A DNA stretch of 64,000 bases from Chondrosia reniformis. Taxonomy: Eukaryota; Porifera; Demospongiae; Chondrillida; Chondrillidae. Of the stretch, positions 1-64,000 are shown piece by piece (the stretch's first letter is position 1; each line of letters starts with the position of its first letter). The stretch is from contig OX359196.1 of NCBI GenBank assembly GCA_947172415.1, positions 2,234,501 to 2,298,500 of the forward strand, in the 5' to 3' direction. The translations under genes and the position numbers were made by a program. Below the pieces are notes generated by a model. It was not told the origin of the DNA and did not search any database. It worked only from the letters and a program-made list of their open reading frames with translations.

Positions 1-500
1 GTTTGGGAATAGCTCTCTTGCATACAAGGTAAGTTAAATTTCTCAATCCATGGAGAGGGATCCATTTGGGTAGCTGATTCAACATAAACAGTACTAGTGT
101 GAGGAAAATCAAGGCTTTCATTAGATGGTATTTCAGTAGCTAATTTATGTGCTATTTCTTTTTGTTCCCTCTTCTTCCCTCTTTTTTCACTGTGAGAGCG
201 TAACTTTGACAGCTCAGAAAAGCAAAAAATTGTAGGGACGGCATCATCCCTTAACCTTCTTTTACTGTTGTGTTTGGTGGTGATGCCTTGGAGATGAATT
301 TGCGGAAGAAATTGATCTTCTGTGAAGTGCTCTGAACAAATTCTTGTATGTTCAGTGATGTGTGGTTTTTGAAGCTTTAGCTTGGCCATCCATACCTTCA
401 TTCTTGCCTTATTCTTTATTGGTAGGCGAAAAAAGCTGATTTGTGTAGTAGCATCATCTTTTGTATTATTATTACAACCATATGCAATGCATTGAGGCAT
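1..500 (-). CDS. THAP-domain protein, N-terminal part (cut by window start)
   Basis: An open frame reads from an ATG at 498-500 to the window edge without a stop. The first 92 residues form a complete THAP zinc finger: it starts Met-Pro-Gln-Cys, has Cys4 and Cys9, an FRLP motif (residues 24-27), Trp37, Cys55-x2-His58 and the closing AVPTIF motif (87-92). After it comes a basic stretch rich in Lys/Arg/Glu. THAP fingers bind DNA and occur in transcription regulators and in transposases of P-element and related families. An in-frame stop lies about 70 bp upstream of the ATG, so the start is well supported. The gene runs against the thioredoxin reductase and probably lies inside one of its introns, because no earlier reductase exon is visible between here and 1671. 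Domesticated regulator or transposase cannot be decided without the C-terminus. Confidence 0.85.
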   Translation of the reverse strand, partial: MPQCIAYGCNNNTKDDATTQISFFRLPIKNKARMKVWMAKLKLQKPHITEHTRICSEHFTEDQFLPQIHLQGITTKHNSKRRLRDDAVPTIFCFSELSKLRSHSEKRGKKREQKEIAHKLATEIPSNESLDFPHTSTVYVESATQMDPSPWIEKFNLPCMQESYSQ

Positions 501-1670
501 GTCTTCTACAATTTCAGAGCTATCGAGTCGAACTAGAGTCAAATAAACACAATTTCCGGTAGGTAATTATGTATACGGTGTTGCGTATGGCTTTAAGTGC
601 TTCTCACCAATTATGTCATCACTATTGCACAAGTAGACAAAATGGCAGCTTCGATCAAGATTACTTTTGCTTCGTTTTTGACGAACGAAAGATTTTTGTC
701 AAAAATAAAGCCTACCTACAAACTTTATGTATTATATACAACAAATTAAGGTAAAGTCATTTTAGGCGATGCAGTTCCCCTTTAAGGTTTGGAAAATTCT
801 ACTGCCTTATCTACTTACTCTCAAATTTCTGCCATTTTCTCCATCCGTGTGGTGAGCAAAATAGTAGCTTGGTAATGAGGAAAGTTCTAGAACCACAATT
901 CTGTGGATTCTAATAAAACTGCTTTCGTGCTAAGTATCAGCACAAAATGTTAGCATGGTACATGTTTATGAAAAACATCTGGCGAAATTTTGTTTAATTA
1001 AAATTGCAAAATAATTAAGATATAATGAAGAATTCAAGGTTATGATTGTGCAATCTGGTGATGTATTATGATGTTTTTGTATTGCATCACCAACACCCTC
1101 GTATGTAACTCTGTATATGCACAATTTGGGAATCTGTGATGTTGTGTAAACGTCACCTCATGGTTGTAAAAGAAGATCATCCTTTTGTGAACAGCTATGA
1201 TAAATCGACGCTCTCCTACGAGAAGGAGCTAGCAAACAGGCGAGTTGTAGTGAAGGTTAGATAAAGCGTTTTTGTATACGTTCCCGTCAAGTTTAAGGCA
1301 GAGTTGTTCCTATATTATGTTATCTTTATTTATACTGGGACAACCACTACCCAAAAAATAGGCTACTGTAATTGTGTCGAGATTACTCGTAAGATCGGGA
1401 GTCGCTCACGCGCTCCCAAGAACTCGAGGAGGAGAATCAATAATAATTATGTTGTTTATAAATTGTGCTGCTCTAGCCATTTTGGGATAGCCTTGACGGT
1501 ACCATAATCTAATCTGACCAAAGGAAATGGTGTTGTCAAGATCTTCTTCCTTTACATTGATCTTCACAAAACCAAATTTCATTCCAAAAATAATGCATTC
1601 AATAGTAATGATTAAGTTACAATATGATTTTTTCCTACAAACTTACTTTTTAATTTAATTTCATTTTTAG
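501..1670. other. Non-coding interval between THAP gene and reductase exon
   Basis: Both strands were read. Short open frames at 569-754 and 1304-1507 show no family motif and no splice context. No upstream thioredoxin reductase exon was found here, so the earlier exons must lie outside the window. Nothing else is supported. Confidence 0.5.
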
Positions 1671-3105
<1,435 letters not shown>

Positions 3106-3239
3106 ACACCCACTGTAAGAGGTGCCCAACCATTTTACCACAAGTAATGACAAAATGGGTCTGTTATGGATTAAGCATTGTTGTTATGTTGGGTACCATA
3201 CAGTGGGTTTTGACCATGGATCTTGATACACTAGAGAGT

Positions 3240-3325
3240 CTATTGTGCTTCCGCACACTATGATGGATCTTTCTTAAAGCACTCCTGCTGGATTGATCCT
3301 GATAAGTAGACGAAAACAGTGTTTC
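3240..3325 (+). promoter_or_regulatory. Candidate SECIS element in reductase 3' UTR
   Basis: About 155 bases after the TAA stop lies ATGA (3260-3263). Twelve bases later comes an unpaired AAA (3276-3278), and TGAT closes at 3300-3303. GGATC (3265-3269) can pair with GATCC (3295-3299) next to the ATGA/TGAT quartet. Spacing and order match a SECIS kink-turn, needed to recode the UGA. The upper helix is weak by eye, so the exact fold is uncertain. Confidence 0.55.
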
Positions 3326-4804
3326 TTGTAGATGACTACTGTTACAAATAACATTTAAATTTAATTTTCTGTGACATACAAAAATCTTGTATGTGTGTTA
3401 GTTATACATAAATGATATAATAAATTAATCCAATTACATTATAATAGGTAGTACTTTTAGTTTGACTGCTTGTCCAGCTGTCATAAACAGGATGGAATAC
3501 AGTGTAACTTCTCTAAACCTAACAGAATCGTCCGATTTTTATACTTATTCTAACACTACAGCTTAGTATACCATAATCTCTGAATTCCAAAAACCCGTAG
3601 TTCTAGTCCCTTAAGGTGAAAAAGTTGTGAATAATAATTATCTCTGGATGACAAAATTAAAGAAAACAGCTGAAGTCCTTTGCCAAGACCAGGTTTAAAC
3701 ACCTGGTATGGTCACACATGAACTAGAAATATATACATGTGTACGTAAGTTGAATTCTAAAAACTGCAAAATCAGTTCTGCATAACACAATAACAACTGC
3801 ATGGAAAACAGGTGTTGCACACTAAACCAAATGAATTTTGCAAGAGCAGTGTACCAATTCAATCTTCCAGCACCATGGCCAGCTCTTGTACTTGGACAGA
3901 TATTACAGACTGTAGAGTACAATTAACCAAACCAGTATAACACATAGCATGATGATACACTGATGCCATATTAAACAATATCAGCAGGTAATCAAAAGGA
4001 GAAATTTAAACCCTCCTACACTCACTATACATGACAAGTACGAGGGTGGCCTCCATTAGATAGCTCCTTGGACAAATCACAAAACCACCTGCAGTGATCA
4101 GTTAGACATTAATTCCTTCAAATCATATATACATCCACTAGAATGAGTAGCTTATATGTACATACCTGTGTATTATATGTACGTACGTATACGTCATGAG
4201 TAGCTTTAATTCTATATATATATATAATGATTAATGTAATCAGCCTATATATATAGCTAGCTGCTCAAACATGGAATGGTCCTTTAAATAACAGAATTTC
4301 ATCTCTTACATAGAGGAACCCTATTAACAATTATATTCCCAGTAACCAAAATTAGTGCTCTAAAGTAGGCACCTGTATATATTCACTCTTTCACATAATA
4401 CACGTGCACATAGAATGAGAATGATAGACCAATGTATAAATACTTATGTCATTTAAAGAATAAATCTTTAGGGAATTATGAGTAAAAAAAACAACTATCA
4501 CTACCATTTCCAAACATGTGAAATTGCTGTGAAATTTCACAGGGTGTATTTGATTTAACAGGGTGAATTTCACAGGGACAGACTGTTTTAACAGGGTATT
4601 AAGCATTTTCACGTGGCTGTATTTTGTGACATTTGCAATATAATAGGCATTTCACAGTGTTTTCACAGTATTTTAACTGATTTTGAATTAGTAGTGCTAC
4701 TAGTTTTGTAAGCATGCAGCCACGTGTACATGTTTATATGTATATATGTTTCTAAAACTTTTTCCATGGAATAGAGACCTAGCTTTTTTAATAGAATACA
4801 AAGT
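3326..4804. other. AT-rich non-coding interval
   Basis: No gene seen. Contains degenerate repeats of TTCACAGGGT/TTAACAGGGT at 4520-4600 and a 10-bp inverted repeat CACGTGGCTG (4611-4620) / CAGCCACGTG (about 4717-4726), which may be the remains of a small foldback element. Confidence 0.4.
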
Positions 4805-5809
4805 CTAAGAAAAATCTTTATCACGATAGCAAAATGTTGGTCTACGAATAACTAGTTCTGTATGATACATTGGAGAAGTGAAGTGAACTGTGTTTGTAAT
4901 ATGAAATTCCCTAATTAAAAGTAGAGTCAGAGCACTTTGTTCAAAACGATGACAACCATTGCCAGAATGTGGCACAAAAGGTTTAGATTTATAATCATTC
5001 ATGAGCTTGCCAATAGTATCAAAGTTACATGGCTTCATGGCATGTTTAGGTGATATACACTCTTCATGCACAGCACAATCTACCCATGGCTCAACTAAGT
5101 GTTTCATGATGAACGGTGTCTTTCTGAAAAGAAAATGACCAGCTTCAATCTCGAGAGTGTGCCCAATGTCTTCCCTGCTCAAGTTGAGATACTTCAGAGT
5201 GCCATCTACAGTTAAACAAGAGGTGGCCCATTTCTCCCTTGAGCCTCGGAAAGGGAAATGGCTCAAGTCAGGAAGGACTGTATCAGTAGGAGAACGACGG
5301 AGGCGAATGCTGGTATCCATCCAATACACAACCTCAAATTCTTTCAGCATTAGGTTGACTATCTCAATTTTCCAGGCATATTTTGAGATGATGTGAAAAT
5401 GTATTGGATAATGGTTAAATGGAAATTTTCTGATTTCAACATTTTTCTGTAATTTGATTAATTCAACTTGAAAATCTTGCAGTCCAAGATCATAGTATAC
5501 GATAGGTGTATCAGGTAGCCAATACTGTATAGAGGCTATGCTATCCAAGCTCTCACTGTAGTGACTAGAAGTTGCAGCTGTTACTACTACTAATTTACAT
5601 GCTAAAAAGTCAACTGTTTTACATAGGACATCTCCAGCCTTTATAGATACATATTTTAGTTCTCCATGGTTGCCAACTCCTACCAAATCGTCAATGGATC
5701 TGTCATCTAGAAATTGACAACAATCTTGCTTTAGAGAGTAGGGCCAGTGTTCCTGAGCAAATGGTGGAACCCAAAATTCTGGAATTAGTGGACAAAGTTG
5801 GAATTGCTT
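4805..5809 (-). CDS. Glycosyltransferase-like protein, terminal exon
   Basis: One long exon of 335 codons opens after an acceptor (TTATATAG) at 5809 in phase 0 and ends at a stop at 4805. The protein shows a core VVVTAATSSHY, then PDTPIVYYDLGL, YAWKIEIVNLML and FEVVYWMDTSIRLR. This order, a beta strand followed by a YDLGL segment and a W-M-D metal-site-like motif, is that of a family of animal GT-A-like glycosyltransferase proteins of unknown substrate, often annotated only by a DUF. Cys residues and HSGNGCHRFEQSAL near the end fit a Golgi luminal enzyme. The N-terminal exon(s), expected to hold the membrane anchor, lie on the minus strand above 5809 and I could not identify them. It could be a pseudogene fragment, but the frame is fully open. 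Confidence 0.6.
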   Translation of the reverse strand, partial: KQFQLCPLIPEFWVPPFAQEHWPYSLKQDCCQFLDDRSIDDLVGVGNHGELKYVSIKAGDVLCKTVDFLACKLVVVTAATSSHYSESLDSIASIQYWLPDTPIVYYDLGLQDFQVELIKLQKNVEIRKFPFNHYPIHFHIISKYAWKIEIVNLMLKEFEVVYWMDTSIRLRRSPTDTVLPDLSHFPFRGSREKWATSCLTVDGTLKYLNLSREDIGHTLEIEAGHFLFRKTPFIMKHLVEPWVDCAVHEECISPKHAMKPCNFDTIGKLMNDYKSKPFVPHSGNGCHRFEQSALTLLLIREFHITNTVHFTSPMYHTELVIRRPTFCYRDKDFS

Positions 5810-7052
5810 CTATATAAAATAAAGAATTCAGAGATTGACAGGCTAAATTTAAGCAAATGAATAGTCTAAAACTCAACTTTTCTAAAGTTATGGTAGACAT
5901 CAATTTGAGGAAAGGAATAGACTACTTCACTAGATTTACTACATAAATGGGAAACCTATAGAGCTTTAGATAAGGATACAGTGCTACCTTTTTCCCACTG
6001 CATGGGCCAGACAGGAGTTCCTGGGAATTACACCTTCATCATTGATATTACGAGTCTTTTTCTTCTTCTCTTCTTTCTTTAGTATGCAGCTCTAAGTGCT
6101 ATCATGTAAATGTATGCAGCTCTAAGTGCTATCATGTAAATCTACTATGTCTTATATGGAAATATTTGGCACTATAGTTAGCTAGTTATATGAGAAGAAC
6201 TTCTATTTCTTTGCAACTTGTCTGATTACATTTCTCACGAATATCTAATGAATATATATGAACTTATAATTAAATATATAAGTAAGAATGACGGTTTCAG
6301 CATTTCAGTTCAATTAAAGCTTGCACAATAGATTCTACCAGAGTGATGTGCCCTGGTCTGTTCTAAAAAAGGCTCTAACCACCTGGACAGTGGTCCTAGA
6401 AAGAATCTCCAACTGCTGCATCCTATATCAGAAATCCTTGTTGCACACAGAGAACTTGCAAAGATAGCTCCAGATGCATATCATGCCTACACCCGCCTGC
6501 TTATTGCTAGTGTGGCAGGGACATATTACTAAATCCTATTATATACTTGAATTTTAATGATGGTTAATTTTAATGTGTGTACAGAACTGTGCTTACCAGC
6601 TATATAACAAAGATCTTATATGCTGAAACTGTCATATTACTTATGCATATATGTAAACTATAACACATAATCATTCAAAAATATATTCTACAAACTATCA
6701 TTTCATTACTGACAAAATATTACTTTTTTATTATGTAGGTAATCCATTAATCCATTACGAATATGAAACAACAAGGGCTTACCCAAATATATTTAAAACT
6801 GTGTCCAAGAATAAACAGGCCAAGTGTTGAAGCCATTGAAAGTAACATCAACCTCTTACACAATCTGAGCGATGGGAGTGCCATGGTAAAAGCGATTCAA
6901 TCCTGTTTATCTGTCAGTTCTTCATACAAGATACACATTCCTGAGGCGTCGCATCCAGTTGTCTACTTCCCCAGTGTACACATTCCACTATTACACTATA
7001 TGGCCATAGCTAATAGGACGGTGCAGCAGCCATTTTCACCGCAAGCCAAAAT
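5810..7052. other. Interval between glycosyltransferase exon and GST
   Basis: Contains a perfect 30-bp tandem duplication (6082-6111 and 6112-6141). A short plus-strand open stretch at about 6353-6532 looks coding-like but has no recognised motif. The missing 5' exon of the glycosyltransferase gene should be here or further upstream; none is convincing. Confidence 0.4.
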
Positions 7053-8285
7053 ATGTCTGAAGATTGGAAACTGTATTATTGGCCTTCTCTTCCAGGAAGA
7101 GGTGACTTCGTTCGCCTCATGTTTGAGGAACTTGGCATTCAATATGAAGATATTGGTCGCACAAAGGGTATTGAAGAAATAATAAAGAAAATGCGTGCTG
7201 AAGACGGATGGCCAGTTAGCGCCCCGCCCATTGTCCAAAACGGTGATTTCACCTTGAACCAAACTCATGCCATCCTCGAGTATTTAGGGAAAAAGTACGA
7301 TGCCTATCCGAAAGGGGGTCTAGAAGAGGAGGCGCATGCCATGCAAATCAACCTTACTGTCTGCGATTTGATGCAAGAAGGTCATGATTCATTTCATCCC
7401 ATCGAGAAAGCCGGAAGCTACGACTCCCAAAAGGAGGCCGCTGTGCCTTACATTAAGAAATTCAAAGAAGTTAGACTTCTAAAGTATGTATCCCTAGTAA
7501 TTTTACTCTATTTATGAGAAACTGAAACGATTGTAAGGGAACACGAATGAAGCAATTATTACTGGGAGGAACGTAGGATATAAAGCAGGTTTTGACCAGG
7601 AGAATTTTGCCACTAAACTATATAAAATACAACTGCCACACCAATACTCTATTCTTGTCACATGTCATAGTGTTCCCTATTTATTGCTAAAATTTAGGTT
7701 TACGTGAAGATGCATCTGACACTACCTGAAGGACAATATTGCCATATATTGGCCTATTTACTTGCCACTTATATGGGTAGCTTCACATAATAGGAACTGC
7801 TATATAAGTGAATCACTAAGGTACTTACATTTAGGATGTTTATACAATATATCACTCACCAACAGGCAGACCATTTCTAGTGTAATATTTCAGCTCCTGT
7901 ATATTATAACATTGAGAGTGTGATATTCAGATTGATTATTATATACACGTGCTTTATATCAGATATTTGAAAAGCTTTGCTCGTGCTTTAAAAATGAATG
8001 AAAGTAAAGGAGGTTTCTTTATTGGAGACAAGGTATATAAGTGCCTTCTACTGTAACATTGGCCCAAATGTGATTCTCATTATCTTCTCTTATAAGCTCA
8101 CTTATGTGGATATAGCAGTGTTTCAAGCCTTGAGAGCAGTGGAGTTTCAATTTCCAGAGGAGTATGACAAGCTTTGCACTGATGATTTGAAAGCCTTCAA
8201 GGAGAGGATGGCATGTCGTCCCAATATTGCTGCATTCCTCAAGTCACCCAGATCAATTCCTTTCTGTGGAAACTCTATGATGTAA
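7053..8285 (+). CDS. Glutathione S-transferase, sigma/mu/pi-like soluble class
   Basis: Three exons, 7053-7483, 7963-8032 and 8097-8285, join in frame to 229 aa; donors are GTATGT and GTATAT, acceptors ATCAG and ATAAG. The N-terminal thioredoxin-like fold starts LYYWPSLPGRGDFVRL, with Tyr8 in the place of the catalytic Tyr of sigma, mu and pi classes, then a cis-Pro site (SAPPIVQ) and a glutathione-binding QTHAILEYLG segment. The helical C-terminal domain carries KYLKSFARAL and the conserved LTYVDIAVFQAL (N-cap/hydrophobic staple) motif. The length is near the usual 200-230. The enzyme conjugates glutathione to electrophiles in the cytosol; some sigma members isomerise prostaglandin H2, but nothing here shows that. 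A poly(A) signal AATAAA sits at 8452-8457, about 170 bp after the stop. Confidence 0.9.
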
Positions 8286-8451
8286 TGTAGGATAACACAA
8301 TTAGTGATTGAACTAACATAATTTTTTGAAACCTTATAGAGATTTTGTGAATTTGATCTTGATGTTTGACCTTTTCCTGATACGTTGAATAATTACAGAG
8401 GTGAAGTTTACTTCAAAATTATGTCTAATATAACATGTAGAGGTGTAAAAC

Positions 8452-8457
8452 AATAAA
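8452..8457 (+). terminator. Poly(A) signal AATAAA of the GST gene
   Basis: Canonical hexamer 167 bases past the GST stop codon, in an AT-rich tail. Confidence 0.6.
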
Positions 8458-8594
8458 ATTATGCAAGAATATAAGAATATATATTTGTACAGCTCTTTAA
8501 AATGAAATGACTACGTAAACCTATATTAACTAATGTAACTACATATGTATGTGAGAAATTGGCTCTTTATTTTTATAGCTTAATTATTAATCAA

Positions 8595-8795
8595 TCTTTT
8601 TCACTGGACCCGTTCAAGCTATTGAATCTCCAAATGTGTACAGCTGCATGTGCTCTCATCCCAATATTGAGTAAAGGGACATTTGTAGTCTATTTTTATT
8701 TGTACCTATATAATCCTGTTCATTCCAGTAATGCATATTTCGTACAATAGGGCACATAAGGACACTTGCACACACAGGCATTACGACTTAAGACT
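8595..8795 (-). pseudogene. Decayed copy of the 3' end of the cystine-knot gene at 14933-15787
   Basis: This stretch matches the last coding exon of the downstream minus-strand gene (about 14945-15145) over some 180 bases: shared blocks include TGAATCTCCAAAT, ACAGCTGCATG, GAGTAAAGGGACATTTGTAG, CCTGTTCATTCCAGTA and GGACACTTGCACACACA. Substitutions and small indels break the reading frame. The copy lies about 6 kb away in the same orientation, so a segmental duplication followed by decay is likely. Its distal end has been tandemly duplicated further (8761-9005). Confidence 0.75.
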
Positions 8796-9005
8796 AATTA
8801 TTTGAGGCATAGATCGTTCAAGGAGAATATACATAGATCAGGTGTAGTTCAAGTACGTATATATATAGAATATTTGCACTGTATAGGACACTTGCACACA
8901 CAGGCATTACGACTTAAGACTAATTATTTGAGGCATAGATCGTTCAAGGAGAATATACATAGATCAGGTGTAGTTCAAGTACGTATATATATATAGAATA
9001 TATAG
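8761..9005. repeat. Two tandem copies of a 126-bp unit
   Basis: 8761-8886 and 8887 to about 9005 are nearly identical, starting GACACTTGCACACACAGGCA. They contain the end of the pseudogene copy. The tail continues to about 9170 as degenerate 40-50 bp units around ACATAGATCAG and AGTTCAAGTAGAAT. Confidence 0.9.
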
Positions 9006-9621
9006 ATGAACATCCAATTCAATTAGAATGTACATAGATCAGATGCAGTTTAAATAGAATAGACATAGATCAAATGCTACTCCAGAATTCGAATATATAG
9101 ATACAGATCAGTGTCCAGTTCAAGTAGAATTCAAATATAGATCAGGGTGTATACAGGTCCAGTTCAAATCTATATACGTATATATTACTCTGTGTTTTCA
9201 TTACTTGTATCTTATCAACTGTTAGTTTATGTATTAAAGTATATTAATATATTAAATAGCAGGGATCACTGGGGAGGAATTTAAAGAGAAGGACCCGGGA
9301 CACCAAGGAAATGGAATTGACCAAAAGGCACCTTAAATTGAAACAACTGAAGAGCTATATAGAGCTGTGGGTGTGCATGTGTATGTGTGTGTCATTTATG
9401 GGAATTTCTCAAATGTCATTTTAATATATAATTGAGCTACATGTTGTACAAGGTTAAAAGTCATTTTATATGATGCCATAATAAACTGTTATTTCTAAAA
9501 GCAAAAATGTTACAATGGATAGAAGTATTTGATTCTTATCCTAAATATATGTATACGCATAATTATATATAGTACACCAATTTTACGTCTATTGATATAT
9601 GTATACATATATACTTATGGC

Positions 9622-11271
9622 CTAAAAGATAAATCCCTTGTAGTCAGTTGAAGCACTTTCAGCCAACGATTGGGGTGATGACTGAAAGTTAAAGAAACCA
9701 TCTTGTGGCTGTCCTGGGTTGTCTTTCTTTGTTCCTTCCATTGAAAGACCACCTTCAAGAAAGGAATACGACCCTTCATGTTCATTTCCCTGTCCTTGGC
9801 TACAATTAATTTCTCCAAATGAAAATATTGTTCCTGAATAAGAATTTTGAGCTGGTGCATCAAAGCCACTAAACATAAAAGATTTCTCCCCTCCCTCCTC
9901 ATTGCTTATTGATGGTGTTTGACTGTTTGAAGGAAAAATGAAATTTAGAGATTCACTCTCATTTTTTTCTTCTAATTGCTTCATAAAGTTTATATCATGT
10001 ACATTTCCAGCTATCTGGCTGAAACTGGATTCTGCTGAAGGCAGTGTAATGGCAGATTCTGTATTACTAACTTTAACAAAGTGTGTCTGATTGTTAATTT
10101 CTTCAGTGGATATTTCATTTGTTACATTACAGGGAGTTGCAAGTTCCTGTTCAGCTGAATTACTATCTGAATTAGTAAAAGATGTTGCTCTCCCTGAAAA
10201 GTGGTCTGTTGAAAGATTTTGCAGTGTGTTTTTGACACCTAAAGACTTGGAAATTCTTCCTTGTTTGCAGGGACTAGTAACAGCAACAGAATCAGTTGTC
10301 GTCATCTCTGTAATACTGGCCATTTCTTCGCCTTGGTCTCCATGAAGGGGTGACACATTTTGGGCAAATGATCTAGTTTTGGAAGCATCTGGTAATAGTG
10401 GTTCAGGATGCTTAAAACTCACTACTTGACATGTAGGAGTACAACTAGGAGAGACTAAAGAAATGGCAGGAGATTTTATGCTTGAATGGACAGGAAGACT
10501 CTTTTGTGATGATGTGGGTTTTAAAATAGATGCAGCAGCTGAACACTTGCTTATTTCAGAAGAGTGGTTTGATACTGCTTTCAAAATAGAGGCAGACAAA
10601 GGTGTAGGAGAATAATTGGAATTGGGAATGGTTGCTCCATTTGATGTCTTGGACAGCTTTTTACTAGAGATATGAGGAGCAGATAGATGAGGTTTGGGTA
10701 TATTAGGTCGTGGAGCTAGGGGTACTGTAAAACAAGGTGGACTGATGGCTTGCTTGCCTGAATGTAAAGGTGTGGTCGGCCTTTTTGCAGCAAGTATATA
10801 TGAATTTTTTGCCTTTGTTAAGCTACGTGCTGATATATCTGATACAGGGGGTGCTTGCGTTAATGGAGAAGAAGGTGTCCTTAGCGATTGGAGAGGGCTA
10901 AATACTGCTGGAATGTCAAAGGTTAATGCAGCACTGGTCCCTCTCTTACCTCTAAGAGGAGTACCCGGAGTTTTTTTGGGTCCTCCATTTTGGTTACTGT
11001 TTGAAGATTGGTTCTGATCAGATGCAGGGCAAATTAGTTGATCACAAACTAGTTGCTGACTATTGCTGTCTTTGGAAGTATCCCTCACTTTATCTGGAGC
11101 CTTTTCAACATAAGAATATTTTGTGCATGAAGGTACTACCTCAGAAATTGGTACAGAAGGTATACACTGCCTCTCTGGGATAGGAATTACTTCCTTGGAT
11201 ATCATAAACTCCTAAACAAGTAAATACATAATATTTAGAACTAATAGCTAAGGTTTCTACATATACTTATG

Positions 11272-11308
<37 letters not shown>

Positions 11309-12817
11309 ATGATAATGATATTGCATGTACTTATTATTTTAATTATTATATACATGCATCATCTATCATGCACACTACTTTCTTCCATATACTGTACATA
11401 TACCTGGGGAGTGTCTTGAAGTTTAGAGGAAGGTTCTTCTAGGCTTTCAATCTCTAAAGTGTATCTCTTTAACTCTTCATGGAACCTTGACTCTTCTTTC
11501 AACAACACTTCACGTTTTACATACAGGTTTGACCTGGGAAAACAGAATTAAAAGTCACTTTCCTGCTAGTTAATAATTTACCTATATAGTTTGCTCACAA
11601 GCTGATAATCTCAGCAAAAAGCTGTTTCTTGGGGAATTCACTAAATGGTTTACAGTGTAATTGTAGATTAGCAATCTTCTTATTTAGTTCTTCTATTTCA
11701 TTTTTCTGCTTTTGAACTATATAGATGGAGACATATGTAACATTAATATGAATATAAAGATATACAGAATGTAGAAATAATTAAATTATACCTTTGGATT
11801 TGATCTCTTCATTTTTTTTCTTTTGTCCTTCCACTATTGCCACTGATGGTTTCTCTTTATATTTTGCTTCATATCTCTCCCATGTGGCTTTGTATTTAGC
11901 CAAAAGCTTATTGTGTCTATTCCTTCAAATATATATACAACTAATTAATCACATATATACATATAATTAAATTAACTCAAATTACCTTTTCGATTCAAAT
12001 TCTTCTTTTTTGAAATCCATTTTTCTTTGCAAAGCTGTCTTATGCTCTTCAAGAACCAATGATGTATGCTTCAAGCTACAATGTATAAGTGTAGCATATA
12101 TGTATATAAGAATCAAAGTTTATTGTACACAGATTATTAAAACTCCTAAAAATTCCCTTCATTCAGTATACTTGTCTAAACCTTTTGCACATGAAACATT
12201 CCATGGGCTCCTAAATACATTAATTACAGTACATTACATTAATTAATTAATTGCTTACTATGATATATTTTGCAACTTGCATACACAGAATACAGACAAT
12301 GTCTGTAAAATAAACAGGTAAGCGAATTTAAGCATATACCTCTCAAAGTTTTCTTTAAGCTGCGTAAACTTGTTACACTTAAGTTGTATCCCTTCTTCAG
12401 CCCGAACAGAAGACCTTGCACATTGATTAATACCTTTTAGATGTTCCTCATATTCAGTCTTTAGAACTGAAATAAAATAAGACTCCACATATATGGATAG
12501 TTGGCAGTTTTTCGGGGAAATGTATACGCTTTAAAATGTCCGCGCGTTACACTTACACTCAATCTTTTCTCGCTCTTGTTCAATAAACTGCAGTTGCTGA
12601 GAGTTTTCATACTCTAAATATGGTAGAAAAGTACCACATTATTGTCGAGCCCGTTGGTAGGCTAATAAAATCTTGCACATTGTATGGAAACATTCGTTAT
12701 CTATAAAACCACATACACTAAAAGAGTCCTTATACTTTCATACAGCTTGTCTTATATACCTGTGCTTTTAATCAAGCAAAGGAGGTCGGAAACGTGGTCC
12801 ACTTCTTGGGATGCCAT
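9622..12817 (-). CDS. Coiled-coil protein, eight exons, SIX6OS1-like candidate
   Basis: Eight exons on the minus strand (12760-12817, 12557-12613, 12340-12466, 11986-12075, 11792-11922, 11599-11716, 11404-11533, 9622-11211) join with good GT/AG sites to 2301 bases, 766 aa, with all phases consistent. The ATG at 12815-12817 begins MASQEVDHVSDLLCLIK. Residues 1-237 are charged and helical (coiled coil) with a recurring pattern YKATWERYEAKYKEKPS, KKKNEEIKSK and LHCKPFSEFPKK. Residues 238-766 are one exon of Ser/Thr/Pro-rich, probably disordered sequence, ending in Phe/Gly-rich GFFNFQ...GFIF. The helical part, notably the W-x3-Y/KYxExP and following Lys/Glu helix, resembles vertebrate SIX6OS1 (synaptonemal-complex central element) as I remember it. 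That match is tentative; another coiled-coil scaffold is possible. The gene structure itself is solid. Confidence 0.8.
11277..11302. repeat. (TA)n microsatellite in last intron of the coiled-coil gene
   Basis: About 13 uninterrupted TA units between exons 7 and 8. Confidence 0.9.
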
Positions 12818-13329
12818 CTTGAGACAAAGCGCAGCTGCTTTTATACGTAAGAAATCGCGCGTCCTATGATACGCTACGCGGTTAGAATTCATTCTTTTGC
12901 GCGTGACGGCATCTCGCTCATTGTACAAGTCGTGGGGCTGCCGCGCGCCGCACTCGAAATAATTGCCCGTTTGTCGGTCGTTCTGAACCTAACTAACCTC
13001 AAAATAATAAAGCGTGGCAGAAAAAAGCAAACCGTTAATTGCCATTTGCACTTATGTCTCAAGTTATGTTCATATATATAGTCATGAAATTAAAATAAGC
13101 GTCAGCATAGCGTAACGTCTAAGAAGTAGCACTTATAAACTAGGTGGTAGGTATAGAACGAGGAAGAGGAGGCAGAACAAGGCAATTATGCATTGGGGTG
13201 GTGGAATGTAAAGGTGATTCTGAAGATGGTGAAAGGAACTCGAAGAAGCTAGGATCTGTACAAGAGAGCCCAAGGTGAAAAGACAGAGAGCAATATAAAA
13301 TGACGAACAAAGAAGTAATTAAAGGAGGA
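12818..13329. other. Upstream region of the coiled-coil gene
   Basis: Locally GC-richer (12840-12960 with several CG pairs, e.g. TCGCGCG, CGCGCCGC), as expected for a promoter. No TATA box identified and no divergent gene found on the plus strand. Confidence 0.4.
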
Positions 13330-13800
13330 GGTGCAAGAAGCAAAAAGGAGGAGCTGGTTAGATGTGGGAAGGAGTTGCAGGAAGATTTCCTAGGGAATAA
13401 CAGAAAATTCTGGAAAAAGTAAAAGGGAAGGATGGAGCACATAAAGTGGGTTTTAGGAATTGAGAGCGAGGGTGAGACCCTGTTGACGGAATAAAAAGTC
13501 AGGATCAGCTAGGTGGAAGGACTACTTCAGACGACTGTTGGAAGGCAAAGTGATCATGAGGTGAAGGGGGCTAGTAGTGGGAGGTGTGACTGTGACAGAT
13601 GAGAGGAGATTAGGAGGGACATATGGAAGTTAGAGTGGTAAATCGAGTAGTGTGTTTGACATCCAGGGTATTGAAGGCTGATGGAGAGGTCATATAGTGA
13701 AGTGGTCTGTTACAGGAGATCTGTAGTATGGTTTTGAAGACAGGTGTTTCCAGAACTGGTCCATGGAGTGTACCCCATTGTAGTAACCTACCAGCTGGGA
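13330..13800 (+). mobile_element. RTE-type LINE fragment, reverse transcriptase N-terminal part
   Basis: In broken plus-strand frames one reads ELQEDFLGNNRKFWKK, then RWKDYFRRLLEG, then SRVLKADGEVI and GLLQEICSMVLKTG. These are the segments preceding and opening the RT domain of RTE-clade LINEs, interrupted by stops and shifts. 5'- and 3'-truncated; dead. Confidence 0.65.
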
Positions 13801-14932
13801 ATCACATCTTGCTAAGCAGGTAAAGTATAAATTGAATATATATTAATGTCATATGAAGAGTACCATCCCAAGTTGTTCCTTTCAACTGTAAATGTGTGAT
13901 TGCTCTCATGATTGCAGTATTTGTGTTTATTGGTCATGTATTATATATATACGTAAATTAACTTATATAATACTTCTTAATGTGGAATTCTATCGTCACC
14001 ACTCTCAATTGCAAAGCCTACATCCACATTTGTTATATATGAACAAATATACTGAATTTATATAGCACATGCAGATAAGAATTAAGTTGTGAGATGTTCA
14101 AACCTTACAAATTATATATCAATAACATATATTATAATATATACACATATATAATTCCCATGCAGAAACAGCTGTCTGACCCAGTGGAGAAGAAGATGAA
14201 AGAAGGGAAAAGAAGGAAGATAAGACTCTTGTATCTTTATCCAAAGCTCACTTCTGGTTTAGTTCCCCTATAGACTCTTTTACAGAATAGGCATAGCATT
14301 AGGAAAAAATTTCATATATGCTTACTGTAAATACTCACATTACCATCACTCATCATGTACTTACTTGTAGTTTACCTATACACCATGCATTAACATATAG
14401 CATGCACTCACTCTATATAGCTATACTTCCAGATCTCCCAATACAGTCACATGACCCACTATCACTTATCTGCTGCATGTCTATATAGTTGCTTTTCCTC
14501 ACATTAAGTGAATTAGTGAAATTACATGAATACAGAGTTAAAAGATAACAGTCAATCTCTGTAATTTTGAGTTTTTATAGTTGCACTCAAATAATTTTTG
14601 AGATGACTCTGTATTATACATTCATATACATAATAATTACAAAGTTAATTTGGATATTAAATTAAAATCCTATTATATTGTATATTTATAGAATTATGTA
14701 AGCATGCATTTATATATGCATGAATTAGTATTAGTCAAAATTAGCAATCAGCATTGCATTAAATTAAATTAACAATGAAATGATGAAATATTTGTTACAG
14801 ATATACATATGTATATTCTAATTGAATTATTTTTTATACTAGTATTTGTTAGTTCTTACCTAGAATTTAACAGTTTATAATCTATAATGAATGACATTTG
14901 CTAGCTATATAGTTCATGTTAAAACTAAATTA
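13801..14932. other. AT-rich interval
   Basis: No gene or repeat recognised. Many short TATATA tracts. Confidence 0.4.
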
Positions 14933-15787
14933 TTATTCTGCCTCTGGAACTGGACCAGTTGTGGCAATTCCTATTGTTTGAATCTCCAAATCTTTACAGC
15001 TGCATGTTGTCTCATCCCAAAATTGAGTAAAGGGACATTTGTAGACTATTTTGCATTTGCACTTACAATACTGTTCATTCCAGTAGTGTTTGGGACTGCA
15101 AGAGAGCACATAAGGACACTTGCACACACAGTCATTACGGCTAAACACTTTTCCTCTTGGGCAGCTTAGTGGTACCTCACAGCAGAAACAATAACCTTTA
15201 GCATAGGGGGATGCTGGTATAGCAATCTCCTTGGGTGCTTCTGAATATTTGGGTACTGCTTCTCTCCACTGACAGTACGTATCCCTCACTTTTACTTCGC
15301 TAACATGGTTTGGACAACTGTCCTTGCAGGTACAATTGTTGTAATCCAAATCATGACATTGCTTACATCTACACTCCAAATGATCATCATATCTGATGGT
15401 TTTGAAACCCAGGATCTCAATGTGTGGATAGAGTCTGATAGCAAACACATATCTAGTCTGGGCCCTCACTCTGGCGGGAACACATTCTAGTTCTTTGCAT
15501 CTAAGACCATTGCATGTGCTTGTTATAAGCCAGCTGTTGCTGGTGGGATCCCAGTAGTAGATACCACTGTCTTGTTTGAGTAGCCTATATGGTCCATTTT
15601 GGCAGGTAGTTGGTATGGCAGGAATGTAAAAGGATCTTCCATCGAAGGCTACCACAGGTTGTCTGCCTCCATTAACAGCAGTTTGAAGTGCTTCTATGTC
15701 TGAGTCACTGGGACCATCTGCTGGAGGCTGCTGAGAAGCAGCTCCTAGTATGACAGATGAGAGCAGGATTATATTCTTCAATTCCAT
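14933..15787 (-). CDS. Secreted cystine-knot (PDGF/VEGF-like) protein with BR3P-type Cys repeats
   Basis: One exon, 284 aa. I start at the ATG at 15785-15787: it gives a signal peptide (MELKNIILLSSVILGAAS) and lies about 45 bp below a TATAAAAAG box, whereas an in-frame Met further up (15844) is above that box. Residues 92-144 carry C-x4-C-x4-C-V-P, then a roughly 35-residue spacer, then H-L-E-C-R-C-K-Q-C, resembling the second half of the VEGF homology domain (LECVP ... CECR). The Gly-Gly-Cys-Cys segment of vertebrate VEGF is absent. The C-terminus has three repeats (209-224, 230-245, 251-264) with spacing C-x10-C-x-C(-x-C), the Balbiani-ring-3 motif known from VEGF-C/D tails. Likely an extracellular ligand or matrix protein. 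Identity as a true PDGF/VEGF member is uncertain. Confidence 0.65.
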   Translation of the reverse strand: MELKNIILLSSVILGAASQQPPADGPSDSDIEALQTAVNGGRQPVVAFDGRSFYIPAIPTTCQNGPYRLLKQDSGIYYWDPTSNSWLITSTCNGLRCKELECVPARVRAQTRYVFAIRLYPHIEILGFKTIRYDDHLECRCKQCHDLDYNNCTCKDSCPNHVSEVKVRDTYCQWREAVPKYSEAPKEIAIPASPYAKGYCFCCEVPLSCPRGKVFSRNDCVCKCPYVLSCSPKHYWNEQYCKCKCKIVYKCPFTQFWDETTCSCKDLEIQTIGIATTGPVPEAE

Positions 15788-15830
15788 TTGTTTATGATTG
15801 TCCACGTATGTCCTTTGCAAAATGCATCTC

Positions 15831-15840
15831 CTTTTTATAG
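15831..15840 (-). promoter_or_regulatory. TATA box of the cystine-knot gene
   Basis: CTATAAAAAG on the minus strand, 44-53 bases above the chosen ATG. It places transcription start near 15800-15810 and a very short 5' UTR. Confidence 0.6.
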
Positions 15841-18800
15841 ACACCAGCAGTCAGGAACTGTGCTAATATTAAGCGGGCAGTGTTTTACAACTAGACTTGC
15901 TATAAAACAATTAGTTGACATCACTTCCTTTAATATAAGCCATATATATGTATGTAGGGAAATTTTTTAAACTTATGTGACTGATATTGATGCTTCCTTG
16001 AATAGCAACACTAGTTCACTCAATCTTCATTAGCTACAATGATATCATGAGTGTAACTTACAGAAGACATTTAAAAAGTTTGAAATTTTTTGATGTGTTA
16101 CATACATGAGTCCAGTGTATGCATGGGCAGATATGCACAACTTAATTTATAATATATGAATGCAAACCTGTTTACATATATACGTATATATATACATAAT
16201 TGCACACATTCAATATATACAATGCAAGGCATATACAGTGTATAGTCTAAGATATATAATGTACTGTAAGCGTTTAGGAGGGTCATGTGACCCAAAAGTA
16301 GATTTTATTAAATTTCAGAGAATTAAATTTTAGAGAGGTTTAAAATCCCCATGTCTCAGATGAAGGTCAAGCTTCAAGTGTAAAGGGTTATATATAAAAC
16401 GTAATATACATATACGTACGTATATACAGTGCAAGTTACACTATAATAATATATACAAATAAATAAAAAAACATTTACAAAAGTGATGTTATAGAAGTAG
16501 GAATGGCAGTGTTCACTAATACATATGGCCAAAGTATCGAAACAAAACAGTGATTTTATGATAAGGCTAATCATACAGAAGTGGAATCGAACTTTAAGTA
16601 ACTTAACCTTACACTTCTGTGTTTAGGCACACCAAGCTGAAGTAGGAATGGTGTGATTGTATGTTTTTTATTAACTTGTATTCCCCCTTTTTCTTCTTAA
16701 TATTACTTGTTTTAAATTGTTTTGAAAGTTTTCTTGGCGAAAATCTCGAAATAACGTCTTAGACAAGAGAAATATGCCGAAAACCTTGCCATATAATCAG
16801 CTTTTTGCATGACTCAGTGCTATATATAATCAGGAATTTCAAAAAACTTTGGCCATGCACTAAAGTTTTCTTTTTGGTGATTATTTTGTTGCAACCAAAT
16901 TTGTGTACAATTATAAAGGTAATTATACTACAATTAAATAAGCATAATATACTATAGCTACATATAAGGGCAATTAAATATATATACTACAATGTTAATA
17001 TCCTTAATTCAACTATATAGATAATCACTGCAATCAAAAAATTACGTATTTTATGCCAAACCAGCCAAGTGACCAAAGTCACACCAGGTTCTATAAAAAA
17101 AAAGAGTAACTGTCATCACTTTGGGTGATATAATTATACTTCCCATACTTTATCAGTGTATACATAATATCATTGTTGTAAGTCACACTTCAATACATAA
17201 TCTACATACGTACAACCATCAAGGTTTTAAAGTACAAATCTATATAATATTCATGCATTCCTTCAAATTCTGAACACACAAAAAGTGATGTGATTACATC
17301 ATCATATAATTGAAATTGGTTGATGCACCTAAAAGTTAGTTACATGTCTGTATGCCAGTACCCTGATTCAATACCTCATCCAGATCTGCCATCCTTATAT
17401 TTTTTTATTTTAAACTTGTGTTTCCATTCTTTCTTCTTATATATAAAATTTGCTTTCAAAGTATTATTGCATGGAATAAGAACAGAAAAGAGTTCTTTTA
17501 TAACCTTCAGAACTAACTAATGTGCCTATATAAGTTCACATACTTGTGCTATTTCATTTGAGAATGAATTTAATAATGGATCCTATTGTTGTCAATATAA
17601 CCACTTTGCAAATGTTGTATATAGAGCATAAATGCATGTTCTGATGCATAGAAAAGTATATATACATAAGTGATAGTGACTGCAAAAATTGAATGAAATA
17701 AAATTGTAATCACTATGATTCATATACATTGAATAGGGCAATTTTGGGCCATATATACCTTCATTTATAGAGAGTACGTATATACAACCATACTAAAAGC
17801 GGTATATAATTAGCCCAAAAATTTAATATGGAGTTAATGTATAATTAAACATTTACAGTTACTACAATCATGTTCGGATGTTTCAATCAGCTATGCATGT
17901 GAATAAAATATATATAAATGAGTGATGTCACTTAGCTTATAAACCAAGTACAGTACCTATATACGTATAACAGTGACAGACACCACCTCTTTATTGTGGA
18001 AGGCCTAGGCTTAACTTACCAAATACACTATCAGTTCCTTATAGTTATTTGTAAACTAAAGCCAGGTATATGGCACTCTGAGTACTGATAGTGTCCTATA
18101 AGGCTTTTAAATCTGGCTAACAAGGAATTTCAACTGGAACTATCACCAACTGGCCCTCAATTTGTCTCAGAGATTGAAGTTATGGTCTCATGTGGGGAGT
18201 GTATGCCAAGGAGGTGAATGGCAGATGGCCCTGGGTAAGAAAAAAAAATTATATATAATATATATTGTTTATATATGCTGCATGCCCTGAGTATATAATG
18301 TATGTATGTATAAACATTGGCATTGATAATCCTAAGTCTTAATGCAATAGAAACCACTAAATGCCCTTGTGTGTAAGTTACAAAATTGCCTATATTTAAA
18401 CCAACTAAATGTAAATGGAACCTTGAGGTCTTAATTGCATTGGCTTCCTCTAAAATCTGATGTTATTGTTAACATGAGATTCTGTAAATATATTGACTGG
18501 CTCTTTTGGTTTTAATATATATATAGTAGAAATCCAGGAAGTCAATAGGTGTGAAAAATTAATTGACAAGCTATACATAATAACCATATAAGGACTTCAG
18601 TCCCCCAGCCAAAATTAGACTCAAATTACTTGGCCTGTTTGGCATAATACATATGCATTCCGTGAATATATTGCTAATTATATATTTTTCAATTTGTTTA
18701 TCAAAACTATATATACAATTGCTGCAACACTCCTAATAGTATTCAAATAATATATAAGCTTTAATTTATCTTCTCTCTTGCACCTTCAGATGACATTCTG

Positions 18801-19272
18801 TGCTTCATTTATCATGTGTGTTTGATCATTTGCTCAAACAGCAGACACTGAAACTAAATTATCACACTGTAGACCCTAGCTTCCCAAAAAAATCATTTGA
18901 TCAAGCAACCTATTAAATTGGCAACCAGTGATGGCCTCCAAGTCATCCAAGATGGAAAACATCATCAAAGAACCATATTTGTTATGCCCTCATTAGTGTA
19001 CAATGATGCATGGTGAGTTTGGATGTCATTGACTACCTTCACTTATTAATCCACCACAAGTGAAACACTTGTAGTTTCATGAAGGTGGAGGCTCCAGTCT
19101 TAGCAACACTGAGCTATGAGGTATTTAAATACTGGGAAAACAATAGAGTGCTCTAGCTAAAACAAAAAAACTGATTAGAGTACATATAAAATGTATGTAT
19201 AAACAAAGAAATATTAAAAGGCAATGGGGGTATATACGTACATAGTGTTTATTATATACAAGGAATTGTAAA
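15841..19272. other. AT-rich intergenic region
   Basis: Holds the repeat copy at 16461-16655. Otherwise only short open frames without motifs and many TATATA runs. No gene supported. Confidence 0.4.
16461..16655. repeat. Dispersed MITE-like repeat, copy 2
   Basis: Shares with 2165-2372 the blocks ACATTTACAAAA, GTAGGAATGGCAGTGTTCAC, AGTATCGAAACAA and AAGTAACTTAACC, and the end GAAGTAGGAATGGTG. The terminal hairpin arms are eroded. Confidence 0.75.
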
Positions 19273-19479
19273 TTAGTTAAACAGGTGACTAATATGCCAT
19301 ACACATCTGACAAAATGCTCTAGTTCTTGCAAAACAGACTCTAGTGTGGGTAGCTTTGGCTTCATATGAAATCCCTTTGGATGTTGGCAACTGCTCCATT
19401 CAAACACTTCCGAAGTACTAGCTCTGGCTTGAGTTTGGTTCAATTGAGCAAAATCTATGAGCCACTGTGGATTATCCAC
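19264..19479 (-). CDS. Possible orphan terminal exon, 68 aa, unknown
   Basis: After an acceptor (CTTAAATAG) an open frame VDNPQWLIDFAQLNQTQ... runs to a stop near 19273. Its composition is protein-like (Trp, Leu/Glu helix LESVLQELEHF), but no upstream partner exon was found and no family is recognised. It may be a remnant. Confidence 0.25.
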
Positions 19480-20599
19480 CTATTTAAGAAATAAAAACAG
19501 AAATACACAATAGCATAATCACAATTTGATACAGAAAATCCACGCAAATACTCATAATTACGTATACACATAATTATATACACATGATATATAAATGCAA
19601 TAAATAAGATGGCGGATCAGAATCACTGTAATCTTACCTAAATCTCTTTCAAACAACTAAACCAATATAGTAGTCAACCAAAGGAAATAAGATCTACTCT
19701 AGATCTGTGTTTGCTACCTATCTCCCATAGGATTTAGTTGTGGGGATTTATTAGGTGAATTCTTTGATACCTTGTGAAGCCAAGTAGTGAAATACTATCC
19801 ATTAGGGGACCTTAGGCTATCTATTCATTAGATGACAAGAAATTGTCTGCCCCAGATGAATTCGGTGCAATACCATAAAGTGACTGAGTGACTACGATGC
19901 TAAAATCAGATGGGATCTGCATGGCCATTTTCAAAGCAGTGTTAAATAATTTATGTGGGATTATGCAAGTAAATATGAGGATGCAATCCAACCTTGTAAA
20001 AAAGGAACCCACAAAAATAATCTTACAACATACTTCAGCTGTAAGAATATATTAAGTGAACTTATTACTTATGTAGCTGATTTTCAAGGATACTGAAGAG
20101 AGTAAAATCTGGTCTTGGCACATTATTTTCTTATACGTATTTTTAACATTTTTTTCTTATATTGTTGTAAGGTACTAATACCTGCCTTGTAGATTTTAAT
20201 AACACCTTTGACTATTTCTAGAAGCTATTACAGACAATACTCATACTACTACCATAAAGAAGACGAACATATGCACTTCAATTAAGCATTGGCTTAATAA
20301 TTAGTATATTTCTAAAGCTATAAACCAAACATTTTCCTGTGCATAAAATTCAGTAATAAAACAATCAATGTAAGCCAAAACCTATGCCATTTAAACCCAA
20401 TATATACCGTCACAAGCCTTTAGCCATGCTAATGCAGAAGTTTAGTTCCAGAATGACAAGAGATGTGAAGAAATGCCTTGAAAGAAAAATTGACATAGAA
20501 TGCTCAGATAGAAGACCTACTTAATGAAGTGAAGGTACTATAGCAGCAGGCAGAGGATGCTTCCTGCAAGAAGGATGATGATGTAGTACGTCGTTTCAC

Positions 20600-22850
20600 C
20601 TACTTGATATTTCAAGGAAGGTTGAGTGATGCCCTGAGGTTACTTTCGTCCAAACTGTCAGGAGGTTCCCTTTCTTTGGACCTTGTCCTTCCCGATCTGG
20701 ATAACAAGACATACTTTGAAGAATTATGCAGTAAACTTCCAAAGGAAAGTGATATCATCCATCTGCCATTGCTCCCGAGAGTGAAGGGACTATCCCTTTC
20801 CACGATGCATTGGATAAGTCTGTAATCAAGGACATCACATTCCATATGAAGGGTTCAGCTGGTCTTTCTGGGATAGATGCTGAGGATTGGAGACAGATGT
20901 GTTGCTCCTTTAAGGAAGCATCATTCCACCTGTGCAACACCCTTGCAGATACAGCCAGACGCATTGCCACATGTTATATTGATCCTTTGGGCCTAGAAGT
21001 GTTGAACGCAGGCAGACTCATTGCCTTGGACAAGATGCCTGGAATTTGTTCCTTTGGAGTGTGAGAGGTTGCAAAGAGATTCCTATATAGGAAGATCTAT
21101 TGTGAGGATTGTCAAGGAAGACATCCAACGGGTTGTTGGCCCATTGCAGATGTGTGTAGGGAACGAGAATGGAGTCGAGGTAGCAAGCTTGGTCATGCAA
21201 GCTGTATTGAAGAGGATCACACAGAAGCTGTTTTACTTGTTCATGCTGACAATGCATTCAACTCTGAGAACCGGAAAGTGACCTTCTAAACATTCTTCAT
21301 AGCTGTCCATCGATTGCGCCAGTCTTGATCAACACTTATATATCGGAGTCAGCCAAAGCTTTTCATTCAGGGTAAGACTCTGATTTCAGAGGAGGTACCA
21401 CACAGGGGGATCCACTCACCATGGTGATGTATGCCCTGGCTATCGACCCCCTAATGAAGAAATATGCCCATGACACAATCCAGGTTTGGTGCGCAGACAA
21501 CGCTTCTGCTGACGGGACCGCTTCTGAACTGTTTTCATGGTGGGAGAAGCTTGTTGAGCATGGTCCTCAATTCGGCTACTGTCCAAAGGCATGCAAATCA
21601 TCTGTTGTAGTCAAGGAAGGTTTTGAGGGAAAAGCTCCTGAAGTGTTTGAAGGCACAGGATTCCGTGTCACCCAAGAGGGAAGCATGCATCTGGGAATCC
21701 CTTTTGGGATCTGCAAACTTTCAAAACAGTTGCATTGATGAGAAGGTACAGGAATGGTGAGGACAAGTGAAAAAGTTGGCAATGTTTGCAGGATCCCAAC
21801 CTCATGTTGCTTATTCAGCCTTTTCTCAAGGGATACTATCAAGGTGGATGTACTTTACCTGGGGAACAATTGCAGTCACAATTAGGCAGACACTCATTCC
21901 TGCTATTACTGGCAGACGCACTATTTGCACTTTCTGTCCGAGACGGTGGTATGGGAATACCCATTCCACTCCAGACATCCTCTCAAACGATATGCAATCC
22001 TTTGGTTGAAGCATGTGGTGAGGCAACAGAAGGTAACCTCATGCAAGAGCATGCAAAGAACACACAGCATTTGGTTGAGAAGAATTCCATTACAACAATT
22101 GTACAGTGAAATGCCTCCCACACAAGCTCCAACAACAGATATCCATCATCAGCCAGGACAGTGCCTCCTCCTGGCTGTCTGCCATTCTGTTAAAGGCCTA
22201 TGATTTTGTCCTACACAAACAAGCTTTCCTTGATGCAGTTGCCCTGAAGTATGTCACGAATGGCGTACCAACCAGGTGCAAATGTGGGAAACCATTCAGT
22301 GTAGACTATGCTCTGAATTGTCTCAAAGTAGGATTCACCACCTAAAGACATAATGAGGTTCGAGACCTTATTGCATCCCTTCACAGTGAGGTGTGTCATG
22401 ATGTGCGTGTTGAGCCCCACTTTCAACATCTAATAGGTGAAACACTAATTAAGGTACTGGACTACAAAGAGAGATGATGACGCAAGATCTGACTGCGGAT
22501 TTTGGGGCTCACACTTCGAGAAGGTTTTCATGGCTGTGCAAATCTTCAATCCCAATGCTGCATCTTATCAGAACCTTCAACCTGAGATCTTCTTTAAGAG
22601 GTATGAGCAAGAGAAGCGTCGCCAGTATATATGACCAACAGGTTAAACAGTTGGAGCATGCATCTTTCTTTCCTCTCATATTCTCAACCTCTGGCGGGAT
22701 GGGCAGGTCAACTATGATCGTCTAGAAGAGACTTGCTCACCTGCTTTCAGTGAAGAGAGACGAATCGTACAACCACGTCATTGGCTGGCTAAGCTGCCGC
22801 CTTGCCTTTGCTCTGCTCTGATTAGCAATCACGTACCTCCGTGGATCTAG
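20600..22850 (+). mobile_element. Dead retroelement with reverse transcriptase (copy A)
   Basis: A 2.2-kb plus-strand series of broken frames reads as a reverse transcriptase of the kind found in many sponge and cnidarian genomes: an N-terminal part (20810-21064), the segment with DIQRVVGPLQMCVG (about 21119-21160), DNAFNSENR, a GDPL-like stretch near 21405 and WCADNASADG near 21487. It ends with the KHEQEK-like C-terminal region (22600-22830). The catalytic YADD is changed to CADN, and frames shift at least at about 21060, 21280, 21740 and 22010. It is non-functional. A (TTA)n/(AT) tract follows at 23068-23127. Same family as 43075-45345, but clearly diverged. Confidence 0.8.
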
Positions 22851-23067
22851 GTCACTCAACACCTACAATGATTTCCCCAAATTCAACTCTCAATGCGTGG
22901 TGGAGGGATGTGTACCTCCTAAGTGAACTAACATATACGTTCCTGATCTTCATTAGTATTATTGAATTACCATTACTATTATTTGGCCATTGTAAATTTA
23001 AATTTTATGTTAATGTTGTAGTTTGTTTTCAGGTGTTAGTATATCATCATTTTACTAATTTATTATA

Positions 23068-23127
23068 CTTGTATTATTATTATTATTTTCACTCTAATAT
23101 TAATAATAATTATTATTATTACAACAA
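23068..23127. repeat. TTA/TAA microsatellite
   Basis: Imperfect TTA/TAA repeats after the end of retroelement copy A; possibly its 3' tail. Confidence 0.6.
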
Positions 23128-23275
23128 GTACTTAGAGTTTAAAAAACTCATGGGGCACCAGGTGCACTCATGCAAACTTGAACTACTTGCTACTTCTTAG
23201 ATGTCCGTGGTTAACCGATTCCAGTCGTTGCTTAATTGCCGTCAATTTAAAGGCCATATCTCGTAGAAAAATGCT

Positions 23276-23506
23276 ATTGCACAAGCTTTATGTTACATAG
23301 TATTAGTAAAGGTGGTTTCTAAATCCATTTTGTTGGTTCAACGTTCGACACTAAGGAAGAGAAAGCCAATTTTTAAGTCAAAAAACGAAAGCCAGTTGAG
23401 CATCCGTTATTTTGGTGAGAGATATATAAGGTTACGAACAGGAAGCCATATGTTAACATTATTCTGGAAACAACATAGGGGCACCTATGGCACCCTAAAA
23501 ATATTA
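23276..23506. repeat. Dispersed 230-bp repeat, copy 1
   Basis: Matches 63681-63902 over nearly its full length (blocks AGTATTAGTAAAGGTGGTTT, GAAAGCCAG, AACAGGAAGCCATA, GGGCACCTATGGC). No coding capacity recognised. Confidence 0.8.
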
Positions 23507-23724
23507 TTATCATTATACCTATATAATTTAAAGTAATTCCAGTCTTAGTGATACTAAGTGAAAACACACAAAACTGTATCACTATAAAAGCAATATCATT
23601 CATGATACATGGGTTCCCTTGTACGTCTCTGAACTTTGTCATTTTAATGATGCTATTTATGAATGACTTAATGCTCAAATAGATAGAAGAATTCAATAGA
23701 TGATCAAAGTTTAGGTAAATGACT

Positions 23725-23730
23725 TTTATT
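23725..23730 (-). terminator. Poly(A) signal of the kinase-KH gene
   Basis: AATAAA on the minus strand, 34 bases beyond the stop at 23764-23766; supports this as the gene's last exon. Confidence 0.6.
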
Positions 23731-23763
23731 AAATATTCTTCAAATAATGACATAAACACAGAT

Positions 23764-25784
23764 TTAATGTATTAAACTAACCATAAGCAATGAGTCGTAA
23801 ATCCATTCTAAATCAGTACTTTCTTGCTTAGTAAGAGGACCCAACCCTCTCATAAAATCACCATCGGAGCATTCCCCTTTGTCAATGTAGGTCAGCAGAT
23901 ATGGACGACCTTCATAGTTGTATTGATATACTGATAGTTTCCTCTTAGAAAGATAAGTGACAGCAAATGTTTCGTGTCTTGGAATTATGCTGAGTTTACC
24001 TGATTCACTGTATGAAGTCATTTTTAAAGTAAAAATGCAAAGTATATGTATGTACACTATATGCAGTTCTTACACATTCTCATGTATTCCATCAAGTACT
24101 TTCTTTCCAATATCTATATATTCTGGTAAGATTTCACCTGCATCACTGTCAGTGCAAGAGCTGCAAACAATTCTTAGATCTAAAGAACTATACATCGACA
24201 TATGTAAGTATGGGTGAAACTGTATTCATTGAGCTATTAAAACACACTTACCCTTCCAGGAAGATCCCATCCAAAATAACTTCTTTTCTTTTCTTTCTTG
24301 ATATATCAATTACTTCGTAAGAGGTACCAACCTTTCGACACTTTATGTTAATCAGTGGATAAGCACCATTTTCAAGTTTTCCCTTGGTTAACACTACACG
24401 TATCTTCAAAATTGTTTCCTCACCCAACTTCTCCATTTGTAACTTGTTTTTTTGCCTATCAACAATTTGAGCAGCCATGCTATTGATAAAAATAAAGAAA
24501 CTAAATTAAAAGCTTAATTGAGGAATCTCATCAAGTAACAAATTACCTTGGTTTGAAGATATGCCTACAAGGCAGATCATCCTTGAAAAATGTTTCAACA
24601 GGGATACAATCACTGAGTTTGGCAGCTTGAAAAGAAAATGTCTTTTCTGCTCTCTGGGTATTCCACAAAACCTTACCTAACCTAAAATTATGGCCAAGAT
24701 ACACTGCAGGGTTTTATAAACTTTACGAGGCTAATGTTAAGTTATGTGTAGCTTTAAAGGGTTTATATACTGAATATTTTAGCTTTAACAATAAAAATTC
24801 TTTCTACAAGCCTGATTACAAGACTTTTGCATGCAGGCAAGGACTTGGAAAGTTCATCATCAAAGCATTATATAGGATACTCCAAATATACTTATACAAA
24901 AATTGTAGCCACCCACTTTCCTTCAATTTTTAAACTGATTGATTTAAAATGATCCTTTCCTTTACAGTCTGTCTCAAAATGTGGTAATAATATCTCCTGC
25001 AGTTTCTCCTTTAGAAGTTTAAATTTTGGAGTTGTCTTGATACATGCTTCACTATGCTATAGTTAAATGCAGAAATAGCACATTAAATAAATTTCTACAC
25101 ATAGTGTGATGTTGTCACAGTGTTTTATACAATGTTCTACATGTTTAAGGTTTATGAGATGCGATAGAATAGTACAGCCTCTGTGTATATAAGCTTCAAG
25201 TAGTAATTTAAATGTAACCTGGTAATTAATGAACATGGTCATATCTTTTGGTGTCATAGGTAGAATTTAGATTTAAACTTTCGCATTCTGAATCTGAAAC
25301 AATAACTTTTATGGACCCTGATTATTGTGAATTGTGGATTACTGTGGATTTTCTTCTGGCTTGGAAGATGTGTCATGATTATTAAGGCTGGTACTGTATG
25401 TTATATGAATTACCCAGATTACTTACAGAAACTGCAAATAAAACAGTTATGTTACTTAGGTGAGTAATAATAGTGTTTTCAACATTAATGTTAAGTTTTT
25501 AACATGTTGATCTCGATGTCCATTTTATCCAGGTGTTCACATATGTATATACCAAGGATATTTGAATGCATAGCATGCTAATACACAGTGTAATGTAAGC
25601 ATACATGTACCTCTGATTGGATTGAACTTTCAAGTTGCATAACCTGGAAGTCCTTGGTAGAAGCCGTAGCTGGTGAATAGCATTTGGAGTAAGGAACCAT
25701 TGAAACTGATGCCTTCCTATCTAACTCAGTTAGGAAGTAAACCTTTTTATACCAATCCTTACTAGGTAATATTGCACCCATTAC
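23764..25784 (-). CDS. Exons 12-17 of the kinase-KH gene: unrecognised C-terminal region
   Basis: Six exons coding residues 674-1008. Features seen: [15 protein letters not shown], a Lys/Glu helix [15 protein letters not shown], then alternating hydrophobic strands ([21 protein letters not shown]), a basic RKKRKEV, and a final block with [30 protein letters not shown] and LEWIYDSLL. Alternating strands and helices suggest one or two folded alpha/beta domains and not disorder. I recognise no family. Exon boundaries use GTGGGT, GTAATT, GTAAGT and GTGTAAGA-region donors; the choice at 24074/24007 is the only one that keeps the frame. Confidence 0.7.
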
Positions 25785-28700
25785 CTGAAGAAATATACAT
25801 ATAGGAAAAAATAACTTTAATTCCATAATGAAATAAGCCTAAGTAATAGTTATAACACACTTATAGTATACAATATTGTGCTATCCGATTGACTGGCTTG
25901 ACAGTTTTTGTTGATTAGTTATGTAGTACATGTTGTATGCTATGTTCTATTATTGGTATATTGCTATATTTAGCATGTTACCTTTTATGTAGGTGTTGCC
26001 TGTAACAGCCATCATTGTCTTGCATGATTATATATGTGTGTGGTACTGAATAATAATTATGTGATTGGCAGTGCCATGTGTAAGAGTCTTGTTGGTAAAC
26101 AAACCCTCAATACACACTCACTACAAATATAAGGCTGCATGGCAAACAGTTAATAACAAAATGATGAAAGGATTGTGACATAGCAATTACATCAGGGTAG
26201 CGAGCTTCTATCGTGTGTGGAAGCTTACGTCAGGGTAGTGAGGTTCTCCCTCAGGTAAAGCTAATGTCAAGTAAGATGACTGCAACATCTAGTGGAGAAG
26301 GCTAATATTTGCCAAATAATTCATGTGACCAGCCCCATTATTAATGGTGCCAGTGCACCAGTTATGCATTCTTTGCTACGTTTGACTTCCCAACTCCCCT
26401 CATGTTGCTTGTTAGGATGGCAGAGAAAGATGTCTGTACAAAGTTGGTTAGGAGATCATAAAACAGCAAGATGTACATATTCTTAAGGGGCAATCAAAGA
26501 ACATTTTGGAAAGCATTAAAATATATTTATACCCTTAGAAAGAAACAACAGATCGAAGAGGTAGCCCTCACAAATTAGGCTAGGTAATGGTAACCTTAGC
26601 AGTGATAACCTGATGGAAGACATCAATTATTACTCATGTCAATAATAGAACCATTATAGGCATACAGTGCTGATTAAAGATACGTAGCCATACTATGTAT
26701 GTCAGGTGTGATCTTGGAGAGCGAATCGCCGTGTTGCAGCAGAGCGAAGACATGTCTACCCCTTTATCTGGCTATTTACGACAGCGCATTGTTAGTTTGT
26801 GGACGCAAGGACAGAATATCTCCTCCATCGTCAGGATTCTACATGCGGAGGGAAGAGACACGATTCGAACAACTGTAAGAAAGTGGATCTTCCGCTGGGA
26901 GGAGCAGAATTGCCTAGAAGACAAGCCGCGATGTGGACGAGCTTCGAAAATAAGCAGCGAAATTGCAGAATACGTGGACCAGCAGCTTGAGGAAGATGAC
27001 GAACTGTCCTCTGTCGAATTGCAACGCATGGTGCCATAATTCGTCACCATGCAGGCGTTAGTCGTTTGTTTCGCGGTTCGAAGTTGTTACAATTAAGTGC
27101 TAATATGCGTGTACATTTTTACTCGCACGAGTAAAAATGTACACGCACGAACCACACGCACGCTACATACGATTTGCTGGCTACGTATCTTTAATCGGTA
27201 CTGTATGTGCATACTACACATTAGCTACCAATCACTGGTGGGTAATGTCAACACCAAAAATGAAGAAACAACAAACTCCTACTTTTAAGTCAGTATTACA
27301 CTAAATGTATTGCATCATGGTTACTAATCTGTACTGCACATGCAGTTTCAGTTTGTGTACATACCAATATGCCTGAACAAATTAGACACAGACTATGGTT
27401 GGAGAGTGGTTGCATCATGCCATCGTATTGCTGCATTCAAGGGATCATTTCTTTCTGATTCGTTCTCTTGGCATCTAAAACCCTCTGCTCACAATGGACA
27501 TTCATTATTGACTGTCTAATGTCAGGTAATTCTTGTTGAAGGTTTTGAACAATCTTGAATATTCCATCCATCAGAAATAGACTGAGACGGTTCTGAGAGA
27601 ATCCCATATTCTTCTCGCCACCTGGGTGGTCATTCTTGACCACACAATACTCTACTGATGTTCATCCTGGAATACAGCAGGGACTACAGATGCACAAGCT
27701 GCTGTTGCATGTGTGATAGTGAATGAAGGATGTCCAGGGCCTAAAGAATGTTGTCCTGGTATACTGTACCTAGACGATATCCTTGGAATGCCAGCAGATG
27801 CAGCAGCTGATCCAAAGATGTAAGTGACTGTATGGCACTAAATTCTTCCTCACTTCTCAGTCTGCCTAGCCTCTGTAGTGTGTTCTTTCAGATCTGTGCT
27901 ATGGTCCAAATACGCACCAATTAACAACATCAGGAAACTGTTGATTCACATATCCCCAAACTGCCTTTCATATGATTGAATCAAACTAACCATCTTGTCC
28001 ATTCCCAAGAGGTTGCAGAATTAACTCACTCCAGCTATTTTATATATTAATATTGATCTGTAACGTCATGTCAAGGCACAGAAACAAGAATGCTATCTCT
28101 ACTGTGGCATAAGCTTCCACACGAGGTAGAAGGTCCTACCCTGACATAAAGCTTCCACCTAAGGTAGAAGGTCCTACCCTGACATAAAGCTTCCACCTGA
28201 GGTAGAAGGTCCTACCCTGACATAAAGCTTCCACCTAAGGTAGAAGGTCCTACCCTGACATAAGCTTCCACACGAGGTAGAATTCCTTATCCTGACACGT
28301 AATTACCCTGGCATACCTTTGAAAGCACAATCATAGCTTCTTCATATCCTTCCTTGCATTCTTCTAAAGACTTTGCTCTAATAGTGACGACATCCTATCA
28401 AAAACGCATACACAGAATAAGTAATGTATATAAGCAACTTAAGTAGGTTTAGATTATTGTAACTGGTAGATTAGACCTGTCACCTAATAAATAAGTCACA
28501 AGACATATTTACTTGCACTACACTCCCATGCATACAGTACATCAGCATATAATAATATATATGTACTTGATCTCACCCCAAAGGAGTTGCTCGGCATGTC
28601 TATGTCAACGTAGCACCCTTCAAGTGTCTTTATATACTGAATGTTGTTGTGCTTGTGGCCACAAAATATACTGTGACGAAGGTCACCAGGAAGGAGAAGA

Positions 28701-31700
28701 TTTCTTTGAAATAAATCCTGTCTCTTTGGATCATCATGAGTAGATGTTTCTCTTAGCTGTATATATACATGAAGAAACATATCCATATTAAAGTCCACGT
28801 ATATACACACATACACTGTATTTGAAATGGCAAATCAACATCAAGATATTCATAAATAATTTTTAAAGTGTTCATTAACCAGGATTTAAACCACATAAAT
28901 AAATAGCAGAATTAATTGTAGTACAGTACAAATGAAATCTTACTAATTAATGCAAACCATAGTTGTTAAGAGTGAATAATTAATTCTCTAGTTTAGCCTT
29001 ACTACTAGCCCTACCCATAAGTACTGGTTCTGGCAACACATAATGACATACGTAGAAGGGTGAGTTTTCTGTGACAATCTATAGCTAAATGGTATAATCA
29101 AAACAATTGAAAGCTACAACATGAGTCATGCTCCTAGACAAAGACACATGTTTATACTTGCAATATTGTATACCCAATATGTACGTACAACTATTTAAGC
29201 CAACAAAGCGAAGTTGTTATATATGTATAGTCAGGACAAGCTTGCTTAATAAGCATAAAATGATAGATTCAGATCCGTATTAAACCTGAATTCAAGTTAT
29301 TTATCACCTAAAAAGGTGAGGAGTTGCTAGACCAATTTAAATTATTTTGCACTGACAATACTGTCTCCTATAGGTACAATATTAATACCAGAAACACTTA
29401 CGCTATCCTTGTCAGTGTTCCTGTTATCATTGATTAGTGTACATATCATAGTTGCAGCTTCTTTTCTTCTGCGTCCACTTATGATGAAGGCCCTATAGTA
29501 CTAAACATACATGACTTCATATATATATATATAGTACAAGCATAGAGTATCTGGCACTGCTCAGGTGATGTAGTAGTTTACTAATATACTATTTTATTGA
29601 TCTAAAGATGTGGCCATGAATTAAAAAACCGAGCCACACAGAGACAGATAATGGAATTAAACTTATTAATTTTCTTATTCGTTCTCTATGACTTTGAACA
29701 CATAGCCCATGTTACTCCCCACAGAAATTTTCATTTGTAAGCCAAGTTTGGAGTTAGTGGCTTGTAGCTTGCTTGATTGATATAGATACTGAAGAAAAAA
29801 TGCTTGGGATTTGCCTTAGTGACTAAGAAACTAATTTTAACAAAGAAAACTAATGCATAGGATTTGCTTTAATGGTTGGTTCACTTCCTGTGTAAACATG
29901 TTAATCAAAAATTAAACCTGTCTATATTAGATAAAGTCCCTCCATTATCATCCCAATATCATGGCTGTGGGGTATAAATATACTGTCAAACCTGTGTTAG
30001 TGGTCACCTGAATAACAGTTGGTTCTCAGAGTCCCCCTCATAAATCATATACGTATACAATGGGCCATACATAAGGCTTTCTAAAATACACATGTCTAAT
30101 AAGGAGACCAAGTTTAGATGGTCCTAATCCACCCGCATTAGACAGATTTTGCTGTATAATGCTAAAGGTATAGTTAAATTCCACTAAAGTTAACCAAACA
30201 ACCAGTCAAGGCTTCTTTCTATAGCAACCTCTTTATTGTGCAGCACTCTTCGCTATGCAATGGAAATGAAGTGAAATACGTAGTATATAGCAATAACATC
30301 TCCTGGTTCCATGCAGGCTACCACAATATAAGTATACACAAAGATGTATGCATTTGATATACATCACATGTACTTTATACATACATAATTTAAACCAAAT
30401 CCCTATTCTACATATAATGTAGAAGCAACTGTAAGCAATAAGGGTAACCTGTAATGTATCACTAGTATTGGGACAAGCTTAATTTTATTTTCCCGTTAAA
30501 TAGTAAAGTAAGCTATATGATTGAGTATAAAAAACAATGCAGCTTTTAATTCTTAAGTATTAAAATTTCAACCTTTGCTAAGGCCTTCTAAGCATACCAT
30601 GAGAAAAAGTATAATAATATATACCCAAGAGATATAATATGGTTAGAAGAGGAAGCTAACACATTTAAGATCTTTACTTAACATCCCTGGATGTTTTATA
30701 TGTCTAATTAAAAGGCTGGTAACACTAGCAACTACTACTTGGACGAGTTGCTAGATTTGGTAGGTATGAATCTCGGTGAGAGGTCTCTCCCTTGTGCTGC
30801 AAGTGTTGGCAGCTGCAGTGGCTTAAAGAAGCAATCAAGACTCATTCTCATATTCGACGCGCCTATGGACTCCTAACACATGAATAATCCATGTGTCAGT
30901 ACTGATATCAAAAAGTGTAAATGTGATCACTAACTGTTAATAAAATAGCTAATAATTTTTGGCAAATTATAAATTGTGCAATTCGCAATTGCCTAATTGG
31001 CAGTCGCCAATAAAAGGCAGCCTACAGTGTATATATACGTACACAACCTTTTGCAATATTATTACAATACCAATATATAGCACTTCTAAACTTCTCATAC
31101 TAGAAATTATAATTACAGTACATTAAACATTATGCAATTATAGGTTTACCGTTATTTATATATGATAACTGAGAATTATCACTCTGTATCTTTGTGGAAA
31201 ATACTTCTGCACTATAAATATTAACAGTTGCTTATCTTACCAATTTTTTACTATTTGCTAAATTAGTTGATAAAAATATCACAGTTAAATTTCAAAAGCT
31301 AACTAGACATACTCGCATAAAGAACCACGAAGGAAGGGTTGTGTTATCTAATTTGAATTTTAATGATCATACTTACTGAAGTGAATAGAACACTTGCTTC
31401 TGTCTCACTTTCAATGCTCTTCACATTGTTCCGTTTTCTACCAAAGACCCTACCAACACATACATCACTTGGAAGTTCTACTGATTCAACTTCCTAAAAC
31501 AAAAGCAAATTGAACTTCTAGCACATGAATAGAACATTGAAACTTATTGATATTTATAATAGTAATACATAGAGTAAACATCTGTATATCAAAATCCTAG
31601 GTACACAAAAAGCAAGCATTCATTAGTGCAAAGAGGCTTCCTCAATTTAGCGGTTTTCTTAATTAAGTGTGATTTGTTTATCAAAATGATACTGCTTTCT

Positions 31701-34700
31701 TTACTAACACCACTTTGTGGGAAAATAATAACCACATTCAGTCATCTTTGTACCAGGATAATGCATAAACATACCCCGTTGCCAGGGCAACCGCCGGGAT
31801 ATAACTATATTTAAGAAGCTATATACTGCCCTCGGATTTTTAAATTCTGTTTAGAAGCTATATACTGCCCTCGGATTCTTAAATTCTTTTTAAGAAGCTA
31901 TATACTGCCCTCGGATTCTTAAAGTCCCACCAAAATAACGATAAGAAGCTTCGGAGTATATATCACTTATACCACGGTGCTTCGGTGTATATGGGTTTTA
32001 TACGTACGAGTCACGAGGGCGCATAGTATAACTAATACATACATATAATCTTAATTGTTATGATTGATATCAATTATTGAATGTTAGTTTAATATATTTG
32101 ATAGTTGAATTATTATCAGTGAAATTAAATTCTAATTTACACATAGAAAAGATACTGGCTAATAGGAATTCCCTAACTACATTTCTTCATGCCTATAAAG
32201 GTCCTTTAACTTTTCAAATATCAAAAGATAGAATCTAATATGTAAGTAGGTTTCGTTGTATATATTTCACTTACTTCATAGTCACATGAAAAGGCAATGG
32301 AACTGGTTGTTCCGGTTTCAGTATTTTTGGAAGCAATCTGGAAAAATGTGCATTAAAAACAGACTACCCTTAGCTATTGTACATATTACATACGTATGTA
32401 TATTACGTACATATCTAAACAGTAAAGCACACCTTCTGTTGTATTAGTTCATCCAATTTTGACAAACCTTGCTGTCGAATATTACTAGTTTTTCCTTCAA
32501 TAATAAAACATTCTTTACCCTAGAGGTAGAAGGCAGATCTTGAAGCACAACTTCTCAGCAAAATGGTGGCTGATAGCATGATGAAATTTTCTGATTACAT
32601 ACCTTGTCATAATAAATGCGGGCTCCAGTCACTTTATGTATACTCTTCATATTTGTTCCATTAGCTCCAATTATCAATCCAAGCACACTTTTATCACCAT
32701 CAAAGGGATGACACAGATTTTCCTTAGTGGCAGTAGTTACTTCCTAATATAATAAAATACAAATTGCAAATGTAAGACCACTAGAGAAAATAATTTCAAA
32801 ATTTCTAAGAAGGCAAGTGACAAATTTTGTGTAGCAGTAGGCACTACTCATCTCATGGGTGGCTGCAATCACAAAGTAGGGTCATGCGTATATAATTATA
32901 AGGAACCATGTCAGAGCAAATAATCAAACTTGACAACAAGATTAAATGAAAGGAGACCTTATCTTTTGAAGAGCACAATTCAATCAGATATTCAGCAAGC
33001 TATGTATTGTAGATAATTAAATCCAGGTATTCTGCAAACAATAGATAAATGACAGTATGCCAATGCTTTATAAGCATCAGCATAAGAGTTTTTATAATTG
33101 TAACCAGATGTTCCCACACTGATAGTAATGGCCTTTTTTATATTGGAATTACAGACTTGTGTTTGTCCATAGAGCCATCAAAGTGCTATCGTAATAGAAC
33201 TAATCAGAAAGCCAGAAGAAATACCTCAAGGGGTTATCATGGATGAAGATTTATGTTAAATTTGCTTGGGTACTACTTACTACTGAACAAATAGTGAAGA
33301 AAGCAATGGAGTAAATAAAGGAAATTTCAACAATGTGGTTCACAATTTATGGGTATGCTGTTTAGATTTAGCCTCTTTTGTAGGTAGCCACATAAAGAAT
33401 ATAACAGGCATTTAGGGCCGGAAATCCATCTATCAGTGGACTCGTCCATTACTCTTTTGATAAACACCCATGAATAGTGAAATATTCAACTAAAATGGCA
33501 AAATGCAAACAGGTATCCCACAATATCTTTACAAAATGAATGTTTTGCTCAAAATGGTTTAAAATGTAAACACTAGAAGTGCTGCTTTATGCAGTGTTAT
33601 ATACAGCAGTTGTGTTAAAAATTATAAACGTTCTATACTCCATGTGGTGTAGGACGTATTCATATTTGGTACCATTAATTAGAAACATATGGGAAAGGGT
33701 GCACCCATGGATAGTAACATTGGCGCTAGGTAGCGAAGGCGTATGGATCTCGCCGAATTTCGAAGCCAGTGACCCAGTTGTTGACTCCATGTATCCTAAA
33801 CCTTTCAATGCACCTGCCACACAATGGGGAAAGCTGAATGAACCGCTAGCAAAATTGCATTATGCATAGTACTGGAATGAAAGAGCAGTCAAAGTGAGGG
33901 TGGTGGAATGCGGCCTAATTGCTAGACCTAGCAAAGGATTCGTTGCAGCCTCCAATTGTGCAGGACGCTGGGCAATGATGAGACAGTCCTCTTGGAAATC
34001 CAAAGTCCATATACAAAAAGGGATAGCAGTATAAAGGAGGCATGTGTTGATGGCAACTTCTTCTGTACATTGAACAATTCAGAGCTGCAGCTAAAGCGAC
34101 ACCACAACTACAATCACCAGGTACAACTACAGCTCTACTGTCATCCAAATATAAACAAAATGGTGTGACTTCTTTATATATACATGAAAAGACTGTGGAT
34201 GTGAACGAATCTACCGAGATATTGCATGGCAACAACAATCTGTACCTGAGCTAGAACGCTACTTTGATGAATAGATCACACCTGAACTTATTAGGCCACA
34301 ATACAAGCCCTCATACTACCTGACAATGTAATTGCATAACCATTATGACACTGCATTTAATTATATACTCACACATGTTATTCATGTATACAGAGTATAA
34401 GAATATAATATAAAGGAGGATAACAAAAGTTAGTTAGCACAGCACAAATAAAAAACATTTGTGTACTTGTCTTACAGAAAGATGATGGCAATACGCAGTC
34501 GAACATGTGAAAATTTTTTATCCGCTCCTTACAGCATTCTACATGAATGCACAGAGAGGCTATCCTGCGTGTAATTATCTTGTCCTTGGCATCAAGCTGC
34601 TGTTTGCCCTTGAGAAAAGGAGGGATATTTACACGAAACCTCAAGGGTGTATGTCAAAACCTCCATCTGCCATTATGGTGTCTCCAACCTCTTACAGTCC

Positions 34701-37700
34701 TAGCAAGCCACTACGTCTAACTATTTCCTTATCCAATAATGAATCTGGGAAGAGATTAGAGGTAAAAGTCAGCACTCCTGATGGAGATATGCCAACTAAG
34801 GCTTTGTATGTGTTGTGGTTCTTACAGTGCAAGAATGTCAATTGTTGAATCTCTGGCATTGATGGCATGTCAATATAAAGTTCAGTTGCATCAATGATAA
34901 TTCTTGTTGTTGGGTAATCTCTTTTTTAACACTTCAGGCATGGTCGCTTGTATAGCATCTTTCGACATCCAGAAGGGTAAATCCTTTAGTTGGTGGTACA
35001 GAAAGCTTATCCATGTGGACCAAACACTACTGACAGTGGACTGTGATACAGCAAATCGGTATGCTAGTCTTACTCAAACAGGCCTTGTTGTAAATGCATG
35101 AGGACCATTAGAAGCTCAGCAAGAAATCGCTTTCTCTTCAAGTTAAAAAAGGTATTATTAAAGCTTTGGACGAGGGTGCCAGTCAATCAGGAATAAAGAC
35201 GGCGATAGCGAAAAAGTTTGAAACTCTACCGTATCTGCTATCATTAAGATTTGTACAAGGATTATCAGTGCTTACGAGCAGTCTACTTTTGAGCCTTCCA
35301 GAAAACGATTGAGGACATCCACTTACAACGACAAAGTTTATATCTGCAAGACAAAGGAAACTTACTGATTTCTTTATATAGCCAGTAGGAAACGTTATTA
35401 TGTACACTTTATACACTTTACGCATTTTGTATGAAAATTTTGATTTCTGTTAAGATTAAAAATTCTGTTAAGACAAAAAATTTTAGTAGTCCCGACCATT
35501 TTATCCTAACAGGGCTCAACTGTATATCAAGCAGGGACTATCTTACTCCCAACTTGGTATCACACAGTGCTGTTGTTATTGGAAAAGGGAAGAAAAGACA
35601 AAACTACAGATATCCAAAAACGGAGGAACCACATAATAATTGGCAAGGTCTTTGGTAAGGATATGATCAACATTTCCCCACTATGAAGAGCTAGTCTCTC
35701 GTGTAAAAAGTGCGCACAGGGAGTTAATTTGCAGGTGGAAAGGGTGCATTCGCATGCAGGCACCATTTAAAGATTATTGTACGCAGCAAGTACGTATGAG
35801 ATAACACACTGGGAAAAGCCTATAATAAATGTGATGTGAGTCTATTTCAAGTCCTATATGCATGAATATTATGCATGCTTCAATTGTTTTGTTTTGGACA
35901 AGTGTTTATCAGGTAAACAGTGTCTGTATTCACAGCACAGCATCTCATTGGTTATGGGCTTTTACAGAATCATTCGTAGCTACTAATCCATGCATCATAT
36001 ATAAATTTACTCCTTTGTTAATATATATTTAGAGGTATATATGCATGAATATAGTATGTATTTGCAATAATGACATCTTGTACGTCTTTTTTTATCGTGC
36101 TCATTATCCTGGATGCTCAAAGGCTTACATATATATACGTACAAAGTTTTCCTGGCATTCTTTTTATAGTACAATTGTCCAAGTATTTCACAAGTAAGTT
36201 AAACAAGTATCCACGTGTTTAACAATAATTTACAACTTACGTCAGAACACAAGCAATAGATGATTGATCGTTTTTATTCATTTTGTAGGCCTATAATAAG
36301 GATGATCTAAAACGATTTGGGACGAATTGAAAACTAAGCCGAAACAAAATGGTACGCCATTCTGGCTTAGTCTTAACGAACGGAACGTATACTTTTTTGA
36401 CGTATATAAGTATATAAATTTATTAAGATATACGCATATTACATACGTACACACCTATGAAGTGCTAAGGGTTGTTTGTTGTGATCATGATTTAATCCAG
36501 AGGTATTATAGAGTAACAGCAACATAAATTCTTGCTAATAGGACATTTCAACCCGTAGGTCTTCATCAGCAAACATCACCTATATATTACACTACCAGTG
36601 CTAATTTTATTGAAAGATTTATTGATGACTACTTTTAGAGGATAGAAAGACAAAAGCAAAATGTCAAGGATGTATGGAGCAAATTAAAGGAGGAAGGTCT
36701 TAAGCCCAAGTTTAATGGCAAAATCAAAATTCTGATTTGTCACATGCATGTAATATGTCATCTTGTGGAGCCGTATGTACACAAACCTTTTAAAGACTGT
36801 CAAAAATATTATATTAAACATATTTTCTATATACTCATGAAAATGTATCTATTTATATTCTCCATGTAGAGCTTTAGGCAACGGTTATTTAGGAAGGATA
36901 TGGCACTGCAGAATTTAAGAAATTTTAATTAAAAGGCCTAGGAGAAGAAATTAAAGTCATTAATTGTGACTGCAGCCATTTTAAGAAACAAAGACTATGA
37001 ACATATCATCATCCATAATTTTTATATTTCTATCTACATGTTCACTGCAATATTCAGATGCTTTCAAAATGAAAGTTGTCAATCTACCTTTCAAGCAAAA
37101 GATGCATTAAAAATATACATATATTCGAGGGACATTAAAGTTAATGTCCCTACGTGTATATATTATATATAAAAGATAATGTTTTGAAAGAAATCATCTA
37201 CATATAAAAGACACTTAATTTTGTTGATTGCACCTCAATATTGAACCAATAAACAATTCAAATGTGGTCTAGAAAGGAATGGTTTAACATTCCTTGCCAT
37301 TTTCTAACATAATTATGAATAGACCTGATAATAACCTTGTAGTCATTTAATATAAATTAAGTCCTCCCTTTTTGTTAGGATTTTGAATTAATGTATATAT
37401 CAGCCACAGTCTACAATAATTTGTTATTATGCTGATATGTATGGTTTCCGTTGGTATGCCTGTGAAAACCAAGTTATGCAGATCCCATGGAGGGACAGTT
37501 AAAACTACTGATGTGTCCCTATGGATTTAGTCCACTTATACATGAACACCTATTCCATTTTCCTTACCTATTATATACGTATATAGAGAGAGAGAGTGAG
37601 ATTTTCATAAAGCTCCAAAGTCATTTTTAAGCTACAAAGGCTTACATAATGCTGGTCCAAGAAAAGAAAAGAATGCCAGGAAAACTTTGTACGTAGGAAA

Positions 37701-40700
37701 TCCAGTATAGTATTGAAACATTTCTGGATTATCTTTAATAGAATCTACTCGCATTCTGTTGGGCTGCATTAGCTTTGCGATGGCATCGGTAGAGGTAGCT
37801 ACTACCCACTTGCGTACCAGCCTCTATGGTCGTCCAAATGAACGGTAAGTTAGTGTCTGCCTCATTTTCACTTACATAGAGAGACGCCGATTGCTCACCT
37901 TTGTTTGGTCTACGACACTTAGGTGGCTTTCTTTTCTTTGGCGACGCCCTGCTGGTTGTAAGCTTAGGCAGCTTCTGCATAGGAAGCTCGTCTAGCCTCA
38001 GCTTACGGCCACTCGAGTTGAGAAAGTGGTTGCTGGCAGACTCTAGTATTTCTCTTCTGTGGCACGTTGCTTCTTCCTATCTTATGGATCCACTCATGCA
38101 AAAGTGACTTGTTACTCAACGGAAGGCAGTGGTAGGTGCGGTCTATTTCACGGCCAGAGTGATTACTGCAACCTGGAACACACACAACAAATAACATTTG
38201 GCGTCTCATCGCCTATAGCACAAAGATACTACCATGTGACAGTCTGCAACCTTTACTGTATCTTTCTAATTATTCCACGAAAAATAAACACCACTATAAA
38301 TACATCCCATTGAAAGAAAGTTATGCATAAACCTGTATAAATTTAAATTTTGACTGTTTTTCGAAAAAATTGGCATCCATCAAAGGTGCCATAATTTTTA
38401 CATTTGTAAACATTCAAGATTATACAACTAGAAGAGGTAAAAGCCCAACAAATAATCTAGTTCTGAGGGCAGCAGCCCAATGAGTTTTTAAACTCTATTT
38501 AGTTAGGTTCTCATCAATTTTCTTTGTATTCCATGATGAATAACAATATTTATTCCTATAGGATCAGAAATCCATTCGTATAACTCATTAGTCAAGAACA
38601 TTCCGTAGGTCAATGACCGTCTAGTACATTTTGCTGATGATTTATCCCATGCATGGGGAAAAACAAAAAATAAAAAAGGTAGCCAGCATGTGACTTTACA
38701 TACAAAATGGACGCTTTTGCTCAGAAGGGTAGGATTGCTACTCAATAATATGCCAAAAGGGCTGCTTTAGATTGTGCAATATGCAGCATTGTATAAATGT
38801 TCAATTCCTTGCAATATTGCAAAGATACAACAGAAGAAATGACATCATTGTACACTCTATTTAGTTAGTACATATGATAATTATAGCTATTCAACAAGGA
38901 TTTCACTTGGTCCCCACCATTATGTAGCTGGAATGTATAGTGTCTCATACAGAGACTGCTTTATGGCTGTATTATTGCATTGATGGTTGGGGTCATTGTT
39001 AGTACCACTGTCAAACTTAATTATGAACAATGAAACAACGGAGTAACACAGTAACAAACAAACACACAAACTCTACTGAATCTATATATATAATTCAGTA
39101 GAGTTTGTGTGTTTGTTTTTTTTGTTTGTTACCGCTATACTCCGTCGTTTCTGGACGAAATGCAGTCTAACTCTCACGTATTATGGAGTATCACTTGGGA
39201 AGTGACCTGAAGTATTTCATTTACGAAAATTCGCCGCTGCGGAGAAGAGTGTCCAGTCTTAAATTTATGTACGGGAAAGACGCCATTTTTTAATCGTTTT
39301 ATTGTAGCGGAGAAGCCGGCCGAAGGAGGGCTTCTATGCTAGTTATATATATATATAGATTGAATGATATGGAGTAGTTGTTGCGATCATAATTAGTTAA
39401 TTGATGATTATTGAGCTGCAGCAACAGGAATATTCTTTAGAATTGAACATTTCGACCCTAACATGGTAAAGAAAAACTGAAAGGTTTTCTCGAACATCTC
39501 AACTCCATTAGGGACAACAGCAAATTCACAATGGAGAAGGAAGAACAAGGACGATTACCTTTCTTAGATGTCTTGGTCGAAAGAGTTTCACAACAAATCC
39601 ACACCAGTGTGCTCAGAAAGCCTACACATACCGATAGATACATTCACTACAAATCTAATCACCACCCATCCACCAAGATTGGCACCATCTTATGGCTCAA
39701 AAAAAGGGCTGAAGACCTATGCAAAGGACAATCACCACAAAGAGAACTAGAACACATCAGAACCACCTTAATTGCCAATGGCTACCCAGAAGGAATTGTA
39801 AGAAGAACACTAAAGAAGAAGAAGAAAAGAACTGACTAAAGAAGGAGAATGTGTCCTCTGCCTACCTTACATCAAAGGTTTAAGTGAAACCCTACAAAGA
39901 GTTTGCAGACCACTGGAAATGAGAATCAGACACAAGACAACTAACACTCTTCGCTCCATATTGACCAGGATAAAGATACCACTACCAGAGACTCAGAAGA
40001 CAGGAGTCATATATGAAATACCTTGCAGATACGGACAAGTGTACATTGGTGAAACATGTAAGACCCCTTATTGACAGGATGAAGGAACATAAAAGGTCAG
40101 TACAAAGGATTGACACTAACAACTCTCTAGCTGTACATGTTAAAGAAACCTCACGACATCTCATGGGCGAATGCTAAGGTATTACAGGAAGAACAACACA
40201 AAATCAGAAGAAAGATCAAGGAGGCTATACTAATACAGAAAACACCTTGCATGAACATGGACTTAGGAATGAATGTGGATCCCATTTGGAAGGACATACT
40301 TAATTAACACTACCACCTTATTTAATTCTTTTTCATACTAATTAATATTTGGTGCAATTCACTATTACATCATCACTCACCACCTGCCATCTATTTAAAC
40401 ACACTTGTGCTCCTCTCCTTCATTATTGCTGAGGAAGACCTTAGGGTCGAAACGTTCAATTCTAAAGAATATTCCCATTGCTGCAGCTCAATAATCATCA
40501 ATTAACTATATATAGATTAAACTGCAACCTCACTAGCATTAGATACTGTATAGCAGCCGGGTGAATTGCAAAAACCTGACAATAGAGCATGCATGTGCCC
40601 ATACAATAGCACATGTCAACTACTAAAGACAAAAGAAGAAGAAACATTTTTAACAGGGCCCTTAGCTGTTCAACTCCTTTGAGTACATTAGGTTTGGTGT

Positions 40701-43700
40701 GGCATTGAAATATATTTTATTAGCTCTAGTAACATATGGAATATACTTCAAATTCTCAATGAAAGTAAAAATAGCTAGGATGTGGATTTAGGAGCTGATA
40801 AATAATAACACATTGAACAGGGAGGCCATGCTATTTTGGGCAGTCCATCACTCTTTATAAGAGAAAGCTTTTGTACCAATGATAAACTAAAATAATCCTT
40901 GGTTGTTACTATTCGCTTTGCTATGCAGTGAGAATACACTTAATTTGTCTGCAGATACGAAGAGATTAGTCATGTCAATGGATATATAAAAGACCAGTGT
41001 ATATTAAGGGATTTTGATACTCTTTATATGTAAGTGAATACAATTACACTGTCATATATGTTTCTCTTGTAAAGTAATCTCTTGTGTATATCCATTATAG
41101 GTTTTGAGATTGAATGCAGGCTAAAAATATGAAATGACTGGATCCCAGTATTGAAAATACCTTTATGCGAATCAGCTCCTTCAACTCTTGAAGGCCTCGC
41201 TCTCTGATATAAGCAGTTTTTCCTTTAATAACGAAACAAATCTTCTCCTAAGAGGAAAAAGGAAGTTACAAACATGCTTAGCATTATATACATAAAATGC
41301 ACTTAATGAACTAACAGTGTCATAGAACACATGAGCTCCAGTGGTTTGTTTAATTTTCTTCATGTTTGCTCCTTTAGTTCCAATTATTACTCCAACCATG
41401 ATTTGATCGCCATAGGGATGATAGATATCATTTGAACGGTAAACTGGTTCCTAGTATAATTATGATAATATGATTGGCATAAATTCCACAAAAAATATGA
41501 AAACCAGTTAAAAATTAGCACAGCGTGAGTAATCTAATACACCATATTCCTACATACACACTACGTACGTACATCTGTGTATTCTACAGAAGAGCTTATA
41601 GGGAACTAAACCCAGTAATCCAGTAATGTAGGTATGGGTATGCAGGTAATAGTAGGCATATCTCTTGAAGTCCTCTTTTATATATAGACTTTTCTTCCCG
41701 CCCTTTCTAGTAGCATATACGTAATTCTTACAATTTTAACTACCTGAAAGGTTAAAAGATTATTGAAGAAATTAGAGAGGAAATAGAGAGAATAGTCAAA
41801 AAAATGGAATAAATCAGGTATATTAATACTGAACAATAGTATTGATAGCAATTATCATGATAGTAAATTACTATCAAGATAGTGAAAGCACACTGGGCCC
41901 TGTCATGATAGTGGGGTTAGAAACAGTGAAAACTACATAACCCAAACCTAATCCTAAGATTTCTACGATTAACACTACAGATAGTCAACCAACCACTTCC
42001 TAAGACCGTTCATCCCAAGGGTTTCCCAAGAATGGTCACTACAAGCCGTTAATACATTTCTGGCATTTTCTTTTGCATCGATTTACAGTTTTTGCGTTAA
42101 ATTTCAGATAGAATTAATGCTATTTCGTTTCGAATTAATGCTTTTGAGATGCACTTTTCGGTTGCTATCAAGCATTTTTCATTTGCTTTTAACACAAAAA
42201 TGGTGCCTTTGGTTAAAAGGTTTTGTGCCATTGCATACAGCTACCTTTGTGTTGGAATTTTCAATTTTACATCCATCAATTTTCAGTCAGCTGTGATCAG
42301 TGATGACTTGTTAGTGTTTGTTTGTGTTGAGCAATGGTTATTCATGGAATTAACAGACTCATTATTGGAAAGCAAACTGTTGTGAAACTACTGAATAATG
42401 TTACTAATACCTCAGCCACTATTGTGATAGTAAAAAAACACTATTGCCCAAAACTGCCTTTCCAATAACTTGTATTTCATACATTTAGTCCAAAAAGTAC
42501 AGCAGAGAACACTGTGATTTTGCCACTTTAATAGCCTAATCTAAATAATAGTGGTTAATAGAATGTAAATAAATACATTAATACAGGTATTATATATACA
42601 TAGCTTTTCAACATAAGTCAAATAATCAGAAGCCTTGAAATTTCTTCAAAAATCCTACACAGTTTAAGCTGTACCAAGCATGTGCTCCTAAAAATACACA
42701 CAATACTTGCATACTTAAAGAGAACATTTAAAATATGAAGTTTGGAAGGATATGGCACCTTTGGAAAAAGTATCTGAACAAGAAAGTGATGAGATTTAAA
42801 AATGGCTAACCATACAGTAGTAGTATGTATGTGTATTAAAATTTATATGGCTGAACTGTACACATCACTTCTGTGTTTAGGAACATTATCATACCCAAAG
42901 TAGGGATGATGTCCCCCAACATAGAAGTAATATGTACATTTAAGTTTCAGAATGTCAAAACTGTATCCTTACCACATCACACAGTCCTGTTGTGATGCTA
43001 TTACATATGTATCTCCAATCCTCATATTTAACTTCATTATTTAAATGTTTTTATTTAGCTTGTATTTAACCTTTTCAGCTACACATACTGGCATTTGCAA
43101 CATCAAAAAAGGAAGTAGATAAGTTCAACAGCACATTTGCTGGACTGGTCTTTGGTGGCAAGATCAAGGTTGTCCTACGCTTACTGGCCAACTTTGAGGA
43201 CGAAGGAGGTGGTGTGCTTCCCTTGGGGGCACTGATTGATGGGGAAGAGTCAGTACAAGATGTCTTGAAAAAGAAAGGAAAAACACCACAACCAGACACA
43301 TTACTAACAAATGACAACCCTGTTCACACTTTAGTCCTCCGCGTCCTTTTTGAGAGAATTGATGGGGACTCATGGAGGAGCTGGTCCTCTCTTCGCAAGA
43401 CGTTTGTGTACGGAAGTAGTGGATTTCAACAACCTACAGGCCTATGTCGCATGTAGATTGGTACCATTGGACAAGAGACCTGGAGTTCGCCCAATCGGGA
43501 ATTGTGAAGTAGCAAGACGAATTATTGGTAAAGCATTCCTCACTGTCATCAGTGGGGACATTCAGCAGGCTGTAGGCACATTGCAGCTATGCGCTGGTCA
43601 GATAGCTGGAATTAAGCTGCCATCCACGCCATATGGCGCCTTTATGAAAGTGACAACACTGAAGCAGTCCTTTTGATTGATGCGGAAAACGCCTTCAATA

Positions 43701-46700
43701 TCCTTAACCGAAGAGCAGCACTGCATAACATCAGCATACTGTGTCCTGCCTTGTCAACCATACTCCAGAATACATGAGGTGGAACTTCCAATCTTTTTAT
43801 CGGCGGAGAGGCCATGGCCTCGGATGAAGGAACTACTCAGGGTGATCCCCTGGCCATTAGTATGTATGCAGTGGGCATAATGCTGCTATTGCCTGAGTTA
43901 CAGTCAACAGGAACTAAGCAAGTGTGGTATGCAGATGATGCAACAGGTGGAGGAACACTGACAGAAGTTCGTAGCTGGTGGGATAAACTGACCTTGAAAG
44001 GCCCTGGGTATGGCTATCACCCCAAGGCCAGCAAATTGTGGCTACTAGTGAAGGAAGCGCGGCAGGAGAAGAAGCTAAAAGAGTGTTCAGTGGAACAGGA
44101 GTATGGATCACCACTACTGAAAGTAAGAGGCTTTTGGGACCTGCTATAGGTACCAGTGAATTCGAGGAAATCTTTTATAAAACCACTATATCTCCTCTCG
44201 TCAAGCAAATATCCAGACTGGCAAAGGTCGCACAAACACAACCTCAAGCAGCATATACAGCCTTTACTCATGGTCTAATAGGGAAGCGGACATTCCTAAC
44301 ATGAACATCCAACAGCATAAGTGAACACCTTCAGCCCCTGAAAGATGCCATTAGACTACAATTCATTCCAGACCTGACTGGACGTAGCCCATTAGGGAAT
44401 GAAGAGAGAGACCTCCTCGCCTTACCACTGAGACTTGGAGGCTTGGGCATTGTGAACCCAACCAAAGATGCGGACATTGAACAGGCAAACTCACAACATG
44501 TGACAGCACCCTTAGCAGCACGCATTGTTGAACAAGACAAGAACATAGCGGACATCCAAACGGAATTGAAACAATGCAGGAGAGAGGCACACAACTTCAA
44601 ACGTAAACATAAAGAAGAGACAGCTGTCCGATTGAAGACAGAGCTTCCACTAGCCTTGTGGAGGTTGGCTGAACTAGCAAGCGTAGGGGGAGCATCCAAT
44701 TGGCTGACAGCATTACCATTAGATCAGTATGGCTTCACAAAGGCGCTTTTCGTGATATCCTTTGCCTGTGCTATGGCTGGCTGCCACCACAGCTTGCCGC
44801 TCACTGTGTTTGTGGACATGCATTTACCATCGGCCATGCCTGTCCTGTCCCACTGGAGGATATCCATCCATATACCATATGAGTTGCGTGACATCACCAC
44901 AGATCTACTGAAAGAAGTATGCAGTGAGGTCACAGTGGAACCATCTCTGCAATCTCTCACAGGAGAAGTGCTGGCCATGAGAACAAGCATAGACTAGACA
45001 TCAGTACAAGAGGATTCTGGGGAAGCCAGTTTGAACGGGCATTCCATGACGTAAGGGTTTTTAATCCTAGCGCCCCAGCAAACCGGTCCCTCCAGTTGAC
45101 TGCCATTTATCAAAAGCATGAGCAAGAGAAACGTAGAGCATATGAATAGCGAATCAGAGAAGTTGAGAACACTTCTTTTACACCACTGGTATTTGCTGCA
45201 AGTGGTGGAATGGGTAAAGCAGCCACCGTCTTTTATAAGAGGTTGGCTTCACTCCTCGCTCAGAAGAAACACCAGTCTTACAGCATCAAAATGGGATGGC
45301 TCCGCACAGTATTGTGCTTTGCTCTACTAAGATCAGCAATCCTGGGGATGCCAGGCCAGGCGACCACCAACTTATAGTGACCACGCCACCGACCTGATGG
45401 TCAGTGAGGGACACTTGGGTCATTGACAATGCAAGCCACCAAGCACAAAATGACTTGTATACAACTCTTAGTTTCCTACTATTATTTTTATTATCATTAT
45501 TTCATATATAAAGTCATACGTTGGTGTAATTATTAATTAAAAAAATTGTTGATATTTTTTAAAATTTATTTCCAACTTTTTCTTGGTAAGAATTTGCAAT
45601 AACATAAACTCTGAACAGCTAAAGACATAACCCAGAGTATAGCGAAAATGGTCCCTTCAGAACTAATTGATTTGTATATAGCACGTTAAAAGTTAGAGTT
45701 AACTATTCCTTAGTTTGCAAAATTAATGATAGCCAGATAAAATCAATTCACAATCTCAATCAATCTTCAAACACATGCTTTCATTCTCTGCATGATTTAC
45801 AGTAAACAACTAAACTGGATATGCATGGGTCTTGAAATTTATTTGATATGTACAGTACATATTAGGAAGTTTAACTGAAACTAACTAGAACAAGCTTCCT
45901 TGATTCAATTCCATCTGTAGAATTTGTGTCTCTCTGAAGATGTGGGTGTGTTGAATTATGATCTCTACCGCTTGAATTTGAACTCCCTTCCATTTTCTAG
46001 TTTAACATCCCAGAAAAAGGATAATAATTTAATTAAACAGCAAAGTATGTCTTTTATATTTCTTACTTCTGTGGTTTGGTTTGGGCTTTTGCCAATTTCC
46101 ACAGTACAATTCTCAAGTATGTTGCCACAAACTAAATTTAATGTTTGAATTACTGGTCTCTGCTCTTGAACTAGACTTACTACAGAGTTGATGGAAGAGG
46201 TGTGGCAAGCATTCTCTACATTCCTGTCTCCTAGGTTATCCTCACAAACCTACATTGAAAATGTATGATATGTATAGGTGATCACAGTTACCATTTCAAC
46301 ATGATAGTTGAGTGAGGAGTAAATGGGAGCCAACATTCATCTAAAAATCTACATAAACAATAAACATGTTATATACAGTTATATATTTATTTAGAAATGC
46401 AGATAGAGATTGCTCTATTTCAGCATGGAAAAGGGCAGGCTTTAATTTTAGAATAATCAAAGAAAGTATGTAGTACATTACTCAGAATACGTTTATTGCA
46501 CTAATCTAAACACTGCATATCAATGCACATACTGTAATGTCCCCAAGCTTCACATTAACCTGTCTTCTTTGGAAGAACTGGTCAAAGCATTTTAAGATAC
46601 TTTTTGAATCAGGCCTTTCTACACAGTTGTTTTCTAAACATTGCTGAGCCAAACGTTTCAGCCAGGCTAACTCCTCAGAGAACAGACTAAAATATGATTC

Positions 46701-47408
46701 TCGTCTTTGAAATTCACTGCGCACCAGTCTTTTTTCATTTTGTGAGACTACACCAGGTAGTGGTTTTGGTAGGTTTTGATTCATTGTGTGAAGAATCAAC
46801 ACACCAAAGGAGAATGAATCTACTTTAAGGGAAGGAGACGGGGGGTCCTCCAACATTTCTGGAGGCATGTAGTACTCAGTGCCAGCTTGGACTGAAGAAT
46901 TGTATAAAGCAGGTGAAACCATCCGAGATATACCAAAATCACTAATTTTAGCTGATATGTTAGACGGACTATTAATCCTAAGCAGGACATTATTAGCTGT
47001 AAGATCTCCATGGATCAGATCTTTCGAATTTAAGAAATCCAAACCTTCAGCTACATGTAGAAGAATAACTCCTTTCGTAGGAAACTGTAGGCTCTGATGT
47101 TTCTCTAGGTAAGAAGTCAGGCTCAGATCCATCTTCTCCAAAATCAACGATGGGTACGATTCTTCGGAATCTGCACTCCAAACTCCGTACAAGGTAACGA
47201 TTCGTTCATGCGATAAATCTTTCCACGTACACGCCTCCTTGCGAATCTGTTTAACTTTTACTTTTTCCTTTATAAATTTTTTGACAGCGCAAGGAACCTC
47301 TTTAGATAAAATGATTCCATCGTATACTTTGCTAAAGCTCCCTTTACCAATCTTCTGTCTGTTACAAAGTATTTCCTGCGATGAAAAGACTAATAATACT
47401 TCAGCCAT
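23764..47408 (-). CDS. Protein kinase fused to four KH RNA-binding domains, 17 exons, 1008 aa
   Basis: Exons: 46560-47408, 46067-46249, 41316-41450, 41161-41247, 32603-32743, 32433-32519, 32275-32337, 31377-31493, 29402-29500, 28577-28756, 28317-28394, 25611-25784, 24917-25056, 24547-24681, 24252-24479, 24074-24160, 23764-24007. Together they give 3027 bases in a single open frame; the first 12 junctions are phase 0 and all have GT/AG ends. Order: kinase (1-283), linker (284-344), KH1 (345-418), KH2 (419-494), linker, KH3 (516-587), KH4 (588-673), then about 335 residues not recognised. By architecture it is a cytoplasmic RNA-binding Ser/Thr kinase; substrate unknown. Start ATG 47406-47408 chosen as MAEVLL..., right before the kinase fold; an in-frame Met 24 codons up is possible. 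The main doubt is whether the kinase exon is really spliced to the KH exons (an unspliced 3' end would stop at 46506). Confidence 0.7.
26180..26275. repeat. Iteron-like repeats, inverted relative to 28095-28310
   Basis: CAGGGTAGCGAGCTTCTAT...GTGGAAGCTTACGTCAGGGTAG is the reverse complement of the tandem unit at 28095-28310. With that array it brackets a roughly 2.1-kb block inside intron 11 of the kinase-KH gene. Confidence 0.6.
26665..27203 (+). mobile_element. Internally deleted Tc1/mariner element
   Basis: Terminal inverted repeats CAGTGCTGATTAAAGATACG (26665-) and its near-perfect complement ending ACTG at 27203 are flanked on both sides by TA (26663-26664, 27204-27205), the target-site duplication of Tc1/mariner. 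Inside, 26695-27039 codes a paired-like helix-turn-helix N-terminus of the transposase ([18 protein letters not shown] ... [18 protein letters not shown]) that stops before the DDE catalytic domain, which is deleted. A 19-bp perfect palindrome (27106-27145) sits near the deletion point. Non-autonomous. It lies in intron 11 of the kinase-KH gene. Confidence 0.9.
27106..27145. repeat. Perfect 19-bp inverted repeat inside the Tc1 element
   Basis: Arms reading GCGTGTACATTTTTACTCG and its complement are separated by only two bases, giving a strong hairpin. Confidence 0.9.
28095..28310. repeat. Tandem 38-bp repeats, about five copies
   Basis: Unit AAGCTTCCACCTAAGGTAGA + AGGTCCTACCCTGACATA, repeated with few changes. 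It ends within about 10 bases of exon 11 (28317). Each unit contains the inverted pair GGTAG...CTACC. Confidence 0.9.
28317..41450 (-). CDS. Exons 3-11 of the kinase-KH gene: four KH domains
   Basis: Each KH domain is coded by two phase-0 exons split between the GxxG half and the beta3/C-helix half. KH1 (41316-41450 + 41161-41247) has [17 protein letters not shown]2 (32603-32743 + 32433-32519) has [15 protein letters not shown]. Both second exons are exactly 29 codons. KH3 (31377-31493 + 29402-29500) has GRKR and KH4 (28577-28756 + 28317-28394) GHKH where the GxxG loop is expected, so KH1-2 are canonical nucleic-acid binders and KH3-4 degenerate. A 21-codon Ser/Thr-rich exon (32275-32337) separates the pairs. 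The introns inside KH1 and KH2 are only 68 and 83 bp, those between domains large and full of repeats. Confidence 0.85.
29983..30157. mobile_element. Pogo-like MITE in intron 8 of the kinase-KH gene
   Basis: About 175 bp bounded by TACTGTCAAACCTGTGTTAG and, inverted, TACAGCAAAATCTGTCTAAT; TA at both ends. No coding content. Confidence 0.5.
31811..31930. repeat. Three tandem copies of a 40-bp unit
   Basis: AGAAGCTATATACTGCCCTC occurs at 31813, 31853 and 31893 with a strict 40-bp period, in intron 7 of the kinase-KH gene. Confidence 0.9.
32744..34382. other. First part of intron 4 of the kinase-KH gene
   Basis: No recognisable gene. Open frames at 33579-33869 (+) and 33915-34238 (-) lack motifs; they may be debris of the transposase that follows. 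Confidence 0.4.
34383..35050 (-). pseudogene. DDE_Tnp_4-type transposase remnant (ISL2EU/PIF-like)
   Basis: Minus-strand broken frames read, in order: [15 protein letters not shown], then [14 protein letters not shown] (first catalytic Asp region), [17 protein letters not shown], then [10 protein letters not shown] (second Asp), then [13 protein letters not shown] and [11 protein letters not shown]...RIKNFH with the final Glu. This is the core of the DDE_Tnp_4 transposase superfamily. Stops and shifts occur near 34650, 34730 and 34900. The THAP remnant at 37735-38209 on the same strand, upstream, may be its N-terminus, since THAP-DDE_Tnp_4 transposases are known. The region lies in intron 4 of the kinase-KH gene. 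Confidence 0.8.
35110..35522 (+). mobile_element. Pogo/Tigger element, internally deleted
   Basis: 35124-35330 codes a CENP-B-type helix-turn-helix N-terminus ([20 protein letters not shown], then, after a frameshift near 35220, [16 protein letters not shown]). It is joined directly to the typical C-terminal tail RKLTDFF and a stop, so the DDE core is gone. The element ends at a TIR whose complement begins CAGTTGAGCCCTGTTAGGAT (ending 35522), followed by TA. The 5' TIR is missing. It sits beside the DDE_Tnp_4 remnant. Confidence 0.75.
35523..37734. other. Middle of intron 4, no gene
   Basis: AT-rich. A 10-bp hairpin GGGACATTAA/TTAATGTCCC lies near 37129-37150. No further coding remains recognised. 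Confidence 0.4.
37735..38209 (-). pseudogene. THAP zinc-finger gene broken by a one-base insertion
   Basis: From 38209 downward one frame reads [12 protein letters not shown], then [14 protein letters not shown] and NTRVC, the first part of a THAP finger. At about 38035 one extra C shifts the frame; in the next frame the missing SNHFLN follows at once, then a basic [14 protein letters not shown] tail, ending at a stop at 37735. The Cys-x3-Cys and Cys-x2-His ligands are all present across the break. Either a young pseudogene or an assembly/sequencing error. It lies on the same strand as the DDE_Tnp_4 remnant and probably was its DNA-binding part. Confidence 0.75.
39035..39150. repeat. Long imperfect inverted repeat (foldback)
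   Basis: A perfect 23-bp arm pair (CAAACACACAAACTCTACTG...) around TATATATA is extended outward by GTAACAAAC/GTTTGTTAC and CGGAGTA/TACTCCG, with an extra T-run on one side. Arms total about 50 bp. Confidence 0.8.
39394..40508 (+). mobile_element. Penelope-like element fragment with inverted terminal repeats
   Basis: Between two 68-bp inverted repeats (39394-39461 and 40441-40508, about four mismatches) lies the 3' half of a Penelope-like element: the RT thumb motif LPFLDVLV...[12 protein letters not shown] and the NHHPSTK segment (39531-39839), then a GIY-YIG endonuclease ([25 protein letters not shown]..., 39990-40130) and the end [14 protein letters not shown] (to about 40300). Frameshifts occur near 39835 and 40065 and in the GIY-YIG region; the RT fingers and palm are lost. 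Repeats in inverted orientation are known for this class. It lies in intron 4 of the kinase-KH gene. Confidence 0.85.
42735..42925. repeat. Dispersed MITE-like repeat, copy 3 (diverged)
   Basis: Shares GGCTAA-C-ATACAG, CACTTCTGTGTTTAGG and AAGTAGGGATGATG with 2165-2372, with a weaker terminal hairpin. Confidence 0.55.
43075..45345 (+). mobile_element. Dead retroelement with reverse transcriptase (copy B)
   Basis: A 2.3-kb element opposite to the host gene, in intron 2 of the kinase-KH gene. Frames in order: N-terminal part (43120-43440); [20 protein letters not shown] and LQLCAG (43350-43676); [20 protein letters not shown] (from 43677); [16 protein letters not shown] and [11 protein letters not shown] (43814-44149), with the YADD site intact at about 43926-43940; then a coiled-coil-like linker (44443-44997); and a C-terminal part with GGMGKA and a Trp-Leu-Arg helix (45000-45340). 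Shifts near 43440, 43676, 43800, 44080, 44310 and 44995 kill it. It is better preserved than copy A at 20600-22850. Confidence 0.85.
46560..47408 (-). CDS. Exon 1 of the kinase-KH gene: Ser/Thr kinase domain
   Basis: A whole kinase domain in one exon. Gly-rich loop GKGSFSKV at residues 21-28, Lys43 in AVKKF, Glu58 in the C helix, catalytic loop HGDLTANN (133-140), DFG at 157-159, and PPE (182-184) in place of APE within the EYYMPPEML stretch. The HRD arginine is Gly, making it a non-RD kinase, but Asp135, Asn140 and Asp157 are kept, so it should be active. The EYYMPPE...DSFSFGVL region resembles TKL-like kinases that are expanded in sponges (remembered, not searched). The donor GTTAAT after FFQRRQ is weak; read-through would give a 17-residue tail ending at 46506, a possible kinase-only isoform. 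Confidence 0.85.
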
Positions 47409-48410
47409 TGTTATTCTGTAATTACCGTTTAAACAAATTTTTGTTACCGACCCGTTGTAGCCCCGCCTATAAATAAACATCGTAAATAATCCAGGCTGCT
47501 ATCTCGCCTCAATAGTATTTGTACTTGGTGACGTCATGGGTCGGCGAAGTCGTAGGTTAATGTAATAATCACCTTTTCGCCATCATATTACCATTGGCTT
47601 AAAAGAAGGACGAAATTCAACCAAACATTACCAATTATCTACAGTCTATTAAAATATAATGAAATTGGTTCGCATAACACTTAACACAGGGCACCTTTTC
47701 ATTCCCACAGTATTTTGCCATCCATCTCAGAAGTGAGGCACAGATCCTAAGACAATCAGATGCGATATTAAATTAGCTATTTATAACTTGAATATGATGA
47801 GCCTTCTCTCTCTCAAAAACCATCAAATTAGAAGGCATTTTGCAAAGATCATATGTACAGATAAGTAACATATATACGATTCACCCTCATGACTTTATAT
47901 TCAATTCCATTCAATTCAATGATTAAGGTGCACCATGCCCGAGGGCATTAGGACCAATACTGGTCCAATGTAGCACCAACACATGTGAATGTACATAATT
48001 ATAAGCAAAAAGATATATAACAACACATAAATAGCTATGTCAAGTCAAACATACATAGTAGAAGGTACCATACTTATAATAAAACGTCAATTAAATCTTG
48101 CATGCCACATATCAGAGATTATAGATAAAACTTTATAATTTCTGCATGCAGAGGACAATAAGACAGCAGCCAATTTGTCATGATTATCTTCCTGGTGTTC
48201 ATGCATATGCATTACACAGAAGGTTGTACAAATTTGTACACCTTCTTTGAAATCATTTTTTTCAAGCATAAAAAGCCAGCAAAGAAGACCAGACTCACTG
48301 CTCTTCTTGCCAGTCTTGCATAAACACATCCATTTTTGAGACGTTATGTACATAATCATGTACACTGTTTTATTCATCATTTTTTCAGTAGCAGCATGCA
48401 TACCTTATTA
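47409..48410. other. Upstream region of the kinase-KH gene
   Basis: No TATA box recognised near the start. The minus-strand open frame at 48087-48401 has no motif. No gene supported. Confidence 0.4.
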
Positions 48411-49107
48411 CAGTAAAACCTCTAATAGCGGACTCTCCGAAAAGCGGACAACCTCTGTACAGCGGACGAATCTTACGCCCCCGATTGACTTTCCCATAGA
48501 ACTAGTACATTTCGAACCTCCGAGTAGCGGCACCTCCGAACTCCGGACAACGGACACTGACCAAGCCTCAGACTGATCTCTGACAATACATACTGACCTC
48601 CGAAAGCGGACAGTTAAACTAAAGACGCGAGACGAAACTAATACGATAAACGATAATAGTACAGTGAACAAAATTAACGTAAGTCATAAGTATCTAGCTA
48701 CATAAAATAGCTACAGATGTCCAGCGGATCGTATGAAAGTGGCCTTAAACCTGATTGGTCTAAGCGAATGATTTATCCATTTGGTAGTTGTTCATTTTAA
48801 CTGTCCTAAAACCACTCGTACCAAACCATCTAATAGGAAGTCCTGCTTCTGAGGATCGTGCCCAGCATACCTTTAAGTTAGTAAACCGTTATGTTAGTAA
48901 AAAGTTACTTGTTGGTGCGTATTTATTGCATCTCTTGGATCTTGATCATGAGCCGTAATATAGTGTCACTATAACTGGTAGCTAGTTGCTATTACACAAC
49001 TAGTTGTTTAGAGAGTGATTATGGGCCGACCTCCGAGAAGAGGACAACCTCTGAATAAAGGACAAGATGGTGGGCCCGAGCGTGTCTGTTATTCGGAGGT
49101 TTCACTG
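48411..49107. mobile_element. Non-autonomous pogo/Tigger element (697 bp)
   Basis: Ends CAGTAAAACCTCTAATAGCG and, inverted, CAGTGAAACCTCCGAATAAC, each flanked by TA (48409-48410, 49108-49109). Near both ends are repeated CCTCCGAA/AGCGGACA motifs. No transposase is left inside. Confidence 0.8.
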
Positions 49108-49376
49108 TATATACCTTTAAACCATCAATTTTTTGCCTTATTTTCAATATTGTATGAATTACAAACTATTATATGTTGTACTATTATTATATCAGTATTA
49201 TGTATAATAATTATTATAATAACAGCTGAGAAAGTGATTCACACCTATGTAGTGAACTTCACTAATACAAAAGTAGTGAAGCTAATAGTTGGTGATCATC
49301 ACCACCCAAACTGTAGTGAGCCCTGTGGCAAGGTTTTCACTACTTTTTGTTAGTGATCTTCACCACTTAGTTTTTA

Positions 49377-50010
49377 CAGTGTAGGGAGCGGAGATAAAGA
49401 AGGTGGAGGATTTTAAGTACCTAGGGTCAACAGTCCAGAGCAATGGAGAGTGTGGATAATAAGTGAAGAAGCGGGTGCAAGTAGGTTGGACTGGGTGGAG
49501 AAAAGTGTCAGGTGTGATGTGTGATAGAAGAGTGCCAGCAAAATTAAAAGTAAAGGCGTACAAGACAGTGGTGAGACCAGCAATGTTGTATGGTTTAAAG
49601 ACAGTAGCACTGAGGAAAGGACAGGAGGCAGAGATGGAGATAGCAGAGCTCAAGATGTTGAGGTTTTCTTTGGGAGTGACCAGAATGGATAGGATCAGGA
49701 ACGAATACATCAGAGGGACAGTGCATGTTAGGTGTTTTGGAGATAAGGTGAGAGAGGCCAGGTTGGGATGGTTTGGTCATGTACTCTGGAGGGATAGTGA
49801 ATATATTGGTAGAAGAATGCTGGGGATGGAACTGCCAGGCAGGAGACCTAGAGGACGACCAAAGAGGAGATTTATGGATGCTGTAAAAGAAGATATGAAG
49901 CCAGCTGGTGTGAGAGAAAAGAGGATACCGAGGATAGAGCCAGATGGAAGCAGATGATTCGCTGTGGCGACCCCTGAAGGGAAAGCCGAAAGGAGAAGAA
50001 GAAGAGGCAT
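49377..50010 (+). mobile_element. RTE-type LINE, 3' end
   Basis: The last part of the polyprotein: FKYLGSTVQ (one stop near 49460), VRPAMLYGLKTVAL, EIAELKMLRFSLGVTR, RRMLGMELPGRRPRGRPKRR and the end after DMK. It is followed by the typical GGCGACCCCTGAAGGGAAA + GAAGAAGAAG tail. 5'-truncated. Same LINE type as 13330-13800. Confidence 0.85.
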
Positions 50011-50375
50011 ATGTGAGGATGGAGTGTCATGACAGGAGGAGGGTTCTGGCGTCTTTGAGATGTGGATGTCTTCCTCTTCAAATAGAAGTAGGCAGGATAT
50101 CAGGCAACCTATAAAGTGCCGCTGGAGGACCGGGTCTGCAAGCTGTGCAACCTTGGAGAGATTGAGGATCCCACCCATTGTTTTGATCATTTGCCCTATT
50201 TTTCATGATCTTTGGTGTAAGTTATTCAATGAATTTCCAAATCATCCCTCACTCACTGACTATCCTACAAAAACCTACATTCATAATGTCATATCCTGAC
50301 AAGCAAATTATTGATTTCATATATTTCATGTACATGCATGGCATGTCACAAAAATAAACAATTATTATTATTGCT
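50011..50375 (+). mobile_element. Second LINE tail (CR1/Jockey-like) with TTA repeat end
   Basis: Reads PLEDRVCKLCNLGEIEDPTH (the Cys/His-rich C-terminus of CR1-like LINEs) and then CPIFHDLW, with a frame change near 50185. It ends in an ATTATTATT tail at about 50358-50372. It directly abuts the RTE tail. Confidence 0.7.
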
Positions 50376-52616
50376 GAAAATGGCTCTACTGTGATACCTC
50401 CAACACAAGGATGATCCCTTTCGCAAGCCTTCATTTTCTCAACGTATTTTAGTGGTTACCTCCAAATCACAAAAATATTTTACCACAACCCATGAAAATT
50501 TTCGACCACAAAAATTTCCCGAATTACGGTAATATTAATATTATTATTTAAGTGACACAGCTAGGTCCTATATATGAGGACTTTTTCTTGAGGAACAATC
50601 CAAGTGTAAGATTCTCACTATTGTAAGAGGGAGTGGCATACCAAGAGAAATACATTCATGCAGAGAACATGCACCTCACAAACCAAGGGCAGTCACCCCT
50701 CAAGAAACGACTTTAGTTATTTTAGCAGTTAGACTGAAACACGCATTTAAAGAGGTGCATAAGCTTCTTGGCCGGGGATGCATCAAAAATGCTGACAGCA
50801 GCCATAAAAATTGCAAGCATATCCAGGCTGTCTGGAAGACCATTAGGAAATAATTTTTTAAATTATCTATATATAATCACTTGCCTCTGATTAGAAAGGG
50901 CTGGGCAGGCTGCTAGAAAATGGCCATGGGTTTGATCTTCTATAGCCCGCCGGGATTACTGCAGATCCTGCACCATCTCTCTTCTCTACTCTCCCCATGG
51001 AATCTACCAGCTTCAATTCTGATTGGGAGAATACCACCAGTACCTAATATATTAATTTGCACAAAAACTATACGGTTATTTGTATATAATACATGATCTG
51101 CTAAAGCCATTTATCTGAATCCATATATTTTCTGATCAAAATTAAGCTTTCTTTTTCTGCTATTCTGTCATGATTCCATCTTTTCTCCTCCTGATAAGAC
51201 AACCTTTCCTTTATAATAAAATTGACTTCATCATTAGACTGATTCATCAATAAATTTTCATCTAAAATCAGCTGAATAAGCATTGACTTCATTACTCCCA
51301 GCCACCTCTTTGAGTGAAATATATCTTCCATGTGCTATAATACCTTATAGCACAGTCTGCTGTGGTCCATTATCAAGAGTTTTCTGTAGTACAAGATAGT
51401 TTGTAAACCTTGCCTTTCAGTAGCACTGTCCCACCACATGTCATTCTCCAGTACCAGAATGGGGTGCAGGCTGTTGCGTATACATGCTATACATGTTAAT
51501 AATGAGTTCCACTTTGAGAACAGACCCCCCAATCTTGCAGCTGTGTACAGACCTAGGCCTGCTGCTAATTGGCATGAGTAAAGACGACATCTAAAAACAA
51601 GCAAATAGTTTAAGTTTTGGGCCGCCAGGTATCCCACCAGTTTTTAAGCTCGAAATATCGTTATCACCGAAAACGTTTGCTGTATATCACTACTTAGTCT
51701 ACTGTACAGTTGACAAAAGTAGTCCCGGGGAAAGGCTTTTATTGGAACACTTTTTGCATGACAGAGCATGATTAAGAAAATTAGATTAAGTTCTTATTTT
51801 CGTATAGAAATGTATTTACTACTGAAAACAGAAAGCTAATTAGCTATATATGCAGGATCTCGCTAGCAGTAGCGTCTACAACTACTCACTAATTTAAGGG
51901 AATGTTCCTTCTAGATTATCTGAGAAACTACAGGATCGTCACTTTATATAAGCAAGAACGAAAGACTGTTTATTAAAAAAAACATGTCAATGTAGACTAG
52001 TTTTCTCGCTTTTACGTATATACGTATATAGTTCAATGATCAACTTACTTTCAGCATGAAATACAATTTTCAACTGGATCTACAACAGTTGTTACAGTAT
52101 TCTATACGATTAATTAGGTCTAATTAGCTAAAGCGCATGGAATATTTTAACTCAATACTCCTAATTAGTAGAAAATGGCGTCTCACGTAGCCCAACCAAG
52201 AGGGGGGCGTGACAGTAATCTTGCCAGCCTTAATTTGTTTGGGTATGTTTTCCAGACCCCTGTCATCCTTGCTAACACAATTATTATTATTTGACGTGTC
52301 ACTAAACAGGATAGGATATTGTAGTGATGGTTGCTAAACATGACTCTCAATTGTATGGTGTCAACACAGAGTAATTGATATAATATACATGGCAAAGACA
52401 TCAATAGATCCGGAGGCTACATGTGACCAAGCGATGCCAACTTCATATGATTATACAACAGGATAAATGAAAATTATCTTGATTATAATAAATTAAATGA
52501 CATTGCAAAGAAACCTCATGGAGTAAACAACTTATATAAAACAGGGTATACTGTAACTCAAGCTGCTGGTGTTTGAGAAATAAAAAGGTGAGAAATATGA
52601 AGTACACGCCTAGTTA
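50376..52616. other. Interval before NF-YB
   Basis: Minus-strand frames at 51335-51637 and 51101-51331 are contiguous, Trp/Leu-rich and look like the C-terminus of another LINE, but no diagnostic motif is present. Nothing else recognised. Confidence 0.3.
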
Positions 52617-54164
52617 CTATGGTAACTGTGAAAATCCTTCAAAGCTTGATGATCTGTGAGTCAGATTTGTTAACTGTTGAATAGGGTCACCAGAAAAGGC
52701 TGGTTCTACATCCATCTCACCTTCAACCTGCAACTTTTCACCTCTTGTATGCTACAAAGTAACACTAGCACTGATTAAAACCATGAATAATCAATAACAC
52801 CATTTTCTACATGTTATATAGTAAAGGCCTCTAGGAATTAACCATGTACAAGGCTGTCAGAAATGGCCTAGTAGGTTTGTGAAAGGAGTGCATGATATAA
52901 ATGTAAACAGACCACAGTTTATGAGTAAACTTCATAAACAAGTACCTCCTTATATTTAGTCAGGAAATCCTTCAGTGGTTCTATATACTGGTCAAACCCA
53001 AGTGTAGCCATTGCAAAAAGGATATCTTCTCCAGTTAGAGTTTTTCGCTTCTCCTTTAAACAGCGTTCAGCAGCTCTACACTGTTTGTTAAGAAAATATT
53101 CACATATTCCTAAAATCATAGTATCCTCTAATCCAAATGAGGATGTCCACATATGATGCAGAAACTTATGTGCATATATACATAAAACGTCATAATGAAT
53201 TGTTTAAAAGGATATTCACTCGTGATAAAGCTAATAAACTCTGAGGCACACTCCTGCATGCACTCTTTAGCATCTTTTGATATTTTTCCTCCTTGGGGTA
53301 TGGCAATTTTCATCATCCGACCAACATTAGCAGTGGGAAGAAAGCGGTCCTAAAGTAAAATATGTCATCAATGTATTAAACAGGTTTACAGTGTAATACA
53401 ATACTAACAGTTACTTTTCACTAGATGTGGCAATTAGTAAATTTAATGTTAATTTTAATACTTAGGCAAACACATACCTGATCACGATAATGTGCAGGCT
53501 GATCTTTATCCTTCTTCTTTTTAACATTCTCCATTGGGGTATATGTAAATCTCAGTGATTCTGGATCACTAGTAATACCTTCACTGCTATCTAAAGGACG
53601 TAAACATTCCATACAGTGAAAGATATCCAAGACAGTGTAAAAGGACTTAGGAATATTTCTTTAGGAGACAATATTTCATCAGATAGATGTTATCATGCAC
53701 ACTTGATGCACAATTATTCTTTTTAACATTATACAAGGTGATGTGTCATACACCACATACAAATTGAAGAAGCCAGCCATATTCACTCCTGTCAGCAATA
53801 TGTTGCAAGGTAACTCACTTAATGCTTCTATACTGCTGGAATGATAGTGTTCAGAGTGGGTGAACGCTGTGTTGCTTGAAGTGGGGCTGACAGTTTCAAC
53901 CATTTGGCTCAGTTTGGCAAGGGCAATGAGTGCTGCATCACTGCTAGAGTTTACTGTTGAGCTTGTGTTTGAAGGTAGCGACTGGTTCAACAGGTGTGGT
54001 TGAATGCTGTAACCTAGCGATGTAAGCTGCGCCCCAAACTCACTCTGCTGGCTTGGTAAATCATTACATGATGTATCTCGCAAATTATTGGCCATTCTTC
54101 TGGCAGCTCTATTCTTCAGTCCTGTGTTGGGGTGAAGATATATATTTTCCTTGTCACTGTCCAT
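52617..54164 (-). CDS. NFYB: NF-YB, CCAAT-binding factor histone-fold subunit
   Basis: Five exons, 53819-54164, 53478-53590, 53216-53349, 52946-53075 and 52617-52751, give 285 aa. Residues 154 to about 241 are the NF-YB histone fold: [38 protein letters not shown], then [20 protein letters not shown] and [13 protein letters not shown]. With NF-YC and NF-YA it forms the trimer that binds CCAAT in promoters. The N-terminal 150 residues (Ser/Asn/Gln-rich) are longer than in vertebrates. Intron 3 (53076-53215) is not GT-AG: it starts ATATCCTTTT, has a branch site TTTCTTAAC 12 bases before the acceptor and ends TAG; only this splice restores the conserved ITSEAAERC. The gene shares a 361-bp divergent promoter with UBL4A. 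Confidence 0.93.
53076..53215 (-). other. U12-type (AT-AG) intron in NF-YB
   Basis: Donor ATATCCTTTT (minus strand from 53215) matches the U12 consensus RTATCCTTT in full. The branch site TTTCTTAAC (53095-53087) differs by one base from TTCCTTAAC. The acceptor is GTGTAG. No GT-AG alternative keeps the histone-fold frame. Confidence 0.85.
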
Positions 54165-54525
54165 TTGGCGGAATGATACTGAATGCTACAAAAGGCGCCT
54201 TATCTCCCGCCATAGAATGATGTTAGAAACAATAATGGCTGTATACTCAGAATGGACTAATAACGTTTTATGGTAAAAACACAATAAGTCTAATTAAAAG
54301 GAACAGTCTTCACTATAATACAGACAAAATATAAACACATAATCGACTCGTAATTTTAATCTTTGCCACGTCTAGTTAAATAAGAGATTTGGTTGGTCGG
54401 AAAACTCACCAATCACAATCGCCTTCAACGATCCTAACGCATGAACTACGTAACTACTTCCGTGTGTAAACGTTGCCCAAAGGCGCTTATCTGGGTATCA
54501 GATAAGCGCTCACCCTGTAGTGATC
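54165..54525. promoter_or_regulatory. Divergent NF-YB / UBL4A promoter
   Basis: 361 bp between two head-to-head ATGs, with no TATA. A consensus NF-Y site CCAATCA is at 54409-54415, an ETS-like ACTTCCG near 54451-54460 and TTTGGCGG near the NF-YB start. An 11-bp perfect inverted repeat GCGCTTATCTG/CAGATAAGCGC (54483-54493, 54499-54509) lies just above the UBL4A ATG. Confidence 0.65.
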
Positions 54526-55695
54526 ATGCGAATTCAAGTTAAAGTATTGAAGGGAGATCTAGAGAATGTTGAGGTACTATATATCTGTAGGCAATATCCA
54601 AATTGTCTCTATGTTTACCATGTCTTCTTTCAGATTCCCAAGCACTTTACTGTTAAGGATGTCAAGTTAATTTTATATGAGCGCACAAAAATCGAAGTTC
54701 AAAATCAAATTCTCCTTTATAAAGGAAAATCACTGAGCGGTAAGATAATAAGAATGGTAAGAAATAGAGAATAGTACTTCTTAGCCAAACTGTCCACTTA
54801 ATATGTCCTCACTTCATCCACAAGTGGGTGCTATCCCCCTTTCAGTGGTCCTCCTAGATACTGAGTTTGTATGGACAACTTGGCAATGTACCTTGTCACA
54901 GGCTTATAGATAACTATGCAGTTAAAAGTCTCTAACTATCTGCAACTGTATTAAGGGTAGCACTTTTGTAACTTGAGAGCTGTTATCTCTTATGGCAATC
55001 CCCTTAATACTGTCAGAGCCTGCTGGAGTTATCCCAAGCCTTCCCTTTCATCAAGATAAATTACCTTAGCTACATATGTGTCTGGGATATGCATGGGTGG
55101 AATTGTCTTTCTAACTATAATCATAATATGCCTACATGACATAGAAAAGTAACACACCTACCCATGTGTATAGCTACGTATATAAACATAAGAAGAGCTT
55201 CCTTGTATGTGTATTTATAGATAACTCTTGCCTGAAGGATCATAACATAGCTGAAGGAGAAAGGTTATATTTGGCTTTCAAAGTGCATGGTGAATATGAT
55301 GGCAAAGATAAACCCAATGGAAGCCTAGAAAATGCTACAAGTAAAGCTTCAGATATTCTTACCTCCCAAGAAAATGCAAGGAGTGTGTTCCAAGAGAAAC
55401 TGCTGCAGTGCTTAACAAATTATTTCAGTAGAGAAGATGCCATTAAAGTTGTAGTTAATGTTTCAAAGGTATTCTACTAAATCCAAACTTATGTTTGATA
55501 ATATGCACTTTGGATATTGGTCTGTGTGCATGATTTTAATATATGTATTCTAATTAGACTACATTACGTATGTTGTCAGCTCTAACTATTTCTATATAGC
55601 AAATGTATTTTAATGTTGAGCAACTAAATCTTATAATGATTGAAGAGTTAGCTAAGAAGAACTTAGAAGCAAGTGCTACACGGAGATCTCCATAA
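54526..55695 (+). CDS. UBL4A: UBL4A / Get5 ubiquitin-like protein
   Basis: Four exons, 54526-54573, 54634-54739, 55221-55468 and 55600-55695, make 165 aa (vertebrate UBL4A about 157). Residues 1-72 are a ubiquitin-like fold: MRIQVKVLKG at the start, FTVKDVKLILYERTKI, then ILLYKGKSLSD and the closing LYLAFK. Residues about 112-158 (FQEKLLQCLTNYF, EDAIKVVVNVSK, LNLIMIEELAKKNL) match the C-terminal TUGS helical domain that binds BAG6. UBL4A works with BAG6 and GET4 (TRC35) to hand tail-anchored membrane proteins to GET3/TRC40 in the cytosol. Splice sites are GTACTA, GTAAGA, GTATTC and matching AGs. No typical AATAAA was seen; ATTAAA occurs near 55732. Confidence 0.9.
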
Positions 55696-56050
55696 ACTAT
55701 TCATGTTATTGAACTTATCATTATACAGTACTAATTAAAAATACTGTTGATTTAGTACAGTATATATGTAATCTGTTTGACCATATACCATTTTACTTTT
55801 AAAGATTAATAATTTAAATATACATTCAAGTTCATACATGCTAAAATATGTGGCACATTTGCCTGTACATATATCTCCTGTAAGTGGATTACAGCTACTA
55901 CATACCCATTAAGCTGATTCTGCTATGTAGAGTGCAACCAAGTGTGTACAGAATGACACTGCCATCTCTAAATCTTATCGTAGTGGATACAGTTTGCATT
56001 ATTATGTTGATGCCTAATGAATGATTGACAGATTTTAATAGCAGGCATAT

Positions 56051-56185
56051 AGCTCTAGTTTATTAAGCAGACCAGGCCATAGCTCTAGTACATTAAGCAG
56101 ACTAGGCCATATCTCTAGTACATTAAGTAGGCCAGGCCATAGCTCTAGTACATTAAGTAGACCAGGCCATATCTCTAGTACATTC
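56051..56185. repeat. Tandem 30-bp repeat, about 4.5 copies
   Basis: Unit AGCTCTAGTACATTAAGCAG + ACCAGGCCAT with scattered changes, between UBL4A and SRPK. Confidence 0.9.
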
Positions 56186-56416
56186 TTACATGCATAAAAA
56201 TGGATTTCGTTCATATGATAATCATCATAATATGTTTAATTAATAAATGTACCCTGTACTTGCCAGTTGGTCTTGTATTCACACATACACACAATTTCAG
56301 ACGACAAATTTAATCCACCCGATCGCGACCCCAAGGCAGTGCAGAAAATTAAAGGAAAAACGTAATTTCTGGTTAGATATTGCGCAATATCCGCATTCAG
56401 ATATCTACCTAAGAAG

Positions 56417-63261
<6,845 letters not shown>

Positions 63262-63482
63262 ATACTGTAAAACCTTTAACATTAATGTCCATTTTTTAGC
63301 GTTTTACCGTATATGACTTATTAACATCCATTAAATTTAGCATTTTGTTGTAAATACTTGCTCCACACTACTGTGCCTGCGTAATATTAAATATTTTAGC
63401 GACCATAGATGTTAGTGAATAATATCACATCGCTTATTTCACTAACATTAATGGCATGCTAATATTAAGGGTTTACAGTATA
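63262..63482. mobile_element. Pogo-like MITE, 221 bp
   Basis: Ends TATACTGTAAAACCTTTAAC and, inverted, TATACTGTAAACCCTTAATA, with TA at both borders. Internal TTAGCG/TTAATG motifs. No coding content. Confidence 0.65.
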
Positions 63483-63680
63483 CTGTAGAGTTTCAAGTAG
63501 AGTTTAGCTTGCTTAAGGGGAATTTATTGTTTATGGAGGTTGCTGTCAATCACTACAAAAGTTGTAGGTAGTAATGTCAGTAATATACATTTATGAATGA
63601 GTATGGGTACTTTGAGTGCACATAAAGTAATGGTTTTCTGAGCTTTCGGCAATAGTTTTTTTTTTCAACTCACTCACGTT

Positions 63681-63902
63681 TTTGTGCAAGCTTTACATAA
63701 TAGTATTAGTAAAGGTGGTTTTTAAATCCTTTTTGTTCATTCAATGTTCGAAGCTAGAGAAAGCTAGCTTTTAAGCTAGAAAATAAAAGCCAGCCGAGCA
63801 TCAGCCATTTTTTGACAGATATGTACAAGGTTATGAACAGGAAGCCATACGTTAACATAATTTCTGAAAGCAATATAAGGGCACCTATGGCGCACCAAAA
63901 AC
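63681..63902. repeat. Dispersed 230-bp repeat, copy 2
   Basis: Same orientation and order of blocks as 23276-23506. Confidence 0.8.
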
Positions 63903-64000
63903 TGGTTAGAGGGAAATCCATTTTGCAGGGCAAAGTCTTTATTGTTATCAGTATTTCTTGTTAACAGTAACAATAAAGATGTAAAGTTTGCAGAGGTACA

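Follow-up and report, generated by a model that had tools for sequence, protein, structure and literature searches.

Two sets of domains lie on the minus strand of the 64,000-nucleotide stretch of DNA analysed here (the window): a complete protein kinase domain and, downstream of it, four KH domains. Their fusion into one protein depends on one junction only, that between exons 2 and 3 of the gene model. A nearer splice partner for exon 2, a terminal exon followed by a candidate poly(A) signal, suggests instead a separate kinase gene of 394 amino acids or a short isoform. With little more than even confidence, the region is read here as a pair of adjacent minus-strand genes.

The first-pass annotation had described a 17-exon model running from 47408 to 23764. 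This model was rebuilt exactly: all 16 introns have GT/AG ends, the exons sum to 3027 nt or 1009 codons, and the terminal stop is the sole stop, as had been claimed. The exons were picked for openness, so the open frame is partly circular and does not test the exon 2/exon 3 junction. In the HMM check that had been proposed for the 1008-amino-acid product, Pfam Pkinase matched residues 17-273 at E 7e-37, and KH_1 matched in four places with a combined E of 3.1e-22. Thus the proposal of a kinase and four KH domains in one protein holds for the presence of both domain sets; the joining of exon 2 to exon 3 is a possibility, with a rival end of the kinase at that place. Twelve of the 16 introns are in phase 0 and six are short, at 66-95 nt. 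The features, with the end of exon 1 redrawn, are as follows.

46851..47900, no strand: CpG-rich segment and likely promoter, with an observed/expected ratio that peaks at 1.43; it covers the start of the kinase
46533..47408, minus strand: exon 1, entire kinase domain, 292 codons (Pfam Pkinase 7e-37; donor scores)
46067..46249, minus strand: exon 2, of phase 0/0 and 61 codons; its donor GAA/GTAAGA is strong
45871..45996, minus strand: exon 2b, absent from the earlier model; candidate terminal exon, 41 codons and stop TAA
45838..45843, minus strand: AATAAA, possible poly(A) signal for the kinase as a gene of its own
41569..41574, minus strand: weak candidate KH-gene start, ATG TAC and donor, 118 nt upstream of exon 3
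41316..41450, minus strand: exon 3, first half of KH1, GTKG (Pfam KH_1 2.2e-06, exon alone)
41161..41247, minus strand: exon 4, second half of KH1 (KH_1 5.3e-07 over exons 3-4)
32603..32743, minus strand: exon 5, first half of KH2, GANG (KH_1 8.6e-06 over exons 5-6)
32433..32519, minus strand: exon 6, second half of KH2
32275..32337, minus strand: exon 7, KH2-KH3 linker
31377..31493, minus strand: exon 8, first half of KH3, GRKR (KH_1 4.1e-06 over exons 8-9)
29402..29500, minus strand: exon 9, second half of KH3
28577..28756, minus strand: exon 10, first half of KH4, GHKH (KH_1 0.0012, 19.0 bits against a cut-off of 21.5)
28317..28394, minus strand: exon 11, second half of KH4
25611..25784, minus strand: exon 12, with which the C-terminal region begins; nothing in Pfam up to E 1
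24917..25056, minus strand: exon 13, from the rebuilt model
24547..24681, minus strand: exon 14, from the rebuilt model
24252..24479, minus strand: exon 15, from the rebuilt model
24074..24160, minus strand: exon 16, from the rebuilt model
23764..24007, minus strand: exon 17 and stop; AATAAA 33 nt past the stop

The kinase domain is complete. Pkinase scored 127.7 bits against a curated cut-off of 31.7 and covered profile positions 4-259 of 263. The catalytic lysine (K43), the alpha-C glutamate (E58), the catalytic-loop residues D135 and N140 and the aspartate of DFG (D157) can all be read from the translation by comparison with known kinase motifs. On this sequence the kinase is probably active. 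Among the best 60 of 2293 matches to PDB sequences, the first was 7t6f, 'tyrosine-protein kinase' (E 2.8e-21), followed by ABL1. The domain resembles those of tyrosine and tyrosine-kinase-like kinases in its completeness and differs in that its catalytic loop reads HGD, not HRD, with Gly134 replacing the arginine. The end of the activation segment, GTxxYMPPE, looks closer to that of Ser/Thr kinases. Single-sequence structure prediction of the kinase exon gave a mean pLDDT of 32.4, too low for use. Eleven prokaryotic NCBIfam models also matched the kinase and were set aside, all being far under their cut-offs (the best, antiphage_MADS6, had 84.1 bits against 460).

The KH exons 3-11 are taken as one gene, since the domains read across splice junctions, KH1 and KH2 are alike (46% identical), and a phase-0 intron splits each of the four domains between its halves. 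Because the KH_1 matches cross these junctions, chance does not explain the chain of KH exons. As single domains, KH1-KH3 scored 29.7, 25.9 and 26.9 bits, above the cut-off; KH4 is below it. The GXXG loop is the nucleic-acid-binding motif of KH domains. It is intact in KH1 and KH2 and lost in KH3 and KH4, and it is a natural inference from these loops that KH1-KH2 would bind single-stranded RNA or DNA. Against solved structures, the KH profile matched IGF2BP1/2/3, FUSE-binding protein, PCBP1/2, KSRP, Nova-1, hnRNP K and PH1566 (15 distinct chain sequences); the array as a single protein had no match to PDB sequences up to E 0.01. The last 335 residues, encoded by exons 12-17, matched nothing in Pfam at E values up to 1. 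For this region a PDB match at E 0.53 and an NCBIfam match at E 0.02 (14.4 bits against 500) were both taken as chance. These exons were also compared with open intron windows by a held-out codon score: the share of windows that did as well was printed as 0.0 for exons 13, 15 and 16, and was 0.086 for exon 12 and 0.035 for exon 17.

The splice scores derive from no more than 14 introns, all belonging to this model, so that gaps of a few bits should not be pressed. The donor at 46560 (CAG/GTTAAT), where exon 1 had been ended, ranked last among the 16 donors in leave-one-out scoring (1.57 bits). On a scale built from introns 3-16 alone it reached 1.85 bits, and 31% of same-strand GTs were as good. 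In the same phase and 27 nt downstream, the donor at 46533 (ACA/GTATGT) scored 7.88 bits, equalled by 1.7% of 3664 GTs. With this far stronger donor, exon 1 most likely ends at 46533 instead, and the model then has 1018 codons. Since this in-phase donor is the strongest in the kinase ORF (runner-up 4.95 bits), splicing of this exon in phase 0 is very probable, which speaks against an intronless kinase.

Exon 2 is credible as a real exon. Its donor scored 7.18 bits. On both strands, the only open AG..GT stretches of phase 0/0 and at least 183 nt with sites matching those of exon 2 are exon 2 itself and the kinase ORF; when the threshold for the sites is lowered to 3 bits, the whole window has 19 such stretches on its minus strand and 6 on its plus strand. 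The held-out codon score of exon 2 is neutral, 9% of open intron windows being equal, and that of exon 14 is not distinctive, with 20% equal. The coding score therefore cannot decide the junction of exons 2 and 3.

To reach exon 3, exon 2 must be joined across an intron of 4616 nt that contains mobile-element-like ORFs on the opposite strand. The nearer partner, exon 2b, follows an intron of 70 nt, which fits the other short introns of the model. It ends with a stop at 45871, and the AATAAA lies 27 nt past it, a spacing like that after the stop of the KH gene. The acceptor of exon 2b scored 6.31 bits, in the top 3.5% of AGs, against 3.48 bits (top 12%) for that of exon 3. Among the 45 terminal candidates in intron 2, exon 2b was the best, at 12.64 bits. 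As an internal exon, ending at 45886, it would have to use an in-phase donor of only -0.63 bits, equalled by 60% of GTs.

The two strands of the window hold 1047 phase-0 terminal candidates (554 minus, 493 plus), of which 23 reach 12.6 bits. An AATAAA was found with three of these 23: exon 2b, the unspliced kinase ORF and one candidate on the plus strand. In a control on all 16 introns, intron 2 alone had an in-phase end scoring at least 8 together with an AATAAA; this control is limited, in that nine introns had any terminal candidate (170 in total) and seven had none. One candidate in intron 11 scored 12.46 bits and one in intron 9 scored 10.75 bits, both lacking an AATAAA. The minus strand carries six copies of AATAAA between 46560 and 41451, so that one near a stop is not rare. 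No AATAAA was present within 60 nt after five other ORF ends examined, which need not be gene ends; one of them has an ATTAAA at 12 nt.

These splice signals, with the terminal exon and its poly(A) signal, favour the reading as two genes. The first would be a small kinase gene of three exons, 47408-46533, 46249-46067 and 45996-45871, encoding 394 residues. Its product would consist of an apparently active kinase domain resembling the TK/TKL group and a tail of 111 residues rich in Ser, Val and Asn, and it would have its own poly(A) signal. The second, with its 5' end somewhere after the first, would encode the four type-I KH domains and the C-terminal region of 335 residues. It probably binds single-stranded RNA through KH1-KH2, and KH3-KH4 may serve for structure or protein contacts. 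Computation gave the domains and the splice signals, and also the terminal exon with its poly(A) signal; the production of two separate transcripts, like the kinase activity and RNA binding by KH1-KH2, is what we infer from them.

The main alternative, to which we give somewhat less than an even chance, is one gene in which the kinase is continued through exon 2 into the KH array. The protein would have 1017 residues, or 1054 with exon 2b as an internal exon, and would be a kinase tethered to or regulated by RNA. KH1-KH2 would carry it to certain RNAs or activate it there, leading to phosphorylation of bound proteins. The 394-residue form could then be an alternative product of intronic polyadenylation. 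Exons 1, 2 and 3 are compatible in phase 0, with strong donors on the first two; with phase 0 so common among the introns of this model, the match is weak evidence. Between exons 2 and 3 there are only three rival internal-exon candidates of phase 0/0 (acceptor at least 2 bits, donor at least 4 bits, length at least 30 nt), all antisense to mobile-element-like ORFs, which speaks for joining these two exons. Against it stand the size and content of the intron, and a terminal exon with a poly(A) signal just where the junction is presumed to lie.

The start of the KH part bears on the same question. The earliest in-frame Met in exon 3, at residue 18, lies beyond the first strand of KH1. KH1 thus has no start of its own in this exon, which is a point in favour of the fusion. 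Since the acceptor of exon 3 looks real, something is spliced upstream of it. No outstanding start exon for a KH gene was found in intron 2, which holds 12 ATG-donor pairs on six donors of at least 4.5 bits; eight of the 12 are antisense to mobile-element-like ORFs. The density of initial-exon candidates is 1.3 per kb in intron 2, as against 1.07 to 3.1 per kb in the four other phase-0 introns holding any; six of the 11 introns tested have none. Within 300 nt before the acceptor, exon 3 has one such candidate, exon 10 has two and the other nine have none. The ATG TAC candidate was rejected as proof of a KH start, such candidates being about equally common in the other introns that hold any.

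CpG content was compared at four gene starts, which were placed by eye. The window is depleted in CpG, with a mean observed/expected ratio of 0.38, and the kinase start lies in a promoter-like segment. Between exons 2 and 3 there is no CpG-rich segment; the maximum there is 0.70 at 41801-42200, the 87th percentile. A promoter-like segment at the kinase start with none before the KH exons agrees with the fusion. Peaks of 0.91 and 1.18 were found at the GST-like start and at the NF-Y-like/divergent starts, and the start of a PDGF/VEGF-like ORF has about 0.1-0.2 and no peak, so that three of the four starts examined are CpG-rich. The window has 23 CpG-rich segments, several within introns or mobile elements. 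Because such segments are not specific to starts, the CpG pattern is taken as a hint only.

The genes used in this comparison, and others in the window, were noted in passing. A glutathione S-transferase-like gene, recognised by eye, lies at 7053-8285 on the plus strand; its frame at 7017-7514 has no Pfam match at E 0.01. A histone-fold exon at 52922-53203 on the minus strand (CBFD_NFYB_HMF, E 1.1e-04) belongs to a gene that seems to share the CpG-rich segment 54001-54800 with a divergent gene on the plus strand from 54454 onward, the first exons of which look ubiquitin-like by eye. The PDGF/VEGF-like ORF (14936-15850, minus strand) has 305 codons, is rich in cysteine, with a signal-like start and CxC repeats, and was named by eye; it has no Pfam match at E 0.01. 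Its presence suggests an animal genome. At 4808-5809 on the minus strand there is a DUF1647 ORF (E 1.2e-12).

Mobile-element-like sequences were seen in several places. Broken sets of ORFs containing TTQGDPL, resembling retroelement reverse transcriptase by eye, lie on the plus strand at 43070-44997 and 21006-21738; the former also has a YADD-like motif, and three pieces of it gave no Pfam match at E 0.01. Intron 4, at 8417 nt the longest of the model, holds fragments that resemble a THAP-type zinc finger and a transposase, again by eye, at about 38200-33900 on the minus strand. In intron 11, a mobile-element-like helix-turn-helix ORF at 26674-27036 on the plus strand (HTH_32, E 4.2e-07, below cut-off) lies inside the CpG-rich segment 26501-27500. 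Tandem repeats are present at 28108-28297 in intron 11 (units of 38/76 nt) and at 31810-31923 in intron 7 (unit of 39 nt). There were no repeats of at least 25 nt in 40500-48500, and Rfam and tRNA scans of the window found none.

A fused long form together with a short form lacking the KH domains fits all of the evidence. Tentatively, and with somewhat less than an even chance, the locus may be a single animal gene of this kind. It would encode a competent TK/TKL-like kinase, a flexible linker, four KH domains, two of them competent to bind, and the C-terminal region. The long form would be controlled by or targeted to single-stranded RNA, and intronic polyadenylation at 45.84 kb would give an RNA-independent isoform. 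Very improbable is a third reading, an unspliced kinase gene whose one exon would encode 300 residues and stop at 46506; exons 2 and 2b would then be part of another gene or of none. In its favour, the frame stays open as far as that stop and has an AATAAA 8 nt past it. Against it, the best donor of the ORF lies 27 nt before the stop, in phase with exon 2, and no other stretch of the window equals exon 2 at its site strength.

No kinase-KH protein was found among the open-licence papers searched, as judged from search listings, and this counts against the fusion. Two papers on unusual kinase architectures (PMC4177888, PMC2939887), searched by term, gave no match for a KH domain, KH_1, RNA binding, Amphimedon or sponge, and 'KH domain' does not occur in PMC8662651. 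In PMC2394772 the animal-specific domain combinations include 37 partners for Pkinase and six for KH_1, and a Pkinase-KH_1 pair is possible among them. One apparent case, guanylyl cyclase A (PMC2901513), was discarded, its 'KH domain' being taken as the kinase-homology domain. The 1008-amino-acid spliced model had 19 pattern matches among genome contigs, in a collection without animal genomes, and none was confirmed. Among viral contigs, none of 26 matches to the KH and C-terminal part and none of four to the kinase was confirmed. Since the collections searched hold no animal genomes, this lack of relatives is uninformative for an animal gene.

Both readings have consequences. If the region is two genes, it illustrates how phase-0 introns allow neighbours to merge into a reading frame that looks clean and is false, a pitfall when intron-rich animal genomes are annotated automatically. 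If one transcript joins both parts, it would encode a kinase that itself carries a reader of single-stranded RNA.

Such a reader, if true, would differ from PKR, which responds to double-stranded RNA, and from GCN2, which responds to tRNA. Among the ten Pfam matches of the spliced model up to E 1 there is no dsRNA-binding domain, and neither the RWD domain nor the HisRS-like domain of GCN2. In PKR (EIF2AK2) the dsRNA-binding domains precede the kinase. Should the fusion be real, the protein would, like PKR, combine a kinase and domains that bind RNA in a single chain; these would be type-I KH domains, which bind single strands, and they would be placed after the kinase. Partnerships between kinases and KH proteins are known in trans, as with Src and Sam68 or PKA and AKAP1. 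There, too, a kinase acts on or through a KH protein, but the partners are separate proteins, whereas the fusion would place them in one chain. The KH part itself, to which the collections searched offered no full-length counterpart, resembles the tandem KH proteins IGF2BP, PCBP, KSRP/FUBP, Nova and hnRNP K in its profile matches and tandem layout, and differs from them in that two of its four domains lack GXXG and its C-terminal region matches no Pfam family.
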